64,000 nt of DNA from Oscillospiraceae bacterium (lineage in GTDB: Bacteria > Bacillota > Clostridia > UMGS1810). A model generated the notes under the pieces. The model was not told the DNA's origin. It did no database searches and saw only the letters and a list, made by a program, of their open reading frames with translations. The translations under genes were made by a program, and so were the position numbers. Shown one piece after another: positions 1-64,000 of this stretch; the first letter of the stretch is position 1, and the number at the start of each line of letters is the position of its first letter. The stretch lies in NCBI GenBank assembly GCA_015068975.1, contig SVJM01000001.1, forward strand, positions 62,001 through 126,000, in the 5' to 3' direction.

Positions 1-1240
1 TGATTTCTGTTTTTTCTGTTTTACATTCTTCACTGCAGAATACTGCCACAAATCTTCTCATTATTGTGGAGTATACAATGAAGGATTGCTCGTCAAGGTC
101 GGTCTTTTTTGGTATTTTATGTGTAGGGGTAAGAGCCGAGTGGGATTCTATTTTGGAGTCATCGAAGATAGTCTTTTTGAACTTAAATTCCACAGGGTAT
201 CCAAGCCCCTTTACCGCCTGCAAGATATTTTTCACTTTGCCCTGTTCAGCAGTAGCAAGGTATTCCGAGTTGGTTCTTGGATATGTGACATATCCCTTCT
301 CATACAGATCCTGAACGATTTTTAAGCTGTCAGCCATAGACATTTTGTATTTTTTGCCAAGCACATTCTGAAGCTTTGTAAGGGAATAAAGTTTGCCGGG
401 GTTAAGTGTGTCGGTTTTTTTCTTCACCTGAGTTACAATTGCCTGTTGGCTGTTGTATATATTGCATATTTCCTGAGCTTTGTTAAGGTCTTTCTTTTCG
501 AATTTATTTTTTGAATTAAGCTCGATTTTTTCGCCTTTGGTTTCTTCTGTTGACTGGATTGCATAGTAGATATCAGGCACAAAGTTTTTTATTGCCATAT
601 CTCTGTCATAAATCGCCTTGACTATAGGCACAATGACTCTTCCTACTCTTAAGAGTGTACCGGATTTTAGTGTGGCATATCTTGTTAAGTTTACTCCGTA
701 GAGCCAGTCTGCATACATTCTTGCAAAGCCTTCGTTTGCAAGGCACTGGTATTCTGATTCATCCTTCATTTCCGAAAGAGCTTCTCTGATGGTTTCGTTT
801 GTCTGGTCGGGAAGCCACAGACGAAGGAAGGTCTTTTCCTTTTTAAGAGCATTTGACACACAGAGCCTTACGATGATTTCACCTTCTCTGTCCGAGTCGC
901 CTGCGTTGATGATAGCATCCACGTCCTCGCGGTTGCAAAGGGTCTTTATTACATTAAACTGATTTACCACACCCTGATCAACGGATTTGGTTTTTTGGTC
1001 TTTTTTTAGTCCGAATTTGAATTTATCGGGAAAGCATGGGATATTTTCCATAGTCCATCTTCCGCTTCCGTCGGGGGATGGGTTGTATTCTTCAATGTCT
1101 GCAAGGGTAAACAGATGCCCGAAAGCCCATGTGACAATATATCCGTTTCCTTCGAAGTAGCCGTTGGCTCTTTTCATATTACCGATGGCAGAGGTAATAT
1201 TTCTTGCAAGGCTTGGCTTTTCTGCTATGATGAGTTTCAA
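1..1240 (-). CDS. topB: DNA topoisomerase III, partial (C-terminus off the window)
   Basis: Type IA topoisomerase that cuts and reseals single strands to relax or decatenate DNA in the cytoplasm. Translating the minus strand from a TTG at 1238-1240 gives a protein beginning MKLIIAEKPSLARNI, the Toprim N-terminus with its conserved Glu. The acidic Toprim motif AGDSDREGEI follows, and further on the active-site tyrosine motif GYVTYPRTNSEYL. An AGGAGG-type ribosome site lies 8 nt before the TTG, which decides the start. About 413 codons are visible; the remainder of the catalytic region and the C-terminus are cut off by the window edge. It lies 34 nt downstream of cysE on the same strand and is probably co-transcribed with it. 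The family assignment is firm; topoisomerase III is preferred over topoisomerase I from the N-terminal sequence style and the length before TYPRT. Confidence 0.93.
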   Translation of the reverse strand, partial: MKLIIAEKPSLARNITSAIGNMKRANGYFEGNGYIVTWAFGHLFTLADIEEYNPSPDGSGRWTMENIPCFPDKFKFGLKKDQKTKSVDQGVVNQFNVIKTLCNREDVDAIINAGDSDREGEIIVRLCVSNALKKEKTFLRLWLPDQTNETIREALSEMKDESEYQCLANEGFARMYADWLYGVNLTRYATLKSGTLLRVGRVIVPIVKAIYDRDMAIKNFVPDIYYAIQSTEETKGEKIELNSKNKFEKKDLNKAQEICNIYNSQQAIVTQVKKKTDTLNPGKLYSLTKLQNVLGKKYKMSMADSLKIVQDLYEKGYVTYPRTNSEYLATAEQGKVKNILQAVKGLGYPVEFKFKKTIFDDSKIESHSALTPTHKIPKKTDLDEQSFIVYSTIMRRFVAVFCSEECKTEKTEI

Positions 1241-1274
1241 AATAATTACCTCCTTTTAAGAATTTTATACTAAA

Positions 1275-2195
1275 CTATATTTCAAATGTGCTTTTTTCAA
1301 CATCAGAAGGGTTTTTGATGATTAGCTCAGGGCTTTTGATACTTACCTTTGTATGTGGTGGGATTGACTGTGTTATAAATGAGTTACCGCCGATTACCGA
1401 ATGTTCGCCGATGGTTGTCTCACCGCCAAGAATGGTAGCACCTGAATAGATAGTTACGTTATCACAGATGGTAGGATGCCTTTTTACTCCTGAAAGTGCC
1501 TGACCCTTCCTTGTGGAAAGGGCACCCAGAGTAACACCCTGATAGATTTTCACATTGTTTCCTATGTGACAGGTCTCACCTATTACCACTCCTGTGCCAT
1601 GGTCGATGAAGAAGTATTCACCGATTGTTGCACCTGAGTTTATATCGATTCCTGTCTGGGAATGAGCGTATTCTGTCATAATTCTTGGTATGAAGGGTAC
1701 ATTCTTAAGATACAGAATATGAGCTATTCTGTATACATATATGGCAAAGAGACCCGGGTAAGAAAAGATGATTTCTTCCTTGCTTTTTGCTGCAGGGTCC
1801 CCATCAAATCCTGCCTGTACATCCTTTATGAGAAGAGATTGTACTGAAGGAATCTTCTGAAAGAAGCCTGCGGTGATGCACTCTGCATTCATAGAGATTT
1901 CTTCAGGGGTATTTATGTTGTCCCAGTAAGATATTGCAAGTTCTATTTCATTTTTCAGAAGCTGATATACCTTTGTAAGCTTGCTTCCTGCAAAATACTC
2001 CATCATTTCTTCGGAAATCTTTTCTCCGTTGTAATATCCGGGGAACACAACATTCTTAAGCTCCTCAAGGATTTCTATGATGGCGTCTCTTGAAGGGAGA
2101 GTCTTTCCCTCTTTTGAAAGAAGGATTTCGTTTTCCTGATAGTTACTGGTGATTTTTGATACTGTATCTCTGATAATATTGTTTTCTGATATCAT
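1275..2195 (-). CDS. cysE: Serine O-acetyltransferase (CysE/EpsC type)
   Basis: Transfers acetyl from acetyl-CoA to L-serine, giving O-acetylserine for cysteine synthesis. The 306-residue protein has an alpha-helical N-terminal half (about residues 1-170) and a left-handed beta-helix of hexapeptide repeats after it. The signature HGTGVVIGETCHIG lies in the second half, followed by YQGVTLGA and KRHPTI, all typical of serine acetyltransferases. At about 306 residues it matches the longer EpsC/SatA-like branch rather than the roughly 220-residue Bacillus form. The start at 2195 is chosen because GGAGG lies 7 nt upstream; the upstream in-frame ATG at 2237 has no such site. A promoter reading TTGACT-N17-TAAAAT on the minus strand (2282-2310) precedes it. 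It is followed closely by topB. Confidence 0.93.
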   Translation of the reverse strand: MISENNIIRDTVSKITSNYQENEILLSKEGKTLPSRDAIIEILEELKNVVFPGYYNGEKISEEMMEYFAGSKLTKVYQLLKNEIELAISYWDNINTPEEISMNAECITAGFFQKIPSVQSLLIKDVQAGFDGDPAAKSKEEIIFSYPGLFAIYVYRIAHILYLKNVPFIPRIMTEYAHSQTGIDINSGATIGEYFFIDHGTGVVIGETCHIGNNVKIYQGVTLGALSTRKGQALSGVKRHPTICDNVTIYSGATILGGETTIGEHSVIGGNSFITQSIPPHTKVSIKSPELIIKNPSDVEKSTFEI

Positions 2196-2281
2196 ATCCT
2201 GACCTCCGAAAAGTGATTGAAATATATAAATAGACACCTTTAGATTTTATCAAATGGAAATAAATACCCATTATCCATATA

Positions 2282-2310
2282 ATTTTATCATCTATAAGCC
2301 CAAAAGTCAA
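2282..2310 (-). promoter_or_regulatory. Predicted sigma-A promoter for cysE-topB
   Basis: On the minus strand, TTGACT and TAAAAT are separated by 17 nt. It faces away from the rny promoter about 45 nt to the right, so the two operons are divergently transcribed. Confidence 0.6.
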
Positions 2311-2353
2311 ATAATATGAGCCAAATTATGTTGGAAAAATTTGAAATAATCAG

Positions 2354-2382
2354 TTGACATTCTCTGAGTTTTATTATACAAT
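2354..2382 (+). promoter_or_regulatory. Predicted sigma-A promoter for rny
   Basis: TTGACA and TACAAT with a 17-nt spacer. The predicted start near 2389 leaves an untranslated leader of almost 300 nt before rny. That leader holds a small hairpin (GGGG-TTATAT-CCCC near 2566-2580) but no riboswitch I can name. Confidence 0.7.
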
Positions 2383-2683
2383 AAATGAGTATGAGTGGAT
2401 TTGTATGCTATTATACGATACATCGTGCGTTGTCAACGAAAGATTCATTCATTCGTTAATTTTATGTTATAAACTTTCAAAAATGGCGGCTTTAAAAAGC
2501 AACAAGTAAGAAATGACGCAATTTATTTTGCGAAGGAAAGTGTGTTTCAGTTACTTTCCGCAAGGAGGGGTTATATCCCCTATATGAAAAAGGGCAGGAC
2601 TTTTTCAGTTTGTGATTTTTTAAATATTTCGAAAAGGTTGAACCTTTTTTCAAAAAATTATTTTAAGAAAGGGGTTGAGATCT

Positions 2684-4231
2684 TTGCTATTAAGTTTACC
2701 GGTTTCCATATGCATAGCGGTTGCAGCGGCAGTAGTTGCATTTGCTGTAGGTGTGATATATAGAAAAACAATCGCAGAAGCCAAGCTTGGCGGTGCCGAG
2801 CAGAAGGCAAAAGACATTATCGCAGAAGCAGAAAAGCAGGCAGAAACTAAAAAGAAAGAAATTCTTTTGTCAGCTAAGGAAGAAGTTCATAAATCCAGAT
2901 CTGAGCTTGACAGAGAGATAAAAGACAGAAGAGCAGAGATAAATCGTTTAGAAAGACGAATTGAGCAAAAAGAGGCAAATATCGACAAAAAGAGCGATGC
3001 CTTGGACAAAAAAGACGAAAAGCTTAACCAGAAGATGAAAGAGCTTGAAGCCCTTACTCAGAAGACAAATGAGATCAAGGCACAGCAGATAGAAATTCTG
3101 GAGAAGCTCTCAGGACTTACAAGAGAAGAAGCGAAGGAATACCTTTTGCAGAATCTTGAGTCAGAAGTCAGACATGAGTCTGCAATAATGGTAAAAGACA
3201 TTATTGATCAGGCTAAGGATGACGCAGAAAAGAAGGCGAGAGATATCATCGGCTCTGCAATACAGAAATGTGCTGCAGACCATGTGGCAGAAGCCACTGT
3301 ATCGGTTGTTGCCCTTCCAAATGACGAAATGAAGGGTAGAATCATCGGTAGAGAAGGCAGAAATATCAGAACACTTGAAACACTTACAGGAGTTGATCTT
3401 ATCATTGACGATACTCCTGAGGCAGTTGTTCTTTCTGCATTTGATCCTATCAGAAGAGAGATCGCAAGACTCGCACTTGAAAAGCTTATTGTAGACGGAA
3501 GAATCCATCCTACAAGAATCGAAGAAACTGTAGAAAAAGCCAGAAAAGAAGTTGAAAGCATAATAAAACAAGAAGGCGAACAGGCAACATTTGACACAGG
3601 TGTACATGGTTTGCATCCTGAGATTATCCGCCTTTTGGGTAAGCTTAAATACCGTACAAGTTATGGTCAGAATGTACTCAAGCATTCTATCGAAGTCAGC
3701 CAGCTTGCAGGCATTATGGCAGGTGAGATGGGCGTAGACGTAAAGACAGCAAAAAGAGCAGGTTTGCTCCATGATATCGGTAAATCTATGGACCACGAAA
3801 TCGAAGGTTCACACGTGGATATCGGTGTGGATATTGCTAAGAAGCACCGCGAGTCAGAGGAAGTAATCAATGCTATTGCTGCTCATCATGGCGATACAGA
3901 GCCAACAGGGCTTATTTCTTGCATTGTTCAGGCTTGTGATGCAATATCTGCAGCAAGACCGGGCGCAAGAAGAGAAAATCTTGAGACATATATCAAACGT
4001 CTTGAGAAGCTTGAAGAGATTGCCAACTCCTTTGACGGAGTAGAGAAATCCTTTGCTATTCAGGCAGGTAGAGAAGTAAGAATTATGGTTAAGCCTGACA
4101 GCGTGAAGGAAGACGAAACAATCCTTCTTGCAAGAGATATTGTCAAGAGAATTGAAGCAGAGCTTGAATATCCCGGCCAGATCAAGGTCAATGTGATAAG
4201 AGAAACACGTTCTGTTGATTATGCAAAATAA
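2684..4231 (+). CDS. rny: Ribonuclease Y
   Basis: Membrane-anchored endoribonuclease that starts mRNA decay in Firmicutes. The 515-residue protein has one N-terminal membrane segment (about residues 3-24), a long charged coiled coil (about 30-190), a KH RNA-binding domain with the core [12 protein letters not shown], and an HD domain with the metal-binding motif LLHDIGK. Length and order match the family. The start is a TTG at 2684, placed 9 nt after AAAGGGG; another TTG at 2675 would abut the ribosome site and is less likely. It is monocistronic: a strong promoter lies upstream and a T-tailed hairpin directly downstream. Confidence 0.96.
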
Positions 4232-4242
4232 GATATATATGA

Positions 4243-4277
4243 TAAGGTGCGAAATATGCTTCGCACCTTATTTTATT
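4243..4277 (+). terminator. Intrinsic terminator of rny
   Basis: Perfect 11-bp stem (4243-4253 with 4260-4270), 6-nt loop, then a T-rich tail. Confidence 0.85.
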
Positions 4278-4330
4278 TGAAAAAGTGTTAAAAAAAGTAA
4301 AAAACAGAAGAAAAAACGCAATTTTGTTTA

Positions 4331-4359
4331 TTGACTTTGAATGTCATTTATAATAAGAT
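4331..4359 (+). promoter_or_regulatory. Predicted sigma-A promoter for the yitT-like gene
   Basis: TTGACT and TAAGAT with a 17-nt spacer, about 30 nt upstream of the chosen start codon. Confidence 0.65.
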
Positions 4360-4390
4360 TTGTATAGAATTTATACAAAGGGTGAAAAGA

Positions 4391-5269
4391 ATGAGCGAAA
4401 ACAATCAGAAATCTCCTGCAAAGAAGTTTTTTTATGAGCTGTTTTTTATGACACTGGGAACAGTGCTTATGGCGATAGGTATATATTTCTTCAAGTTTCC
4501 AAACAATTTCTCCACAGGTGGAGTAAGTGGTATTTCGGTTATATTAAGCGGTATCTTTCCTGAGTTTTCTTCGGGATTTCTTATGATGGCAATAAATGTG
4601 GTTCTTTTGGTGTTTGGATTTATTTTTGTTGGCAATGGATTCGGGCTTAAGACTGTATATTGCAGTTTGCTTTTGTCCTTTCTTACATATGGACTGGAGT
4701 TTCTTATACCACTTAGTGCACCTATTACAGATGAGCCCTTACTGGAGTTGGTGTTTGCCATATTCTTTCCTGCAGTGGGATCGGCACTTCTTTTCAATCT
4801 TGATGCATCCACAGGCGGTACAGATATTGTGGCTATGATTATCAGGAAACATTCGGACATGAATATATCCAAGGCTCTTATGGTGTCAGATGTGCTTATT
4901 GTAATGGCAACAGTCTTTGTGTTTGGTATCAAAACCTGGCTTTTCTGTGTGCTTGGATTTGCGGCAAAGGTGTTTGTGATGGATAGTGTAATAGAAAGCC
5001 TCAATACATCCAAATACTTCACAATTATCACTGATAAGCCTGATGAGATAAATGATTTTATCACAGTGAACCTTCACAGAGGTGCTACTATGAGTAAGTC
5101 ATATATAGGATCATATTCACATGAAACTAAGTGTGTGCTTCTTACTGTGGTGGCAAGAAGTCAGGCGGTGTATTTGCGGAAAAAGGTGAAGGAAATTGAT
5201 CCTCATGCTTTTGTTATAATAACAAATACGGGAGATATAATTGGGAAGGGTTTCCGTGAATACCTCTGA
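4391..5269 (+). CDS. YitT family membrane protein
   Basis: Integral membrane protein of unknown transport role, widespread in Firmicutes. The 292-residue protein opens with a short polar segment, then about five hydrophobic helices carrying the family's glycine-rich pattern (FSTGGVSGIS, later DASTGGTDIVA). The soluble C-terminal part (about 215-292) fits DUF2179, a small ACT-like domain ending in GDIIGKGF. The start at 4391 (MSENN) is preferred over an in-frame TTG at 4331 because that TTG is part of the -35 box, and AAAGGGTG lies 6-7 nt before 4391. No obvious functional neighbour; it seems to be transcribed alone. Confidence 0.88.
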   Translation: MSENNQKSPAKKFFYELFFMTLGTVLMAIGIYFFKFPNNFSTGGVSGISVILSGIFPEFSSGFLMMAINVVLLVFGFIFVGNGFGLKTVYCSLLLSFLTYGLEFLIPLSAPITDEPLLELVFAIFFPAVGSALLFNLDASTGGTDIVAMIIRKHSDMNISKALMVSDVLIVMATVFVFGIKTWLFCVLGFAAKVFVMDSVIESLNTSKYFTIITDKPDEINDFITVNLHRGATMSKSYIGSYSHETKCVLLTVVARSQAVYLRKKVKEIDPHAFVIITNTGDIIGKGFREYL

Positions 5270-5355
5270 TACGGGCAAAATCTCCCCGAAACGCAAAACG
5301 GGACAAAAAAATATTATATAGCAATCAAAGAAATTGAGAGAAGATATTTTAATGT

Positions 5356-5385
5356 AGAAAAACACCTTTTTGGGTGTTTTTCTTT
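5356..5385 (+). terminator. Terminator hairpin at the head of a composite repeat
   Basis: 11-bp stem AGAAAAACACC with GGTGTTTTTCT and a T-rich tail. It is followed about 20 nt later by a nested-hairpin repeat, an arrangement also seen after ybaB, frr and the 820-residue protein gene. Confidence 0.7.
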
Positions 5386-5405
5386 GTTTATATTCCGTTT
5401 TGCTA

Positions 5406-5460
5406 CAATCAAACAGAACCTCTCGGAGTATCACATACACCTTCGGATTCTGCTTGATTG
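5406..5460. repeat. Nested-hairpin dispersed repeat, copy 1
   Basis: Outer arms 5406-5418 and 5448-5460 pair with one wobble. Inside sits the small palindrome GTAT-CAC-ATAC (5428-5438) between CTCGG and CTTCGG. The same plan recurs at five other loci in this window. Confidence 0.75.
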
Positions 5461-5773
5461 TTTCAGGAAGATTTTGCACCCTATCAGAATTGTTCTCTTG
5501 ATTTGTTTTTAACAAACATTCGCCTGCGCAGTATCACATACAGCTTTGGCTCTGTTTGTCCGTCCCAAAGCTTTTTTCCTATCTCCTACAAAACGGATTC
5601 TGCTTGATTGTTTCAGGAAGATTTTGCACCCTATCAGAATTGTTCTCTTGATTTGTTTTTAACAAACATTCGCCTGCGCAGTATCACATACAGCTTTGGC
5701 TTTGTTTGTCCGTTCCAAAGCTTTTTTCCTATCTCCTGCAAAAGGGCTTCTGTTTGATTGTTTCAGGGGATTT
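5444..5773. repeat. Tandem direct repeat, 150-bp period, about 2.2 copies
   Basis: Positions 5444-5593 and 5594-5743 are nearly identical with an exact 150-nt offset, and a third partial copy runs to about 5773. Each full unit contains a nested-hairpin repeat (5511-5561 and 5661-5711) with ACAAACA and TGTTTGT arms around GTAT-CAC-ATAC. The stretch lies between yitT and the next operon, with no plausible gene. Confidence 0.9.
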
Positions 5774-5797
5774 TGAGCTTTATCATAAATTAATCTA

Positions 5798-5826
5798 TTG
5801 TTTTTTGGATTAAAGTGTGTTATTAT
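5798..5826 (+). promoter_or_regulatory. Predicted promoter for the dacA-like/walRK operon
   Basis: TTGTTT and TATTAT with a 17-nt spacer, about 35 nt upstream of the first gene. Confidence 0.5.
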
Positions 5827-5866
5827 AGAATAGATGTATTATATTCAATGAAAGGATGTGACGGAA

Positions 5867-7123
5867 ATGAAGATATCAATGAGAATTACAGCGGTTATTC
5901 TGACCATTGTGCTAAGTATCAGTGGACTTATTATGACATCTTTTGCAGCGATGCCTGAAATTCATTCTCCATCAGCTATCCTTACAGATTTAAACAGTGA
6001 CGAGATTCTTTATCAGAAGGGTGCATACAAGGAGGTCTTACCTTCTGTATCAACCAGATTTATGGCTATATATACTGCTATCAATGCCGATTGTGAGCAA
6101 AATGTTGCTGTCAGACAGGAGTGGCTTGATTCTCTTACAAACGACAGGCCACGAATGGGAATAGTTGCAGGAGAGGAATTTGCGCTTAAAGATCTTATCA
6201 GAGGTGTTTATCTGTCGGATAATTATGATATTTATCTGTGTCTGGCAAATCACGTAGGCTCATCAGAGAAGGGCTTTGTGAATATGATGAATACAAATGC
6301 AAAAAAGCTGGGAATGGTAAATACTCATTATGAAACCATATCAGGATATGAAGAGGGCAAGGAATATACCACACCTTATGATGTGCATCTTCTTATAAAA
6401 GCCTTAAGCAAAAACGCCCTGTTCAAAGAGATTACAAAAGATGTTTCTTATACCTTCAAGCCAAATAAAAAAAGAAAAGAACCGGTGGAAATCAGACAAA
6501 AGCTTAATATAAATGATCCTCAGAGCCAATGGTACATATCCGGAAGTAAACTTGCAAAGGAAGATTCATACAAGAAACTTGGACACAGTATAGTATTTTC
6601 GGTGTTAAGGGACAACAGAGAGATACTGTGGGTATCCTTTGGCAGTGAATCTACCGACATATGCGCCACACAGGCGGGAGAAGCAACAGAATTTGCTTTT
6701 TCTGATTACAAAAGGGTAATATACACAAAAGAAGAGATCAAAAAGCTTTATAAAGGAGAAAAAAATCTCTACATCGAGCCCACAGCAGACATATATGTGA
6801 CAGTGCCTTCCGATGTGGAAAAGGCATCCCTGATTGCCACTGTAAAAGAAGAAGACCGCATAGCAACCTTCAAGGTGGTGGGCAACGGAGTAAGCTTTGA
6901 AAAAGAAGTTTCAAAGGTAAAGGCATCCGGCATAAGGTTTATATGGGAGGGTATTCTTAAGATAATCCGATGGATACTTGCAGGAATAATCCTTTTGATA
7001 GTGACAATATGTATTTTGTATATTCCGGTGTCTGTAATTTCTGCAAGAAAGGCAAAAAGACTTAAAGAAAAAAAGGAAGAAAAAGTACGCAGACTTAAAG
7101 AAAAAATGAAGGAAAATGAATAA
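5867..7123 (+). CDS. DacA-like (peptidase S11) protein with degenerate active site
   Basis: Resembles D-alanyl-D-alanine carboxypeptidases, which trim peptidoglycan stem peptides outside the membrane. The 418-residue protein has a signal peptide (about 1-29), an S11-like domain (about 33-270), an extra domain, one membrane helix near residues 368-390 and a Lys/Arg-rich cytoplasmic tail. The SxN motif is present (S117-D-N119) and the stretch around GMVNTHYE is typical. The SxxK nucleophile motif is not: the family pattern P-A-S-x-T-K reads P-S-V-S-T-R at 59-64, so Ser and Lys align with Val and Arg. The KTG motif reads K-L-A. It is probably a non-catalytic, binding or sensory homologue. Start 5867 is set 11 nt after AAAGG; a GTG at 5858 is possible. 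It directly precedes walR. Confidence 0.8.
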   Translation: MKISMRITAVILTIVLSISGLIMTSFAAMPEIHSPSAILTDLNSDEILYQKGAYKEVLPSVSTRFMAIYTAINADCEQNVAVRQEWLDSLTNDRPRMGIVAGEEFALKDLIRGVYLSDNYDIYLCLANHVGSSEKGFVNMMNTNAKKLGMVNTHYETISGYEEGKEYTTPYDVHLLIKALSKNALFKEITKDVSYTFKPNKKRKEPVEIRQKLNINDPQSQWYISGSKLAKEDSYKKLGHSIVFSVLRDNREILWVSFGSESTDICATQAGEATEFAFSDYKRVIYTKEEIKKLYKGEKNLYIEPTADIYVTVPSDVEKASLIATVKEEDRIATFKVVGNGVSFEKEVSKVKASGIRFIWEGILKIIRWILAGIILLIVTICILYIPVSVISARKAKRLKEKKEEKVRRLKEKMKENE

Positions 7124-7137
7124 ATTACGGAGGAAAA

Positions 7138-7830
7138 ATGATGGAAAATTTGATTTTGGTTGTAGATGACGAAAAGCCTATAGTTGACATTCTTAAGCTT
7201 AATCTTACAAAGAGTGGTTACAAGGTAGTGGAAGCATATGATGGAGAGGAAGCGGTGGAAAAAGCCAAATCCTGTGACCCCGATCTTATTTTGCTTGATG
7301 TAATGCTTCCTAAGATGGACGGATTTGGCGTGTGCAAAAAGATCCGTGAGACCTCTTCCACACCGATAATTATGCTTACAGCACGTGAGGATGAAGTGGA
7401 TAAGGTGTTGGGACTTGAGCTTGGTGCAGATGACTATATGACCAAGCCCTTCAGCTTAAGAGAGCTTCTTGCAAGAGTTAAGGCAAACTTAAGAAGAACA
7501 GTGATTGCAGTCAGCGACAGCAATCAGTCTGATGTTATGGAGTTTGGCTCCATAAAGATCATCCCCGAAAAATACGAGGTTACAAAAAACGGCAAGGTAA
7601 TCGAGCTTACATTCAGAGAGTTTGAGCTTCTTAAATTCCTTGCTATGCAAAAGGGCAAGATTTTTTCAAGAGAATCACTTCTCAATAAGGTCTGGGATTA
7701 TGAATTCTACGGTGATGTAAGAACAGTAGACGTTACTGTAAGAAGACTCAGAGAAAAAATCGAAGACAATCCAAGTGAGCCTCAGTATATTATGACCAAA
7801 AGAGGCGTGGGTTACTATTTTCATGACTAA
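7138..7830 (+). CDS. walR: Response regulator WalR (OmpR family)
   Basis: DNA-binding response regulator of the essential cell-wall two-component system. The 230-residue protein has a receiver domain (about 5-118) with phosphoacceptor Asp54 in LLDVML, acidic pair D10-D11 and Lys in DDYMTKPF, then an OmpR-type winged helix (about 135-230) with the family ending RGVGYYF. GGAGG lies just upstream; ATG at 7138 or 7141 could serve. Identity as WalR rather than PhoP-type is inferred from the adjacent multi-domain WalK-like kinase and from YycH and YycI further on. The gene before it is a DacA-like wall protein, in keeping with peptidoglycan control. Confidence 0.88.
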   Translation: MMENLILVVDDEKPIVDILKLNLTKSGYKVVEAYDGEEAVEKAKSCDPDLILLDVMLPKMDGFGVCKKIRETSSTPIIMLTAREDEVDKVLGLELGADDYMTKPFSLRELLARVKANLRRTVIAVSDSNQSDVMEFGSIKIIPEKYEVTKNGKVIELTFREFELLKFLAMQKGKIFSRESLLNKVWDYEFYGDVRTVDVTVRRLREKIEDNPSEPQYIMTKRGVGYYFHD

Positions 7831-7863
7831 TCTGATATATTGATTATATTGGGGGACATTCAG

Positions 7864-9651
7864 TTGGCGAAGGAAGCAAAGCTTTTTAAATCCAGTGTAC
7901 GTTATAAGATTATGGCGATGTTTGTACTGCTTACAATATCGGTAATCATTATCATCGGTACATTTATGATTAACCGAATAGACAGGTTTTATAATGATGA
8001 GTTTGAGACATTGATGACCAATGTGTTCAATGAAGACTTCCAGAGAGAGCTTGATACCAAGCTTTCGGGAGAGGATCCTCTATCCAGTATAAACTCAAGT
8101 ATAACTGCATATCTTGGGCAGCTGGGTATTGACTCCTTCAGAAACTATTATATCCTTGATGCATTCAGCGGAAAGGCGCTTATTTCATCAAACAGCGATC
8201 TGGCAAAGACTCTTATTGCATCACCGAATATTATTGCTGCCATGAACGGAAAAATTGGCGATATATCAAGCTATGCATCAGACTATATGGACTATGGTGT
8301 GCCTGTCAGAAGCGGTGGTGATACCAAGTATATTGTATACATAAAGGACTCCAAGGAAGAGGTTGACGATATGGTCAACAATATTCTTTCTATTATCTTT
8401 ATGGCGTTGGGACTGGGTATTATTATATCAATTGCCTTTGGTTTTCTTCTTTCAAAGACAATTATTTCTCCTATTTCTTCTCTGACACAGAAGGCTCAGA
8501 GAATCACATCGGGAGACTTCGGTGACACAATAGAAGTAAATTCCTCTGACGAAATAGGTCAGCTTACCAAAACCTTCAATGATATGGCTGTGGAGCTTAA
8601 CCAGACTCTTGGCGAGATCAAGGGAGAAAGAGATAAGGTAGAGACCATCCTTCGTCATATGGCAGACGGTATTATGGCGTTTGATAATCATGGCAAAATC
8701 ATACACATCAACCCTGCTGCCAAAAAAATCCTTGGCTATGACAAGGTGGAAAAGATGCATTTTAACGACATATTCAAGCCCACAGAGCTTACTATCACAA
8801 GAGTAATGTTTTCCGGTGAATATGAAGCTATAGAGAAGCAAATGGAGCTTGGCGAAAAGGGAATCAAGCTGGTATTTGCCAAGTTTAAGACAGAGGATAC
8901 GCCCGGTGGAGTTGTGGTTGTTATCCAGGATATCACACAGCAACAGAAGCTTGAGAACTCACGTAGAGAGTTTGTTGCCAATGTATCTCATGAGTTGAGA
9001 ACTCCTCTTACTACTGTAAAGGGCTATGTGGAAACAATGATGGATTCTGTGGAAGAGAACGATATAGACAAGGATATGTTCTCCACATTTTTGGGTACAG
9101 TAAACAAAGAAACTGACAGAATGACCCGACTTGTAAAGGATCTTCTTACTCTTTCCAAACTTGACTACGGTCACAGAGAGCTTAAGAAGGAAGATGTGGA
9201 TGTATCTCATCTTGTAATGGGCGTTGTGGAAAGGATGAAAATCAACGCTTCTTCCAAAAATGTAAGACTTATCTATGAGCCCACAAATCAGCTTCCTATC
9301 ATCATGGGAGACAAGGACAGGCTTGAACAGGTAATTGTAAATATTATTTCCAATGCTATCAAATACACACCTGGCGGCGAGGGAGAAGTATTTGTTTCTA
9401 CCGGAAGAATGTATCAGAATGTATACATAAAGATCAAGGACAATGGTATGGGTATACCTAAGGATGATCTTCCTCACGTGTTTGAGAGATTTTACAGAGT
9501 GGACAAAGCAAGGTCACGTGAGCAGGGTGGTACAGGTCTGGGTCTTGCCATTTCCAATGAGATTGTCAAGGAGCATGGCGGAAAGATCACCATTTCCAGT
9601 GACTATGGTGTTGGCACAGAAGTGATAATTATGCTTCCTGTAGATGAATAA
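7864..9651 (+). CDS. walK: Sensor histidine kinase WalK
   Basis: Membrane kinase partner of WalR that senses the state of the cell wall. Order in the 595-residue protein: membrane helix (about 13-35), extracellular sensor loop of about 135 residues, second helix (about 172-197), HAMP, PAS (about 258-360), HisKA with His376 in VSHELRTPL, and a HATPase domain with NIISNAIKYTP, DNGMGIP, FERFYRVD and GGTGLGLAI. This is the full WalK layout. The start is a TTG at 7864, 8 nt after GGGGG; an upstream TTG at 7840 has no ribosome site. It follows walR by 33 nt. Confidence 0.92.
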   Translation: MAKEAKLFKSSVRYKIMAMFVLLTISVIIIIGTFMINRIDRFYNDEFETLMTNVFNEDFQRELDTKLSGEDPLSSINSSITAYLGQLGIDSFRNYYILDAFSGKALISSNSDLAKTLIASPNIIAAMNGKIGDISSYASDYMDYGVPVRSGGDTKYIVYIKDSKEEVDDMVNNILSIIFMALGLGIIISIAFGFLLSKTIISPISSLTQKAQRITSGDFGDTIEVNSSDEIGQLTKTFNDMAVELNQTLGEIKGERDKVETILRHMADGIMAFDNHGKIIHINPAAKKILGYDKVEKMHFNDIFKPTELTITRVMFSGEYEAIEKQMELGEKGIKLVFAKFKTEDTPGGVVVVIQDITQQQKLENSRREFVANVSHELRTPLTTVKGYVETMMDSVEENDIDKDMFSTFLGTVNKETDRMTRLVKDLLTLSKLDYGHRELKKEDVDVSHLVMGVVERMKINASSKNVRLIYEPTNQLPIIMGDKDRLEQVIVNIISNAIKYTPGGEGEVFVSTGRMYQNVYIKIKDNGMGIPKDDLPHVFERFYRVDKARSREQGGTGLGLAISNEIVKEHGGKITISSDYGVGTEVIIMLPVDE

Positions 9652-9664
9652 AATGTCAATCAGA

Positions 9665-9708
9665 TGTAATGACACTGTAACATTTCTGTAACAATAAGAT
9701 AGTATAAT
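9665..9708 (+). promoter_or_regulatory. Three WalR-type half-sites upstream of a -10 box
   Basis: TGTAAT (9665-9670), TGTAAC (9676-9681) and TGTAAC (9687-9692) are each separated by exactly 5 nt, fitting the published WalR box TGTWAH-N5-TGTWAH with one further half-site. TATAAT lies at 9703-9708, 10 nt after the last half-site, and there is no good -35 hexamer. That is the arrangement of an activator-dependent promoter. PhoP-type regulators use similar 11-nt-spaced repeats, so PhoP remains an alternative. Confidence 0.75.
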
Positions 9709-9765
9709 AGTATGTGTAAAAATAACGAAAAAATAAATTTCTCTTATTGCAGGAGGTAAAATATT

Positions 9766-10221
9766 ATGAAAAAAATGATTATTGCAATCCTTTGTATGAT
9801 GATTGTAGTTATCCCATTTGGTGCTATGGCTGCTCCGGAATTTGTGGGTGTTACATACGAAGGCAATACAAACGGACTCTTTACAATACTCAACCCTGAT
9901 TCTTTCAGCACAACCACATCCAACTCTACTTGTATCGTGTCTGCTGCAGGAACAAAGGGCTCTACAATGGCTGTTTATCTTTATGATGCATCCACAGGTA
10001 TGTACAGAAAGATCAATACCTATGTAAACAATGTTAAACAGAATGAAAAGGTCGTAGGAGTAAGTGGTCTTTATGCAGAGCAGGTGCTCTTAAGAAACGG
10101 TCTTAACAAAATTCTTGTATATGCTCAGTCAGGATCCAGCATCCAGACAAAGAGACTTGAGGTTACTTTGGTTTCCGATAAATTCGGTGGCAACCTTAAG
10201 GCTTATGTAATGGGCAAATAA
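9766..10221 (+). CDS. Small secreted protein in the wal operon
   Basis: Family not recognised. The 151-residue protein has a clear signal peptide (cleavage likely after AMA near residue 23) and a mature part of about 128 residues rich in Ser, Thr, Val and Tyr with alternating strands, suggesting one Ig-like or fibronectin-like beta sandwich. No catalytic motif or membrane anchor. A ribosome site AGGAGG precedes the ATG. It lies between walK and yycH but has its own promoter with three WalR-type half-sites, so it is probably a direct target of the system and may act in the wall. The N-terminal pattern GVTYEGN recalls the start of the secreted protein at 28635 (SVTYEGD), possibly the same fold. 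Confidence 0.7.
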   Translation: MKKMIIAILCMMIVVIPFGAMAAPEFVGVTYEGNTNGLFTILNPDSFSTTTSNSTCIVSAAGTKGSTMAVYLYDASTGMYRKINTYVNNVKQNEKVVGVSGLYAEQVLLRNGLNKILVYAQSGSSIQTKRLEVTLVSDKFGGNLKAYVMGK

Positions 10222-10250
10222 TATAATCTCATCGGGAGCGAGGACCGATT

Positions 10251-11678
10251 ATGAGAAAAATACACTTAAAAAACGCTGTACTGGTAGTTCTTATACTGTG
10301 CAGCGTTATTTTAGCCTTTAATACATGGACGGATGAAAAATTATGGCGTGATAACTATAATTTTTTTTCTGTTATAAAACAAAAACTGGGACTTTCGGAT
10401 GAATATGGTGCCTTTGGATCTCTTTCCAAGGAGCATCTGGCACTGCCACACAGGATTGTTGTGAATAATTCTGCCAAAAGAAGTGTTTATTATCAGAACG
10501 AAGACGGATTTGATGATGTTTTTCTTAAGGTGAAGGAAATCTTCGAAAAAGCACTGTATGAAGAAAAATACGAGAATGTTTCAGAATCTGAATGGTATGC
10601 AGCTATAAAAAACAAATCGGTTTTTGTTACTTATCCGGTAAAATATGATATCTCCATTATCGGGGATATATTCAGGATAAAAGAGCCAAAAGTACCGGTG
10701 GGTACAATGAAGGATTTTGTTATTTCCTACGGAGGCAGCTATGATGATACCCTTGGTGTGTATATCAATGACGAAAAGGATAACACATACAAGCTTTGCC
10801 ATGTGGAATATGACACCAAGAGCTTTATTGAGCTTGTAGAAGCAAATGCAAAGAATACAGTGGGAATGCTTCCCTATTCATTTGAATTAAATTTCGACAA
10901 ATCCGGTGACAGTAAACAAAACACACTTATCGGCTCAGAGGTGCTTCTGAACATTACCCCCACAACCCACAAGGCCATAATGTCATTAAATTATATTGTG
11001 ACAGACAGTGGCAAGTTCAGAAGTGATACTGTAGAGAAAATACTTAAGAGCTTTGACTATAACACAAGCTCGCCAAGAAAGTACCCCGACAATGAAGATG
11101 TGGTCTATGTAGAGAACTATTCTACTATAAGGTTCAATAAATCAGGAGTGATAGAATACAAGGCTATTGCAAATGATAAGGGTATTTCTCTTGATGTGTC
11201 AAATGCCGATAACTTAAGAGAGGTATATTCTGCCTGTCTGGGCTTTGTATCACGTTTGTGGAAGGATGTGGCACCTGATCACGAGCTTAATCTGACCGTT
11301 TCGTCAGATGTGGTGGGACTTAATAATAATTCCACATTCAAGATAACTATGAATTATTATAATGACGGATATATTATCCGTGATGATATCAATATGAGTG
11401 CAAATAACACTGTTATGAAGCATGCAGTAGAAATGGTGGTCAATTCGGGAAGGATAGTTTCTTACAGACAGGTGATGAGGCTGTACCCCGAGACAAGCCA
11501 GAATATAATGAATATTGCTACAATTGAAGCTATCGACAAGCTTTATCAGAATGAGGAGTTTTTGCAGAGTAAGGTGGTCACAAGTATCACTCCTGCATAT
11601 ACCTTTGATGAAGAAGGTAACTGCATTATGACTTATGTGGCAACAGATGACAAAAACAGAGAATTTCTTTTGAAATAA
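10251..11678 (+). CDS. yycH: YycH-like regulator of WalK
   Basis: In Bacillus, YycH is a membrane-attached extracytoplasmic protein that, with YycI, modulates WalK. The 475-residue protein has one N-terminal membrane helix (about 8-26) followed by NTWTDEKLW and a long extracellular part with no catalytic signature. Sequence divergence from Bacillus YycH is high; the call rests on topology, length (about 450 is usual), a YycI-like gene directly downstream and walRK upstream. It starts at ATG 10251 and sits about 30 nt after the small secreted protein. Confidence 0.7.
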   Translation: MRKIHLKNAVLVVLILCSVILAFNTWTDEKLWRDNYNFFSVIKQKLGLSDEYGAFGSLSKEHLALPHRIVVNNSAKRSVYYQNEDGFDDVFLKVKEIFEKALYEEKYENVSESEWYAAIKNKSVFVTYPVKYDISIIGDIFRIKEPKVPVGTMKDFVISYGGSYDDTLGVYINDEKDNTYKLCHVEYDTKSFIELVEANAKNTVGMLPYSFELNFDKSGDSKQNTLIGSEVLLNITPTTHKAIMSLNYIVTDSGKFRSDTVEKILKSFDYNTSSPRKYPDNEDVVYVENYSTIRFNKSGVIEYKAIANDKGISLDVSNADNLREVYSACLGFVSRLWKDVAPDHELNLTVSSDVVGLNNNSTFKITMNYYNDGYIIRDDINMSANNTVMKHAVEMVVNSGRIVSYRQVMRLYPETSQNIMNIATIEAIDKLYQNEEFLQSKVVTSITPAYTFDEEGNCIMTYVATDDKNREFLLK

Positions 11679-11710
11679 AATTTTTGATTTGATAAGGAAG
11701 GAGAAAATGT

Positions 11711-12454
11711 ATGAACTGGAATAAGCTGAAAACATTTCTTATTGTTCTTTTTTCTGCATTAAATATTATCCTTATCATTACTATGCTTACGAAGGATTAC
11801 AAAGAAGCAGTGATACCTCAGCAGACCATACAGGATACTGTGGATGTGCTCAAAAAACGAGGAATAACCATAGACAAGGCTATTATCCCCGAGCGATCCA
11901 AAAATATGGAAGGCTTTGCTATGCAGACCCTTAAGCTGGATTCTCCAGAGGCAAAGGTCACATACCCCGGTGGGGAGCTGTTTGAGATAACAGTTTCTCA
12001 GAAGATAAGCTCTCTGAAGGAATTGACATCTCTTCTGGAAAGACTGGGTATCCAATACACAGAGTTTGTATCAGATATCAAGAATCTGAAGCAACTAAAG
12101 GCTGTGGAAACAATCGATGATTTCAGAATATTCGGAAATTTTCTTGATGTGAGTGTCACAGCGGACAAAGTGAATATTAAGGGAAAATGGCTTGTACCTT
12201 CCGGAGTAGAAGGAGAAGATGAGGATAAGGCAGAGCCTTGCCAGGTCACAAGCATTCTCATAGAGTTTATATCAAATCCTGACAGACCTCAGGGCAAGAT
12301 AAAGATAAAGAATATGGAGTTCGGGTATTTTGCACCGGGATACACTCTTGCAGAAAAGGTTCAGTCATTCATCGTTGTACCTTGCTGGGAAATATCTCTT
12401 GACACAGGAGAGAAATTCTATTATGATGCAAGAAACGGAGAATATCTCAGATAA
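11711..12454 (+). CDS. yycI: YycI-like regulator of WalK
   Basis: Partner of YycH in tuning the WalK sensor. The 247-residue protein starts [14 protein letters not shown], very typical of YycI, with one membrane helix (about 7-27) and an extracellular domain of about 215 residues ending [23 protein letters not shown] lies just before the start. Size and position after yycH fit the wal operon. No yycJ homologue follows; ybaB comes next instead. Confidence 0.78.
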
Positions 12455-12486
12455 TAATATCAAATCACTTTAAGGAGGATACAAAA

Positions 12487-12840
12487 ATGGCAAAAGGCGG
12501 AAGATTTCCCATGGGAGGCATGGGCGGAATGGGCAATATGAGCTCAATGATAAAGCAGGCACAGAAGATGCAGCAGGATATGCTCAAGATGCAGGAAGAA
12601 ATGGAGCAGACATGCTATGAAGCATCATCAGGTGGCGGTGCTGTAACAGTGAAGATGTCTGGCAAAAAGGAGCTTCAGGAAATTAAACTAAAGCCCGAAG
12701 TAGTAGATCCTGATGATATAGAAATGCTTGAAGACCTTATCCTTGTGGCAGTAAATGACGCAATGAAAAAGGTGGATGATGAAAATCAGTCACAGATGTC
12801 CAAGCTTACAGGTGGGATGAGTATACCGGGACTGTTTTGA
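12487..12840 (+). CDS. ybaB: YbaB/EbfC family nucleoid-associated protein
   Basis: Small dimeric DNA-binding protein. The 117-residue sequence begins with a Gly/Met-rich tail, then [19 protein letters not shown], the usual helical start, then [22 protein letters not shown], the family core, and a conserved C-terminal helix with [20 protein letters not shown] precedes the ATG. In many genomes this gene follows dnaX and precedes recR; here it is at the end of the wal operon, 32 nt after yycI, and is followed by a terminator. Confidence 0.92.
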
Positions 12841-12910
12841 GTTCATTACAAAAATTATTTTTGTGCGGTTTTATAAGATAAATTTTTGAAAAAAGTTCAA
12901 AAAAATACTC

Positions 12911-12945
12911 GTGAATACACAAAGTATTCACTCCGTTTTTTTCTT
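12911..12945 (+). terminator. Probable terminator after ybaB
   Basis: 8-bp stem GTGAATAC/GTATTCAC (12911-12918 with 12924-12931), then a T-rich run. Confidence 0.65.
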
Positions 12946-13123
12946 CTTTTTTGAAAAAATTTATTCTTCTAAAACAATTACAATGTCATAAAATTAGAAT
13001 GTATATTTACGCACAACATAATTTTTGTAATTCACATGCGTAATGCAAAAATTTTTGTTGCAGAAAAAGGTATAGAATAAGCTAATATTAAAAACATACA
13101 AACTTACAAATAATTTATTATGT

Positions 13124-13160
13124 AGAAAATATTGCATATTGTGCAATATTTTCTTTTTTA
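13124..13160 (+). terminator. Terminator-like hairpin at the head of a composite repeat
   Basis: 13-bp stem (13124-13136 with 13142-13154) and T-run. It is nearly the same in position and flanks as the hairpin at 55510, and precedes a nested-hairpin repeat. Confidence 0.6.
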
Positions 13161-13178
13161 TGTGCCTTTTTACTTCGG

Positions 13179-13226
13179 ACAAACTTCACCATCGTGGTAT
13201 AAACATACAACTTCGGTTCAGTTTGT
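13179..13226. repeat. Nested-hairpin dispersed repeat, copy at 13.2 kb
   Basis: Outer arms ACAAACT (13179-13185) and AGTTTGT (13220-13226) around GTAT-AAAC-ATAC (13197-13208). Followed by CC and a TTTTTCCTAT tail as at 5.5 kb. Confidence 0.75.
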
Positions 13227-13392
13227 CCGATATGAACAATTTTTCCTATTCCTTATATTTACTAAAACAATTACAATGTCATAAAATCAAAATGTATATT
13301 TACGCACAACATAGTTTTTGTAATTCACATGTGGGATGCAAAAATTGTTTAGATTCCTTTGTTTACTAAGAAAAATTTTTGTATTTCAGAAG

Positions 13393-13424
13393 AGAAGCTT
13401 CATTTATGTGAAGCTTCTTTTTTG
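13393..13424 (+). terminator. Intrinsic terminator upstream of the PHP gene
   Basis: 10-bp stem AGAAGCTTCA/TGAAGCTTCT (13393-13402, 13409-13418) and T-run. Confidence 0.75.
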
Positions 13425-13453
13425 TTGCAAAAAATAAGAAAAAGTGTTATTAT
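13425..13453 (+). promoter_or_regulatory. Predicted promoter for the PHP gene
   Basis: TTGCAA and TATTAT with a 17-nt spacer, about 40 nt before the start codon. Confidence 0.5.
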
Positions 13454-13490
13454 GTGATAGATGATAAACAGTTTTGAAAGAAGGATATAT

Positions 13491-14513
13491 ATGAGAAAAT
13501 ATTTATTGCCAAAAGAAGGTACATTTTATAAGGCAAATCTTCATTGTCACACTACTGTGACAGACGGCAAGTTAAGCCCTGAAGAAATAAAGAAAGAATA
13601 TATGAAGAAGGGATACTCTGTTGTGGCATATACAGACCACAATGTATTTCTTGATTATCAGCACCTTACTGACGAAAAATTTGTTGCATTAAATGGTGTT
13701 GAGTCAAATACCCCTGCAGATGGCGGAGGACCACTAAGTAAGGATTCCAAGGTATGCCATTTCTGTGCCATAGCAAAGGACAAGACAAACTTAATTCTTC
13801 CTTGCTACCACAGAGAGAAGTATTTCCACGTGGGAAATGCAGAAAGCTACAGAAGTCAGGTAAAGTTTGATGAATCTGAGCCTGATTATGAAAGATATCA
13901 CTGTCTTGCCTGTGTCAACGATATGATGCAGAGATTTAAGTCAGCAGGATTCTTTGTTACATACAATCACCCGGGATGGTCTCTTGAAAGATACCCTGAC
14001 TATATCGGATACCGTCATATGGATGCTATAGAAATTTATAATGGATCCTGTATCCACTCAGGCTATGCTGATTATAATTCCAAGGAATATGACGACTTCC
14101 TTATGAAAGGAAGAAGAATATTCTGTGTGGGTGCAGATGACAATCACAACAGATTTCCCATTGATAGTGCAGACTGTGAATCATTCCGTGCTTTCACAAT
14201 GCTAAAGGCAAAAAGCCTTACATATGAAGGAATAATAGAAGCTCTCGAAAATGGTAACTTCTATGCTTCACAAGGACCTGAAATATATGAGCTTTATTAT
14301 GAGGATTCAAAGATTTATGTAAAGACTTCTGATTGTGAAAGAATCACAATGTCTGCAAATGGCAGAAGAAATCAGACTGTGAGAAATCAGGGAAAAGGTC
14401 TTACAGAAGGGGTATTTCAGGTAACTCCCGATGACGGATACATAAGAATAACCGTAATGGATAAATATGGAAAGACCGCAAGCAGCAATGGATATTTTGT
14501 GGATGAATTTTAA
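13491..14513 (+). CDS. PHP-domain metallohydrolase (CehA/McbA-like)
   Basis: Members of the PHP superfamily hydrolyse phosphoesters and related bonds with a multi-metal site. The 340-residue cytosolic protein shows LHCHTTVTDGKLSPEE (first metal motif), YTDHNVF (second), YNHPGW (third) and GADDNHN (fourth), so all main metal ligands seem present. A beta-rich C-terminal part (about 265-340) resembles the small C-terminal domain of the CehA/McbA subgroup. Start 13491 follows AGAAGGA; an upstream ATG at 13461 lacks a ribosome site. It stands before the RpiR-type regulator gene with a terminator between, so a joint pathway is uncertain. Substrate unknown. Confidence 0.8.
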   Translation: MRKYLLPKEGTFYKANLHCHTTVTDGKLSPEEIKKEYMKKGYSVVAYTDHNVFLDYQHLTDEKFVALNGVESNTPADGGGPLSKDSKVCHFCAIAKDKTNLILPCYHREKYFHVGNAESYRSQVKFDESEPDYERYHCLACVNDMMQRFKSAGFFVTYNHPGWSLERYPDYIGYRHMDAIEIYNGSCIHSGYADYNSKEYDDFLMKGRRIFCVGADDNHNRFPIDSADCESFRAFTMLKAKSLTYEGIIEALENGNFYASQGPEIYELYYEDSKIYVKTSDCERITMSANGRRNQTVRNQGKGLTEGVFQVTPDDGYIRITVMDKYGKTASSNGYFVDEF

Positions 14514-14525
14514 ATAACTCTATGC

Positions 14526-14566
14526 AAAATTACCCCATTAGGGACCGTCCCCAATGGGGTAATTTT
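14526..14566. terminator. Bidirectional terminator with GGGACCGTCCC core
   Basis: 14-bp stem (14526-14539 with 14553-14566) whose loop region reads GGGACCGTCCC. One of four such elements in the window (others at 22405, 48016 and 51948). Confidence 0.8.
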
Positions 14567-14572
14567 GTTTGG

Positions 14573-14601
14573 TTGACATCATCTGGAAACAATGATATTA
14601 T
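14573..14601 (+). promoter_or_regulatory. Predicted promoter for the RpiR-type regulator
   Basis: TTGACA and TATTAT with a 17-nt spacer, about 33 nt before the start codon. Confidence 0.6.
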
Positions 14602-14633
14602 TAGTATGATACAGTAATGAAAAGAGTGATTAT

Positions 14634-15497
14634 ATGCCAAAGAAACAGTGTTTATCTGAAATAAAAAGAAAGTATTCTGTCCTTACATCGGTAGAAAAGA
14701 AAATTGCTGATTATGTTCTCAAAAACCCATCAAAAGTGGTAAATATGTCAGTAAGAGATATTTCAAAGGAAGCAGATGTAGTAAATTCTGCTGTGATCAG
14801 ATTTTGTAAATCTGTAGGATTTGAAGGCTTTCCTGAAATGAAAATAGCACTTGCTATGGAAAATACAAAAAACGAAGAGCTTAACTTCAACCCCTATGTT
14901 TCAAAGGATGACAAGGAAGAAGAAGTGCTTAAGAAGATTTTTTCTGCAAATGTGAAGGCTTTGAGAGATACCCTTGAAGGTGTGGATAAAAAAGCCTTCA
15001 AAAAGGCGATTTCTCTTATAAATTCTGCAGAAAAAATATTTATCTATGGTATAGGTACATCAGCTTTTCTTGCAAATGAATTTCAGTACAGACTATTGCT
15101 TTTAGGATACAATGCCCATGTGTTTACCGATGCGGTAAAAATGAGAACAGCATCTATCATTATAGGAAAAAATGACCTTGTGATAGGCATTTCCCACACA
15201 GGAAGGACTTCCTTTGTGTGTGATTCGGTTAAGTGTGCCAAGGATAATGGCGCAAAGACCTTGTGTATCACAAGTATTGAGAAAAGTACACTTTATGATA
15301 TGTGTGATGTAGGGCTTGTCACCACATCAGATGAGATAAACTATCCTGTGGAAGCTTTAAGTGCAAGAATAGCACAGTTAAGTCTCCTTGAATCAATCAC
15401 TGCGGCAGTATCCCTTAAGTCCTATGAGGATGCAAATGATAAGATGCTTAAATGTCATGAAGTGGTGAATACTATGAGATATAAGCCAAAAAAATAA
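14634..15497 (+). CDS. MurR/RpiR family transcriptional regulator
   Basis: Sugar-phosphate-responsive regulator. The 287-residue protein has an N-terminal RpiR helix-turn-helix (about 1-80; VRDISKEADVVNSAVIRFCKSVGFEGF is the core region) and a C-terminal SIS sugar-isomerase-like domain (about 125-260) with GIGTSAFLANEF and ISHTGRT, the usual phosphosugar-binding loops. Length is typical. Its own promoter lies upstream and a strong bidirectional terminator follows. The ligand cannot be read from sequence; neighbours give no sugar pathway, and the nearest gene on the same strand encodes a PHP hydrolase. Confidence 0.88.
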   Translation: MPKKQCLSEIKRKYSVLTSVEKKIADYVLKNPSKVVNMSVRDISKEADVVNSAVIRFCKSVGFEGFPEMKIALAMENTKNEELNFNPYVSKDDKEEEVLKKIFSANVKALRDTLEGVDKKAFKKAISLINSAEKIFIYGIGTSAFLANEFQYRLLLLGYNAHVFTDAVKMRTASIIIGKNDLVIGISHTGRTSFVCDSVKCAKDNGAKTLCITSIEKSTLYDMCDVGLVTTSDEINYPVEALSARIAQLSLLESITAAVSLKSYEDANDKMLKCHEVVNTMRYKPKK

Positions 15498-15521
15498 AAA
15501 TATAAAATTTAGCATAACTAC

Positions 15522-15563
15522 AAAACTGCACCGGAAGGGAAGATCCCTTTCGGTGCAGTTTTT
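15522..15563. terminator. Bidirectional terminator between convergent genes
   Basis: 12-bp stem AAAACTGCACCG/CGGTGCAGTTTT (15522-15533 with 15551-15562), serving the rpiR-type gene and the opposing small membrane gene. Confidence 0.85.
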
Positions 15564-15585
15564 AAGGGGGAGAGATATTATTTAC

Positions 15586-15846
15586 TTATGCAGCAATATG
15601 TGGTTGTCTTATTCTTTTTACAGGGAGATTGTTTACTTTAGCATTGGATTTCTTTGGAGATTGCAGCATACTGTTTATGAGAGCTTTGCCGGAATGACCC
15701 ACCAATATAAGTGCTATTCCCGAAAGAGTGAAGGTAAATATTTCTGACAATGTGACATTTCCCACGTCCGATCCGCCTGCTGTACCCAGTATCATAAATA
15801 CTCCTGATGCTATAATAAGATTAAACAAAAAATTAACTTTTTTCAT
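15586..15846 (-). CDS. Small two-helix membrane protein
   Basis: Not recognised. The 86-residue protein has two hydrophobic segments (about 6-24 and 34-52) joined by a short Gly/Ser loop, and a basic, probably cytosolic tail. An AAAAGGAG site lies 8-9 nt before the ATG on the minus strand, supporting a real gene despite its size. It converges on the RpiR-type regulator through a shared terminator and is divergent from mutS2. No motif suggests a role. Confidence 0.65.
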   Translation of the reverse strand: MKKVNFLFNLIIASGVFMILGTAGGSDVGNVTLSEIFTFTLSGIALILVGHSGKALINSMLQSPKKSNAKVNNLPVKRIRQPHIAA

Positions 15847-15940
15847 TTGTTTTCGCTCCTTTTTATTTGGTATGGTTTAAGTTTATATGATTCACTATCC
15901 CATAAAAAGGACAATTGAAAGAAAAATTTGCCCAAAATCA

Positions 15941-15970
15941 TTGCATAACACCTATTCTCTGTGATATACT
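15941..15970 (+). promoter_or_regulatory. Predicted promoter for mutS2
   Basis: TTGCAT and TATACT with an 18-nt spacer, about 42 nt before the start codon. Confidence 0.55.
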
Positions 15971-16011
15971 CTATATAATCGATATAACAGTACAAAAAAG
16001 GACGGATTTTT

Positions 16012-18381
16012 TTGATAAACGAAAAGGTTTTGAAAACTCTCGAATTTGATAAAATACTAAAAATGCTTTCTCAGATGGCGGTAATGGAGGTAACAGAGCA
16101 ACAGATCCTCACACTTACCCCTATGACAAGTATGAAAAAAATCATAGAAACTCTCAACGAAACCGACGAAGCCACAATGCTTGTGACCAAAAAGGGACAC
16201 CTTCCCATTATGTGCTCACGTGATGTAAGGGGAGCTCTTAAGCATGCGGCTATGGGCGGTATGCTTTCTATGGGTGAGCTTCTTGGTATAGCCAAGCTTC
16301 TGGATACCTCTGTAAGGATAAAGAAGTATCCTGATGATACTAAGCTTACCTATCTTGAAGAGCATATAGATTCTCTTTATGATGACAATTCACTAAGAGA
16401 TAAGATCACATCATGTATCATAGACGAAGAAACTATGGCAGACGGTGCATCAGGGGAGCTTAATGATATCAGACGCAAAATGCGTGGTGCAAGTAACAAA
16501 ATCAAAGATACTTTGCAGAAGTTTACCACAAGTACCACCTACAGAAAGTATCTCCAGGAGCAGATTGTCACAATGCGTGACGACAGATATGTTATACCTG
16601 TAAGGGCGGAGTACAAAGGGGAAATCCGAGGCATAGTACACGATGTATCACAGACGGGATCTACAGTATTTATCGAGCCTGACAGTGTAGTTGAATTAAA
16701 TAACGAAATAAAAAGACTTACAATAGAAGAAAAGAAGGAGATAGAAAGAATCCTTATGGAGCTTTCTTCAGATGTATCTCTTGTCTCAAAGCTTCTTGAG
16801 ATGACTTATGAAACAGTAATCCTTCTGGATATTATATTTGCAAGAGCAAATTTCGCTCACAAATATGACTGCTTCAAGCCAATCATAAATAATGAGGGAC
16901 GCATACACCTTATCAAAGCCAAGCACCCCTTGCTTGACAGACAAAAGGCAGTTGCCATTGATGTTCATCTTGGAGAAGAATTTGATACCCTTATTATCAC
17001 AGGGCCCAATACAGGTGGCAAAACTGTTGCGCTAAAGACAGTGGGACTTCTCACTCTTATGGCACAGACAGGGTTATTCATTCCTGCAAAGGAAGGCTCA
17101 ACTGTAAGTGTGTTTGAAAACATATTTGCAGATATAGGCGATGAGCAGAGCATCGAGCAAAGCTTATCCACATTTTCTGCTCATATGGTAAATATTGTGG
17201 ATATTCTTGACAGAGTAGATGGTTCATCACTGTGCCTTTTTGATGAGCTTGGTGCAGGCACAGACCCTGTAGAGGGTGCGGCACTTGCAATAAGTATACT
17301 TGAGTTTGTCCGTACAATGGGTGCAAGATGTATGGCGACTACCCACTATTCAGAGCTTAAGCTGTATGCACTCTCCACCGATGGTGTAGAAAACGGCTCA
17401 TGTGAATTTGACATAAAGACACTTATGCCTACCTATAAGCTTCTTATAGGTATTCCCGGCAAGAGTAATGCTTTTGCTATTTCCAAGAGACTTGGTCTTT
17501 CGGATCATATTATAAACAATGCAAAAAATCATATAAATACAGAAAACATTAAGTTTGAAGATATCCTTTCAGACCTTGAGAGAAACCGCCAGAAGGCAGA
17601 GGAAGAAAAGAAGCGTGCCCAAAATTATAAAAAAGAGGCAGACAGACTCCGCCGAGAAATGGAAGAAAAAAATAAAAAGCTTAATGAAAAAACAGAAAAA
17701 ATCGTAGAAAAAGCCCGTAAGGAAGCTAAGGATATTATAGACAAGGCAAAGGACGAGGCAGACGAAGCACTTACAGAGATCAGAAAAGCACAGAGAATGA
17801 AGGATGAGAGAGAAGCCAACCGCGCCGCAGAAAAAGCTCGACAGGATCTACTCAAGAAATCCAAAGAGCAGGCATCAGGCATCGGAAATGCTCTCTTTGA
17901 CAAAAAGACCTCTTCCAAACCGCCTAAGACTCTCAAAGCGGGAGATAATGTGCAGATAGTCAACTTAAACCAGACAGGCACAGTTATAAATCCCCCTGAT
18001 TCCAAGGGTGATGTGCAGATAAGAGTGGGTATTATGAAGATCAAGGCGCATATATCCAATCTTAAGCTTATCAAACCACCTGAAGAAAAGAAGCCTGAAA
18101 GAAGAGTGTATGCAGAAAGGCTCAACAAGACCATGTCTGCTTGTACAGAGGTGGATATCAGAGGGCAAAATGTGGAAGATGCCATATATATTCTGGACAA
18201 ATTTATAGACGATGCTATGCTTTGTTCACTGCATCAGATACGTATTATCCACGGCAAGGGTACAGGAATCCTAAGAAACGGAATACATCAGTATCTTAAG
18301 AAACACCCGGGGATAAGGACATACCACTTAGCCGCATTCGGAGAAGGGGATTCGGGAGTGACAATTGCCGAGCTTAAATAG
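16012..18381 (+). CDS. mutS2: Endonuclease MutS2
   Basis: MutS-like ATPase acting in recombination control or ribosome rescue in Firmicutes. The 789-residue protein has the MutS core and clamp regions, an ABC-type ATPase with Walker A GPNTGGKT near residue 331, signature STFSAHM and Walker B LCLFDELGAGTD near 407, a long charged coiled coil (about 515-630), a KOW-like stretch and a C-terminal Smr nuclease domain (about 715-789; VDIRGQ and IIHGKGTGILR). Full length for the family. The start is a TTG 8-9 nt after AAAAAGGACGG. The WYL regulator follows 15 nt later. Confidence 0.96.
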   Translation: MINEKVLKTLEFDKILKMLSQMAVMEVTEQQILTLTPMTSMKKIIETLNETDEATMLVTKKGHLPIMCSRDVRGALKHAAMGGMLSMGELLGIAKLLDTSVRIKKYPDDTKLTYLEEHIDSLYDDNSLRDKITSCIIDEETMADGASGELNDIRRKMRGASNKIKDTLQKFTTSTTYRKYLQEQIVTMRDDRYVIPVRAEYKGEIRGIVHDVSQTGSTVFIEPDSVVELNNEIKRLTIEEKKEIERILMELSSDVSLVSKLLEMTYETVILLDIIFARANFAHKYDCFKPIINNEGRIHLIKAKHPLLDRQKAVAIDVHLGEEFDTLIITGPNTGGKTVALKTVGLLTLMAQTGLFIPAKEGSTVSVFENIFADIGDEQSIEQSLSTFSAHMVNIVDILDRVDGSSLCLFDELGAGTDPVEGAALAISILEFVRTMGARCMATTHYSELKLYALSTDGVENGSCEFDIKTLMPTYKLLIGIPGKSNAFAISKRLGLSDHIINNAKNHINTENIKFEDILSDLERNRQKAEEEKKRAQNYKKEADRLRREMEEKNKKLNEKTEKIVEKARKEAKDIIDKAKDEADEALTEIRKAQRMKDEREANRAAEKARQDLLKKSKEQASGIGNALFDKKTSSKPPKTLKAGDNVQIVNLNQTGTVINPPDSKGDVQIRVGIMKIKAHISNLKLIKPPEEKKPERRVYAERLNKTMSACTEVDIRGQNVEDAIYILDKFIDDAMLCSLHQIRIIHGKGTGILRNGIHQYLKKHPGIRTYHLAAFGEGDSGVTIAELK

Positions 18382-18396
18382 GTAAGGAGGGATCTT

Positions 18397-19416
18397 ATGC
18401 CAAAGGAATCAAATCAAAAACTTAAAATGCTTTATCTTTTGAAAATTCTTTCGGAAAACACTGACGAAACTCATCATATGGGTATGAATGAAATAATAGA
18501 CAAGCTTGCTTTGAATGGTATCAAGGCGGAAAGAAAGTCCATTTATTCTGACATAGAAGAGCTTAAGTTCTTCGGTGTGGATATTATATGTGAAAAAAAC
18601 AAAACCTTCGGCTATTATATCGGCAGTCGTGATTTTGAACTGCCTGAGCTTAAGCTTCTTGTGGACAGTGTTCAGTGTTCCAAGTTTATTACAGAGAAGA
18701 AGAGCCTGGAGCTTATACACAAGCTTGAAGCCCTTACCTCCAGACACAATGCAAACAAGCTTCAGCGTCAGGTTTATGTGGCAGACAGAGTAAAGAATCT
18801 CAGCGAGATTATCTATTACAATGTGGACAGCTTACACGAAGCCATTTATGACGGATACAAAATAGCCTTTAAGTATTATGAATATTCACCTGACAAAGAG
18901 AGAGTGCTCAGAAACAATGGTGATGATTATGTGGTAAGCCCCTATTCTCTCACTTATTCTGATGACAATTACTACCTTATCTGTCATTATCCTAAGCACG
19001 AAGGCGGACTTTCTCATTTCAGAGTAGACAAGATGGCAGATATTAGAATCCTCAAAGAAAAGTGTGAGGACGTCCGCACGGTAACTGACGAGGATTTTAA
19101 TCTGGGAGAGTATTCCAAGAAGATTTTTTCCATGTATGCAGGTAAAACTCAGACTGTGCAGATTTTGTGTCACAATTCGGTGATAAATCCTGTCATTGAC
19201 CGCTTTGGTGAAAATGTGATGGTAAGAAAAGAAGATGATGAGCATTTTATCGTCACTGCAAAGATATTTGCAAGTCCCACATTTTTTGCATGGGTATTTA
19301 CTTTCGGTGACAGAATGAAAATAATATCTCCTACAGACACAGTAGACAGATTCAAAGAAATGATAAAAGGAGTGTATAATAATTATGAAGAAACAGTACA
19401 AAGCGATGATATTTGA
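18397..19416 (+). CDS. WYL-domain transcriptional regulator
   Basis: Regulators of this class bind nucleic acid or nucleotide ligands via the WYL domain and often control stress or defence genes. The 339-residue protein has an N-terminal helix-turn-helix (about 1-75, with ERKSIYSDIEELK), a middle helical linker, and a WYL domain (about 145-225) where the core reads SPYSLTYSDDNYYLICHY; a C-terminal WCX-like part completes it. It has AGGAGGGA before the ATG and sits between mutS2 and a HAD phosphatase with which it overlaps by 32 nt, so translation may be coupled. Confidence 0.9.
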   Translation: MPKESNQKLKMLYLLKILSENTDETHHMGMNEIIDKLALNGIKAERKSIYSDIEELKFFGVDIICEKNKTFGYYIGSRDFELPELKLLVDSVQCSKFITEKKSLELIHKLEALTSRHNANKLQRQVYVADRVKNLSEIIYYNVDSLHEAIYDGYKIAFKYYEYSPDKERVLRNNGDDYVVSPYSLTYSDDNYYLICHYPKHEGGLSHFRVDKMADIRILKEKCEDVRTVTDEDFNLGEYSKKIFSMYAGKTQTVQILCHNSVINPVIDRFGENVMVRKEDDEHFIVTAKIFASPTFFAWVFTFGDRMKIISPTDTVDRFKEMIKGVYNNYEETVQSDDI

Positions 19417-20053
19417 TCTTGACGGCACTCTTGCCGACACAATTGACACCATTACATATTATTGCAACAGAGCATTGGATAAGTTCGGCTTTGACCCTAT
19501 AGATAAGGAAAGATACAAATATCTTGTAGGTAACGGATATAAGGTTCTGGTCAAGGGGATGCTTGATGAGTACAATGCATATGAGGAAAAGCTCTTCAAT
19601 GAAATGGCAGAGTATTATCACGATGATTATGAGACAGATTCGTTGTATCTTACAAAGCTTTTTGACGGAATGGAGGAGCTTATTTCAACTCTTAAGCAAA
19701 GGGGAATAAAGGTGGCAGTTTTTTCAAACAAGCCACACGGTGCGGTGAAGGATGTAATAGATGCTTTCTTTCCCGAAAACACCTTCGATGTGTGCCAGGG
19801 TCAGAACGGTACTTTTCCTCTTAAGCCTGCTCCTGACGGAGTGATTAAGATTATGGAAGAAATGGGGGTTACAAAGGAAGAAACTATTTATGTGGGAGAT
19901 ACCTCCACAGATATGATCACAGGCAAAAGTGCAGGGGTATTTACCATTGGTTGCGAATGGGGCTTCCGTACAAAGGATGAGCTGATAGAGACAGGAGCAG
20001 ACCTTATTGTAAAGCATCCTTTGGATATAATAAAATTTTTGGACGAAGATTAA
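19385..20053 (+). CDS. HAD-superfamily phosphatase (phosphoglycolate phosphatase-like)
   Basis: Dephosphorylates small phosphoesters; Gph-like members remove 2-phosphoglycolate. The 222-residue protein starts MKKQYKAMIFDLDGTLADT (motif I with nucleophile Asp), then VAVFSNKPH (motif II), the Lys in FPLKPAPDG (motif III) and VGDTSTDMITGKSAG (motif IV). A helical cap (about 20-85) is in the usual place. Its start lies inside the 3' end of the WYL gene. The exact substrate is not determined by these motifs. The next gene, pyrH, is 86 nt away. Confidence 0.88.
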   Translation: MKKQYKAMIFDLDGTLADTIDTITYYCNRALDKFGFDPIDKERYKYLVGNGYKVLVKGMLDEYNAYEEKLFNEMAEYYHDDYETDSLYLTKLFDGMEELISTLKQRGIKVAVFSNKPHGAVKDVIDAFFPENTFDVCQGQNGTFPLKPAPDGVIKIMEEMGVTKEETIYVGDTSTDMITGKSAGVFTIGCEWGFRTKDELIETGADLIVKHPLDIIKFLDED

Positions 20054-20139
20054 AAATATAAAGAGGAAATAAATATCTTTTGTCGAATTAATAGTTTGAT
20101 GAGATAAAATATAATTTACACAGAGAGGATTGATAATAA

Positions 20140-20844
20140 ATGAAACCAAAGTACAAAAGAGTGCTTCTCAAACTAAGTGGCGAAGCACTTGCAGGACCTA
20201 AGGGCTTCGGACTTGATACAGATACCATATCAGCTATATCCAAGACTATCAAGGAATGTGTGGATATGGGAGTAGAGATATCTATCGTTGTAGGCGGTGG
20301 AAACTTCTGGAGAGGCAGAACCGGAGAAAGCATGGACAGAACAAGAGCAGACCATATGGGTATGCTTGCCACAGTTATAAACTCTCTTGCTATGCAGGAT
20401 GCACTGGAAAATGTGGGAATACCTACAAGAGTACAGACTGCTATAGAAATGAAGCAGATTGCAGAGCCATACATAAGAGGCAAGGCAGAGAGACATCTGG
20501 AAAAAGGCAGAGTGGTAATATTCGGCTGTGGAACAGGAAATCCGTTTTTCTCAACAGATACAGCTGCAGCATTGAGAGCAGTAGAAACAGGCTCAGAAGT
20601 GATCCTTCTTGCAAAGAAGGTAGATGCTGTATATGACAGTGACCCGAATATCAATCCCAATGCTAAGAAATATGACAAGCTTAAATTCATCGATGTACTT
20701 AATCAGGGACTTGGTGTAATGGATTCCACTGCATCCACACTTTGTATGGACAACAATATCCCTATCAGAGTATTTGGTCTTGACAATCCTGATAATATCA
20801 AAAAAGTTCTTCTCGGCGAAGAGCTTGGAACATTGGTGTATTAA
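20140..20844 (+). CDS. pyrH: UMP kinase
   Basis: Phosphorylates UMP to UDP with ATP in pyrimidine nucleotide synthesis. The 234-residue protein matches the amino-acid-kinase fold of bacterial PyrH, with [10 protein letters not shown] at the start, [19 protein letters not shown] and [20 protein letters not shown]. Length is typical. GAGAGG precedes the ATG. It stands 18 nt before frr, an arrangement conserved in most bacteria. Confidence 0.97.
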
Positions 20845-20862
20845 AGAAAAGGAGATAAAATT

Positions 20863-21414
20863 ATGGCTAACTTAGAACAATTTGAAACCAGAATGGGCAA
20901 AGCAATACAAAATCTCGAAAGTGAGTACAATTCAATCAGAGCAGGCAGAGCAAATGCTGCAGTTCTTGACAAAATCACTGTAGAATACTATGGTGTAGCA
21001 TCACCACTTGCAACAATTGCAAGTGTAAGTGTGCCTGATGCAAGAACACTTCTTATCCAGCCATGGGATGCTTCTATTCTTTCAGAGATTGAGAAGTCTA
21101 TCCAGAAGTCAGAGCTTGGTATCAACCCTGCAAATGACGGTAAGGCTATAAGACTTAATTTCCCACCTCTTACAGAAGAGAGAAGAAAGGAAATCGTAAA
21201 GGATGTATCCAAAAAGGCTGAAGCAGCAAGAGTTGCTGTAAGAAATATCCGTCGTGATGCAATGGATTATTTCAAAAACCAGAAGAAAAATAATGAGATT
21301 ACAGAGGATGATCTTAAGGGTGCTGAGAAGGATATACAGACACTTACAGATAAGTATATTAAGATTATAGACGATACATGTAGTAAGAAAGAAAAAGAAA
21401 TTCTCTCCGTCTGA
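20863..21414 (+). CDS. frr: Ribosome recycling factor
   Basis: Splits post-termination ribosomes with EF-G. The 183-residue protein has the tRNA-like two-domain layout and conserved motifs: RAGRANAAVLDKITVEYYG, LLIQPWDASIL, NDGKAIRLNFPPLTEERR and VAVRNIRRDAMD. AAAGGAG lies before the ATG. Normally uppS follows closely; here a terminator and about 1.1 kb of repeats intervene. Confidence 0.97.
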   Translation: MANLEQFETRMGKAIQNLESEYNSIRAGRANAAVLDKITVEYYGVASPLATIASVSVPDARTLLIQPWDASILSEIEKSIQKSELGINPANDGKAIRLNFPPLTEERRKEIVKDVSKKAEAARVAVRNIRRDAMDYFKNQKKNNEITEDDLKGAEKDIQTLTDKYIKIIDDTCSKKEKEILSV

Positions 21415-21498
21415 TGGAGTAAAAATGGCCTGTACCACAAAATGGCGAGGCGAAGAAAAAGTTTTATACTTATAAATTTAAAAATAAACAATTTAAGG

Positions 21499-21532
21499 AA
21501 GAAAATCTTACATTTGTAAGATTTTCTTTTTT
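21499..21532 (+). terminator. Terminator after frr
   Basis: 13-bp stem (21499-21511 with 21516-21528), 4-nt loop and T-run. A nested-hairpin repeat begins about 20 nt later. Confidence 0.85.
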
Positions 21533-21549
21533 ATATGCCATTTTGTTTT

Positions 21550-21614
21550 GAACAAACTTCACCTCTCGGCGTATAAACATACGCCTTCGGGTAACCCTGC
21601 GGTTCAGTTTGTCC
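21550..21614. repeat. Nested-hairpin dispersed repeat, copy at 21.55 kb
   Basis: Outer arms ACAAACT (21552-21558) and AGTTTGT (21606-21612); inner stem GGCGTAT-AAAC-ATACGCC (21568-21585); a third small stem around GGGTAACCC. Confidence 0.8.
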
Positions 21615-21712
21615 AATACAGACGATTTTTTCATCCATCAGAGATGTGACATAGGGACGTGCCGTTTTGTCATACTGTGCAAAAGAAAAGTTAACTGTAG
21701 CACAAAGCCCCT

Positions 21713-21787
21713 CGTCATCCTGAGCGCAGTCGAAGGATCTATATTAATTATATGTTTCGACTCCGTTACACTCCGCTCAACATGACG
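21713..21787. repeat. REP-like imperfect inverted repeat
   Basis: Begins CGTCATCCTGAGCGCAGTCG and ends with CCGCTCAACATGACG, so the two ends pair imperfectly over about 25 nt (also AGTCGAA with TTCGACT). The words CATCCTGAGCG...TCGAAGGATCT are familiar from repeated intergenic elements in many bacterial genomes. Only one clear copy is in this window. Confidence 0.6.
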
Positions 21788-21845
21788 TTGCAACAAGTCT
21801 GCAATACCCCTGCTTGTCCACTTTTGATAATATCCAAACTTTTTG

Positions 21846-21874
21846 TTGCTAAAAAAATATTTTTGGTGTATAAT
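21846..21874 (+). promoter_or_regulatory. Predicted promoter of the structured RNA
   Basis: TTGCTA and TATAAT with a 17-nt spacer. The predicted first transcribed base falls at about 21881, exactly where the 5' arm of the closing stem begins. Confidence 0.65.
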
Positions 21875-21880
21875 ATTTTT

Positions 21881-22033
21881 GCGCACAACAATTTAATAAT
21901 GAATACATTTAGGCAACTTGTTACATTGTAAAAAATGTACGTGCTCTTACAACAGAGTTGTCTTATTTGTATTCTTTTGTTGTGCGCAAAAAGAGTCGTA
22001 CGTTTTTAGCGTCGGTTCTTCCGGCGCTTTTTT
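21881..22033 (+). ncRNA. Candidate structured RNA or leader attenuator
   Basis: The predicted transcript starts GCGCACAACA, which pairs perfectly with TGTTGTGCGC at 21978-21987. Nested inside are GAATACA (21901-21907) with TGTATTC (21968-21974), then a helix of about 11 bp (21912-21922 with 21951-21962, one bulge) and an apical ACATT/AATGT hairpin (21923-21938). The result is a long rod with internal loops. An intrinsic terminator follows at 22008-22033. The rod with a closed 5'-3' stem recalls 6S RNA, but homology is not shown. Because a ribosome site and a 93-residue gene follow the terminator within 20 nt, it could instead be an attenuating leader. Confidence 0.6.
22008..22033 (+). terminator. 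Intrinsic terminator of the structured RNA
   Basis: 8-bp GC-rich stem (22008-22015 with 22021-22028, one G-T pair), loop TTCTT, then six T. Confidence 0.85.
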
Positions 22034-22052
22034 AATTAAAAGGAGGATTGTT

Positions 22053-22334
22053 ATGTTTCCCTTAGATGAAGACATCATAAGAGATATATATTCAAAGCAA
22101 CAAAAAACTATAGAAAGAGATAGATGGTTTGATGAGGAATACTCGAAACGCTACAGCTATCTTAATGAGTGTATTGAAAAACTCAGAGCAGAGCTCACTC
22201 CAAAACAGGATATATTGATGCAAAGACTTCTTGGCGCGATGCAGATGTACAATGAATATAATGAGCTTAAGAGATTCGGAAAAGATATGAAATGCATGTA
22301 CGATTTCGGTATGTGTCTTAAAAACAAATATTAA
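22053..22334 (+). CDS. Small helical protein, 93 residues, unknown
   Basis: Not recognised. The protein is charged and predicted almost wholly alpha-helical, with no signal peptide, membrane segment or cysteine cluster (two Cys near the C-terminus). AAAAGGAGG lies 6-7 nt before the ATG at 22053, giving good support for translation; the longer in-frame upstream reading would run through the RNA stem and terminator and is rejected. Its mRNA would have to read through the terminator ending at 22033, so expression may be conditional. It sits in the insertion that separates frr from uppS. Confidence 0.65.
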   Translation: MFPLDEDIIRDIYSKQQKTIERDRWFDEEYSKRYSYLNECIEKLRAELTPKQDILMQRLLGAMQMYNEYNELKRFGKDMKCMYDFGMCLKNKY

Positions 22335-22404
22335 AGATAAGAGAGGAGTAGAAGTTTATTTTTACATCCTCTTTTTTGATGACAACACGATTTTTTGTTT
22401 TATT

Positions 22405-22451
22405 CCTCAAAACTTACCAAAAGGGACGGTCCCTTTTGGTAAGTTTTGAGG
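22405..22451. terminator. Perfect 23-bp inverted repeat with GGGACGGTCCC core
   Basis: Arms 22405-22427 and 22429-22451 pair perfectly around a single central base. It shares the GGGAC-S-GTCCC core with elements at 14526, 48016 and 51948, though the arm sequence differs and no T-run follows directly. Confidence 0.75.
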
Positions 22452-22479
22452 GCGATGGTACGGATTTTTTATCTTCATC

Positions 22480-22508
22480 TTGCAGTTATTAATATTTTAT
22501 TGTATAAT
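22480..22508 (+). promoter_or_regulatory. Predicted promoter for uppS-cdsA-dxr-rseP
   Basis: TTGCAG and TATAAT with a 17-nt spacer. It gives the envelope-lipid cluster its own start, independent of pyrH-frr. Confidence 0.65.
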
Positions 22509-22577
22509 ATATTTAATAATGTGCATTTTTGTTTAAATGTGTAAGTTTATATTCACAGAATCTTTTGGAGGGCGGAT

Positions 22578-23324
22578 ATGTTTAATATTTTTAAGAAAAA
22601 GAATCATTCACAGAAGCTTGATATGGCAAATATCCCAAATCACGTGGCTGTTATTATGGATGGCAACGGCAGATGGGCTAAAAAGAGAGGCCTTCCCAGA
22701 AGTGCAGGGCACGTTGTGGGAGCCAAAAATCTTGAAAAAATAATTCAGTATGCAGGCGATATCGGTATTAAAAATATCACTCTTTACTGCTTTTCTACCG
22801 AAAACTGGAAAAGACCAAAGGACGAAGTGGATGCATTGATGAAGCTTTTTGTTCAGTATATGCACGACTATGATAAGCTTATGGGTGACAAGAAGGCAAG
22901 GGTAAGATTCCTCGGTACAAGAGAAGGCATAGATCCCGAAATTTGTGACCTTATGGAAGAAGTAGAGAAAAAGTCTGAAATGAATGACGAGCTTAATGTA
23001 AATCTTTGCTTAAACTATGGCGGAAGAGAAGAGCTTGTAAATGCTGTAAAGCTTATTGCAGAAGATGTGGCTTCCGGCAAAATTGATCCGAAGGATATTA
23101 CAGAAAAGGATATTAATGACCGCCTTTATACATCATTTGCTCCCGATCCTGACCTTATCATCAGACCAAGCGGAGAGCTTCGACTTTCAAATTTCCTTCT
23201 CTGGCAGTGTGCTTACAGTGAATTCTGGTTTTCAGATATTCTCTGGCCTGACTTTGTACCTAAGAGAATGGAAAAGGCGATTATAGATTTCCAGCAGAGA
23301 AACAGAAGATTTGGGGGAGTTTGA
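22578..23324 (+). CDS. uppS: Isoprenyl transferase (undecaprenyl diphosphate synthase)
   Basis: Makes the C55 lipid carrier for wall synthesis from FPP and IPP. The 248-residue protein has VAVIMDGNGRWA with the catalytic Asp, GHVVGAKNLEKI, YCFSTENWKRP, and the C-terminal PDLIIRPSGELRLSNFLLWQ and ySEFWF motifs typical of cis-prenyl synthases. A GGAGGG site precedes the ATG. It begins the cluster uppS-cdsA-dxr-rseP, with a 1-nt gap before the next start. Confidence 0.96.
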   Translation: MFNIFKKKNHSQKLDMANIPNHVAVIMDGNGRWAKKRGLPRSAGHVVGAKNLEKIIQYAGDIGIKNITLYCFSTENWKRPKDEVDALMKLFVQYMHDYDKLMGDKKARVRFLGTREGIDPEICDLMEEVEKKSEMNDELNVNLCLNYGGREELVNAVKLIAEDVASGKIDPKDITEKDINDRLYTSFAPDPDLIIRPSGELRLSNFLLWQCAYSEFWFSDILWPDFVPKRMEKAIIDFQQRNRRFGGV

Positions 23325-23325
23325 T

Positions 23326-24153
23326 ATGAAGACCCGTATTTTATCAGGGATTTGTATGGTGATAATAGCTGTTGTGATTCTTACTCTGGGTAAGCTTACC
23401 CTTGGGGTATCTATGGCAGTTATTTCACTTATAGCTGTGTATGAAGGCTCAAAGGCTATCGGGGTTATTGACAATGACAAAGGGCTTTTTGGTGTGAATA
23501 TTCTCTATTCACTTTGTGTAAATTCTATTTATATTTTAAATACCCTTGGGATTTGTAATTTCGTTTTCGAAGAAATACTCATACCCATAACTGTGGTATA
23601 TATCATAGTATGCCTTATTTATGCAGTGTTTAAGTATGGAGAAACGAAGTTTTCTCTTATTGCAGAAAATATATTCTTTACATTTTATATTGTAGTGTTT
23701 TTCTCATATGTTGTGCTTATCCGTGCCACAAATGGCGGAGAAGCTCTTATATGGCTTGTACTCCTTTCCCCATGGGCTACGGACACATTGGCATATTTCA
23801 GCGGTGTATTTTTTGGCAAACATAAGCTTATAGAGAAGGTAAGCCCCAAGAAGACCATCGAGGGAAGCATTGGTGGCACTATTGGTTGTGTGGTGGTTGC
23901 CTATATTTATGGCGTGATTATAGCTAAGATTGGATATATTCCAAACTATGTAAATTTGCTTATATTTGCGGCTATTTCTTCTGTGGTTTCTCAGTTTGGG
24001 GATCTTGCGGCTTCCTGTATCAAAAGAGAACACGGAGTGAAGGATTATGGTTCATTGATTCCGGGACATGGCGGTATACTTGACAGATTTGATTCGGTGC
24101 TTTTTGTGGCACCGCTTATGTACTACTTTATGCAGTACCTTCCAATACTTTAG
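23326..24153 (+). CDS. cdsA: Phosphatidate cytidylyltransferase
   Basis: Converts phosphatidate and CTP to CDP-diacylglycerol in the membrane. The 275-residue protein has about seven to eight membrane helices and the C-terminal signature with SQFGDLAASCIKRE, KDYGSLIPGHGGILDRFDS. The start at 23326 follows GGGGGAG and lies just after the uppS stop; the earlier in-frame start at 23311 would overlap uppS without benefit. Confidence 0.94.
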   Translation: MKTRILSGICMVIIAVVILTLGKLTLGVSMAVISLIAVYEGSKAIGVIDNDKGLFGVNILYSLCVNSIYILNTLGICNFVFEEILIPITVVYIIVCLIYAVFKYGETKFSLIAENIFFTFYIVVFFSYVVLIRATNGGEALIWLVLLSPWATDTLAYFSGVFFGKHKLIEKVSPKKTIEGSIGGTIGCVVVAYIYGVIIAKIGYIPNYVNLLIFAAISSVVSQFGDLAASCIKREHGVKDYGSLIPGHGGILDRFDSVLFVAPLMYYFMQYLPIL

Positions 24154-24174
24154 ACAAAAAGGTTATGATTACTT

Positions 24175-25326
24175 ATGAAAAAAATATCTATATTAGGTTC
24201 TACCGGCTCCATCGGTACTCAGGCACTTGATGTAATAGGCGATGTGACAAGTAAGGCTGAAGCAGTATGCCTTACTGCAAACAAAAACACAAAGCTTCTT
24301 GAACAACAGATAAGAAAATATAAGCCGAAGTTTGCAGCCATTGGCGATGAAAGTCTTTATTCTGATCTGAAAGCACGATGCAAGGATATAGACATTAAGC
24401 TTTCTGCAGGCGCGGAGGGGATAATTCAGGCGGCAACCTTCAGCGATGCTGATATGGTGCTCAATTCTCTTGTGGGAATATCAGGTCTTGTGCCTACCAT
24501 ATCTGCAATTTGCGAAAAGAAGCAGATCGCTCTTGCAAACAAGGAAACCCTTGTGACAGGCGGCGAAGTGGTAACACAACTTGCCAAAGAGATGGGGGTA
24601 AGCATACTTCCCGTTGATAGTGAGCACAGTGCAATATTTCAATGTTTAAATGGCGAAAACAGGGAAAAAATAAAAAATATATGGCTTACTGCATCAGGTG
24701 GACCCTTCAGGGGCAAGACAAGAGAATACCTTGAAACTGTTACCAAAGAGCAGGCATTAAAGCATCCTAACTGGGATATGGGTGCCAAAATTACTATAGA
24801 CAGCTCAACCCTTATGAACAAAGGTCTGGAAGTGATCGAAGCCAAGTGGCTTTTCGATGTGGATTGTGACAGGATCATCCCCATAATTCATCCGGAAAGT
24901 GTGATTCATTCTATGGTGGAGTTTGAGGATAATTCCATTATTGCACAGCTGGGATCTGCTGATATGAGACTTCCCATAAGCTATGCCATAAACTATCCCG
25001 AAAGGAAGTATTCTGTATCAAAGCCCTTAAATCTTTTTGAGATTAAGTCACTTAATTTCCAAAAGCCCGATTATGATACATTCCCCTGCTTAAGACTTGC
25101 ATTTGATGCAATTAAGGCAGGCGGTCTTATGTGTGCAGTATTAAATGGCGCAAATGAAGCATGTGTGGAGCTTTTCTTAAATGACAAGATAAGATATACT
25201 GATATAGGTGAACTTATAGAGAGGGCAATGGAGGACTTTTCAAACTGTGAGATTGTTACAGTAGACGGAATATTAGAGGCTGACAAATACGCCAGAGAAA
25301 AGGTGTATTCACTTATAAAGAAATAA
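24175..25326 (+). CDS. dxr: 1-deoxy-D-xylulose-5-phosphate reductoisomerase
   Basis: NADPH-dependent second step of the MEP isoprenoid route. The 383-residue protein has the N-terminal Rossmann motif ILGSTGSIGTQALDV, NKETLVTGG, the metal-binding DSEHSAIFQCL, SGGPFRG, and HPNWDMGAKITIDSSTLMNK. All key residues appear present. It supplies IPP for uppS in the same cluster. Confidence 0.97.
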   Translation: MKKISILGSTGSIGTQALDVIGDVTSKAEAVCLTANKNTKLLEQQIRKYKPKFAAIGDESLYSDLKARCKDIDIKLSAGAEGIIQAATFSDADMVLNSLVGISGLVPTISAICEKKQIALANKETLVTGGEVVTQLAKEMGVSILPVDSEHSAIFQCLNGENREKIKNIWLTASGGPFRGKTREYLETVTKEQALKHPNWDMGAKITIDSSTLMNKGLEVIEAKWLFDVDCDRIIPIIHPESVIHSMVEFEDNSIIAQLGSADMRLPISYAINYPERKYSVSKPLNLFEIKSLNFQKPDYDTFPCLRLAFDAIKAGGLMCAVLNGANEACVELFLNDKIRYTDIGELIERAMEDFSNCEIVTVDGILEADKYAREKVYSLIKK

Positions 25327-25346
25327 AATCTGAAAGGTAAATGCAG

Positions 25347-26387
25347 ATGATCACATTTATTGCATCAATAGTTGTATTTTGTTTGTTAATATTCATTCAT
25401 GAATTCGGTCATTTCATTGCCGCCAAGGCAGTGGGAGTTACAGTTCATGAATTTGCCATAGGAATGGGGCCGAAGATTTTTGGCTTTAAGGGGAAGGAAA
25501 CTGCATATTCTGTAAGACTTCTTCCTATAGGCGGCTATGTGAAGCTTGAGGGAGAGGACGAGGAGAGTAATTCTCCCGGCGCTCTTTGCAACAAATCTCC
25601 CATAAAGAGATTTCTTGTGCTGTTTGCCGGTGGGTTTATGAATCTTCTTTTAGGATTTGTGATATTTATAATCCTTATGTCAAATGCAATCATACCCACT
25701 TCAGAGATAGGTGTTGTTTCTGAAAACAGTGCATTTTATGATGCAGGGATTAAGCCCGGAGACAAAATCATCCGTATGGAAGGCGAGAATTATTCTTCGG
25801 ATATTGATTCCTACAATGATGTGACATATTTTGAATACAGAAACAAAAGCGGAAAAGATGTGAAAGTCACTTTTGAAACAAAAGAGGGCATCATAACAAA
25901 GGATATTACAAAAAGAGAAGAGATAAATGACAAAGGCGAAAAGACCGGCAGATTTATATATGGTTTTTCTCCTTCGGTTGCAGACAAGGGATTCTTTAAT
26001 GTAATCAGAGCGGCTGTGGACGAATTTGAGTTTATGACCAAGCTTATTGTGGTGAGCTTTGTTGATTTGTTTACAGGAAATGTGCCTGCGGATTCTGTTG
26101 CAGGACCTGTTGGTATTGTGAAGGAAATCGGTACTGCGGCAAAGAGCGGTATTTTAAGTCTTATGGGACTTATGGCGATGCTTTCCATAAACTTAGGCAT
26201 TATGAATCTTCTCCCACTTCCTGCATTGGATGGTGGAAGGATATTCTTTGTTCTTATAGAGATTATCTTCAGAAAGCCTGTACCTCAGGACAAGGAAGCC
26301 TGGGTACACTTTATCGGATTTGCACTTTTGCTTTTACTGATGGTCTTAATTACCTTCAACGATATCCGAAGGCTTATAGGAATGTAA
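25347..26387 (+). CDS. rseP: Site-2 protease RseP-like zinc metalloprotease
   Basis: Intramembrane protease that cleaves anti-sigma factors or signal-peptide remnants. The 346-residue protein has the zinc motif HEFGH in the first membrane helix, a PDZ domain (about 105-190, with GIKPGDKIIRM), and the second conserved motif NLLPLPALDGGR in a later helix. Start 25347 is preferred over ATG 25341 because GAAAGG lies 9 nt before it. It closes the uppS-cdsA-dxr cluster and is followed by a terminator. Confidence 0.94.
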   Translation: MITFIASIVVFCLLIFIHEFGHFIAAKAVGVTVHEFAIGMGPKIFGFKGKETAYSVRLLPIGGYVKLEGEDEESNSPGALCNKSPIKRFLVLFAGGFMNLLLGFVIFIILMSNAIIPTSEIGVVSENSAFYDAGIKPGDKIIRMEGENYSSDIDSYNDVTYFEYRNKSGKDVKVTFETKEGIITKDITKREEINDKGEKTGRFIYGFSPSVADKGFFNVIRAAVDEFEFMTKLIVVSFVDLFTGNVPADSVAGPVGIVKEIGTAAKSGILSLMGLMAMLSINLGIMNLLPLPALDGGRIFFVLIEIIFRKPVPQDKEAWVHFIGFALLLLLMVLITFNDIRRLIGM

Positions 26388-26408
26388 TAAAATCAAATAT
26401 TTTTTCAT

Positions 26409-26438
26409 AAAGATGTACCGAATAGGGTACATCTTTTA
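26409..26438 (+). terminator. Terminator after rseP
   Basis: 11-bp stem AAAGATGTACC/GGTACATCTTT (26409-26419 with 26426-26436) and T-rich tail. Confidence 0.85.
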
Positions 26439-26477
26439 TTTTAACCCTTTTTCATCAAATTTTACAGGAGAAATATT

Positions 26478-27368
26478 ATGAATCTTGACAATCTTGATTA
26501 TCAGAAGCTTACACTATGTTTAAAGAGGCTTACAGCCTCATATCCTTTTTTAAAAATGTTCTCTGTGGGTAAATCTCATATGCAAAGGGAGATTTGGTGC
26601 ATCAGAGTGGGTAAAGGAGCCAAAAAAATCCTTATAATATCCGCCCACCACGCTCTTGAGTGGATAACAAGTGCACTTTCGGTGGGATTTGTAAGGGATT
26701 TTTCTTATTTACTGAAAAACAACGGGAGATTTATGGGTGAAGATGCCTGTGATATATATTCTGATGCGGAGTTTTTTATCATACCTATGCTCAATCCTGA
26801 CGGAGTGGATATTGTAATAAATTCTGTTGATCGGACACACCCTTACTACAAAACCATTACAAGTATTCTTCCTTTGGAAAAGCTCTCTGCTTGCTGGCAG
26901 GCAAATATAAGAGGGGTAGACCTTAACCACAACTACGATTGCCGCTTCTATGAAGGAGTGAACCTTGCAGAAATATCGGGGATCACAGGCCCTCATTATA
27001 CAAGGTATTCGGGAGAGCATCCCTTCAGTGAACCGGAAACTCAGTCGATAAAAACTCTCTGTGAAAAAATCCCCTTCCGTTTCGCTCTTGCATTTCATAC
27101 TCAGGGACAAGTGATATATCCGGGGGACTGGAAGGATCAATGGTACATAAATACTTCACGGGCTTTGTCGGAAGCATCCGGATATGAATTATGTGTTCCT
27201 GAAGGCGTGGCAGGCTGCTCAGGATTTAAGGACTGGGCAATGGACAGTATAAATCTCCCCTCTTTTACAATCGAGTTCGGATATGGCAAAAACCCCCTTC
27301 CCTTTTCGCAGTTTGAAAAATTGAAAGAACCATGCTATAATATAATAAAGGAAATAACGAAACATTAG
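26478..27368 (+). CDS. M14 family zinc carboxypeptidase
   Basis: Likely trims peptides, possibly the gamma-D-Glu link of peptidoglycan stems as in bacterial M14C enzymes. The 296-residue protein shows SAHHALEW (HxxE zinc ligands), the substrate-binding Asn/Arg region GVDLNHNYD, the third ligand in AFHTQGQ and the catalytic Glu in FTIEFG. No signal peptide, so it is probably cytosolic, in wall recycling. It precedes apbE by 15 nt and likely forms an operon with it. Confidence 0.87.
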   Translation: MNLDNLDYQKLTLCLKRLTASYPFLKMFSVGKSHMQREIWCIRVGKGAKKILIISAHHALEWITSALSVGFVRDFSYLLKNNGRFMGEDACDIYSDAEFFIIPMLNPDGVDIVINSVDRTHPYYKTITSILPLEKLSACWQANIRGVDLNHNYDCRFYEGVNLAEISGITGPHYTRYSGEHPFSEPETQSIKTLCEKIPFRFALAFHTQGQVIYPGDWKDQWYINTSRALSEASGYELCVPEGVAGCSGFKDWAMDSINLPSFTIEFGYGKNPLPFSQFEKLKEPCYNIIKEITKH

Positions 27369-27383
27369 ATATGGAGATACATT

Positions 27384-28352
27384 ATGAAAAAAATCAATCC
27401 TGTAATCAGCATAATACTTATAATCATTCTTGCTATAGCCGGATATATGTTTTTAAGAAGGAATGATGAACCCAAAAAGTCTACATTCTTTGCCTTTGAT
27501 ACCATAATTAATCTGACTGTGGCAGGAGAAGATGCACAGGCTGTTCTTGATGAGTGCGAAAGAGAAATCTACAGACTGGATAAGCTTTTTAACGTCCACT
27601 CTCCCCAAAGCGAAATATCTTTTCTGAATGAAAATGCAGCACAATCACCTGTGAAGGTATCCCAGGAGCTGTACGGACTTATAAAGCGAAGCGTGGAGTA
27701 TTCCAAAGATACCCATGGAGCCTTTGATATTACTATTAAACCCCTTGTGGATTTGTGGGATGTAAAAAGCGGAAAAAATATTGTTCCCTCTCAATCTGAT
27801 ATAGAAGCCAATTTAAAAAAAGTTTCCTATAATGATATCCTGCTGTATCCTGAATGGGAGATAGGCTTTTCGTCAGCGGATACAAAGATAGATCTGGGCG
27901 CAGTGGCAAAGGGCTATGCTACAGACAGGCTCTGTGAGATAATAAAGAATTCCTCCTGTCATTGGGCGCTTCTTGATCTTGGAGGAAATATCTATTGTGT
28001 CGGAGACAGAGAATTCAGCATAGGCATTCAGGATCCCAAGGGAGAAAGAGGGGAATACTTTCGTGTTATCAAAGTGAAAAACACCTCTGTGGTAACCGGT
28101 GGCGGTTATGAAAGAGGCTTTGAAAAGGATGGCAGATACTATCATCACATAATAAGTCCCTATGACGGATATCCTGCGGATTCGGGGTTGGAGAGTGTCA
28201 CTGTGAAGGGCACCTCAAGTGAAATGTGTGATGCATTTTCTACGGCAGTTTTTGTACATGGCAAGGACCTGGCAAAAGAACTCTCTGCCAAAAACAAAGA
28301 TATTTCCTTTATAATAATGGATAAAAATGGAAATGCGGAAGAGATAAAATAA
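27384..28352 (+). CDS. apbE: FAD:protein FMN transferase
   Basis: Attaches FMN covalently to Thr or Ser of flavoproteins at the outer face of the membrane. The 322-residue protein has an N-terminal membrane helix (about 6-24) with no lipobox, then the ApbE core: TFFAFDTIINL, GAFDITIKPLVDLW, KIDLGAVAKGYATD, LLDLGGNIY, the HHIISPYDGYP loop and metal-binding CDAFSTAVF. Full length. No target flavoprotein (for example Rnf or NqrC-like) is in the window. Confidence 0.95.
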   Translation: MKKINPVISIILIIILAIAGYMFLRRNDEPKKSTFFAFDTIINLTVAGEDAQAVLDECEREIYRLDKLFNVHSPQSEISFLNENAAQSPVKVSQELYGLIKRSVEYSKDTHGAFDITIKPLVDLWDVKSGKNIVPSQSDIEANLKKVSYNDILLYPEWEIGFSSADTKIDLGAVAKGYATDRLCEIIKNSSCHWALLDLGGNIYCVGDREFSIGIQDPKGERGEYFRVIKVKNTSVVTGGGYERGFEKDGRYYHHIISPYDGYPADSGLESVTVKGTSSEMCDAFSTAVFVHGKDLAKELSAKNKDISFIIMDKNGNAEEIK

Positions 28353-28359
28353 ATGATAT

Positions 28360-28410
28360 GTGTACTGCAACTCTATATATGGTATAGATGAATTTGCAGT
28401 ACACTTTTTT
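28360..28410 (+). terminator. Terminator after apbE
   Basis: 11-bp stem GTGTACTGCAA/TTGCAGTACAC (28360-28370 with 28394-28404) and six T. Confidence 0.85.
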
Positions 28411-28483
28411 GTGGGAAATATAACTAAAAAAACTTACCCCAATTTATGCAAAATAACAAAAAAGAAAATATTTAAAAAAACAC

Positions 28484-28512
28484 TTGAAAAAAACCAACTT
28501 ATCATTTATAAT
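28484..28512 (+). promoter_or_regulatory. Predicted sigma-A promoter of the surface-protein cluster
   Basis: TTGAAA and a perfect TATAAT with a 17-nt spacer. The start near 28519 leaves a leader of about 115 nt. Confidence 0.75.
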
Positions 28513-28530
28513 AAATATGTATCTTTATGT

Positions 28531-28576
28531 GGTGTGGGGGAACTGTACCCAAAAGTGCGGGTTTCCGTACATCACC
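28531..28576 (+). other. Possible three-way-junction leader structure
   Basis: GGTG (28531-28534) can pair with CACC (28573-28576), enclosing GGG/CCC (28536-28550) and the hairpin GTGCGG-GTTT-CCGTAC (28555-28570). No terminator or shielded ribosome site is obvious and no known riboswitch class fits. Confidence 0.35.
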
Positions 28577-28634
28577 GCTTAAAAACATTTTATTATACTG
28601 CTTTTTAAAAAGTGGAAGGAGATGGAGAAAGGTT

Positions 28635-29831
28635 ATGAAAAAATTCCTTACAAGAGTTATTGCTCTTGCACTCGTTTCTCTTATGTTCGCTATGCCATGT
28701 ATGGCAGCAACTTACTCAAGCGTAACATATGAAGGCGACACAATCACAGTATCACTTGATGGTTACAATCAGGGTGATGAAAGTACAGTTATCATTGTTA
28801 AGAGTGGCGTTGATCTTGCTACAGTTTCTGACAGTGAAATTGTAAATATCGACCAGAAACCGGTTGTATCTGCAGATGGCAAGGTGTCATTTGCTCTTCC
28901 TGTTGACGAAAGAGCTCAGGAAATCGGTGTAAAAGCTGTTGATATCTACATTGGTGGATCATCAATGGATGATGCAGAAAAGTACGCAGAGACTATTACA
29001 CTTAACGAACAGGCTGATATTAAATATGTTTATACAGCATCCTTCAAGACAAGCCTTGATGGTAAGTTTGGATCAGCTGCAGAAGCTAAGGCTGATGTTC
29101 AGGTTATGAAAACTAAATATGTAGATGGTGTAGAAACAAGTACAGAAGATGTTACATCATCATGTAGAATTGAAGAAAACAATGGTGTATTTGATGTATA
29201 CCTTGATAGTAACAAGGTTACTTCAATCGCATTTACAGTTGCAAATATCACTTATAAATATGCTGCATCATTCAAGAGCGGTAAGACAACATTTACCACA
29301 GATGCAGAAGCTAAGGCTGATGTAATTGTTAAGAAGATTAAGTATGAAAACGGCGTGGCTACAGGTGAAGAACAGGATGTAACAACAATGGCTACAATCG
29401 TAGTTAACAACGGTGTTATCTCTGTTGCTATTCTCGAAGCAGACTTCAGTGCAACTCTTAACTACTCACTTGCAACTCTCGGTATCTCAGGTATTATCAA
29501 CTGGACAGATATTGAAGCTCCGCTTGAAAATGCCCTTGTTTACCTCTATGATGGCGAAACACTTAAGGGTGTAACACTTACAGATGCTAATGGTTCATAC
29601 TCATTCAGCGTAGGTGCAGGTACATATCAGTTGTACGTATCGGGTTCATATGTTGAACCATCTGAAAACTATGTATATCAGATGGCTCCAGCTTATGCAG
29701 AAGTTACTGTAACAGACAGAGTTGCAACTCAGTCATTTGACCTTGCACTTCCGTTGGACGGCGATCTTACCGGAGATGGAAAGGTTGACAAGAGTGACGT
29801 TTCACTCTTGAAAGCAATGTTCACAAACTAA
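28635..29831 (+). CDS. Secreted repeat protein with half dockerin-like motif
   Basis: Family not recognised as a whole. The 398-residue protein has a signal peptide (about 1-24), a beta-rich domain (about 25-125), two copies of a roughly 80-residue repeat (about 131-205 and 206-280, with YKYAASFKSGKTTF...AEAKADV...NNGVISV), a carboxypeptidase-regulatory or CNA-B-like beta sandwich (about 285-345; LENALVYLYDGE...GSYSFSVGAG), and a C-terminal GDLTGDGKVDKSDVSLL, one calcium loop plus helix in the style of a type I dockerin. Only one half is present. Start 28635 is chosen for its signal peptide and for AAGGAG and GAAAGG upstream. The same repeat occurs in the next gene, so the two probably act together outside the cell. 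Confidence 0.75.
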   Translation: MKKFLTRVIALALVSLMFAMPCMAATYSSVTYEGDTITVSLDGYNQGDESTVIIVKSGVDLATVSDSEIVNIDQKPVVSADGKVSFALPVDERAQEIGVKAVDIYIGGSSMDDAEKYAETITLNEQADIKYVYTASFKTSLDGKFGSAAEAKADVQVMKTKYVDGVETSTEDVTSSCRIEENNGVFDVYLDSNKVTSIAFTVANITYKYAASFKSGKTTFTTDAEAKADVIVKKIKYENGVATGEEQDVTTMATIVVNNGVISVAILEADFSATLNYSLATLGISGIINWTDIEAPLENALVYLYDGETLKGVTLTDANGSYSFSVGAGTYQLYVSGSYVEPSENYVYQMAPAYAEVTVTDRVATQSFDLALPLDGDLTGDGKVDKSDVSLLKAMFTN

Positions 29832-29845
29832 TTGATATGCAGATA

Positions 29846-29881
29846 ACTTTAAGAGGTTTCATTTGTGAAGCCTCTTAAAGT
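29846..29881 (+). terminator. Intercistronic hairpin
   Basis: 15-bp stem with one wobble (29846-29860 with 29867-29881). A T-run is lacking and a ribosome site follows within 10 nt, so it may be an attenuator or mRNA-stabilising stem. Confidence 0.55.
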
Positions 29882-29902
29882 GACTTTATAAGGAGGATGA
29901 AT

Positions 29903-32900
29903 ATGAAATCATTTAACAAGATTTTAAGCCTTGTGCTTACCCTCACAATGTTGGTTTCTATGTGTGCAATGCCGGTGGCATTTGCTGCAGGTTTATATCC
30001 TGTTGGCGACACTTCAGATTATGAAGTCGCAGCTACATTTGTAGCAGCTGACGGGACAACAGAAGTTACTGAGGTTGAAGCAGGAGCTACAGTATATCTG
30101 AGACTTGACCTTAAAAAGTTCTCAACACTTAACTCAGGCGTTGTAACTGTTGACCTTGAGGGTGCAACCTTTGTGGCAGAGACAAATAAGCTGACAGGAA
30201 GTATTTTTACAAAGGATACAGACGAAATGCTAAAGTTTGTAGCAGGTTCAACTTCTGCAGACTATGGTATTTTAACAGATGTAGCTAACCTTACAAGTAA
30301 AAATTATAAGGTTAATTATTATGCATTTGCAGAGCCTACAGATATGTATCTTGCGTTTTATGAAGTAAAGGTTGATGAAGATGCTACAGCAGTTACTGCA
30401 ACAGTATCTCATGAATTGTATGTTGGTGACTCCAACAGCAAACTTAAGAACAGCCCCGTAATTGGTGATTTAGTTATTACAAACGACTCTCTCACAGTAA
30501 CAGGCGGAGAACCACCGGTTGTTGATCCTGTAATCACATACAGCTACTCTGCAAAATGGAACGATGTTGCAACAGCAGCAAAAGTATTCCCGGAAGGAAC
30601 AGACGAAGAAGCTGTTAAAGATGCAGTTGTAGTAACAAAAGTAACAACAACAGACGGCGTTGCTGATGGCGGTGTTGTTATGACAGAAGGCTATACAGTA
30701 GCACTTAGCGATGGTAATGTAACAGTTACAATCGATGCAGATCCAACTGCAGCAGTTGCAGGTAGCCTTACATATACTATCGAAGTGCATGTTCCTGCAA
30801 TCACATATAGCTACGAAGCTAAATGGTCTGATGTAGCTACATCTGAAAATGTATTCCCTGAGGGAACAGAAGAAGATGCTATCAAGGAAATGGTAGTTGT
30901 TAGAAGAACAGCATTTGCTGATGGCGTTGAAACCAATATAGATACAATGGAAGATGGCTTCACAGTAGTGCTTAGCGATGGTAACGTAACAGTTACAATC
31001 GATGCAGATCCAGCTGCAACAGTTACAGGTAACCTTACATATATTATCGAAGAGCATGTTCCTGTAGTATCTTACAGATATGAAGCTACATGGAAGGCAG
31101 AAAATGCATTTGACTATGGCACATCCGAAGCTGCTATCCTTTCTAAGGTAGAAGTTAAGAAATATACAACAACAGATGGTGTTGAAGATGCTGGTGAAGT
31201 AATCACTGAAGGCATCAGCGCAACAGCTGCAGACGGTGTTGTTACAATCACAATCGATGGTGTTGATCCAATCATACTCAACTATACAATTATCGACAAG
31301 GTTGAATATAAGAACCCAACAGCAGTCGCTGCAACAGAATATGATTATGTTGATTTCGTAGACAACATGGCAGGCATTGAAGAAGGCGTTGTTGTTGCAG
31401 TAGAAAAATGGGTTAACGATGCTAAGGATTCTGACGTTGATCTTGTAAACGGCGAAGACTTCAGAGCAACAGCTACACTCAAAGATAACGAAAATGCTGG
31501 TTCAATCTCAATTGAATTCCTTGGTGAATATGCTGACCTTTCTGTAGAAGATATCGAATTTACACTTACAAATGCACCTATCACATTTGAAAATGTTGAG
31601 GCTTGTCTTACACAGACCCAGTTCCACGAAAGTGTTGATGAAGCTACTGTAAAAGCAGCACTTAAGATAACAGCTGACAAAGTTGAAGGAAGACTTCCTG
31701 CAGTAGTTGGTATTTCATTGCCGGAAGTATGCTACGAGGTTACAGTTGATCTTGTAGCAAAGAAGGTTACTGTAGCATATGTTGGTACAGTTGATATCGA
31801 ATCTTCAGAGCTTGAATTCGAACTTATTCCTGCAGTTATCACATACAAGAATGCTGCAGCTTCACTTACAAACGATGTATTCGGTACTGTTCCTGAAGCA
31901 GCAGATATCATCGCAAGACTTGAAGTTAAGGCTGAAATGTTCAAAGATAATGTATATGAAGATGTAGTAGAAATCACATCCGAAAACTACGATGTAGAAA
32001 TCGGTGATGGTGTTGCTACAATCACATTCAAGAATGCATATGCAGAGCTTGAAGCAGTTGAAGTTGAATTCTCAGTACAAGAAGTTACATATGGCGATCC
32101 TGTTATCGTTGTAGACGGAACAATCACCGGTAACGGTAAATCAAATGAAGAAATCATCGCAGAAGCATGGACACTTATCACAGCAACAAGAGAAGTTCTT
32201 ACAAATGGTGTTGTGACAGGTACTGAAGATCTTGACAAAGAAGCTCTTGAAGAACTTGGTGTTGCAGCATCTTTTGAAGAAGGTAAGCTTGTATTTACAT
32301 TTGACGGTGCTGTGATTGCAGAAGTTTCTGTATCTTCAGGTATGCTCCAGTTTGCTTCAGCAAACCCAAGAACAGCACATGATGAATTCATTAAGTTTGT
32401 AGGTGCTACACTTAAGGATATCTTTGATAACATCAAAGTTAAGAAAGACATATTCCAGATCATCCAGCTCAATGCAGATGAATGGGAAACAATCACAGAA
32501 GCAATTACAAACGGAGATGCAACAGTTACTGTTGATAGTGTAACATATGACAGCACAAATCTTAATGCTGCAGATTCTGTTGTAATTGGCGATGCAGAAA
32601 GCAAAGTGTTTGAAATTGCATACAAGGATGTTGTAGATACAGTTGAAGTAGACCTCTTGACTGTTGCAACAGACTATGCTAACGAAGATAACGAAGCTCC
32701 TGTAGTATCTATCACTATAGATGCAACAGAAGTACAGATCGGCACAGACGTAACTGCTACAGTTTACGTAAAAGATCTTGTTGGTAATATTGAGACAGGT
32801 ATGATATCTATCCTTTATTCAAATGCTGAAGTTGATGAAGCTGATATCGTAGCTGCAGACGGATTTGAAATTCTTTCGAAGACTATCATGGGCAACGAAA

Positions 32901-33871
32901 TCCAGGTTGTATTTACTATCAATGATGCAGCATATGATGCTGGCGCAGGAATCTTTACAGTTAAATTTGATACAACAAATTCTGATGTAAATGCTAAGCT
33001 TGGTCTTGCAATCAATGATTACGAACTCACAAGAATTGTTGACATGGGCGATTACAACGAATACAAGCCTGTAAATGCTACAATCGGTGACAATGTAGAA
33101 GTTACAGTTACAGCAGGTGATGTACTCGGATACAACTACGAAGTATCTTATGCATCAGGCAAGACTGAATTCTACACAGATGCTGATGCAGTAGCAGATG
33201 TTAAGGTTCTTGCTTACACAACAACAAATGGTGTTGTAGATCCTGGTCAGACACCTGTAGATGTTACAGCTGATTGTGACATCAATGCAAACAACGGTGT
33301 TATCACTGTTGATAAAGCAGGTGTAAGAATTACAACTCTTACATACTCAATCTACGAAGCATCATTTGAACAGTTTGTTGCTATTGAAACAATCGGTTCA
33401 GTAGAAGATGCTAAGTTTGTTGACAATACATCAGTTAAGCTTAATGAGGTTGATGTAGCTGATGCTACAATCGCTCTTGATGGCAGAAGCATCAAAGTAG
33501 CTGTTGCAGGTATCAAGGCTGAAGGAACATATGTAATAGAAGTTGCAGTTCCTGGTTATACAAAGGCTAAATTCGAAGTTGTTGTTTCTAAGAAACCAAC
33601 ACTTGATGGCTATAATGCAGCAGTTGTTACAGGATCTAAGATCTACGCTGGTGACATTAACGGTGACAACAGAATTGATGGTGTTGACTTCTCAGATGTT
33701 GCAGGTAAGTACTCCTTTACTAAGGAAGCCAAGTATGACCTCTATACAGGCAATGATTCAGATGTAATTGACAACCTTGACGTAACAACAATGGCTCACT
33801 ACTTCATCACACTTGCTCGTGGTCAGGTTTCACCAGATGGTACAGTAATCATACCATACAGCGGAAACTAA
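29903..33871 (+). CDS. Giant secreted scaffold-like protein, cohesin-like and dockerin-like
   Basis: No known protein recognised. The 1322-residue product has a signal peptide (about 1-28), a cohesin-like beta sandwich (about 32-205, VEAGATVYLRLDLKKFS...), three copies of the about 85-residue repeat seen in the previous gene (about 211, 298 and 386), further related beta modules (from about 470, 558, 643 and 726), a second cohesin-like domain (about 928-1070; QIGTDVTATVYVKDL...ISILYSNAEV...GIFTVKFDTTN), another repeat (about 1075-1155) and a C-terminal dockerin-like pair (about 1248-1310: GDINGDNRIDGVDFSDV, then a weaker second loop). Start 29903 lies 6 nt after AAGGAGG; ATG 29897 abuts it. 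Very acidic, Thr/Val-rich, cysteine-poor. The domain calls are by pattern, not search. Confidence 0.7.
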   Translation: MKSFNKILSLVLTLTMLVSMCAMPVAFAAGLYPVGDTSDYEVAATFVAADGTTEVTEVEAGATVYLRLDLKKFSTLNSGVVTVDLEGATFVAETNKLTGSIFTKDTDEMLKFVAGSTSADYGILTDVANLTSKNYKVNYYAFAEPTDMYLAFYEVKVDEDATAVTATVSHELYVGDSNSKLKNSPVIGDLVITNDSLTVTGGEPPVVDPVITYSYSAKWNDVATAAKVFPEGTDEEAVKDAVVVTKVTTTDGVADGGVVMTEGYTVALSDGNVTVTIDADPTAAVAGSLTYTIEVHVPAITYSYEAKWSDVATSENVFPEGTEEDAIKEMVVVRRTAFADGVETNIDTMEDGFTVVLSDGNVTVTIDADPAATVTGNLTYIIEEHVPVVSYRYEATWKAENAFDYGTSEAAILSKVEVKKYTTTDGVEDAGEVITEGISATAADGVVTITIDGVDPIILNYTIIDKVEYKNPTAVAATEYDYVDFVDNMAGIEEGVVVAVEKWVNDAKDSDVDLVNGEDFRATATLKDNENAGSISIEFLGEYADLSVEDIEFTLTNAPITFENVEACLTQTQFHESVDEATVKAALKITADKVEGRLPAVVGISLPEVCYEVTVDLVAKKVTVAYVGTVDIESSELEFELIPAVITYKNAAASLTNDVFGTVPEAADIIARLEVKAEMFKDNVYEDVVEITSENYDVEIGDGVATITFKNAYAELEAVEVEFSVQEVTYGDPVIVVDGTITGNGKSNEEIIAEAWTLITATREVLTNGVVTGTEDLDKEALEELGVAASFEEGKLVFTFDGAVIAEVSVSSGMLQFASANPRTAHDEFIKFVGATLKDIFDNIKVKKDIFQIIQLNADEWETITEAITNGDATVTVDSVTYDSTNLNAADSVVIGDAESKVFEIAYKDVVDTVEVDLLTVATDYANEDNEAPVVSITIDATEVQIGTDVTATVYVKDLVGNIETGMISILYSNAEVDEADIVAADGFEILSKTIMGNEIQVVFTINDAAYDAGAGIFTVKFDTTNSDVNAKLGLAINDYELTRIVDMGDYNEYKPVNATIGDNVEVTVTAGDVLGYNYEVSYASGKTEFYTDADAVADVKVLAYTTTNGVVDPGQTPVDVTADCDINANNGVITVDKAGVRITTLTYSIYEASFEQFVAIETIGSVEDAKFVDNTSVKLNEVDVADATIALDGRSIKVAVAGIKAEGTYVIEVAVPGYTKAKFEVVVSKKPTLDGYNAAVVTGSKIYAGDINGDNRIDGVDFSDVAGKYSFTKEAKYDLYTGNDSDVIDNLDVTTMAHYFITLARGQVSPDGTVIIPYSGN

Positions 33872-33908
33872 TCATTAAATAATTTAAAGTAATTTAATTA
33901 CTATATAG

Positions 33909-33941
33909 CCCAAAAAGAGCAGTTTATCTGCTCTTTTTGGG
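33909..33941 (+). terminator. Terminator after the giant scaffold-like gene
   Basis: Perfect 14-bp stem (33909-33922 with 33928-33941); bidirectional in base content. Confidence 0.8.
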
Positions 33942-34001
33942 TAAATAGTAGTTTTGTAGTAAATACATAAATGTTTTAACGCTTAACGGAGGGATTTACA
34001 T

Positions 34002-35291
34002 ATGAAAACTAAAAGAATATCAGCTCTTATTTTATCCTTCATCTTAATACTATCCTCATTATCTATTACTGCATCTGCAGGCATATATGATTCATATGAA
34101 GATGTTACCGGTTCTCTTTACAGAACCTCAAATGATACACTTTATCCGGGAAACACACTGGAAGTTATTCTCAAGGTGGATTTCGATACAAATAATATCG
34201 ACAAAATAGTTGCATTTGACCTTATTGGTACCTATTCAAATTTGACATTAACAGGGATAGAATTTCTTGGAGATTCAGCATCTGCTGACATTCCAAATCC
34301 TGATGATATAGACCTTATAGCAAATCTTGGTGACGGATCACCCGAGCTTAGTGAACCTGTAAAAACCACTAAGTCTACAATAATTGACACAAGCAAAGAT
34401 GGCAAAATAAGCTATACAGCAGTACTGCTTCGTGATTCTGCATATATTACAGAGGATCCGGAGGAAGGCTTTGCAAAGCTTGTAAAATTTAAGTTCAAAG
34501 CAAAAAGTTCTGGCACTGCAAAAGTAAACCTTACTGATTGCTACTTAAGAAAAGATTATACATATGTTGATGATCACAGAGATCTTAACGTTAATCAGCT
34601 TACATTTAATGTTCAGTCAACCGGCGGCGGTGGCGGTGGATCAGGTTCATCTGGTGGCCCAAGTCTTCCACCGACGATTATAATCAAACCTGATACTCCT
34701 GACAAGCCTGATGGCAAGAGAAAGTATGCTGATATTTACAATGCCGACTGGCATTATGATATGATTGATATACTCTATGATCAGGGATTTATCAATGGTA
34801 CAGGTGTAGAAGATGATGGTGCAATAGTCATCACACCTGATGCAAATATCACCCGTCAGGAAGCAGCTAAGCTCAGTGTCAATGCTCTCGGACTCCAGTT
34901 GAAAAATGGCTCCTTCGGATTTGCCGATGAAACACATGCTGCAGATTGGGCTAAGCCATATATTTATACAGCAGCTACTCATCCGAAAAAGCTTATAAAA
35001 GGATATCCTGAAGATAACACATTCAGACCTTTCAACAATATCACCAGAGCAGAGTTCGCTACAATAATTATGAATACATTTGACTTCGAAATGCTCACAT
35101 CTTACGATTTGTCTATATTTAAAGATAACGAAGATATAACATGGGCGGCTCCGTATGTGGCATCTCTTGTTAAGGCAGAAGTCATCAAGGGTTATGAAGA
35201 TGGTTTCTTCTATCCTGACAAGTACATTACAAGAGCGGAAGCCTTTGTGATGATGTACAGAGCTTTGGATGCATTTAATATGCTTAAATAA
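34002..35291 (+). CDS. SLH-anchored surface protein with cohesin-like domain
   Basis: 429 residues: signal peptide (about 1-26, cleavage after ASA), a cohesin-like beta sandwich (about 30-205; LYPGNTLEVILKVDFD...VAFDLIG, later FAKLVKFKFKAKSSGTA), a Gly/Ser linker (about 207-220), and three S-layer homology domains (about 240-429; e.g. ITRQEAAKLSVNAL, ITRAEFATIIMNTF, ITRAEAFVMMYRAL). SLH domains bind pyruvylated wall polymers, so the N-terminal domain is displayed on the cell surface. Layout is that of cellulosome anchor proteins such as OlpA. GGAGGG precedes the start. The next gene is a paralogue. Confidence 0.82.
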   Translation: MKTKRISALILSFILILSSLSITASAGIYDSYEDVTGSLYRTSNDTLYPGNTLEVILKVDFDTNNIDKIVAFDLIGTYSNLTLTGIEFLGDSASADIPNPDDIDLIANLGDGSPELSEPVKTTKSTIIDTSKDGKISYTAVLLRDSAYITEDPEEGFAKLVKFKFKAKSSGTAKVNLTDCYLRKDYTYVDDHRDLNVNQLTFNVQSTGGGGGGSGSSGGPSLPPTIIIKPDTPDKPDGKRKYADIYNADWHYDMIDILYDQGFINGTGVEDDGAIVITPDANITRQEAAKLSVNALGLQLKNGSFGFADETHAADWAKPYIYTAATHPKKLIKGYPEDNTFRPFNNITRAEFATIIMNTFDFEMLTSYDLSIFKDNEDITWAAPYVASLVKAEVIKGYEDGFFYPDKYITRAEAFVMMYRALDAFNMLK

Positions 35292-35298
35292 ACCTAAA

Positions 35299-35332
35299 GG
35301 GCGGATGCATCAGCATCCGCCTTATATTTTTA
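35299..35332 (+). terminator. Terminator between the two SLH genes
   Basis: 9-bp GC-rich stem GGCGGATGC/GCATCCGCC (35300-35308 with 35313-35321), loop ATCA, then a T-rich tail. Confidence 0.75.
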
Positions 35333-35355
35333 ATCATAAGTTAAGGAGAACATAT

Positions 35356-36603
35356 ATGAAAAAAATATCTTTTATGCTGATACTGTGCATAATAATCACA
35401 TCATTTTCTGTTACATCCTTTGCAGGTATATATGACAGCTATGAAGGAATTCAGGGAAGTATATCTACCACTTCTCTTACAAATATTTATCCCGGCGATG
35501 ATATTACTATCACTATTTCTGTGGATAAGGAGGATTTCACTCAGCTGGTTTCCTTTGACATTGTGGGATCACTTACAAATCTTACTGTGGATTCTATAAG
35601 ATTTTTACCATCAAACAGACCTGCACAGTTGTTGACCACCAGTACAACAGAAGACAAGATTGACTTCTCCGGATTTTATCTTCCTACAGAAACTGCTATT
35701 TCCCCAACAGGAAACAGCTTCAGACTAGCAGAAATAAAGTTAACTGCCGATGCTGCGGGAAGTGCTTCTATAAAGATAACTGACGGTTTTGCTCAGTTTG
35801 GACACAATGACGAAAGTCTAAAAAGAAAAGTAGAGTTTGATGATGTTACCTTTACTGTCAAGAGAGAATCCTCCGGTGGCGGTGGTTCAGGCTCAGGCGG
35901 TGGTTCAGGCACAGGCGGCGGCGGATCAAGCACCATTACACCACCCCCTGTTGTAGATGATCCTGCAGACAAAGAGAAAAATGATCCTTCGAATACTGAT
36001 AATAACACAGACCACAAAAAAGATGAAGAACTTCAGCAATGGCAGAATCCATTTACAGATGTTAAGGATACTGACTGGTACTATGCCTCTGTTGAATATG
36101 CAAACAAAAACAATCTTATGAGAGGCGTTACAGAAAACACCTTCTCACCAAATACATCAGTTACCAGAGCAATGTTTGTAACAGTGCTTTATCGTATGGA
36201 AGGGGAGCCTGATGCAGGGGAAAGTACATTTAATGATGTGCCTAAGGGCGCATATTATGAAAAGGCTGTAGCATGGGCAAGTGCCAATAAGATTGTAAAT
36301 GGTGTGACAGAGGACTCATTTGCACCGGATAATAATATCACACGTGAACAGATGGCTGCGATTGTATACAGATATGCTTCATTCAAAAATGCAGATTTAT
36401 CTAAAGGAGAAAACACAAATATCCTTTCATACACCGATTTCTCTGATATATCCGAATATGCAATTCCTGCATTTCAGTATATGGCAGGGGAAGGCATTAT
36501 GAAGGGTGAAACAGAATCTACTCTCAATCCAAAAAATCTCTCTACAAGAGCGCAGGCGGCAACTGTGTTTATGAGAGTTATGGAAAAACTCGCCAAAAAG
36601 TAA
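35356..36603 (+). CDS. SLH-anchored surface protein, paralogue of the previous one
   Basis: 415 residues: signal peptide (about 1-24), mature start AGIYDSYEGIQGS almost matching the neighbour's AGIYDSYEDVTGS, cohesin-like domain (about 27-185; IYPGDDITITISVD...VSFDIVG, FRLAEIKLTADAAGSAS), a long Gly/Ser then Pro/Asp/Asn linker (about 187-240) and three SLH domains (about 240-415). It is a tandem duplicate of the 34002 gene that has diverged in linker and binding face. AAGGAG lies 7 nt before the chosen ATG; longer in-frame starts overlap the upstream terminator. If the cohesin-like domains are real, two anchors of differing preference would be displayed. Confidence 0.82.
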   Translation: MKKISFMLILCIIITSFSVTSFAGIYDSYEGIQGSISTTSLTNIYPGDDITITISVDKEDFTQLVSFDIVGSLTNLTVDSIRFLPSNRPAQLLTTSTTEDKIDFSGFYLPTETAISPTGNSFRLAEIKLTADAAGSASIKITDGFAQFGHNDESLKRKVEFDDVTFTVKRESSGGGGSGSGGGSGTGGGGSSTITPPPVVDDPADKEKNDPSNTDNNTDHKKDEELQQWQNPFTDVKDTDWYYASVEYANKNNLMRGVTENTFSPNTSVTRAMFVTVLYRMEGEPDAGESTFNDVPKGAYYEKAVAWASANKIVNGVTEDSFAPDNNITREQMAAIVYRYASFKNADLSKGENTNILSYTDFSDISEYAIPAFQYMAGEGIMKGETESTLNPKNLSTRAQAATVFMRVMEKLAKK

Positions 36604-36612
36604 AATGTGATT

Positions 36613-36641
36613 AAAGGAACTGCCTATGCAGTTCCTTTTTT
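36613..36641 (+). terminator. Terminator after the second SLH gene
   Basis: 11-bp stem AAAGGAACTGC/GCAGTTCCTTT (36613-36623 with 36628-36638) and T-run. Confidence 0.88.
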
Positions 36642-36813
36642 GGTTTTAACCTTTTATTGACGGGGACTTGAATGTTAGAAAATATAGAGTGTACAGCGAT
36701 GCCTTATACTTTTGTTGTATATTACATTTTCGTGAAAAATTAAAAATCCTATTGAAAATCTTACATCTTTATGTAAAAATATAATTAAGAAAAAAGAGAA
36801 AGAGGTGTTACAT

Positions 36814-39315
36814 ATGAAACTAAAAAGATTTGTATCGGTTTTTCTCATAATATGCCTTGTGTTATCTATCCTTCCGGTATTTGCCGATGAAGAAATCACT
36901 GTAATGGTAAATGGGGAAAAGGTGGTTTTTGACCAGGAGCCTGTTGTAGAAAACGGCAGAACCCTTGTGCCTGTAAGAGCTATATTTGAAAAGCTGGGGG
37001 CAAGAGTTTCATATGAACCTGAGCGACAAAAGGTCTATGCTGAGATGGGCACAAGATATGTGGCTTTTCTCATTGGTGCAGATACTATTTATACAAATGA
37101 TGGCGGTACAAAAACAGATGCCCCGGCAAGGATTATAAATGACAGGACCTTTGTGCCTGTAAGAGCAGTATCAGAAGGATTTGGTGCAAAGGTTTCATGG
37201 GATCAGGCTACCAAAACCGTTACTATAAACAGTAAAGGAACAAACACTGTAAAATATGTATACAAGAGCTACAGTTCATATTCTCAGGATAATACAATAG
37301 TCCTTAACGGACTGTGTTCATATCCTGAGATTAAGGGAGATACAGATATAGTCAAAGCCCTTAACAAAGGGTTTTCAGACGGGACACTTGATTATATCAA
37401 ATATTTAAGTGAGGAGCCTACACAGGCAGCATCTTCTATGTATACAGAACACAAAAAATCCGGAAACAGCAGTTTGTTTTCTCCTCTTGATTATAAGAGA
37501 ACATTTGATGTAAGCTACAACAGAGGAAATGTTATTTCCTTTGTATTTCATACAATGTCCGGAAGAAATGGCGAGTTTTCAGAAGGTGCAATTAAAACAG
37601 GACTTACATATGATATTTCTACAGGTCAGTCTGTAACAAAAGAAGCTGTATTTAATCTTTCTAAGCCGGAACTGGAAAATCTTATTTTGTCAACCTTTAA
37701 TAATAGCATTGCATCAAATCCGGATCTTTACTCTCACGAAGCTTCAGAATATGTAAATAAAAATATAAGCAATGTGGGATTTTATCTTGATGACTATGGT
37801 GCTGTATTTTTCTTCCCAGCAGGCACAATACTCAATGACAAAGCTGCAATACCGCAGATAAGAATTGATTATGAAAGCAATAAGGATTTGTTTAATATAA
37901 CTGATTTTGCTAAAAAAAGCGACAGCCCGAAAGAAGAAATCAATACAGAAGCTAAGGAGGAGCCTAAAGAAGAAGTAAAGGAAGAAGCTAAAGAGGAAAT
38001 AAAAGAAGAGCCAAAGACAGAAATTGAAAAAGAAACGGAAAAACCGAAAACAGAAGAACCCAAAGAACAACCAAAGGAAGAGACATCTGATAATCAGACA
38101 AAAGAGGAAATTAAGGTAAGAGTTCCTCAGGAGGTTATTTCAGCTATCAAGGATATTTATGCCAAGGTAACAGAAGAGAAACAGCCGGAATTTACAGAGC
38201 CTGTAAATGACAAAAAATATACTGTATCCTTTGCGGACAATCTGTATTCAAAGATGCCCACAGACAAAAACTATATGATTTCGCCATTAAGTATCAAAAT
38301 GGCACTTGGACTTGCTGCAACGGGAGCAAAAGGGGATACACTGAACGAAATCAAGGATGTAATGCAGATCAGTACCATAGAAGAATTCAACCAAAGGGCA
38401 AAAGAGCTTATAGATATCTACAAAAATACAAAAGAGCTTAAGCTCAATGTGGCAAATTCTTTGTGGATAAATACCGACAGTATGGATGGTATGACCTTTA
38501 AGCCTGATTATCAGGAAGCAGTCACAGCCTTCTATGATGCAAAGGTGGGCAATGTGGATAATTCCAACGCAGAAGAAATAATCAATGGTTGGATAAAAGA
38601 GAATACTAAGGGCAAAATTCCATCTATTGTGGAAGATGCGGACTTTGTTACTGCTCTTATCAATGCAGTGTATTTTAATGGACGATGGGAGCATGAATTT
38701 AACAAAAAGGCGACTCAGCCGGGAGAGTTTGCTGATAGAAACGGCAAATTCAACACAATAGACTTTATGCGTCAGATAGGCAAATTTAATTACTTTTCAA
38801 ACGATAAGGCTACAGTAGTTGAGCTTCCTTACACAAGATACTTTGACAACAATGGAGAATCTTTCTTGTCAAAGGATAAGGCGTTCAGTATGTATGTGGT
38901 GATGCCGAAGTTTGACACAAGGATAGAAAATATTGAGAAATATCTTAGTGATATTTCTATGAAAAATGCTTATCTTGATATAAGTCTTCCTAAGTTTAAG
39001 ACAGAATTCAGTATGAATCTTAATGATGTACTTAAGCTTATGGGAATGAATACAGCATTTACAAATGGTGCGGATTTCTCGAGAATGTCAGATGTGTCTT
39101 TGATGATAAGTGATGTAATTCACAAAACTTACATTGATGTAAATGAAGAAGGCACAGAGGCTGCTGCAGCGACTGCAGTTATTATGAAAGATACTTCATC
39201 ACTTATCACAAATGAGCCTGTTGTTGTAAAGATTGACAAGCCTTTTGTATATGTGATAAAGGATAATGTAAATGATGAGATACTCTTTATAGGTGAGTAT
39301 GCATATGTAGAATAA
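36814..39315 (+). CDS. Secreted serpin with copper-amine-oxidase-like N-terminus
   Basis: Serpins are suicide inhibitors of proteases. The 833-residue protein has a signal peptide (about 1-24), a copper-amine-oxidase N-terminal-like domain (about 27-145; two NGRTLVPVRAIFE / NDRTFVPVRAVSE repeats), a DUF3298/RsiV-like domain (about 150-365), a Glu/Lys/Pro-rich linker (about 368-440) and a full serpin (about 470-833; MISPLSIKMALGLAATGAKG). The hinge EEGTEAAAATAV at 778-789 keeps the small residues needed for loop insertion, so it should be inhibitory; the scissile bond is probably near T-S in KDTSSL. In clostridial cellulosomes serpins protect the complex from proteases. Start 36814 follows AGAGGTG. 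Confidence 0.9.
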   Translation: MKLKRFVSVFLIICLVLSILPVFADEEITVMVNGEKVVFDQEPVVENGRTLVPVRAIFEKLGARVSYEPERQKVYAEMGTRYVAFLIGADTIYTNDGGTKTDAPARIINDRTFVPVRAVSEGFGAKVSWDQATKTVTINSKGTNTVKYVYKSYSSYSQDNTIVLNGLCSYPEIKGDTDIVKALNKGFSDGTLDYIKYLSEEPTQAASSMYTEHKKSGNSSLFSPLDYKRTFDVSYNRGNVISFVFHTMSGRNGEFSEGAIKTGLTYDISTGQSVTKEAVFNLSKPELENLILSTFNNSIASNPDLYSHEASEYVNKNISNVGFYLDDYGAVFFFPAGTILNDKAAIPQIRIDYESNKDLFNITDFAKKSDSPKEEINTEAKEEPKEEVKEEAKEEIKEEPKTEIEKETEKPKTEEPKEQPKEETSDNQTKEEIKVRVPQEVISAIKDIYAKVTEEKQPEFTEPVNDKKYTVSFADNLYSKMPTDKNYMISPLSIKMALGLAATGAKGDTLNEIKDVMQISTIEEFNQRAKELIDIYKNTKELKLNVANSLWINTDSMDGMTFKPDYQEAVTAFYDAKVGNVDNSNAEEIINGWIKENTKGKIPSIVEDADFVTALINAVYFNGRWEHEFNKKATQPGEFADRNGKFNTIDFMRQIGKFNYFSNDKATVVELPYTRYFDNNGESFLSKDKAFSMYVVMPKFDTRIENIEKYLSDISMKNAYLDISLPKFKTEFSMNLNDVLKLMGMNTAFTNGADFSRMSDVSLMISDVIHKTYIDVNEEGTEAAAATAVIMKDTSSLITNEPVVVKIDKPFVYVIKDNVNDEILFIGEYAYVE

Positions 39316-39324
39316 AAATTTAAG

Positions 39325-39363
39325 CTTCCGAAATGACCTGTTATGGCATTTCGGAAGTTTTTG
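39325..39363 (+). terminator. Terminator after the serpin gene
   Basis: 11-bp stem CTTCCGAAATG/CATTTCGGAAG (39325-39335 with 39347-39357) and T-run. Confidence 0.88.
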
Positions 39364-39407
39364 TATCAAAGACAATATTTCTTTTGTGTTAAATTTCTGC
39401 ATCAGTA

Positions 39408-39448
39408 TTGACTTTGTGTATTTATGTGGTATAATGAAAACGATTACA
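39408..39448 (+). promoter_or_regulatory. Promoter of the LacI gene with cre-like operator
   Basis: TTGACT and TATAAT with a 16-nt spacer (39408-39435). Overlapping the -10 and start point is ATGAAAACGATTACA (39434-39448), a full match to the cre consensus WTGNAANCGNWNNCW. It could serve CcpA or the LacI protein encoded just downstream. Confidence 0.65.
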
Positions 39449-39469
39449 AAACATAGAAAGGGGATGCGT

Positions 39470-40453
39470 ATGACAATAAAAGAACTGGCGAAGCTTGCCA
39501 ATGTGTCGGTGGCTACAGTGTCAAGAGTAATGAATAATGACGGTGTTGTCACAGAAGAAACACGCAAAAAGGTCCTTAAAGTGGCAAATGAAGTAGGATA
39601 TCATTCCAATCTTATAGGAAGAAATCTTCGCAGAAGACAGACAGACAATATTCTTGTTATGCTTACATCCTTATCCAACACATTTTGTAACAAGGTAATA
39701 AGAGCTATTGACAAAGAAGCAGAAAAGTCAGGCTACAGCATTCTGGTATGTGCCACCAACGGAGATAAGGATACAGAGAAAAAATACGTAAACTTCGCAA
39801 GAAATAAGCTTGTGGATGGTATGATTATCTTAAACAGCTCCATTACAAAGGAAGAAATGCAGGAGTATTCCAAGGCTTTCCCAATTGTACAGTGCTGTGA
39901 ATATGTAGATAAGAAATTTACTCCTTATGTGACTGTGGACAGTATAGAAGCATCTTTCGACGCGGTAAGCCGTCTTATAAAATCTGGCAGAAAGAGGATA
40001 GCTTTCTTTACTGTTGACAATGATCTTATTTCTACAAAAGAGCGACTTGAAGGCTACAAAAAGGCTCTTAAGGAGAATCATATTGATTTTGACCCGAAGC
40101 TTGTGTTTACAGGTAATTATGGTTATCGTAATGCCATAAGTCAGACAGAGGCTTTTATGGATTCAGGCGTGGAATTTGACGGGTTATTCGCTGTTTCTGA
40201 CAGAATGGCAGCAGGAGCTATAAAAGCTATTATCCAGAAGGGCAAAACTGTCCCCGGCGATGTGGCGGTTACAGGCTTTGATAATACTGATGCTTCATAT
40301 ATCACTACCCCTTCCATTACTACAGTTGCACAGCCTGCAAATGACCTTGGAAAAGAGGCATTCAATATGCTCTGTAAGCTTATAAAGAAAGAAAAACCTC
40401 AGAACAAAATTCTTGATTATGAAATTATATCCAGAGAATCAACTATAAACTAA
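39470..40453 (+). CDS. LacI family transcriptional regulator
   Basis: Sugar-responsive repressor. The 327-residue protein has the LacI helix-turn-helix at the N-terminus (MTIKELAKLANVSVATVSRV), the hinge, and a periplasmic-binding-protein-like core (about 60-327) with NILVMLTSLSNTF, FDGLFAVSDRMAAGAI and DVAVTGFDNTD. Start 39470 lies 6 nt after AGAAAGGGG; ATG 39464 is too near. It is followed 16 nt later by the isomerase-like gene, so it probably controls that pair and itself. Effector not deducible. Confidence 0.9.
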   Translation: MTIKELAKLANVSVATVSRVMNNDGVVTEETRKKVLKVANEVGYHSNLIGRNLRRRQTDNILVMLTSLSNTFCNKVIRAIDKEAEKSGYSILVCATNGDKDTEKKYVNFARNKLVDGMIILNSSITKEEMQEYSKAFPIVQCCEYVDKKFTPYVTVDSIEASFDAVSRLIKSGRKRIAFFTVDNDLISTKERLEGYKKALKENHIDFDPKLVFTGNYGYRNAISQTEAFMDSGVEFDGLFAVSDRMAAGAIKAIIQKGKTVPGDVAVTGFDNTDASYITTPSITTVAQPANDLGKEAFNMLCKLIKKEKPQNKILDYEIISRESTIN

Positions 40454-40469
40454 AAAAGGAGAAACTATT

Positions 40470-41441
40470 ATGGAACTTAGTGTAATGTCCCCTGTGCTTG
40501 GCGGCACACCACTTAAAGAAAGTATCGAATATCTTGCATCGTTGGGTGTAGACTCAATTGAGCTTGGTGTGGGAGGATACCCCGGTAAGGCTCACGCAGA
40601 TGCAATGGAATATGCAAAGGATCCTTCTAAGGCAAAAGAACTTAAAGAGCTTCTCAAAGCAAACAATATGAAGATTTCTGCTCTTGCCTGTCATGGAAAC
40701 CCTGTTCATCCTACAAAGGAAGAAGCAATGAAATATCAGGCAGATATGGATGCGGCATATATTATGGCAGAACAGATGGAGATTGATACAATAGTAGGCT
40801 TCTCCGGTTGCCCGGGTGATTGTGAAAGTTCAAAAAATCCAAACTGGGTCACATGTGCATGGCCAAATGAATACCTTGACATTCTTAAGTATCAGTGGGA
40901 AGATGTGCTTATCCCCTACTGGATGGAAGAAGTGAAAAAAGCAAACAAGCACGGAGTTAAGAAAATCGCATTTGAAATGCATCCGGGCTTTTGCGTATAC
41001 AATCCTTCTACACTTATGAAATTAAGAAATGCAGTAGGCGAAACAATCGGTGCAAACTTTGACCCCAGTCATCTTTTCTGGCAGGGTATCGATCCTGTGG
41101 AAGCTATCAAGTATCTTGGCAAAGAAAATGCAATCTATCATTTTCACGCAAAGGATACAAAGATTGATGATGCCAATACCAAGGTAAATGGTGTTCTTGA
41201 TACAGGAAGCTATGGGGATATATTGAATCGTAGCTGGGTATTCAGAACTGTTGGCTACGGTCACGATGCATCAGTATGGAATGACATTATAAGTACCCTT
41301 AAAGCTGTAGGATACGACGGATGTATCTCTATTGAGCATGAAGATGGTCTTATGAGCTCAAGAGAAGGCCTTGAGAAGGCTGTGGAATTCCTTAAGAAGG
41401 TTATAATTTATCAGAATCCCGGAGAAATGTGGTGGGTATAA
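40470..41441 (+). CDS. Sugar phosphate isomerase/epimerase family protein
   Basis: TIM-barrel enzyme of the xylose-isomerase-like superfamily that interconverts or epimerises sugars or inositols. The 323-residue protein has SIELGVGGYPGKAH, SALACHGNPVHPTKEE, VGFSGCPGD, the metal-binding KIAFEMHPGF (Glu) and NFDPSHLFWQ (Asp, His), HFHAKDTKID and SIEHEDG. All four usual metal ligands appear. It overlaps the oxidoreductase gene by one base (TAATG), implying coupled translation; such pairs commonly act in oxidoreductive sugar or glycoside conversion. Confidence 0.88.
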   Translation: MELSVMSPVLGGTPLKESIEYLASLGVDSIELGVGGYPGKAHADAMEYAKDPSKAKELKELLKANNMKISALACHGNPVHPTKEEAMKYQADMDAAYIMAEQMEIDTIVGFSGCPGDCESSKNPNWVTCAWPNEYLDILKYQWEDVLIPYWMEEVKKANKHGVKKIAFEMHPGFCVYNPSTLMKLRNAVGETIGANFDPSHLFWQGIDPVEAIKYLGKENAIYHFHAKDTKIDDANTKVNGVLDTGSYGDILNRSWVFRTVGYGHDASVWNDIISTLKAVGYDGCISIEHEDGLMSSREGLEKAVEFLKKVIIYQNPGEMWWV

Positions 41442-42508
41442 TGAAAGATACATATACAGTAAGTATAGTGGGATTTGGCGGAATGGCAGGTCATCACTAT
41501 ACACAGATGACAAAAGAAAATACAAAATTCCGCATCAAGGGTATCTATGATATCAACCCCGAAAGAGTGGAAGATGCCAAAGGAAAAGGACTTTACACAT
41601 ACGAATCCCTTGAGGAGCTTCTCTCTGACAATAAAGTGGATGTTGTGATTGTAGCGTGCTACAATGATGTGCACAAGGATATCGCAATCAAGGCATTAAA
41701 GGCGGGCAAACACGTGCTTTGCGAAAAGCCTGCAACAATCAAATCAGAAGACCTTGAAGAAATGATAAAGGTTGCAAAAGAATGTAACAGAGTATTGACA
41801 ATTGACCACAACAGACGAACAAACAAGGATTTTGTGGCTATGAGAAGATTTGTTGAGTCAGGAATCATAGGCAAACCATATGTGATTGAGTCAAGAGTAG
41901 AAGGCTCAAGAGGGCTTCCTAAGGGGTGGCGTGACAGAAAAGCTCTTGGCGGCGGTATGATGTTTGACTGGGGAGTACACCTTATAGACCAGATGCTCTA
42001 TATGATAGATGAGAAGGTAGTCAATGTATTCTGCAAGATGTATTCAGTTCACTATGATGAGGTAGACGATGCATTTCATCTTGTGTTAACCTTCGAAAGC
42101 GGACTTAGTGCATATCTGGAAGTAGCTACCAATAACTTCATAAACCACCCAAGATGGTATGTGCTTTGTGATGAAGGAACACTTCAGATAGATGACTGGA
42201 CTGCAGAAGGAAAGGCAGTTAAATGTAAGGAAAGAGACGATTCCTGGGCAAATGAAATCAGAAAGGTCAAGGCTGGTCCTACAAAGACCATGGCACCAAG
42301 AGACCCTTCTACAGTGGAAGTCTTTGACATACATTGCCCTGAAGATGTGGTAGACAATCTTGATCCTGTGTATGAACAGATGATAGATGCCATAGAAGGC
42401 AAGTGTGAGCTTAAAATCAAGCCTGAGGAAGCATTAAGAGTTCTTAAGGTAATGGAAGCAGCATTTGAATCGGCAGAGACAATGCAGGCAATAAAAACAG
42501 ATATATAA
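41441..42508 (+). CDS. Gfo/Idh/MocA family oxidoreductase
   Basis: NAD(P)-dependent dehydrogenase of sugars, inositols or glycosides. The 355-residue protein has an N-terminal Rossmann motif VGFGGMAGHHY, the family EKP motif in HVLCEKPATI, then GGGMMFDWGVHLIDQMLY containing the catalytic-region D and H, and a C-terminal beta sheet domain. The start at 41441 shares a base with the previous stop. It is the last gene of the LacI-isomerase-oxidoreductase group; the following AraC gene converges on it. Confidence 0.9.
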   Translation: MKDTYTVSIVGFGGMAGHHYTQMTKENTKFRIKGIYDINPERVEDAKGKGLYTYESLEELLSDNKVDVVIVACYNDVHKDIAIKALKAGKHVLCEKPATIKSEDLEEMIKVAKECNRVLTIDHNRRTNKDFVAMRRFVESGIIGKPYVIESRVEGSRGLPKGWRDRKALGGGMMFDWGVHLIDQMLYMIDEKVVNVFCKMYSVHYDEVDDAFHLVLTFESGLSAYLEVATNNFINHPRWYVLCDEGTLQIDDWTAEGKAVKCKERDDSWANEIRKVKAGPTKTMAPRDPSTVEVFDIHCPEDVVDNLDPVYEQMIDAIEGKCELKIKPEEALRVLKVMEAAFESAETMQAIKTDI

Positions 42509-42532
42509 AACAAAAAGATGTGAAAATCCGAA

Positions 42533-42566
42533 ATGGGAAAAAATAACGGACACATCAGTGTCCGTC
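42533..42566 (-). terminator. Terminator of the AraC gene at 42.6 kb
   Basis: 8-bp stem ACGGACAC/GTGTCCGT (42547-42554 with 42559-42566) overlapping the stop codon; on the minus strand it is followed by TATTTTTT. Confidence 0.75.
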
Positions 42567-43334
42567 GCCAAAAATAGTCCTGTATTTTGAGGGGGAGATT
42601 CCCTCCACCCTTTTAAATGCACGGGAAAAATCATAAATATCCTGATAACCCACATTGGTTGCAATGTGGGTTATTTTTTGTTTTGAAAAAAGCAGTGTCT
42701 TTGCCTTCTCTATCCGCACTTTATGTACATAATGCATGGGAGATATGCCGTAGAGGGATGCAAAGGTTTTTCTGAAATGCGAAACACTCAGACGGGTAAG
42801 ATTTGCAAGGGTTTCATTTGACAAATCAAGAAAATAATTTTTTTCTATATACTCTATCACCGGGTCAAATCTTTTTTTGTTTAAGTCTGTGGCGTATTTT
42901 TTCTGATCCGAGGATATAATGTCGATGATAAGTTCATATGTTTCCTTTATGCATTTTGTTTTGCATAATTTGTCGGGTGATGATTTTATATGCTCAAGCA
43001 TACGGATTTTGTTTAGAATTTTTTGCGGATTGTCACATACTACGGAAATAATGTCATTGTATTCAATATTGCATCCGAAAGTTATACAACTGTAGTCGCC
43101 CGGTATGATATTATCCCATTTATAGCATATATCGGGAGGTATAATAAGTACACAGTTTTTGTCAGATATAAGTTTTTTGTCTTCATATTCATAGGAAGTG
43201 GTCCCGGTCTGCTTTATAAATATACTCCATACGGGACCGTGTTTTATGGTTTTGGATTTTGTTATGCAAGGACGGTTATATAATGCATTATAAAAATCTG
43301 TGATAACCATATTTGATAAAATATCTATTGACAT
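42555..43334 (-). CDS. AraC family transcriptional regulator A
   Basis: 259 residues: an N-terminal cupin-like sensing region (about 1-150) and a C-terminal double helix-turn-helix (about 160-259) with LSNETLANLTRLSVSHFRK and THIATNVGYQDIYDFSRAFKR, the AraC signature. GAAAGGAAA lies upstream of the ATG. It is divergent from the 1477-residue LVIVD protein gene, which it most likely activates, and has a consensus-like promoter of its own (TTGACT-N17-TAATAT, minus strand, 43370-43398). Confidence 0.88.
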   Translation of the reverse strand: MSIDILSNMVITDFYNALYNRPCITKSKTIKHGPVWSIFIKQTGTTSYEYEDKKLISDKNCVLIIPPDICYKWDNIIPGDYSCITFGCNIEYNDIISVVCDNPQKILNKIRMLEHIKSSPDKLCKTKCIKETYELIIDIISSDQKKYATDLNKKRFDPVIEYIEKNYFLDLSNETLANLTRLSVSHFRKTFASLYGISPMHYVHKVRIEKAKTLLFSKQKITHIATNVGYQDIYDFSRAFKRVEGISPSKYRTIFGDGH

Positions 43335-43369
43335 TATGGTGTTTTCCTTTCAAAATTCTTGTGTAATCT

Positions 43370-43398
43370 ATATTATCACATAATTTATACCAAGTCAA
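43370..43398 (-). promoter_or_regulatory. Predicted promoter of AraC regulator A
   Basis: Minus strand TTGACT and TAATAT, 17-nt spacer. Confidence 0.6.
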
Positions 43399-43430
43399 AC
43401 AATAATCATTTTTGCCAAAAAAATCATAAT

Positions 43431-43475
43431 TGCCATTTCAATGTACCAAAAGAATATGTTATTATAAATTATAAT
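43431..43475 (+). promoter_or_regulatory. Candidate activated promoter of the LVIVD gene
   Basis: CCATT followed by a weak -35 (TTTCAA, 43436-43441), 18-nt spacer and TATTAT (43460-43465); TATAAT at 43470 is an alternative. A direct repeat TTGCCA occurs at 43412 and 43430, 18 nt apart. It resembles the other AraC-target promoters of this region, with a poorer match. Confidence 0.4.
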
Positions 43476-43515
43476 CAAATTTATTTTGCCGTATCAGGCA
43501 AAGGAGGAAATGCAG

Positions 43516-46500
43516 ATGAAAAAATATCTTTGTTTGCTTATGTCGTTACTCATATTTGTATCGGCATTGTATAATGCAGGAATAAGTGTGTTGGCATCAG
43601 ATGAAACCTTCACCCTTGCATTGGTTAAAACTGAGGGAATCACTCTGACATCCACTACGGCAGGTTCAGGTACTGCTACGGGAAACGGACCTTTTAAATC
43701 ATCCGGAAAATATTCCCTTTCTCTTACTACCATGAACTCATGGGCTACTGCCACACCTGATTCACTTAAGGAGAAATACACTCAGCCTAAGGTGTCTTTT
43801 TCCACACCGAATGTGGCGGATATCAAAGATAATTACAACGGCTTTGACAATCCGGCTATCGGTTCAAAGGTGCTGAAGGTAAGTCAGGATACGGGTTGTG
43901 CTATTTTCAGAGTGTATAATATGCTTAACACCACTGCGGTAGCAAAGGGTGACCTTATTAAAGTAAGTTATGATGTATATGCAGCCAATCCCAAAGAAGG
44001 TCAGAAAGGCGAAATCGACAATACTATTGACAAGATAAAAATGAGAGTGGGTGCAAGAACCAAGCAGACCGGCTCCGAAAAGGATATGCAGTATTCATCC
44101 AATTTTGAAATAAAGACAAATCAGTGGTCAAAGGTTGAGTATGTATTTACAGTATCATCCACAGATTCAAAAAGTGCAAAGGAAATGCACGGCGTAAGAA
44201 TAGACGTTACTGCTTCGGGAGATATCTCAAAGGAAGCAGCGTTTACAAGTACTTTTGCATCAGAGATGTTTTTTGACAATATCCGTATAGAAAAAATCGC
44301 ATCTGCTGCACAGACTGTTTCAGTAACAACAACCGCATCAAACGGCGGTACTGTCACCGGTGCGAAATCGGTTACTCCGGGTACATCTGTTACCGTGGAA
44401 GCAAACGCCAAACCGGGATATTCATTTGACGGTTGGTACTGTGGCGGCATCTGGTTGTCAGACAGTGCTTCATATTCTTTCTATCCTACAAGAAATACTG
44501 TACTGGAGGCGAAGTTCGTGGAAGAAACGCCTGTTGTATCTTCAGTCATAGTCACAGAAGAGGAAACATATGCAAATTCTGTATATACTCAGGATAAAGG
44601 TACATTTACAGACAAAACCGTAACGGGTAATTACGGCTTTGTGAGAAGTAAGGGTTTTGTATCATCTCAAACAGGCTCTGATTCAATTGTATATACATTA
44701 TCAGACAGTGCAGTATCAAAAATGAATACCGACAGTCTTATTATGACAAATGTTGCGGTAAAATCCAATGAAGGAACAGGCAAAATCAATATTAAACTCA
44801 TAGGAGGTAATTCAACAGTTCTTTCCAATATGGAATATGCAGTTGCTCCTCAGTGGACAAATATAAGAGTACCCCTTGTGATATCGGCGGAAAAACTTTC
44901 TGGGATAGAAATCACTACGGGAAATATAGCGCAGAATATAGAAATTGCAAATATTACCGTAGAGGATTATACCGAAGCAACCGACAAACTTGATTTCATC
45001 AGAAGATCGGGAATGTATCTTCTCGAAAAGTTTGAAGAAACAGAACTTCAGGATCCGGGCGCAAATCCTGTAATGGGCAAGGCTATAGACCTTGTTGCAA
45101 AGGGAAATTATCTCTATGTAATCGGCGGTTCGGGAAATGTGGGATATCTTATGATTGGTGATATCTCCGATAAGACAAAGATAACAAAGGTATCTACTGT
45201 TGAAAATCTCGGTCAGGTAAGACAGGTGGATATCACAACAGACGGAAAATATGTACTTGTAACAGGCAGACATAACGGTGTTACTATTATTGATGTAAAT
45301 GATGTAAAAAATCCATTTATCAAAGGGTATTATGACAGTGTGGAGTTTGCCACAGGTATATGCGTAAGCGGAAACTATATGTTTGTTGCAAACAGACAGT
45401 ACGGTGTGGAAATTGTTGATATCACAGACATTGACAATCCGAAACAACTTTCAATTGTAAGAAGCGGCGAAGCCCAGTCATGTAAGGTAATAGACAACTA
45501 TCTTTATGCAGGTATCTGGGGCGAATGTGCAGTCAAGATTTATGACATCCGTCAACCGTCTGAACCAAAGTATGTAGGTAAAGCAAACCTTAACGGACGT
45601 GGAGACGGATTCAGTGTGGCAAAGAGCAAAGACGGCACAAAGACATATCTCTATGCGGCTACAGGTCAGCATATAAAGGGTGCATCTTCAGACGGACTCT
45701 ATACCGATCCGAGATACGGTATGGGTAACGGTATGGATGTATATGATATTACTGATCCTGCAAATCCGAAATGGCTTTCAACCGTAAAGATAGACGGAAA
45801 GTATTACTATACTGCAGTTGACTACTGGGAAACTGCATTCTCCAGAGGAGAAGACGGTAAGGACTATGCATATCTTATAAGTATTTTTAACGGTGTATAC
45901 ATCTATGATGTGACAGAACCTTCAATGCCAATAAGACTTGCACATCTTTCAGTTCCCGTGTATAGTTCATCACCGAATTTCTCATCACTTGCGGCAAATG
46001 ACAAAAATGTCTTCCAGTTTGACCAGAGAACTGCTTTGCAGTACAGCCCCGTATCTTCTATAACTGCAAGAGACGGTGTGCTTTATCTTGCAGGTACATA
46101 CACAGATGTACATGCTTACAGAAATGAAGACATTATATACGAAGAATACGACAGAGGAGATACCTCATCTGCCATAGAAAAGGATAACGGTACATTCTAC
46201 AAACTTCCTGATGATAACTTCGGTCTTGATAACTTTAAGTATTACAGACCTGACGGTCAGGTGTATTATGCTCTGACTTGCGGTGATTATATCTTTGCCG
46301 CATGCGGAAATGACGGTATTCACATACTTGACAAAGACCTTAAACTTATTAAGAAATATGATACAGAAAGAGCAGTATCCCATCTTCAGGTGATAGGCGA
46401 TACACTCTATTCTGCAGAAAATCAGGCAGGACTCAAGTTCTATAAGATAGAAGGTGCTACCCTCACACCTGTTGGAAAAACCTACTCATCAAAGGATAAT

Positions 46501-47949
46501 AATCCGGTAAAGATGATACAGATTTCTTCCAACAAAAAATGGGCGGTAATCCAGAACGGAAGACTTCAGTTCGAGATTGTAAATATTTCCGATATCAATT
46601 CACCCACAAAGTATGGTACATACAGTTCCTCAGGACATCTCTATTACAGAAACCTTATGAACGGCTTTGTGGACAACAGATATATGATGTGCTATTCAAA
46701 TCCGGGTACAAACTGTCACAGTATCATTGATTTCGGTGAAAACTGCGAAAGTGATGCACCTGTTGTAAAGAGATTCGGTTCTACAAATCTTGGACTTAAC
46801 GGCGGTCACGCGGCTTACAGAAACAAGGCTATAGCAGTTAAGAACGGAAGTATCGTAGTATATAATCCGGCAGATTATATGGCAGAATCAGTAACCGCAC
46901 TTCCTACATCGGGAACTGTTACAAAATCAGGCGTTATCGGTAAGCCTTCAATCCACAGAAATGTACTTATGCTTTCCGAAAGAATGGAAGGTGACGTTCA
47001 CTTTATAGACATATCAAATATTGAAAAACCGCAAGTGCTTAAATCCTTCAAGATAGCGGGAAATCCTGATATGATGACTGCTACGGATACATATGTGCTT
47101 TTGCCTGCAGGTTATCAGGGACTTATAAAATTTGATACGGATATGTTTGAAGAAAAGCCAACCATATCGGTTAAGACTTCTGTATCTGCGTCAGGATACA
47201 AAGGAACAGCCACATTTACGGATATTCCTGATTTTGAAGAGGGATTCGGTGCAATTGCCTTTGTATGTGCATATGATGACAACGGAAACCTCAAGGGAAT
47301 GAGCAAAGTAAGTGAAGTGCAGATGTATGCAGCAGACGGTTCAAAGGAAGTATCCGCAGAACTTGGATTTGTTGACGGTGCCAAAGAATATGATTTCTTC
47401 CTCTGGAACAATATGAATGATATTAAGCCTTATACTAAAAAACAGGTGATATTCAAGGAATATACACTTCCATCAGGAGGAGAAATCCTTATCAATAATG
47501 ACGACTTTATAAATGGCACCTGGAATGTACCAGAGGCAAATGGTACCAAGAGTGTATCCGATGATACGGTAATGCTCAGTGTAACCACACTTCCGACTAA
47601 GGATAATGGTGTGAATATGGAGTTTAAGAATGACCTTTCGGGTAAATTCAGTGAAGGAGATATCTGCCTTATGACATTTAAGGCGCAGGTTACATCAGGC
47701 ACGGGATATATCAAGGGTGTTGTTCAGGCTGGTTCCACCGACGGATGGGCAAAATCTCTGTTTGCAGAAACTGAAGTGGCTGAAGGCTACTGGATGGATT
47801 GCTATCTGCCATTTGTGGCAAAATCAAATATCATTCAGGCAGCATTCAGATTCGGCGGAAAGATTCAGAATGTACAGATAAAGGATTTCAGACTTATAAA
47901 CTATGGTAAAACTCTGAAAATAGAAGATTTGCCTTCAACAATCAAATAA
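43516..47949 (+). CDS. Large secreted LVIVD-repeat (beta-propeller) protein
   Basis: 1477 residues, extracellular. Order: signal peptide (about 1-32), a carbohydrate-binding-like jelly roll (about 90-265), an InlB-B/bacterial repeat (about 268-340; GYSFDGWYCGG), another jelly-roll-like part (about 350-490), a long region of LVIVD repeats (about 530-1215; e.g. NGVTIIDVNDVKNP, YGVEIVDITDIDNP, MDVYDITDPANP) expected to form beta-propellers, an Ig-like part, and a C-terminal module (about 1320-1477) shared with both GH10 enzymes and ending LPSTIK. No catalytic motif recognised; a binding or display role, or an unknown lyase or hydrolase, is possible. Start 43516 is 8 nt after AAGGAGG. Divergent from AraC regulator A. 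Confidence 0.78.
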   Translation: MKKYLCLLMSLLIFVSALYNAGISVLASDETFTLALVKTEGITLTSTTAGSGTATGNGPFKSSGKYSLSLTTMNSWATATPDSLKEKYTQPKVSFSTPNVADIKDNYNGFDNPAIGSKVLKVSQDTGCAIFRVYNMLNTTAVAKGDLIKVSYDVYAANPKEGQKGEIDNTIDKIKMRVGARTKQTGSEKDMQYSSNFEIKTNQWSKVEYVFTVSSTDSKSAKEMHGVRIDVTASGDISKEAAFTSTFASEMFFDNIRIEKIASAAQTVSVTTTASNGGTVTGAKSVTPGTSVTVEANAKPGYSFDGWYCGGIWLSDSASYSFYPTRNTVLEAKFVEETPVVSSVIVTEEETYANSVYTQDKGTFTDKTVTGNYGFVRSKGFVSSQTGSDSIVYTLSDSAVSKMNTDSLIMTNVAVKSNEGTGKINIKLIGGNSTVLSNMEYAVAPQWTNIRVPLVISAEKLSGIEITTGNIAQNIEIANITVEDYTEATDKLDFIRRSGMYLLEKFEETELQDPGANPVMGKAIDLVAKGNYLYVIGGSGNVGYLMIGDISDKTKITKVSTVENLGQVRQVDITTDGKYVLVTGRHNGVTIIDVNDVKNPFIKGYYDSVEFATGICVSGNYMFVANRQYGVEIVDITDIDNPKQLSIVRSGEAQSCKVIDNYLYAGIWGECAVKIYDIRQPSEPKYVGKANLNGRGDGFSVAKSKDGTKTYLYAATGQHIKGASSDGLYTDPRYGMGNGMDVYDITDPANPKWLSTVKIDGKYYYTAVDYWETAFSRGEDGKDYAYLISIFNGVYIYDVTEPSMPIRLAHLSVPVYSSSPNFSSLAANDKNVFQFDQRTALQYSPVSSITARDGVLYLAGTYTDVHAYRNEDIIYEEYDRGDTSSAIEKDNGTFYKLPDDNFGLDNFKYYRPDGQVYYALTCGDYIFAACGNDGIHILDKDLKLIKKYDTERAVSHLQVIGDTLYSAENQAGLKFYKIEGATLTPVGKTYSSKDNNPVKMIQISSNKKWAVIQNGRLQFEIVNISDINSPTKYGTYSSSGHLYYRNLMNGFVDNRYMMCYSNPGTNCHSIIDFGENCESDAPVVKRFGSTNLGLNGGHAAYRNKAIAVKNGSIVVYNPADYMAESVTALPTSGTVTKSGVIGKPSIHRNVLMLSERMEGDVHFIDISNIEKPQVLKSFKIAGNPDMMTATDTYVLLPAGYQGLIKFDTDMFEEKPTISVKTSVSASGYKGTATFTDIPDFEEGFGAIAFVCAYDDNGNLKGMSKVSEVQMYAADGSKEVSAELGFVDGAKEYDFFLWNNMNDIKPYTKKQVIFKEYTLPSGGEILINNDDFINGTWNVPEANGTKSVSDDTVMLSVTTLPTKDNGVNMEFKNDLSGKFSEGDICLMTFKAQVTSGTGYIKGVVQAGSTDGWAKSLFAETEVAEGYWMDCYLPFVAKSNIIQAAFRFGGKIQNVQIKDFRLINYGKTLKIEDLPSTIK

Positions 47950-47967
47950 ATATTTTTCATATCTCAC

Positions 47968-48006
47968 AAAAAAGGACACGGTAAAAATTTTTTCCGTGTC
48001 CTTTTT
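47968..48006 (+). terminator. Terminator after the LVIVD gene
   Basis: 13-14-bp stem (47968-47981 with 47994-48006) followed by T. A second, bidirectional hairpin follows at 48016. Confidence 0.85.
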
Positions 48007-48015
48007 GTAAATTTT

Positions 48016-48048
48016 TTACCCCATTAGGGACCGTCCCTAATGGGGTAA
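48016..48048. terminator. Bidirectional terminator with GGGACCGTCCC core
   Basis: Perfect 16-bp stem around one central base, between the LVIVD gene and the converging AraC gene. Its stem begins TTACCCC as at 14526 and 51948. Confidence 0.85.
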
Positions 48049-48050
48049 TT

Positions 48051-48863
48051 TTAACTGATATTTTTATATTCCATAGGTGTAAGCCCTGTATGCTTTTTAA
48101 AAAATCTTGAGAAATAATTTGCATCATTAAATCCGCAAAGCTTCGCCACTTCTTCTACAGAATATGCTCCCGAAGAAAAAAGGTTTTTTGCATTGTTTAT
48201 ACGGACAGAATAAATATATTTTGAGGGAGATATACCGAAGATTGATGAAAATTTCTTTCTGAAATTGGTTTCGCACATATTGCATCTGTTGGCAAGTTCC
48301 ACTATAGAAATCTCTTTATTAAAATTATCATCTATATATCTTTTTGCAGGAAGTATTATGTTGTAGTCATCACTTTTTATATTCTTAAGCATCAGATCAA
48401 AGAGCATATCCTGTGTAATCTCATATACGACACTCATTGCTGTCATATGTGCGCCGAAGTTGTTTTTGCTGACGGTATTGATTGCATTTTCCATAAGTTT
48501 GCGGTATTTGGGGACCTTTTTCTTGCTTATAAGCACAGGCAAATGGTCATTGATAAGCTCCTCTATAACATCTCCAAATGAAGCTTCTTTGTGAATTGTG
48601 AAATTAAGAGCCAGATTTTCTGTTCCTTTTTTTGAAGATATACGATATGGCACAGAAGATTCTTTCAAAAATATCATATCTCCTTCGCCAACTGTGTATA
48701 CACAATTGGCGAAGGTATAAGTGGCTTTTCCTGATAAAAAATATATAAATCCAAAGTTTTTTCTTCCGTTAGGCAGAGTATATGAACGGTCTTTTTTGAC
48801 TATGCCTCTGCAGGCATCTATGATTTCATCGATTTTGAGATAAAAGCCTTCAGGATTTTTCAT
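48051..48863 (-). CDS. AraC family transcriptional regulator B
   Basis: 270 residues: cupin-like N-terminal sensing part (GRKNFGFIYFLSGKATYTF, about 25-45) and C-terminal AraC DNA-binding domain with VEEVAKLCGFNDANYFSRFFKKHTG split over the second helix-turn-helix. Start 48863 follows AGGTG. Divergent from the first GH10 gene and so probably its activator. Its 3' end and terminator are almost identical in DNA to those of regulator C at 51.99 kb, pointing to duplication or gene conversion. Confidence 0.88.
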   Translation of the reverse strand: MKNPEGFYLKIDEIIDACRGIVKKDRSYTLPNGRKNFGFIYFLSGKATYTFANCVYTVGEGDMIFLKESSVPYRISSKKGTENLALNFTIHKEASFGDVIEELINDHLPVLISKKKVPKYRKLMENAINTVSKNNFGAHMTAMSVVYEITQDMLFDLMLKNIKSDDYNIILPAKRYIDDNFNKEISIVELANRCNMCETNFRKKFSSIFGISPSKYIYSVRINNAKNLFSSGAYSVEEVAKLCGFNDANYFSRFFKKHTGLTPMEYKNIS

Positions 48864-48883
48864 GTCAATCACCTCATAGATTT

Positions 48884-48912
48884 AGTATATAAAAAACAAA
48901 TTTTACTGTCAA
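48884..48912 (-). promoter_or_regulatory. Predicted promoter of AraC regulator B
   Basis: Minus strand TTGACA and TATACT, 17-nt spacer. Confidence 0.65.
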
Positions 48913-48925
48913 TATATTTTTGCCG

Positions 48926-48982
48926 ATTTGTGCTAATTGTGTTGAATGGTCCATTGGCAATGCCAATGAAAGACGATATACT
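48926..48982 (+). promoter_or_regulatory. Candidate AraC-activated promoter of the first GH10 gene
   Basis: TGTGCTA upstream, then TCCA directly joined to the -35 (TTGGCA, 48954-48959), 17-nt spacer, TATACT (48977-48982). A perfect dyad CATTGGCA-A-TGCCAATG (48952-48968) overlaps the -35. The TCCATTG word recurs at the same place before 52946 and 58396. Confidence 0.55.
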
Positions 48983-49009
48983 GAAAATAAAGAAAGGAAT
49001 GATGAAAAT

Positions 49010-51937
49010 ATGAAAAAACTTTTATGCATTATTTTGGTAATGTGTATGGTCACATCGCTTTTTGTGTGTAATATTACAGCACTTGCAGAAGGCGAACAGG
49101 ATGCAATCAATGTACGCATTAACGGTGTAAGTCAGAGCTATGACGTTATGCCGATAATTAAAGATGGAAGAACACTTGTACCTATGCGTGGTATCTTTGA
49201 GGCAATCGGAGCAGAGATAAACTGGGACGATGCTACAAAGACAGTTATCGGTACAAAGGGAGATACAAAGGTAACCCTTCAGATAGGTAACACAAAGGCT
49301 AATGTAGGTGACAAAGAGGTTACTCTTGATGTGCCTGCAGAGATTATCGACGGAAGAACAATGGTTCCTGTAAGATTTATTTCAGAATCATTGGGATGCA
49401 ATGTTGACTGGGCGGCTAATTCAAAAACTGTACTTATCGACTGCTATAATGACTTAAAGCAGGCGGGAATGGACAACCTTATCAATACATATCACCGCCC
49501 TGTTCCTACAGAGTTTGAAAAGTCAAATGATCTTAACGATATTTATCATTATCCGAGACTTACCAATGAAGAAAATGAAAAAAGATACAACGAAGCAAAG
49601 ACAAAGGGAAAGGTGGTTGCAACCAACGAAGAATTTCTCTCAACTCTTTCTCTCAAAGGCGGAGAGCACGGAACATTGGATATTGTAGATGTAGAAGGAC
49701 AAAGCTTTGACAAGGCTGCAAGGGTAAAATGTGAGATTGTCCCTGAAAGCAGTGCGGCATATATCTTAAGAACAGGAGTTACTCCTGAGCTTGAAGATGG
49801 TGGCGGAATCGAAAAAAGAGAAACCATCATGATAAGGTTTTATGTAAGGACCTTGTCAGGCGGAGATGAAAACGGAAATGGTAAAATCCAGTTCCAGGTA
49901 GAAAAGCCTGTTACTTACGGTAAAGACGTATTCGACTTTGTAACTGTACCTAAGGAATGGACACCTGTATACTTTATTTATCGCGCTGCAGAAAATGCCA
50001 CAAGCATCGGTGTGAGATGTGGTTTCTATACTCAGGAAATAGAAATCGGTGGATTTGAAATAGTTAACTTCGGTAAGGATTATGATACAGAGGAGCTTCC
50101 TGCCACAGCACCTGATATGCCTGATCTTGAGAAGGACGCACAGTGGAGAAAAGATGCAAATGCCAATATCGAAAAGATAAGAAAAGGGGATTTCAAGGTA
50201 GTAGTAAAGGATAAAAACGGCAACCCAGTAGAAGGTGCCAATGTGAACTTTGATATGTTTGAGCACGAATTCAAATTCGGAACATGTCTTTCTACCACTA
50301 TGATAAACAAAAATCAGAGCATATATGCACCTATGGTTTCCAGAGATTTCAATGCTATGGTAAGTGAGGGCACTCACAAGTGGAAATATTACGAGCTTGA
50401 ATCCTACAGTGATGAAAAGGGTAAATGGGCAGACCAGCTGCTTCAGGCGTGTCTTGACTATGGTATCAAATATTATCGTGGTCACATTCTTATGATGAAT
50501 GCTAAAACCATTATTCCTGATGATGTATTAGAGCTTGTGGAAAAAGGCGATAAGGAAGCATCAGACAAGAGAGTTAAAGACCATATCTATCATATGATTA
50601 ACAAATACAAAGACATCTTTGATGTGTGGGAAGTTGCCAATGAAAATAGCACTACCGGGGATACCTATTGGAGAAAACAGTGGGGAGACCAGGTAATGAA
50701 GGACTGGTATGACTGGGCAGGAGAAGTAAAATATGACGGCCTTCAGATTATGCTCAATGACTGGGTTGCAGATGACAGATATATAAAGCTTCTTGATTAT
50801 TTCAAGGAAACAGGAATAAATTATGATTCTATCGGTATGCAGTCTCATGTAGACTCTACAGGTGAGGTTACCACCAGACAGCCAAGCGACTGGAAAGCAT
50901 TTTATGACAGACTTGACAGAGATTACGGAAAAAATCTTACCGTTACCGAATATTCCTGTGGTCTTGCAGATCACAGACACCAGTCAAACTATACAAGAGA
51001 CTTTATGATAAACGCATTTGCTACAGACAGTATGAATGCATTTTATGTATGGAGCTTCTGGGACGGATCTACAAAGTATCCTGAATCACTTATGTATAAC
51101 AGAGACCGTTCACCAAAGCTTACTGCATTTACATTTGAAGATCTTGTATATAACAAATGGTGGACAAGAGATGCAAAGGCTACCACAGGTGCAGACGGAA
51201 GTGCAACAATCCGTGGCTACTATGGTGACTATGATGTGAAGGTTACACACAACGGTGTAGAAAAGAACATTATGTGTGCTTTCCACAAGGGCTTTGATAA
51301 TGTATTGGAAGTTACCATAGATGAAACTGCAGACAATTCAACAACTCTTCTTGTAAACTATGTACCAAAGACAAGAAAGGTAAATACAGAATATACTGAC
51401 TATGGATTTACTCCACCAAAGAAAGAAGAAAAGCCTGCAACACCAACAGAGGTTGTAGCAGATGCATCCCTTCCTGAAGGCGGAGAAGTGATTGTTTCAA
51501 GTGATGAATTCCTCAAAGGAACACTTACAGGCTCTGTGATTTCAGATAAGGGAATGCTGACAGTAGATGTGGATACACTTGGAAAAAACGATGCCATAGC
51601 AATGCTTACTGTGAAAAAGCCGCTTAAAGACCTTATCAAGCCGGGTGATGTGTGTATGCTTACATTCAAGGCTCGTCTTGTGTCAGGTACAGGCTATGTG
51701 AAGGCACAGGTGCAGGCAACTAAAGCAAGCAGCTATAAGAAAGCACTCTTTGACAAGACCTCTTACGGCTCAGAATGGGTGACCTGCTATATGCCGTTTA
51801 CAGGTATTGATGATATGAGTAATGTGGCAATAAGATTTGGCGGAGATATTCATAAGACAGAGCTTAAGGACATCCAGCTTATAAACTACAAAGATAAAGT
51901 AACTATAGATAAACTGCCATCAACAATAGTCAAATAA
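49010..51937 (+). CDS. Secreted GH10 glycoside hydrolase, multimodular (first)
   Basis: GH10 enzymes are endo-xylanases or relatives. The 975-residue protein has a signal peptide (about 1-27), a copper-amine-oxidase-like N-terminal domain (about 32-150; DGRTLVPMRGIFEAIG), a jelly-roll module (about 190-370, ending VNFGK...LPATAP), an Ig-like lead-in (GNPVEGANVNFDM), a GH10 barrel (about 415-760) with acid/base Glu545 in WEVANE and nucleophile Glu647 in TVTEYS, a beta domain and a second jelly-roll module (about 823-975, ending LPSTIVK). GMQSH matches the family; the usual LVWH after RGH is absent (RGHILMMNA), suggesting an unusual substrate-binding face. Start 49010 chosen for the signal peptide. 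Divergent from AraC regulator B. Confidence 0.87.
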   Translation: MKKLLCIILVMCMVTSLFVCNITALAEGEQDAINVRINGVSQSYDVMPIIKDGRTLVPMRGIFEAIGAEINWDDATKTVIGTKGDTKVTLQIGNTKANVGDKEVTLDVPAEIIDGRTMVPVRFISESLGCNVDWAANSKTVLIDCYNDLKQAGMDNLINTYHRPVPTEFEKSNDLNDIYHYPRLTNEENEKRYNEAKTKGKVVATNEEFLSTLSLKGGEHGTLDIVDVEGQSFDKAARVKCEIVPESSAAYILRTGVTPELEDGGGIEKRETIMIRFYVRTLSGGDENGNGKIQFQVEKPVTYGKDVFDFVTVPKEWTPVYFIYRAAENATSIGVRCGFYTQEIEIGGFEIVNFGKDYDTEELPATAPDMPDLEKDAQWRKDANANIEKIRKGDFKVVVKDKNGNPVEGANVNFDMFEHEFKFGTCLSTTMINKNQSIYAPMVSRDFNAMVSEGTHKWKYYELESYSDEKGKWADQLLQACLDYGIKYYRGHILMMNAKTIIPDDVLELVEKGDKEASDKRVKDHIYHMINKYKDIFDVWEVANENSTTGDTYWRKQWGDQVMKDWYDWAGEVKYDGLQIMLNDWVADDRYIKLLDYFKETGINYDSIGMQSHVDSTGEVTTRQPSDWKAFYDRLDRDYGKNLTVTEYSCGLADHRHQSNYTRDFMINAFATDSMNAFYVWSFWDGSTKYPESLMYNRDRSPKLTAFTFEDLVYNKWWTRDAKATTGADGSATIRGYYGDYDVKVTHNGVEKNIMCAFHKGFDNVLEVTIDETADNSTTLLVNYVPKTRKVNTEYTDYGFTPPKKEEKPATPTEVVADASLPEGGEVIVSSDEFLKGTLTGSVISDKGMLTVDVDTLGKNDAIAMLTVKKPLKDLIKPGDVCMLTFKARLVSGTGYVKAQVQATKASSYKKALFDKTSYGSEWVTCYMPFTGIDDMSNVAIRFGGDIHKTELKDIQLINYKDKVTIDKLPSTIVK

Positions 51938-51947
51938 TACAAATATC

Positions 51948-51986
51948 AAATTACCCCATCAGGGACGGTCCCTGATGGGGTAATTT
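51948..51986. terminator. Bidirectional terminator with GGGACGGTCCC core
   Basis: Perfect 19-bp stem around one central base, between the first GH10 gene and converging AraC regulator C. Confidence 0.87.
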
Positions 51987-52795
51987 TAACATATATTTTT
52001 ATATTCCATAGGTGTAAGTCCCGTATGCTTTTTAAAAAATCTTGAGAAATAATTTGCATCGCCAAATCCCGACTTTTCCGCTACTTCCTTTATGGTATAA
52101 ATTCCTCCGGAAATATACGCCTTTGCGTGACTGATTCGAAGAGAATTAAGATAGTTTATAGGAGAAACATTAAATACCGAATTGAATTTTCGTCTGAAAT
52201 CCGTTTCACTCATACAACAAAGATTTGCAAGGAGAGAAATGGTGATAGACTTTGAGAAATTTTCTTCCATATAAATCTTGGCAGGAAGCACCTCTCTGTA
52301 GGCGGATTTGTCCATAGTATCGAGGGTTTTTTCAAACATAAATTTATTTAATATTTCATATAGCCCCGATACTGCCTGCATATGATGACCGATTTTTCCC
52401 TTTAAGAATGTATCACACACATTTTTCATAAGTACACTGTATTCTTTGCTGTTGGGCGTGGAAAGAAGGATGGGGTCGGTATTTTCGATGATTTCATCCG
52501 CCATATCACCGAAGGAGGACTCTTCATCTATGGTAAAGTTTACTACAAGATGCTTAAAATCCTCTATGCCGTATGCTATATAGGGGTATTTTTTCACAAG
52601 AAGAAGCTCCCCTTTGTTTATACGTACTGTAGCTTTTTTGGGGAAGTGGTAGTCAGCACACCCTTCTTCGCAATATATAAGTCCATACTTATTTCGTCCC
52701 TTGGAATAGTCGCATCTGGAATTCTTTTTTAGTGTCCAGATATTTGTTTCTATAATTCTTTTTATGCTTAAATAAAAATCCTTTGAAGTTTCCAT
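51986..52795 (-). CDS. AraC family transcriptional regulator C
   Basis: 269 residues with the same plan as regulator B: sensing region with GRNKYGLIYCEEGCADYHF (about 33-51) and C-terminal AraC domain ending FSRFFKKHTGLTPMEYKN. AGGTGATATT precedes the ATG. Divergent from the 820-residue protein gene. The last roughly 70 bp of its coding DNA plus the following terminator arm match regulator B almost base for base, while the rest of the proteins differ clearly. Confidence 0.88.
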   Translation of the reverse strand: METSKDFYLSIKRIIETNIWTLKKNSRCDYSKGRNKYGLIYCEEGCADYHFPKKATVRINKGELLLVKKYPYIAYGIEDFKHLVVNFTIDEESSFGDMADEIIENTDPILLSTPNSKEYSVLMKNVCDTFLKGKIGHHMQAVSGLYEILNKFMFEKTLDTMDKSAYREVLPAKIYMEENFSKSITISLLANLCCMSETDFRRKFNSVFNVSPINYLNSLRISHAKAYISGGIYTIKEVAEKSGFGDANYFSRFFKKHTGLTPMEYKNIC

Positions 52796-52811
52796 AATAT
52801 CACCTGTTTAA

Positions 52812-52841
52812 ATTATATCTCCATCAAAAAGACTTTGTCAA
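52812..52841 (-). promoter_or_regulatory. Predicted promoter of AraC regulator C
   Basis: Minus strand TTGACA and TATAAT, 18-nt spacer. Confidence 0.65.
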
Positions 52842-52855
52842 CAAAATTTGGACAT

Positions 52856-52913
52856 ATTGTGCTATTATAATGCAAAAAGTCCATTGTTTCAGTGTATAAA
52901 AATGCTATATAAT
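52856..52913 (+). promoter_or_regulatory. Candidate AraC-activated promoter of the 820-residue protein gene
   Basis: TTGTGCTA upstream, then TCCA directly joined to the -35 (TTGTTT, 52884-52889), 18-nt spacer, TATAAT (52908-52913). Confidence 0.55.
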
Positions 52914-52945
52914 ACATATGAAATTGATATTTGGAGTTGAATGAA

Positions 52946-55408
52946 ATGAAAAACGTTACCTTAGAAATGAGCCTTAAGCCTTTCAAAAAGACAGATGATG
53001 AATATATCAGAAAGGTGTGCGAGGAGCTTTTTTATCAATGGAAGCCACTTGTAAAAGAAGCGGAAAGTGTATCCGTTATGCTCTGGACTGCAGACGGGTC
53101 AGAAATCCTCGAATACAACAAAGACCTTAATAAAGAATTTGAATGGTGTCGCTTCATCGGCGGAGCAAATCCAAAGGATGTACCGATACCTTCAAAGATT
53201 GACCCAAAGGGATTAAGGTGTCATGCAAGAAACTATAATTATACGGACAATCCACCAAAAATGACCTATGGTATTCTTAAGAAAATTATCTCCACTATTA
53301 AAGAAACAGGCAAAGAAATACTTGGAGATATCCCCATAAGAGTAGGTGAAACCTTCGATGTGGGACCTGAATTTGCAAAGTCAGATTTCAAATACAAAAA
53401 GCACCCTGAAATCTGTACAGGCTATGCTATGGGATCAAACTGTATGCTTTGTTCTTATGCTAAGCTTCACAAGGACAAAACCCCTTATGCAGGATTCCCT
53501 GAGGGGATAGAAGAAGGCACCCCCTTTGGCACATTTTTTGGCAGACAAAGTCAGGTATTTCTCACAGATATGGGATTTGATTATATATGGTTTTCAAACG
53601 GTCTTGGTTTTGGCAGGGATACATGGCAGCACTATGGTGCACTTTTTGACGGAGAAAAATTTGATATAAAAAATCTTGAAGAAATCAAAGAAGAAGTACT
53701 GGATTTCTGGACACTTTTCAGAAAAGAATGTCCTGACTTCCCTATAGAAACAAGAGGTACAAACCTTTCTATGGGTATAGATTTTGCCACAGATGGAGTA
53801 CCGCTAAAGACTCTCTATGATGTGGTGGAAGGACTTGTCCCACCTGTAAACTCCCCATGGGCGGCACTTAACGGAAACTTCGGACTTGAGATCGCAGGGC
53901 ATCTTTCAAGAATCGCACATCTTCCCAAGGATAAGTACTTTACCTTCCGTTATTATATCCATGACCCATGGTGGATAAACTCTCCATGGTATGACCGTTA
54001 TGGCGGAGAGCCACACGATATATATCTTCCTGCGGCACTTTCAAAAATTGAGCCTGACGGAAGCATTGTCACAGCATCACAGATGAATCTGCTATCCGTT
54101 GACAACTCCTATGGTGAGCTTCCCGATGCCTGTGCAGAGGAGCCTATCCCTCATTTAAAGAAGGCTATCAAGGATATGCCTGACGGTATTTCTCCTGTGG
54201 TATGGATATATCCATTCAGTGAGTATTCCGATGCAAACAAAGAAAAAGACCTTAACAATATGAATGCAGAGGACTGGTACATTGTAAATGCTATCAACAA
54301 TGGTGCGCCTGTATCTCAGGTAATGAATACAGATGACTTTGTCCTGTGTGATAAGGAAAAGTTTAAGGGGTCTGTGATTGTTACTCCGGTTCCGAAAAGC
54401 GAAAAGTTTGAAAAAGCAATCATTTCTTATGCAAAATCAGGAGGAAAAGTAATATTCTATGGTAATGCACAGAATTCAACCGATGAATTCAAAGACCTTT
54501 GCAAAATAGCCATAAAAGAAGAAATCACAGGGGAAGTAAATGTTTCTCTTGAGGGAGCGGATATGGGCAAAATGAAGGTAAATACCCTTTATTCTTCAGG
54601 TGGAATAAATACTGTAAGTGTGGGTGGAGAGCCTTATGCCTTAGCCGATGGATATGTAATCGGAAACAAAGTAGGAAATGTAATTTACTTAAGAGCTACT
54701 GTGTCGGGCATAACCCCCGGTACAAGTGTGCACAATACTGTATTTTGTGATGGAAGGGAATACTTCATATCAGAAAGCCTCCTTTCGGATGCAATATCTC
54801 GTCTTGGCTTTGTGATAGAATTTGACAAGACAAAGGAAGAGCTTTGCCCTGTAAGTGTGATTACAAGATATGACAACGGATATATGTTTAATGTGCACAA
54901 CAGAAACTTAACCGTAGATACCCTTCTTTCCCACCCTCTTGGTGCACCTGTGCTTGTGGGATATGAAACAAAAATCAAGGATGGTAAAGCAATATACCGC
55001 TTCCCAAAAGCGGTGCATAAGGAATGTAGGGTGTTTGTTGAGCAAAAAGACGGCATAGTTCTTTGTGCAGAGGCAAATCCCGGTGCATATCAGACCAAGA
55101 GACGTCTTATTATCAGAAATCTCAAAAATGCTACTGTAAGAATATTTGCAGAGGACTATTGTAAGGATAATTTCAAGGTGCTTCTGGCGGGGGATAATTT
55201 CCTTGATAATTCAGATGCAATAGGCTCAAGAAATTTCGTCACACTTCCATATGAGGGAGAGTATGTGACAGACGAATACGGCACATATTTTGAAGCGAGA
55301 AATATAACAGGGGTCCTTAATGTATGTATGCCAAATATCAGAGATATAAAGCAGGATTACTCTAAAAATGGCGGAGTTTCAGACTGTGTAGATATTGTGG
55401 ATAAATAA
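52946..55408 (+). CDS. Uncharacterised cytosolic protein, possible glycoside hydrolase
   Basis: Family not recognised. The 820-residue protein has no signal peptide. The N-terminal 400 residues alternate strands and helices with aromatic and acidic conserved-looking patches (VMLWTADGSE, PIRVGETFDVG, GFDYIWFSNGLGFG, FRYYIHDPWWINSPWYDRYGG) as in TIM-barrel hydrolases. A middle part (about 440-540; KSGGKVIFYGNAQ) looks like a Rossmann or amidotransferase-like domain as found in GH42-type enzymes, and beta-rich regions end the protein. Start 52946 lies 9 nt after GGAG. It is divergent from AraC regulator C and sits between two GH10 systems, so a role in cytosolic breakdown of imported oligosaccharides is plausible but unproven. 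Confidence 0.6.
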   Translation: MKNVTLEMSLKPFKKTDDEYIRKVCEELFYQWKPLVKEAESVSVMLWTADGSEILEYNKDLNKEFEWCRFIGGANPKDVPIPSKIDPKGLRCHARNYNYTDNPPKMTYGILKKIISTIKETGKEILGDIPIRVGETFDVGPEFAKSDFKYKKHPEICTGYAMGSNCMLCSYAKLHKDKTPYAGFPEGIEEGTPFGTFFGRQSQVFLTDMGFDYIWFSNGLGFGRDTWQHYGALFDGEKFDIKNLEEIKEEVLDFWTLFRKECPDFPIETRGTNLSMGIDFATDGVPLKTLYDVVEGLVPPVNSPWAALNGNFGLEIAGHLSRIAHLPKDKYFTFRYYIHDPWWINSPWYDRYGGEPHDIYLPAALSKIEPDGSIVTASQMNLLSVDNSYGELPDACAEEPIPHLKKAIKDMPDGISPVVWIYPFSEYSDANKEKDLNNMNAEDWYIVNAINNGAPVSQVMNTDDFVLCDKEKFKGSVIVTPVPKSEKFEKAIISYAKSGGKVIFYGNAQNSTDEFKDLCKIAIKEEITGEVNVSLEGADMGKMKVNTLYSSGGINTVSVGGEPYALADGYVIGNKVGNVIYLRATVSGITPGTSVHNTVFCDGREYFISESLLSDAISRLGFVIEFDKTKEELCPVSVITRYDNGYMFNVHNRNLTVDTLLSHPLGAPVLVGYETKIKDGKAIYRFPKAVHKECRVFVEQKDGIVLCAEANPGAYQTKRRLIIRNLKNATVRIFAEDYCKDNFKVLLAGDNFLDNSDAIGSRNFVTLPYEGEYVTDEYGTYFEARNITGVLNVCMPNIRDIKQDYSKNGGVSDCVDIVDK

Positions 55409-55509
55409 AAAAAGGGAATGCAAAAAAACTCCAGATCGCAAAAAGGCATAGATTATACATAAGTCAAAAACCTGAATGCACAATAAAACCTACAAATTAC
55501 TCATTATGT

Positions 55510-55549
55510 AGGAAATATTACATTTTTATGTAATATTTCCTCTTTTTTT
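55510..55549 (+). terminator. Terminator at the head of a composite repeat
   Basis: 13-bp stem (55510-55522 with 55529-55541) and T-run; the flanking words TTATGTAG and GTGCCTTTTT are shared with the hairpin at 13124. Confidence 0.8.
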
Positions 55550-55563
55550 GTGCCTTTTTGTTA

Positions 55564-55672
55564 CGAATAAACTTCGCCTCTCGGTGTATCGCATACACCT
55601 TCGGGTAACCCGAAACCAAAGGTTTCGGCTCAGTTTCTTCGTTCTGAAGTCTTTTTTCTATCCCCTTAATTC
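55564..55672. repeat. Nested-hairpin dispersed repeat, copy at 55.6 kb
   Basis: Inner stem GGTGTAT-CGC-ATACACC (55583-55599), a second stem CCGAAACC-AAA-GGTTTCGG (55610-55628), outer arms AAACT and AGTTT, and the tail TTTTTTCTATCCCC. It fills most of the gap between the 820-residue gene and the SGNH gene; nothing else is seen there. Confidence 0.75.
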
Positions 55673-55717
55673 AACAACAGGGAGGGACTGTGAAAATAGA
55701 TTTTACAGCCCCATTTT

Positions 55718-56947
55718 TTATGATATTAACAGTGCAAATAACTTAACACATTTTTCTTTGTTTTTGTTTGTTGGATAAATTTTGATTGTTGCTTTTTGCA
55801 CTTTATCAAATTTAACCGCCCTTTCCGTTGCCCAGTGATATGAAAACTCTATCTGTCTGTTATCATTTCCGTGCTGACAGGTAAAGGTTGGCTTTTCGAC
55901 TTTTTCACCGTTTATTTCAGCATAGAATGAAGTATCTTTGGATTGGTTGCTTCTGAAAATCTGAAAGAACAGAGTCTTCATAGAATCAACTTCTATTACC
56001 AATGGTTCATATTTTTCTTTATAATCTGCGCTGAAGCCATAGTATTCCCTGTATGCAAATGTGGATACTTCCTTATCGATTTCAAATGATCCCATAGAGG
56101 TGATCTTCATCCCCTCAATTTTTTCGTCATAAATATCCTTAAATCTTATAACTCTTGCACCATCGTATGATGTGGAATCCTCACAGAATGGTGTGATATT
56201 TTTCTCAAAATCCTTTTCTGAATGAGTATTTTCAAGGATGACTTTTCCTATGTAGTAGATGATGAGAAGCCCGGCAAGGGTGTGTCCTGTTGTGTTTGGA
56301 TGTACTCTGTCATTTGAAAGGTACTGATATTCATTAAGACTTATAAACGCATCTCTGTATGAAAGATGAGGTGCATCATAATGACGGGATATTGGCTCGT
56401 GAAGAATCTGTGATGAGGTGCCGTCCTTTTCGCCGAAGCTATAGAGTATAAATGCACACCCATTGTCTATGAGCTTTCTTACAACACTTTCATATGTGCC
56501 CTGTTTGAAGGGGATTTCTTTGCTGTCGTTACAGCACCACTCGTTTATTACTAAGTCAGGATTGTATTTTAATACATCCTCATCTATTCTGTGGGTGGCA
56601 AGGACTGAGTCTGTAGCACCGATTCCCGCATTTACTCTTGTGATTTTGCATCCGAAGATTTCTTCAAGGAAGTCACATACCACATCGTGATATCTTTTTG
56701 GCTCGAAATTGCAGCTAAGTCCATATTCTTCCTTTGGCGCAAGATGATGGGATGCGCCTCTTGTGATAGAGCCTCCGAAGGAGCATATTGTGATTTCTTC
56801 TTTGTTTATGATTTTTTCAATGAGTTTTTCTATGCGAAAGGTATTTCCAAAGTTGAATATTCCTTTTTCAAGGTGCTCTTTTGTTATATTAAGGGTTGAT
56901 TTTTCTATTATGTTATTTATGTATTTGTCAAACTGTTCTTTTGTCAT
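55718..56947 (-). CDS. SGNH/GDSL-type hydrolase
   Basis: Probably a carbohydrate esterase. The 409-residue protein has no signal peptide. Block I is CSFGGSITRG (Ser nucleophile), block II NAGIGATDS (Gly), block III INEWCCND (Asn), and block V SNDRVHPNTTGH supplies Asp and His, so the catalytic set is complete. A C-terminal beta-sandwich of about 150 residues follows the hydrolase domain. The start at 56947 follows AAAGGGGAAAA; an upstream ATG at 57010 lies in the promoter. Cytosolic de-acetylation of imported oligosaccharides would suit the neighbourhood; the substrate is inferred, not shown. Confidence 0.85.
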   Translation of the reverse strand: MTKEQFDKYINNIIEKSTLNITKEHLEKGIFNFGNTFRIEKLIEKIINKEEITICSFGGSITRGASHHLAPKEEYGLSCNFEPKRYHDVVCDFLEEIFGCKITRVNAGIGATDSVLATHRIDEDVLKYNPDLVINEWCCNDSKEIPFKQGTYESVVRKLIDNGCAFILYSFGEKDGTSSQILHEPISRHYDAPHLSYRDAFISLNEYQYLSNDRVHPNTTGHTLAGLLIIYYIGKVILENTHSEKDFEKNITPFCEDSTSYDGARVIRFKDIYDEKIEGMKITSMGSFEIDKEVSTFAYREYYGFSADYKEKYEPLVIEVDSMKTLFFQIFRSNQSKDTSFYAEINGEKVEKPTFTCQHGNDNRQIEFSYHWATERAVKFDKVQKATIKIYPTNKNKEKCVKLFALLIS

Positions 56948-56981
56948 GATTTTCCCCTTTTTTTGGATAATTTGTACCTTT

Positions 56982-57010
56982 ATTATAGCAAAAAAGCGGC
57001 AATGAGTCAA
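56982..57010 (-). promoter_or_regulatory. Predicted promoter of the SGNH gene
   Basis: Minus strand TTGACT and TATAAT, 17-nt spacer, about 30 nt before the chosen start. Confidence 0.7.
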
Positions 57011-57091
57011 CTGTACGGTTTATGGCACAATAAAGGGTGTATAGTATAATCATAAGGTTAAGAAACCCAAAAATCAAAGGAGATATAAACT

Positions 57092-57229
57092 ATGGAAATC
57101 AGAACAGTTACATATGAAATCGTAAGAGTAAAAGGACACTATGAAGTGTATGACGAGAATGGAAAATTCGTCACAAGCGGCGATACATACCGTGAGTGCG
57201 AAGAAGACCTTAAAGAGATGGCTGCATGA
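57092..57229 (+). CDS. Small protein, 45 residues
   Basis: Not recognised by name. Translation gives MEIRTVTYEIVRVKGHYEVY, then DENGKFVTSGDTYRECEEDL and KEMAA: a predicted small beta-hairpin plus helix, acidic, cytosolic. Support comes from AAAGGAG 8-9 nt before the ATG, TATAAT at 57045-57050 and a strong terminator after it. Short proteins of this style are common in Clostridia. It lies divergent from the SGNH gene and before AraC regulator D; a functional link is unknown. Confidence 0.65.
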   Translation: MEIRTVTYEIVRVKGHYEVYDENGKFVTSGDTYRECEEDLKEMAA

Positions 57230-57280
57230 TAGAATTTTAACCAAAAAACAATTCTCCCTAATTGTACATATCCATATTTC

Positions 57281-57352
57281 AAATCAAAACCACCCCGTAG
57301 TTATTCTGCACAAATGTGAAGAATACCGGGGTGGTTTGATTTTTTTTGAGAT
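57281..57352. terminator. Terminator after the small protein gene
   Basis: Long GC-rich stem: ACCACCCCG (57290 region) with CGGGGTGGT (57327 region), extended by AATCAAA/TTTGATT, then eight T on the plus strand. Confidence 0.85.
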
Positions 57353-57441
57353 ATTCCGACTTTCTCTCACTCCCCTCGATATGACGGGGGTTGACGGTTA
57401 TAATTTTTTTAAAAAAGGAGTCCGTTTCTGAGTTGAAAAAA

Positions 57442-58245
57442 TTATTTTCGGTATTTGGAAGGGGATACTCCGTATTGTTTTTTAAAAAGTCTGCTGAAAT
57501 ACAGACTGTCGTCAAAACCTAATGAGTATGCAATTTCGTTTATTCTTAGTGTTGTGTTTTCCAGAAGAAGCATAGCTTTTTCGAGAAGAATATTCTGTCT
57601 GTATTTTTGGGGAGATGTTCCCACGATTGTTACAAATTTTCTGATAAAATAGTATTTGCTCATATTTGCCATATCTGCATATTGTTGGTTGGTAAGTGAT
57701 ACCGAAGGATTGTCGCAGATGTACTTTATGATTCTTTCGATTCGATTGTCTTTTGTATTATCAGAGGCATCCATTTCCTTTGCTATGGATGTAATAAGAG
57801 TCAGAAGCTTTCCTTCGGTAATCATACTATCATAGTGGGATATCTTGGGGATGGAGTGTGTTCTGACTGTTTCTTTGCAGAATTTTTCAAATCTGTCTCC
57901 CAGTGTTGACTTTATCACTGTGTAATTACTTTCTTTAAAAAGTCTGTCGGCGGCTGTTCCCGTAAAGTGAATCCAGTAATGGAGATAGTTTTCTTCAAGA
58001 CTCAGAAGGTTTTGCGACTGTCCGGGACGGCATATATACATATCCCCTGATGACAGAATATTATCGTTAAAATTCACTTTTCCGTTTGATATATATGCTA
58101 TCATATAATCAAGTCTTCCGTTAGGTCTTTTCATACTGAAATTTTTGGGATATAAACCCCACCCACAGGAATTAAATTTGATATATTCATTTGAAGTACG
58201 GTCACTGTTTACCGCTCCGTTATATGAAGCGTATTGAATTTCCAT
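57442..58245 (-). CDS. AraC family transcriptional regulator D
   Basis: 267 residues: N-terminal cupin-like part (GRLDYMIAYISNGKVNF, about 40-57) and C-terminal AraC domain with LTNQQYADMANMSKYYFIRKF and LRINEIAYSLGFDDSLYFSRLF. The start at 58245 is 8 nt after AAGGAGG; an earlier in-frame start at 58278 has no such site. Divergent from the second GH10 gene. It is less similar to regulators B and C than these are to each other. Confidence 0.88.
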   Translation of the reverse strand: MEIQYASYNGAVNSDRTSNEYIKFNSCGWGLYPKNFSMKRPNGRLDYMIAYISNGKVNFNDNILSSGDMYICRPGQSQNLLSLEENYLHYWIHFTGTAADRLFKESNYTVIKSTLGDRFEKFCKETVRTHSIPKISHYDSMITEGKLLTLITSIAKEMDASDNTKDNRIERIIKYICDNPSVSLTNQQYADMANMSKYYFIRKFVTIVGTSPQKYRQNILLEKAMLLLENTTLRINEIAYSLGFDDSLYFSRLFKKQYGVSPSKYRK

Positions 58246-58268
58246 AGCACCATCCTCCTTATATTTAA

Positions 58269-58297
58269 ATGATATCATTAAAAATATCCTTTGTCAA
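58269..58297 (-). promoter_or_regulatory. Predicted promoter of AraC regulator D
   Basis: Minus strand TTGACA and TATCAT, 17-nt spacer. Confidence 0.6.
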
Positions 58298-58299
58298 TG

Positions 58300-58362
58300 G
58301 CACTATCGTCCATAAAGTTATGCTATTATCCATTGAAAAAATATGTGCAATAAAAGTATAAT
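58300..58362 (+). promoter_or_regulatory. Candidate AraC-activated promoter of the second GH10 gene
   Basis: Two direct half-sites, CACTATCGTCCATAAA and TGCTATTATCCATTGAA, start 20 nt apart. The second runs into the -35 (TTGAAA, 58333-58338), followed by an 18-nt spacer and TATAAT (58357-58362). Confidence 0.55.
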
Positions 58363-58395
58363 ATAAGTAATATTGTTAAATGGAGGAAGCAGAAA

Positions 58396-61300
58396 ATGAA
58401 AAAAATCCTATCATTATTTATTGTAATTACAATGATTTCGGCTTTGTTTACTGTACCCGCACTTGCAGATGACGGTATCAAGGTTGTAATCAACGGTGTA
58501 GAACAACACTATGATGTGATGCCGGTTATTATCAACGGCAGAACACTTGTACCTATGAGGGGTATTTATGAGGCTTTGGGTGCAGAAATCACCTGGATTG
58601 ATGCAACAAAGACAGTTGTAGGTGCAAGGGACAACACACATATTAAGCTTCGTATCAATTCCGACTCTTACTATGTAGATGGTGTTGAACAGGAAAAGAA
58701 GCTTGATGTTCCTGCACAGATTATCAATTCCCGTACAATGGTCCCCGTAAGATTTATTGCAGAATCATTCGGTGAAACTGTAAACTGGAACGGGGATACA
58801 AAAACTGTTGAAATCACTTCTGATTATCTTAAGGAAGTTGCAGTATCGGATAAGCTTGCGCATCTTGATTCAAGATTTCACAGACCAATCCCGAGAGAAT
58901 TTACCAAATCTTCAGAACTTGGAGACTGGATTTATTATGATGAAGAAAAAGAGGAGGCAATAAGATTCAACCCTACTCTTTACCCTCAGTCAAAGGAGAT
59001 AATGAGTCAGGAAGAACTCCTTACAAATGGTTCTCTTGATAACGTAAATGAAAAATCTGACAAAACCAAATACGGATATTATGAAGCGGTGGATATAAAG
59101 GAGGAAGGCATATCATCATCAAAGGCACTTAAGGTAGTTACATCTGAAACACCCCCTGCAAAGAATCTCCATGTGCTTTTGTTTGGTACAATGCTTAAAG
59201 GCAGATTTGAAGAAGGAGACAATGTGCTTCTTACATTTAAAGTAAGACTTGCCGACGGCGGTGAGAATATAGGCAGAAGTGAAGAAAAGAAAGGTCAGAT
59301 ATGGGCTTCGCTTCAGGAAACTGTGAAATATGGTAAAACTATATGGAAATCAATCACTGTAAAGAAGGATTGGCAGACAATATACATCCCTGCGGTGATG
59401 AAGGAGGGCTATGATGATTTTGCAATCCGTTTCGGTTATTGCTCAATGCCACAGACAGTAGAAATAGCAGATTTCAGTATGCTTAATTTCGGAAAAGAAC
59501 TTCATCAGGACCATCCGTTGCCGGAATATCTTGGCGATGCTACAAATGAATTTGAGCCTGATGCATCCTGGAGAAAAGATGCAGAAAAGAGAATAGAACA
59601 AATCAGAAAAGGTGATTTCATAGTCAAAGTAACTGATGCTTCGGGAAATCCCGTTCCAAATGCAACCGTTACATTTGATATGTACGAATCAGAACTTCCT
59701 TTCGGTTCTGTATACCAGATTGGTCTGGCAAAAAAAGACGAATACAAAGAAGCATTTTCAAAATATTTCAATGGTACAGTTATGGAATCATGTATGAAAT
59801 GGGGTACCTTTGAAATCGACAACAACGATAAAGCAAGAACAAATATGACAGAGGCAAAGAAACTTGGTGCAATATACTTAAGAGACCATGCTATGATATA
59901 TGACAGACATATGCACTCATCCACACAGAGGCTTATCCCTGATGATGTAATGAAGGCTATAAAGGATGGTAATATCCAGTATGTTGACGAAAGAACCAAA
60001 GGCTGGATATACAGAATTTCCGATCTTTTTGCCGGGGAATTTGATGAAATTGATGTGTCAAATGAAATAACCGTCTGCCCAATCGGGGATAAAGTGTACA
60101 AGGATAATGAAGGCAACGATGTAACCGCTATCGGAGGCGGATATTACAAGACACTGGGACCTGAATATTATGACAAGATATATACATGGGTAAAGGAAGT
60201 AAATCCCGATTCGCTTTTGCATGTTACAGAAGGTTACAGTATTGCAGACAACGGGTTAAGATCAAAGATGATATATCCCGTTCTTGATGAACTTATGAAA
60301 AACGAAAACAAATTCAGTGCAGTAGGATTTCAGGGGCATGTAACGGGCAGTTACTTTAATCCAACCAGTCTTGACAGTGCATATACCGATATTTACAACA
60401 GATACAAAGCGGTTACAAGTGTTACGGAGTTTACCACATATTCGGGTGACGAGTATTACGATGCCAACTATACAAGAGATTTTATGATTTCGTCTCTGGC
60501 AAATGAATATTTCAACGGTATGTATCTCTGGGGATTTATGAAATCATCTGCCACAAGCGAGGGTGTAGGTGATAAATGCTTTATGAATTATGACGGAAAG
60601 TTAAGACCTGCAGGCGAAGTGATGACGGATATTATATACAATAAGATGTATACACATAATGTAACTGTTACAACAGATGTAAACGGCGAAGCGGTTATCC
60701 GCGGTTTCTACGGAAACTATGATGTGACAGTGGATGCCAATGGAAAAAACAAAAAACTTATGGCTGCATTCCACAAAGGATACGAAAACCTCCTCGAAGT
60801 AAATATCGACGATACAATGTATGCCGCAATCAAAGGCGAAAATACAGTAAAAGAAGAAGTAGTTGACAATGCAAATACAGAAGTATTCGTACCTGCAGCT
60901 ACCCCCGAAATCAAGGAAGAGCCAAAGAAAGAGGAAACAGAAATCGAAATTCCTGTTGATATAAATCTTCCCTCAGGTGGTGAAGTTATCCTTTCTTCAA
61001 ATGACTTTTCCGATATGATATACACCTTTGCCAAAAAGTACGGTGAATACAATCTTAAGGATGGGGTTCTTTCATTGAATGTTACTTCCGTTTCTCAGAA
61101 AGATCAGAATATAATGCTCTTGTTCAAAAAGAATCTTGAAGACCTTATCAGCGAGGGCGATGTATGTATGCTTACCTTCAAGGTAAAGGTAAATTCCGGT
61201 ACACCTTATCTTAAGTGGCAGGTACAGGCAAATTCGGAGCACAAATATTCAAAGGCATTGTTTGCTCTTGCAGAAGTGAACGGTACCGATTGGGTAACTT

Positions 61301-61452
61301 GCTATATGCCGTTTAAGGGTATTGTAAATAATTGTGATGTTGGAGTAAGACTTGGCGGAAGTGTGCAGAGTGTAGAAATCAAGGACTTACAGCTTATAAA
61401 TTACAAATCATCTGTATCACTTGAAAGTTTGCCGTCAACAATGCAGGAATAA
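58396..61452 (+). CDS. Secreted GH10 glycoside hydrolase, multimodular (second)
   Basis: 1018 residues with the same order as the first GH10: signal peptide (about 1-24), copper-amine-oxidase-like domain (about 28-145; NGRTLVPMRGIYEALG), jelly-roll module (about 205-380, LNFGK...LPEYLG), Ig-like lead-in (GNPVPNATVTFDM), GH10 barrel (about 430-790) with acid/base Glu557 in DVSNE and nucleophile Glu678 in SVTEFT, then a C-terminal jelly-roll module (about 860-1018) ending LPSTMQE. GFQGH is kept, LVWH is missing, and the late family tryptophan region reads LWGFMKSS without the usual Asp. Sequence divergence from the first GH10 suggests a different linkage or side-chain preference. GGAGG precedes the start. 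Confidence 0.86.
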   Translation: MKKILSLFIVITMISALFTVPALADDGIKVVINGVEQHYDVMPVIINGRTLVPMRGIYEALGAEITWIDATKTVVGARDNTHIKLRINSDSYYVDGVEQEKKLDVPAQIINSRTMVPVRFIAESFGETVNWNGDTKTVEITSDYLKEVAVSDKLAHLDSRFHRPIPREFTKSSELGDWIYYDEEKEEAIRFNPTLYPQSKEIMSQEELLTNGSLDNVNEKSDKTKYGYYEAVDIKEEGISSSKALKVVTSETPPAKNLHVLLFGTMLKGRFEEGDNVLLTFKVRLADGGENIGRSEEKKGQIWASLQETVKYGKTIWKSITVKKDWQTIYIPAVMKEGYDDFAIRFGYCSMPQTVEIADFSMLNFGKELHQDHPLPEYLGDATNEFEPDASWRKDAEKRIEQIRKGDFIVKVTDASGNPVPNATVTFDMYESELPFGSVYQIGLAKKDEYKEAFSKYFNGTVMESCMKWGTFEIDNNDKARTNMTEAKKLGAIYLRDHAMIYDRHMHSSTQRLIPDDVMKAIKDGNIQYVDERTKGWIYRISDLFAGEFDEIDVSNEITVCPIGDKVYKDNEGNDVTAIGGGYYKTLGPEYYDKIYTWVKEVNPDSLLHVTEGYSIADNGLRSKMIYPVLDELMKNENKFSAVGFQGHVTGSYFNPTSLDSAYTDIYNRYKAVTSVTEFTTYSGDEYYDANYTRDFMISSLANEYFNGMYLWGFMKSSATSEGVGDKCFMNYDGKLRPAGEVMTDIIYNKMYTHNVTVTTDVNGEAVIRGFYGNYDVTVDANGKNKKLMAAFHKGYENLLEVNIDDTMYAAIKGENTVKEEVVDNANTEVFVPAATPEIKEEPKKEETEIEIPVDINLPSGGEVILSSNDFSDMIYTFAKKYGEYNLKDGVLSLNVTSVSQKDQNIMLLFKKNLEDLISEGDVCMLTFKVKVNSGTPYLKWQVQANSEHKYSKALFALAEVNGTDWVTCYMPFKGIVNNCDVGVRLGGSVQSVEIKDLQLINYKSSVSLESLPSTMQE

Positions 61453-61474
61453 TACGATATAAAGAGGAGAAAAA

Positions 61475-63133
61475 ATGGGCATAAAATCATACATAAGGTC
61501 ATCAATGGACACAATATTCTACGATAGTTCTCTGTACGAAGATTCCTTTGATGAAATAAAAATACTTAAGAATCAACCCACATCATTTCAGATGGCATAT
61601 CTGTTTGAAAATGAAGATGAGGATACCGCTAATATCACTCCAAAGCTTACAGTTAATGTAGAATCGGAAATTTCAGATTATGTAAGTCTTTATTCGGTAG
61701 AAAATGTAGGAGCAAATGTAATCGGACCCGCATTAACCGATGATTGGTATCTGTCAAGGAAACCGGGAATGTACCCTGATGTGTGTAAGAAAGTAAAAAA
61801 CAACATAGTAAGATGTGTAAGCTATCAGTGGGGAAGTTTGTGGGTTAATATCAATGAAGAGAAAGAAAATCTTAATCCCGGTGAATATGATATAAAAATA
61901 TCGTTAAAATGTGAAAGAAAATTTACCTACGAATGTGAAAAGACAGTGAGAGTAAAGGTGATTGATGATACAGTTTTACCTCACCAAAGATATGTGACCA
62001 ACTGGATGCACTATGATTGCATATCGTATTTCTCTGATGCAAAGCCTTTTTCAAAGAAGTTTTATAAAGCGTTTAAGAGTTATGCAACACTTGCTTCAAA
62101 AAACGGACAGAATACAGTTCTTTTTCCTGCATTCACACCTGCACTTGATACAGAAGTGGGATGCGAAAGAATGACTGCACAGCTTGTAAATATAGAAAAG
62201 ACGGATAAGGGGTATGTATTTGACTTTTCCAAGGCAAAGGAGTTTGTGGATATATGCAGAGAGTGTGGAATAAAGTATTTTGAACACTGTCATTTCTTCA
62301 CACAATGGGGGGCAAAAGCTGCTCCGAAAATTGTGGTTAAGGTAAATGGCAAAAACAAAAAGCTTTTCGGATGGCACACAAATTCCATTGGGGTTGAATA
62401 TTTTGGATTTCTTAAGGAATATATAAAGGCATTCAAAAAGTTTATGAAAGAAAACAAACTTACAGACAGTTTTGTTTTTCACGTTTCTGATGAACCTCAT
62501 CTTAAACATATGGAAACATACGGCCCTGCAAGCGAGTTTGTCCATAAAGAGCTTAAAGGATACATAATATGTGATGCTTTGGCAGACTATGGATTTTATG
62601 AGTCGAAAGTTGTGACAACACCTGTTGCTGTTACAACAACCGCAGATGATTTCATCGGAAAAGCAGATGATATGTGGATATATTTCACAGGCGGAGTGAC
62701 CAGAGAATATCTTACAAACAGAATTATAGGTATCCCTTATGAAAGACAGAGAATTCTCGGTGTGCAGATGTACTATTTCGGTATAAAAGGATTTTTACAG
62801 TGGGGCTTTAATGCTCATCACACCTTCCTGTGCAAAGAGATTATAAATCCGTATATCTCTCCCGATATGAACAAGGAATTTCTAGCCGGCACATCATATC
62901 TTGTTTATCCCGAAAAAGACTGTGCTACACCTTCGGTAAGACTCTTTATCCATCGTGAAACTTTCAATGATATATCACTTCTGGAAAAACTGGAAAGTAT
63001 GGTGGGAAGAGAAAGAGTAATCGAAATAATAGAAGAAGCAATGCCCGGAATCAACTTAAGATACCGTGTGACTAAAGAGCAGTTTGATACACTTTACAAC
63101 AAAGTAATAGAAGAAATCGAAAAATCAATATAA
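61475..63133 (+). CDS. DUF4091 (GH123-like) protein
   Basis: GH123 members cleave beta-N-acetylgalactosaminides; the wider DUF4091 group is largely untested. The 552-residue protein has no signal peptide, an N-terminal beta domain (about 1-165) and a TIM-barrel part (about 170-520). The Asp-Glu pair in FHVSDEPHL fits the GH123 assisted-catalysis dyad; ILGVQMYYFGIKGFLQWGFN matches the C-terminal DUF4091 region. AGAGGAG precedes the ATG. It lies 22 nt after the second GH10 gene and is likely co-transcribed, giving a cytosolic enzyme paired with a secreted one. Confidence 0.8.
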   Translation: MGIKSYIRSSMDTIFYDSSLYEDSFDEIKILKNQPTSFQMAYLFENEDEDTANITPKLTVNVESEISDYVSLYSVENVGANVIGPALTDDWYLSRKPGMYPDVCKKVKNNIVRCVSYQWGSLWVNINEEKENLNPGEYDIKISLKCERKFTYECEKTVRVKVIDDTVLPHQRYVTNWMHYDCISYFSDAKPFSKKFYKAFKSYATLASKNGQNTVLFPAFTPALDTEVGCERMTAQLVNIEKTDKGYVFDFSKAKEFVDICRECGIKYFEHCHFFTQWGAKAAPKIVVKVNGKNKKLFGWHTNSIGVEYFGFLKEYIKAFKKFMKENKLTDSFVFHVSDEPHLKHMETYGPASEFVHKELKGYIICDALADYGFYESKVVTTPVAVTTTADDFIGKADDMWIYFTGGVTREYLTNRIIGIPYERQRILGVQMYYFGIKGFLQWGFNAHHTFLCKEIINPYISPDMNKEFLAGTSYLVYPEKDCATPSVRLFIHRETFNDISLLEKLESMVGRERVIEIIEEAMPGINLRYRVTKEQFDTLYNKVIEEIEKSI

Positions 63134-63142
63134 ATCTAACCG

Positions 63143-63184
63143 AAACTATACCATTGGGCTATACCGATGGTATAGTTTTTTATT
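63143..63184 (+). terminator. Terminator after the DUF4091 gene
   Basis: 12-bp stem AAACTATACCAT/ATGGTATAGTTT (63143-63154 with 63167-63178) and T-run. Confidence 0.88.
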
Positions 63185-63287
63185 AAAAATCTTTTAAAAT
63201 TTGAGGAATTCTCTTATCATCTCTCATCAAAAAATATCTTTCAAATTTTATGGAATTATCTTATTATCTCCCCTTTGGCTTATGCGT

Positions 63288-63930
63288 TCCGGACGGATTT
63301 TACACCACAAGAGATAGGAAAATTCTGTCTGGAACGGACAAACAGAGCCAAAGCTGTATAATGAGTATCCAAAGATGGCACTTTATACGGTTTTAAAATA
63401 TGAATTTTGCATCATTCTACAGAAAACTCGTCAAACATACAATGAGTATTGTTTTTGAGTTTTCCTTGTCTGATAACAAAATTCCTTATTTTAAAACATA
63501 AGGAGCTTTTCGAATCATTATCATCGTATAAAGTGCCATCCTTGGATACTCCGCAGGCGAATGTTTGTTCAAAGAAAAAACGAATAAAAACAAAGAAATC
63601 CGATGTGTAAGCGAGGATTTCCACATCAGAAGAAAAAATACAACAAGTTATAGAGAATATACACAATACTTCCCATTCGGTTTTTTGGTCCGGGACATTT
63701 TTACACAGGAACTAGGGGTAGGAAAAATGGTTTGGATTGGACAAACAGAGCCAAAGCTGTATGCGATACCGCGCAGGCGAATGTTTGTTCAAAGAAAAAA
63801 CGAATAAAAACAAAGAAATCCGATGTGTAAGCGAGGATTTCCACATCAGAAGAAAAAATACAACAAGGTTTAAGAAAACTACACAATATTCCCCCATTCG
63901 GTTTTTCGATCCGGAACATTTTTACACCCC
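63288..63930. repeat. Tandem array of a roughly 220-bp unit containing nested-hairpin repeats
   Basis: Units begin near 63288, 63690 and 63912 with CGGAACAT/CGGGACAT-like words and TTTTACAC. Positions 63552-63690 and 63772-63912 are near-identical with a 220-nt offset. Each unit holds, in reverse orientation, the hairpin repeat found at 5511 (GGACAAACAGAGCCAAAGCT ... GGCGAATGTTTGTT; clean copy at 63739-63790). Short reading frames here are the repeat read as protein and are not called as genes. The final 70 bp show AT-rich words that may be a promoter of the next gene. Confidence 0.85.
63363..63551. mobile_element. 189-bp MITE-like element inside a repeat unit
   Basis: Bounded by 27-bp terminal inverted repeats (63363-63389 and 63525-63551) with a single mismatch; each starts GAGTATCCAA and contains GATGGCACTTTATACG. 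An inner inverted pair (63390-63400 with 63487-63497) extends the structure. It splits a nested-hairpin repeat exactly in its small central loop, since the left and right halves match the intact copy at 63739. No coding capacity. No clear target duplication could be read. Confidence 0.65.
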
Positions 63931-64000
63931 TTACGCAAATTGGTACTTGCGAAGTGACCACCAAATATGTATAATATAATAGATATAATATGGGACGATA

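Follow-up and report, generated by a model that had tools for sequence, protein, structure and literature searches.

The question raised by this locus is whether a compact structured RNA that is closely followed by a small gene is an independent small RNA, like 6S RNA, or the regulatory leader of that gene. The locus lies in a stretch of 64,000 nucleotides from an Oscillospiraceae bacterium, which we refer to as a whole as the window. A sequence-only reading had proposed a rod-shaped RNA whose closing stem starts at the predicted transcription start, about position 21881; it compared the RNA with 6S RNA and considered an attenuating leader to be equally plausible.

All features of the locus are on the forward (+) strand. 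The sigma-A-type promoter (21846–21874) consists of a -35 box TTGCTA (21846–21851), a 17-nt spacer and a -10 box TATAAT (21869–21874), and matches the consensus at 10 of 12 positions. A scan of the region found 5 promoter-like sites where 5.8 are expected. Since the region has no more promoter-like sites than its shuffled versions, the promoter is convincing only via its homologues. Among 79 surveyed copies of the RNA, which are the best-scoring ones and hence a biased sample, a homologous promoter scoring at least 9/12 was found in 74 (21.1 ± 4.7 in shuffles), and in 70 of these 74 the spacing between the end of the -10 box and the closing stem is fixed, taking one of two adjacent values. The promoter is thus at the expected place and predicts a start at about 21881.

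At that predicted start begins the closing stem P1, in which GCGCACAACAA (21881–21891) pairs with TTGTTGTGCGC (21977–21987), as the sequence-only reading had recognized. It is followed by an asymmetric 5' bulge, UUUAAUAAU (21892–21900), where the segment ACAACAAUUUAAUAAUGAAUAC is letter-identical to a copy in another genus (genome G015, contig C98). In the predicted fold, P2 joins 21901–21907 to 21968–21974, P3 joins 21911–21918 to 21956–21963 (this helix is also indicated by covariation in the family), and a P4-like apical hairpin UACAUU-GUAAAA-AAUGUA occupies 21922–21939. The intrinsic terminator T1 (22008–22033; stem 22008–22028, U-tract 22029–22033) ends exactly where it had been placed before. 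The strong ribosome-binding site AAGGAGG (22040–22046) begins 7 nt past the U-tract and belongs to the 93-residue gene that had been noted close behind, a DUF6809-like frame running from the ATG at 22053 to 22334, which we refer to as the cargo gene. The fold of 21881–22033 has a free energy of -51.6 kcal/mol, compared to -29.3 ± 3.2 in dinucleotide shuffles, and 0 of 200 shuffles were as good (z = -6.97). The nested helices of the proposed rod therefore hold, but the RNA is not a pure rod in that a pseudoknot ties its apical loop to the linker between P1 and T1. The segment 21846–22033 is predicted to form a transcription unit of its own that yields a structured RNA of ~153 nt.

6S RNA mimics an open promoter by a large, open bubble at its centre, binds RNA polymerase and templates pRNA. 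The window RNA resembles 6S RNA (RF00013) as a rod-shaped independent RNA of similar size that starts at its closing stem. However, the predicted fold contains an internal loop of 9 against 2 nucleotides and, on one side only, an apical bulge of 12 nt, the wide two-sided bubble of the 6S type is absent from it, and a conserved apical pseudoknot stands in place of the open bubble. The covariance-model search against 6S and leader families that the sequence-only reading had called for gave no Rfam family at the gathering threshold in the window, RF00013 and RF03085 included, and RF00013 is absent from the sub-threshold hits at the locus as well. The genome has its own 6S RNA elsewhere (locus L001, G000:C65:13449-13639; 63.9 bits, over the cut-off). 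On these three grounds we reject the identification as 6S RNA, and with membership in that family refuted, a 6S paralogue is hardly credible either. The best sub-threshold hit at the locus is AaHKsRNA22 (E = 0.011, below the cut-off), and the sub-threshold hits look like chance. At 15 homologous loci, the only Rfam match over the RNA copy was SNORA68 (E = 0.3), and neither RF03085 nor any other listed antitoxin RNA was found at E ≤ 1.

Homologues of the RNA are numerous. Beyond the window's genome, a DNA search of 60 relatives yielded 3 short matches; of these, the two in G015 and G007 lie in similar rods. The first covariance model, R1, had the window as its only source sequence and matched in at least 23 of 391 genomes of the class at E ≤ 0.1. 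A second model (R2), built from 28 natural copies with base pairs only for P1 and the terminator, found 106 copies in 15 of the 16 genomes of the window's family; the window's genome has 5 of them, and other genomes of the family reach 15, some having 12–15. In the class, R2 matched in at least 96 of 391 genomes carrying 21 different family labels, and in a draw of 398 genomes from the phylum, some of them of the same class, it matched the window's genome and 0 of the 397 others; searches of more than 40 genomes used stricter filters, so that these genome counts are lower bounds. Among 30 genomes taken from named records, 5 have the RNA; MAGs designated uncultured Clostridia bacterium are among these 5, and such names suggest that the class is Clostridia. 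The copies are 153–235 nt long (median 169). Judged by these sequence comparisons, the window RNA is one copy of a multi-copy pseudoknotted RNA family that has no model in Rfam 15. About one quarter of the sampled genomes of the class carry this RNA, some in 12–15 copies, and yet Rfam 15 lacks a model for it. The motif is not described in our literature searches or in the passages of RNA-discovery papers considered; supplementary lists, such as the thousands of entries in PMC8040213, may include it.

Phage origin was rejected, as 19-base viral matches lack the closing stem (judged by eye). Exact-pattern scans of viral contigs for the RNA found nothing, and a search of plasmids gave no match. 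The RNA occurs in two records named "Bacteriophage sp.", L201 (MT835845.1, 2073–2232) and L202 (MT837627.1); MT835845 is probably bacterial DNA because it has ClpC- and YicC-like genes (by eye).

The pseudoknot was absent from the sequence-only reading. Its 5' strand in the apical loop, AAAAAUGUACG-U-GCUCUU (21931–21948, with pairing segments 21931–21941 and 21943–21948), pairs with AAAGAGU-CGUACGUUUUU (21990–22007) in the linker. The duplex has -18.4 kcal/mol in the window, where 0 of 300 shuffled linkers equal it, and its energy is likewise about -18 kcal/mol in G015 and G007, where 4 and 0 of 300 shuffled linkers, respectively, are as good. On average over the copies, each apical strand fits its own linker better than those of other copies (-16.17 versus -12.57 when permuted; 0 of 2000 permutations as good). 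The P4-like hairpin and the pseudoknot are mutually exclusive at 21934–21939 because both use these positions. At least three nucleotides of the A5 tract pair with upstream U in the P4 hairpin in 66 of 76 surveyed copies; the 5' strand of P4 resembles the linker, and A5 cannot serve P4 and the pseudoknot together. A U-A-U triple helix formed by two U5 tracts and A5 was dropped by reasoning on strand polarity.

Covariation was assessed in 91 distinct copies, with an alignment model that held the base pairs of P1 and the terminator only, P3 and the pseudoknot not being part of it. In P1, 98.3% of cells are paired and all 11 pairs have changed on both sides; in T1, 97.7% of cells are paired and 8/8 pairs have changed on either side; the two pseudoknot helices are 96.5% and 90.1% paired; and the P3 columns are 73–80% paired, also with changes on both sides. 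Taken over the 40 pairs of these four elements, 35 have both-side changes, 92.8% of cells are paired (78.5% in shuffles) and 465 cells are double changes (128 in shuffles), and 0 of 500 shuffles reach any of five covariation measures. When the partners are slid by 1–3 columns, pairing falls to 34–55% (maximum 55.4%). Compensatory changes in homologues, by which the sequence-only reading had wished to be judged, are thus present far beyond controls, and its claim of a discrete structured RNA extending from closing stem to terminator is borne out.

In the complete sets of copies from five genomes of the family, a gene starts no more than 50 nt past T1 in 36/63 copies and by 137 nt in a further 9/63, and 18/63 copies have no frame with a ribosome site within 137 nt. 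In the survey of 79 best-scoring copies, 47 have such a frame within 140 nt, with 29 of the 47 starting at +14 to +21, and 38 have a gene start within 50 nt, compared to 4 of 98 other terminators at the surveyed loci. Such constrained spacing between terminator and gene is characteristic of an attenuating leader, and the fixed placement of the gene in many copies favours that alternative of the sequence-only reading.

One competing explanation is a trans-acting small RNA, or an RNA that binds RNA polymerase or another protein and is 6S-like in use, with T1 constitutive and the gene either incidental or expressed by leaky read-through. It would account for the promoter and strong terminator of nearly all copies, for tandem copies that each have their own promoter and terminator, and for the copies without a nearby frame. 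The lack of a visible antiterminator helix also suits it: no conserved helix overlapping T1 was seen in the 91 copies, where P1, P3 and the pseudoknot leave T1 free. However, gene starts within 50 nt are far more frequent behind this RNA than behind other terminators, and the RNA and the gene duplicate as one unit. We consider a trans-acting role rather unlikely.

The most likely explanation, to which we assign a probability of roughly one half, is a terminator-gated leader in which exchange between P4 and the pseudoknot tunes read-through and which is also released as a small RNA. Most transcription would stop at T1 and yield a stable RNA with its 5' end locked in P1, and a minor fraction would continue past T1 and transcribe the gene; with a ribosome site that begins a few nucleotides later, this gene has no space for its own promoter. 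During its folding, the RNA would tune this read-through: strand AAAAAUGCAnGCUC of the apical loop would first pair with the upstream strand of the P4 hairpin and could then switch to its matching strand in the linker, GAGCnnUGCAUUUUU, which lies immediately before T1, so that the pseudoknot forms. The competition between strands is one between P4 and the pseudoknot and does not involve T1. We infer transcription, read-through, the strand exchange and its sign. Counted against a leader are the lack of a conserved helix over T1 that could serve as antiterminator, the sizeable gene-less minority (18/63), the 10/63 copies with an inverted motif in place of a gene, and the DUF6809 matches that lack the RNA (4/11). 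Pairing of the apical strand with the gene start region is weak, comes mainly from three orthologues and is equalled by 23 of 2000 permutations; a general mechanism in which this strand pairs with the ribosome site downstream was rejected.

A precedent for this gene order is known. According to the portions of PMC12373285 considered here, the RCd22-abiF locus of C. difficile comprises a sigma-A promoter, a noncoding RNA, a Rho-independent terminator and a promoterless gene, and RACE and RNA-seq detect a dominant short RNA plus read-through into the gene. This combination of gene order, dominant short RNA and read-through leads us to favour the terminator-gated leader over a trans-acting RNA, an RNA-protein pair and a dispersed element without regulatory role. 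The window shares with RCd22-abiF (RF03085) the order of promoter, RNA, terminator and gene without its own promoter, as predicted from the sequence. Unlike abiF, where the RNA consists of two short motifs, the window RNA is a single pseudoknotted rod, and its cargo is not Abi_2 and varies between genomes. Transcription-attenuation riboswitches likewise end in an intrinsic terminator just before a ribosome site and occur in several, sometimes tandem, copies per genome; the present family differs in having no conserved helix over the terminator, no metabolic theme in its cargo and no recognizable ligand-like conserved unpaired core. The raiA motif (ModT RNA) is, in the parts of PMC11706538 considered, another conserved structured RNA of Bacillota, and the window RNA differs from it in being multi-copy before variable cargo and in having no Rfam match at gathering. 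The layout is of a known kind; by the Rfam and literature searches described above, the RNA family itself is new.

The same precedent could suggest an RNA-protein pair, in which excess short RNA restrains the cargo protein and T1 sets the ratio of the two. Besides the gene order of RCd22-abiF (in the portions of PMC12373285 considered), the multiplication of one cargo family per genome along with the RNA is consistent with such a pair. In type III toxin-antitoxin systems (ToxI and kin), a pseudoknotted RNA is followed by a terminator and then the gene. The window has this layout, but its RNA is not a short tandem repeat, and Pfam does not place its cargo among the ToxN-type nucleases.

The identity of the cargo bears on this possibility. 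The window protein scores 26.4 bits against PF20648 (DUF6809; cut-off 27) and is predicted to form three helices; a structure search with a DUF6809-like model gave no match at E ≤ 0.001. In the window's genome, 4/4 DUF6809 matches are directly behind the RNA, and the fifth RNA precedes a frame judged similar by eye, so that a DUF6809-like frame follows 5/5 copies. In the family, 7 of the 11 DUF6809 matches follow the RNA (4/4 in this genome and 3/3 in G003), and the other 4 lack it. The cargo family that has multiplied depends on the genome: in G004 and G002 it is the Cys-rich LTPGN family, in G007 the PVRSI family, which has a hydrophobic start, and in G010 the KPRTID family. The cargo elsewhere matches BspA-LRR (LRR_5), RCC1, copper-amine-oxidase-N (Cu_amine_oxidN1), GDSL, CHAP or nothing in Pfam. 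The lack of relationship between the cargo families, among which are secreted BspA-LRR, RCC1, GDSL and CHAP proteins, speaks against an RNA-protein pair, as does the missing RF03085 match at gathering. Moreover, the interiors of L117, L120 and L125, from three genomes, are 0.99–1.00 alike and precede different proteins (L117 and L120 versus L125), and one cargo family of G004 is found behind several interior types. The RNA interior thus does not correspond to the cargo. This speaks against specific recognition between the two, and an RNA-protein pair appears improbable.

The RNA and the gene duplicate jointly as units of 0.4–0.7 kb, in which similarity starts near the -35 box and ends near the stop codon, with little beyond in most pairs. 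In four pairs of copies within one locus, the 3' parts are at least 90% alike and the interiors 0.61–0.76 (unrelated baseline 0.49); a recently duplicated pair in G004 has kept its interior at 0.99, against a reading of the interior as hypervariable. Similar interiors occur across different bacterial families. In the window, the cassette splits frr from uppS, which are adjacent and without a cassette in several relatives of the family; synteny of the RNA with frr-uppS was rejected, the RNA being absent in family relatives whose frr and uppS adjoin. These units with unrelated flanks, the cassette between frr and uppS, the similar interiors in different families and the 5–15 copies in many genomes could also come from a dispersed, possibly mobile RNA element whose structure serves spread and not regulation. 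However, no terminal repeat or recombinase was noticed beside the cassettes read, the orientation to the gene is consistent, and promoter, terminator and pseudoknot are conserved. We regard such an element as quite improbable.

Tentatively, the RNA and its gene might represent a portable RNA-gated cassette, that is, a conserved promoter-pseudoknot-terminator module by which many Clostridia-like genomes place unrelated small or secreted cargo under a common signal by means of a three-strand switch at A5, with RNA and cargo reshuffled between lineages. Equally tentatively, modules of different interior type in one genome and the near-invariant A5 tract might be understood in this way. If the RNA is a leader, the genes behind it in gut bacteria would constitute a regulon of unexplored small and surface repeat proteins, and it would also define a pseudoknot strand-exchange switch adjoining a terminator; if it acts in trans, it would represent a multi-copy family of small RNAs that is new. 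In both cases, the question can be tested directly with the covariation model and the cargo lists.

Several minor observations concern the surroundings of the RNA. A simple pattern flags 10/63 copies as gene-less; behind their terminator lies a motif that looks like the linker and P1 strand in inverted form and can pair with them. The inverted motif GCTCC..ATTGTCGCCAAACA, often accompanied by a second hairpin, is seen at the gene-less loci L109, L113, L122, L130, L140, L142, L144, L146 and L155-L158. One copy (L206, G000:C25:38112-38264) lies directly behind spoIIAA-spoIIAB-sigF, the operon of a sporulation sigma factor (by eye). Downstream of the cargo gene, at 22406–22450 of the window, the palindrome CCAAAAGGGACGGTCCCTTTTGG with longer arms is found; it occurs at 13 exact places in the genome and at 16 in total if up to 2 mismatches are allowed, one copy being just behind the second DUF6809 cassette (C36:51069), and it is either REP-like or a terminator. 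An imperfect inverted repeat, CGTCATCCTGAGCGCAGTCGAAGGATC...CTCCGCTCAACATGACG, is found upstream of the promoter at 21705–21790 and resembles a dispersed repeat.

Follow-up and report, generated by a model that had tools for sequence, protein, structure and literature searches.

What kind of structure would a bacterium build from a gene cluster that combines cohesin-like domains, dockerin-like tails and SLH repeats, and does the serpin gene next door belong to it? A sequence-only reading of the window (the whole stretch of 64,000 nucleotides analysed) had proposed a minimal cell-surface scaffold. Of that proposal, the cohesin fold, the tails, the SLH anchors and the lack of a dockerin-bearing enzyme were borne out; the membership of the serpin was not. 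The cluster is a small, conserved set in an uncultured gut-type Clostridia bacterium, and we consider it probable (roughly 0.6) that it encodes an enzyme-free surface assembly held by cohesin-dockerin contacts, the binding being predicted.

Five adjacent secreted proteins

The ORF coordinates and the signal-peptide-like N-terminus of each product agree with the claim of five adjacent secreted proteins, here P1 to P5 (Table 1). P1 and P2 have the two Ig-like repeats of P1 in common, and the N-domain of P1 carries a YIDQ-like motif, which reads NIDQ in this P1.

Table 1. Features of the cluster, in window positions
Feature	Position	Strand	Evidence or description
Sigma-70-like promoter TTGAAA-17-TATAAT, upstream of P1	28484..28512	+	11/12 consensus
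P1	28635..29831	+	secreted; N-domain, two Ig-like repeats, CarboxypepD_reg-like domain, single-loop dockerin-like tail
P1 half-dockerin: one calcium loop DLTGDGKVDKSD and one helix	29760..29828	+	Dockerin_1 17.2 bits, under cut-off
16-bp hairpin in P1/P2 gap, without T-tract	29846..29881	+	z about -5
P2	29903..33871	+	1322-aa secreted repeat protein; cohesin-like domain and C-terminal dockerin-like tail
P2 N-terminal beta domain (residues 32-205)	29990..30517	+	hhalign against cohesins: 14%, 26 columns
P2 internal cohesin-like domain (residues 921-1075)	32663..33127	+	hhalign E 2.4e-4, 43.8%, 50 columns
Shr-like_HID-like domain just 5' of dockerin, X-module position	33407..33586	+	PF07550 (Pfam) at E 0.019, under cut-off
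P2 dockerin-like tail, first loop canonical, second degenerate	33647..33808	+	Dockerin_1 14.1 bits, under cut-off
15-bp hairpin in P2/P3 gap	33908..33942	+	z about -6; 15-bp counterpart in G001
P3	34002..35291	+	cohesin-SLH anchor; SLH x3, cohesin fold in model
P3 cohesin domain	34080..34619	+	AF2 pLDDT 71.6, pTM 0.69; Foldseek 2vo8 E 3.4e-6
Terminator-like 11-bp hairpin in P3/P4 gap	35298..35323	+	predicted
P4	35356..36603	+	cohesin-SLH anchor, P3 paralogue; SLH x3, N-domain alignable to P3
P4 cohesin-like domain	35422..35880	+	alignment to P3 and profile match
Terminator-like hairpin 3' of P4, likely end of unit	36613..36638	+	predicted
P5	36811..39315	+	Cu_amine_oxidN1, PdaC-like and serpin domains

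P3 and P4: SLH anchors with a cohesin domain

Pfam confirmed the proposed anchors, with three SLH repeats each in P3 (E 4e-25) and P4 (E 3e-33). The beta domains of P2, P3 and P4 had no Pfam match at E<=1, PF00963 included, and searching PDB sequences with the P3/P4 domain brought up no cohesin. The fold search suggested for the P3 beta domain was run, and the N-terminal domain of P3 folds as a cohesin in the AF2 model, which was built on 4 sequences and has pLDDT below 50 at residues 65-100: the best 34 PDB structure matches are all cohesins (34/34), with a TM of 0.75 by target length against 2vo8, and the nine strands of the model are those of the nine-stranded jelly-roll of solved cohesins. 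P4 is assigned the same fold by its alignment to P3. A profile built from 30 cohesins of the class matched the P3/P4 N-domain (hhalign probability 57.7%, E 1e-4, 98 columns); this match and that of P2 residues 921-1075 lie far above their own shuffled versions, the best control reaching 5.2%. The cohesin relation of the P3/P4 domain is visible only by structure and by this class-specific profile. P3 combines a modelled cohesin with SLH repeats, and SLH-anchoring scaffoldins are defined by at least one cohesin plus such repeats (PMC11557425).

Sequence identity between the P3 domain and solved cohesins is 10-18%, the P3/P4 and cohesin profiles are only remotely alike, and adhesins too have cohesin-like folds (9ifr and CNA are among the lower Foldseek matches). 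These points speak for another explanation, in which the beta domains are adhesin or structural modules for other ligands, the tails calcium-stabilised caps that do not bind these domains, and the products separate surface proteins; the state of the P2 tail (see below) also fits it.

P2 as a candidate adaptor, and the dockerin-like tails

Both C-terminal sequences singled out earlier are in place: P1 ends in GDLTGDGKVDKSDVSLLKAMFTN, and GDINGDNRIDGVDF lies near the C-terminus of P2. Two beta domains of P2 had been described as cohesin-like, which the cohesin profile supported for the second, at residues 921-1075; the alignment of the first was short (Table 1). The Shr-like_HID-like domain is conserved in G001, a second genus. 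A low-confidence model of P2 residues 905-1322 (pLDDT 39.6) gave no Foldseek match under 1e-3, its weak top matches including X-dockerin chains of type II complexes (5g5d_B, E 0.0095). Adaptor scaffoldins join a cohesin and a dockerin in one protein; in P2 the former is a profile match and the latter is sub-threshold. Judged by its sequence, P2 is a probable adaptor carrying a cohesin-like domain and a C-terminal dockerin.

Both tails match Dockerin_1 (PF00404) below its cut-off of 22.9 bits. Type I dockerins have two duplicated calcium-loop/helix segments; P1, which has no recognised cohesin, has one segment, and P2 has one canonical loop and one that is degenerate both in the source genome and in G001. 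At least one calcium loop is kept in close homologues, consistent with the tails being dockerin-like, as had been proposed. The single-loop tail of P1 recurs in G001 and G012, the homologues in G009, G010 and G014 have two dockerin segments and score above the PF00404 cut-off, and the P1 tail of G005 is degenerate. Half-dockerins are reported to be functional in R. flavefaciens (PMC8063739).

Dockerins and enzymes across the genome

Using Pfam and a family-specific model, we found four dockerin-like tails genome-wide: two in the P1-P2 cluster and two in a second SLH/cohesin/dockerin cluster on contig C71. P1-P4 are thus not the sole system of this kind in the genome. All four tails are on non-enzymes, which extends to the whole assembly (89% complete) the earlier remark that no enzyme here bears a dockerin, and which supports a structural rather than a cellulosomal reading.

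GH10 and GH123-type enzymes are among the products encoded in the window. Their presence, together with the cellulosome logic of an SLH-cohesin anchor and a cohesin-dockerin adaptor (PMC11557425), could indicate a cellulosome or amylosome that is small or reduced; since the genome is 89% complete, its dockerin enzymes could be missing from the assembly, or they could be too divergent to detect. We consider this improbable: cellulosomes have dockerin-bearing glycan-degrading enzymes, and neither Pfam nor the family-specific model found such a tail on any enzyme; the GH10 proteins of the window have a wall domain of their own in place of a dockerin; and the above-cut-off dockerin proteins scanned elsewhere in the order (LRR, beta-helix-like, Big_2, fn3/SLH or P1/P2 proteins, three of them scanned in their C-terminal parts only) showed no enzyme domain.

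Conservation in relatives

The order P1-P2-P3-P4 is syntenic in G001, in the same place 3' of dxr-rseP-M14-apbE, with the same domain layout and tail state, and the tails and SLH repeats are kept at only 28-37% identity. The cluster is not due to chance, for another genus has its gene order, layout and tails as well. G012 has a comparable P1/P2/SLH layout 3' of apbE, with P2/P3 N-domains that are no more than candidate cohesins. In G014, cohesin, dockerin and SLH genes follow the same apbE gene, and the dockerin and the neighbouring cohesin both score above the Pfam cut-offs. Overall, the chromosomal place is conserved in four genera and the four-gene order in two. That these are unrelated surface proteins with only secretion in common, clustered by chance or co-regulation, is therefore very improbable, in spite of the unrelated serpin and LacI-type regulator genes next door; the repeat common to P1 and P2 also speaks against it.

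The P1 family is present in all eight genera of the order (8/8), and dockerin-bearing P1-family genes adjoin a protein with cohesin evidence in six of seven cases (G000, G001, G005, G009, G010 and G014). Cohesins were found in 97 of 245 genomes of the class. Specific models of the P3/P4 domain and of the P2 tail matched in only 2 genera; among 391 class genomes, the two features occur in only the same two. This exact co-occurrence, the persistence of tails and cohesin-bearing anchors side by side across genera despite heavy sequence change, and the above-cut-off pair after apbE in G014 make separate surface proteins with non-binding tails an unlikely explanation.

Two further leads were discarded. 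Relatives from an SLH scan of named genomes had SLH matches with neither a significant cohesin-like domain nor tails, and thus say little on the cluster or the taxon; a weak match to the cohesin-like model in G118 (E 5e-4), confined to a small part of one big SLH protein, was taken for noise.

A proposed assembly and its relation to known systems

Cohesin-dockerin parts without an enzyme suggest that the bacterium may build a surface structure and not a digestive machine. In the enzyme-free assembly that we favour, P3 and P4 would sit in the cell wall through their three SLH repeats, each presenting one cohesin outward, and P2 would dock on them by its C-terminal HID-dockerin end while itself presenting one or more cohesins. 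The half-dockerin of P1 would dock on P2 or directly on P3/P4, making P1 the outermost, non-enzymatic subunit. The contacts would be strong and reversible owing to calcium bound in the dockerin loops, and the role may be adhesion or a structural coat. An extended version, in which P2-type proteins polymerise head to tail into a non-covalent, enzyme-free fibre or coat with P3/P4 as its base and P1 as its tip, ancestral to the order, is speculative and in our view unlikely.

Cellulosomes and amylosomes already contain parts of these kinds; what is new is an arrangement that has no enzymes and is inherited vertically. As in the Acetivibrio (Clostridium) thermocellus cellulosome, the anchors have one cohesin and three SLH repeats, and, like CipA, P2 is a long scaffold protein that has a cohesin-like domain in its interior and a domain-dockerin pair (X-dockerin in CipA) at its C-terminus. 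In contrast to that cellulosome, the cluster has no dockerin enzymes, no CBM3 was seen, cohesins are few, the sequences are divergent and under Pfam thresholds, and P1 is non-catalytic. In the Ruminococcus bromii amylosome (Sas20, Sca5), a cell-anchored cohesin binds non-catalytic dockerin-bearing surface proteins (PMC9112005). The cluster is alike in both components; however, the amylosome has dockerin amylases and sortase anchors, whereas here the anchors are SLH repeats and no dockerin enzyme was found. The top structural match of the P3 domain is a cohesin of Clostridium perfringens (2vo8), in which species these modules are on enzymes (GH33, GH84 by PDB titles), unlike the bearers found in the cluster, which are non-catalytic, two of them SLH-anchored.

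To our knowledge, work on cohesin-dockerin pairs has dealt almost exclusively with their docking of enzymes; Peer et al. reportedly surveyed cohesin and dockerin-like modules outside cellulosomes in 2009. A vertically inherited enzyme-free set across a Clostridia order suggests a further, general use of the pair as glue at the cell surface. Divergent cohesins are missed by Pfam-based counts, so such genomes would be put down as non-cellulosomal and credited with no more than a few stray dockerins. The cluster also gives compact new candidate pairs, half-dockerins included, for protein assembly.

The neighbouring serpin

P5 does contain a serpin (Pfam E 1.5e-90), which had been read as a scaffold member. 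It lies 3' of a terminator-like hairpin, has its own Cu_amine_oxidN1 wall domain, and shows no dockerin by Pfam, whereas cellulosomal serpins carry one. In G010, the only relative that allows a judgement, the serpin is on a different contig from the cluster and thus is probably not a core part. We dropped it from the core; P5 is probably a neighbour outside the scaffold. The serpin gene and a neighbouring LacI-type regulator gene are unrelated to P1-P4.

Hairpins and promoter

The hairpin of the P1/P2 gap has counterparts in the same gap in G001 (15-bp) and G012 (20-bp). Plain terminators would account for the hairpins after P3 and P4; they do not fit the P1/P2 hairpins, which in three genera have no T-tract. 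In C. cellulolyticum, intergenic stem-loops set cellulosome stoichiometry (PMC4423207), and perfect intergenic hairpins may likewise fix the subunit ratio here. The cip-cel operon, subject to selective RNA processing and stabilisation, also has strong perfect hairpins between cohesin-dockerin operon genes (PMC4423207), whereas those of the present cluster are predicted only and some resemble ordinary terminators. The promoter upstream of P1 is the top-ranked plus-strand site of the region, in which the number of sites equals that in shuffles.

The P1-P5 cluster and its domains

The sequence-only reading had proposed an enzyme-free surface scaffold of five adjacent secreted proteins (P1-P5), joining cohesin-like, dockerin-like, SLH and serpin parts. 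The five ORFs were confirmed at the positions it gave, the tail sequences that it quoted are present in the cluster proteins, and its SLH assignment for P3 and P4 agrees with Pfam.

Features of the cluster and other loci (window positions unless a contig is named)
Feature	Position	Strand	Content
P1	28635-29831	+	CarboxypepD_reg-like domain; sub-threshold dockerin match in tail (Pfam)
P2	29903-33871	+	sub-threshold dockerin match in tail (Pfam)
P3	34002-35291	+	three SLH repeats (Pfam)
P4	35356-36603	+	three SLH repeats (Pfam)
P5	36811-39315	+	full serpin, Cu_amine_oxidN1 and PdaC-like domain (Pfam)
LVIVD-repeat protein	43486-47949		secreted, 1487 aa; InlB-B-like repeat
GH10 protein	48920-51937		N-terminal Cu_amine_oxidN1 wall domains
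GH10 protein	58396-61452		N-terminal Cu_amine_oxidN1 wall domains
Second cluster	C71 (L006) 7939-17634		cohesin-like domains, two dockerin-like tails, SLH protein
Second serpin gene	C81 (L143) 1008-3290		N-terminal part resembles solute-binding protein
Perfect palindromes	15522-15562; 22404-22452; 48016-48048; 51948-51986; L006 19767-19797		mostly GGGACSGTCCC core, arms variable

The beta domains (P3 and P4 N-domains; P2 residues 32-205 and 921-1075) have no Pfam match. The P3 N-domain was modelled with AlphaFold2 from an alignment of the four P3/P4 domains of two genomes; the model has nine strands (pLDDT 71.6, pTM 0.69), and its insert at residues 65-100 is poorly predicted. When this model was compared with PDB using Foldseek, the best 34 matches were all cohesins (first non-cohesin at rank 35), the top one being 2vo8, a cohesin from Clostridium perfringens (E 3.4e-6; TM 0.75, normalised by target length), which points to the cohesin fold that had been proposed. 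Against a profile of 30 cohesins drawn from the class, the P3/P4 alignment gave E 1e-4 at 57.7% across 98 columns, with z 12 relative to column shuffles, and residues 921-1075 of P2 gave E 2.4e-4 (43.8%, 50 columns), both pairwise rather than database E-values; none of eleven controls, all segments of these or related proteins, exceeded 5.2%. The cohesin claim for P2 is supported by profile for residues 921-1075; residues 32-205 gave 14% across 26 columns. Since a plain sequence search of PDB with the P3/P4 domain found no cohesin, the relation is remote.

The P1 tail pairs a single loop of canonical type (D-x-T-x-D-G-x-V-D-x-x-D) with one helix and is by its sequence a putative half-dockerin, a form reported to be functional in Ruminococcus flavefaciens (PMC8063739). 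The P2 tail has one canonical and one degenerate loop. The proposed dockerin tails are thus borne out as to a calcium loop in each protein, but not as complete domains. Both patterns recur in G001, from another genus of the family, and P1 of G012 likewise has a single loop. Loss of the loops among homologues, held by the sequence-only reading to count against dockerins, was seen in the P1 relative of G005 (degenerate tail), but in those of G009, G010 and G014 the dockerin is complete, with two loops, and scores above the Pfam cut-off. A Shr-like_HID-like domain (Pfam E 0.019), kept in G001, adjoins the P2 tail where an X-module would stand; a low-confidence model of the P2 C-terminus has type II X-dockerin chains among its top matches, none with E < 1e-3.

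Conservation in related genomes

The cluster is conserved in domain content and linkage. In G001, P1-P2-P3-P4 follow dxr-rseP-M14-apbE as in G000, the genome holding the window, with one extra gene between; identity is 28-37% in the cluster and 44-62% in the upstream genes. G012 has the order M14, apbE, amidohydrolase, P1, P2, SLH protein, and G014 has apbE, amidohydrolase, SLH protein, cohesin plus Cu_amine_oxidN1 protein, dockerin-tailed P1. P1, P2 and a cohesin-SLH protein are grouped at a different chromosomal place in G010; P1 lies beside two Cu_amine_oxidN1-type proteins in G005, one or both of which have a Pfam cohesin, and adjoins a tandem cohesin-like protein in G009. In G012 the profile comparison did not identify the neighbours as cohesins. 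Across 16 genomes of the order, a P1 N-domain model found P1-type domains in 8/8 genera, the G011 match being weak and without dockerin. Among 391 class genomes, the P3/P4-domain and P2-tail models each matched G000 and G001 only; a P3/P4-domain match in G118 was discounted as stray.

Serpins occur in 8 of the 16 genomes. The G001 contig stops after P4, short of any serpin position; in G010 the serpin and the cluster are on separate contigs, and we therefore treat the P5 serpin as a neighbour rather than, as had been suggested, a scaffold part. The second serpin of G000 has a G010 relative with a similar N-terminus.

Dockerins elsewhere and the proposed assembly

Pfam finds two dockerin matches across the G000 genome, both weak, namely the P1 and P2 tails. 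A model built from 14 tails of the order (these two included) adds two proteins on C71, and neither search of the genome placed a dockerin on an enzyme, in keeping with the earlier claim. The C71 proteins are one of 1992 aa, with repeats of beta-helix appearance, a cohesin-like domain and a dockerin-like tail, and one of 405 aa, cohesin-like plus dockerin-like. Clusters of comparable make-up, with a TetR-type regulator gene nearby, occur in G009 (L081) and G010 (L084). The scanned above-cut-off dockerin proteins elsewhere in the order, three of them scanned in the C-terminal part only, carry LRR, Big_2, fn3, SLH or no further domain. A leucine-rich-repeat protein of G010 (C16, L063) has cohesin and dockerin matches in Pfam, both above cut-off, in one non-catalytic, adaptor-like chain. 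The window enzymes (two GH10 proteins and one GH123 protein) have no dockerin; the GH10 proteins have Cu_amine_oxidN1, which is listed among the wall-interacting domains of cohesin anchors (PMC11557425).

In the likeliest arrangement, P3/P4 would be anchored through SLH and present cohesin, P2 would serve as an adaptor carrying cohesin and dockerin, and P1 would join through its dockerin as terminal subunit, these contacts and partners being predictions. Such an assembly might serve adhesion, as a coat, or in glycan binding, for which the non-catalytic amylosome protein Sas20 is a precedent (PMC9112005). Every single part is of a known kind; what is new is their enzyme-free, vertically inherited combination with half-dockerins.

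Intergenic hairpins and other elements

Perfect hairpins lie in the P1/P2 (16 bp), P2/P3 (15 bp) and P3/P4 (11 bp) gaps (z about -5 to -6). The first has counterparts in G001 (15 bp) and G012 (20 bp), with no T-tract following it in any of the three genomes; the second is 15 bp in G001, and the P2/P3 gap of G012 has no hairpin. The 64-kb window holds 11 hairpins of at least 14 bp. Intergenic stem-loops fix cellulosome stoichiometry in Clostridium cellulolyticum (PMC4423207), and by analogy a similar role here is only a suggestion. The dispersed perfect palindromes, alike in build, are possibly a small repeat element. The LVIVD-repeat protein lies downstream of an AraC-type regulator encoded on the opposite strand.
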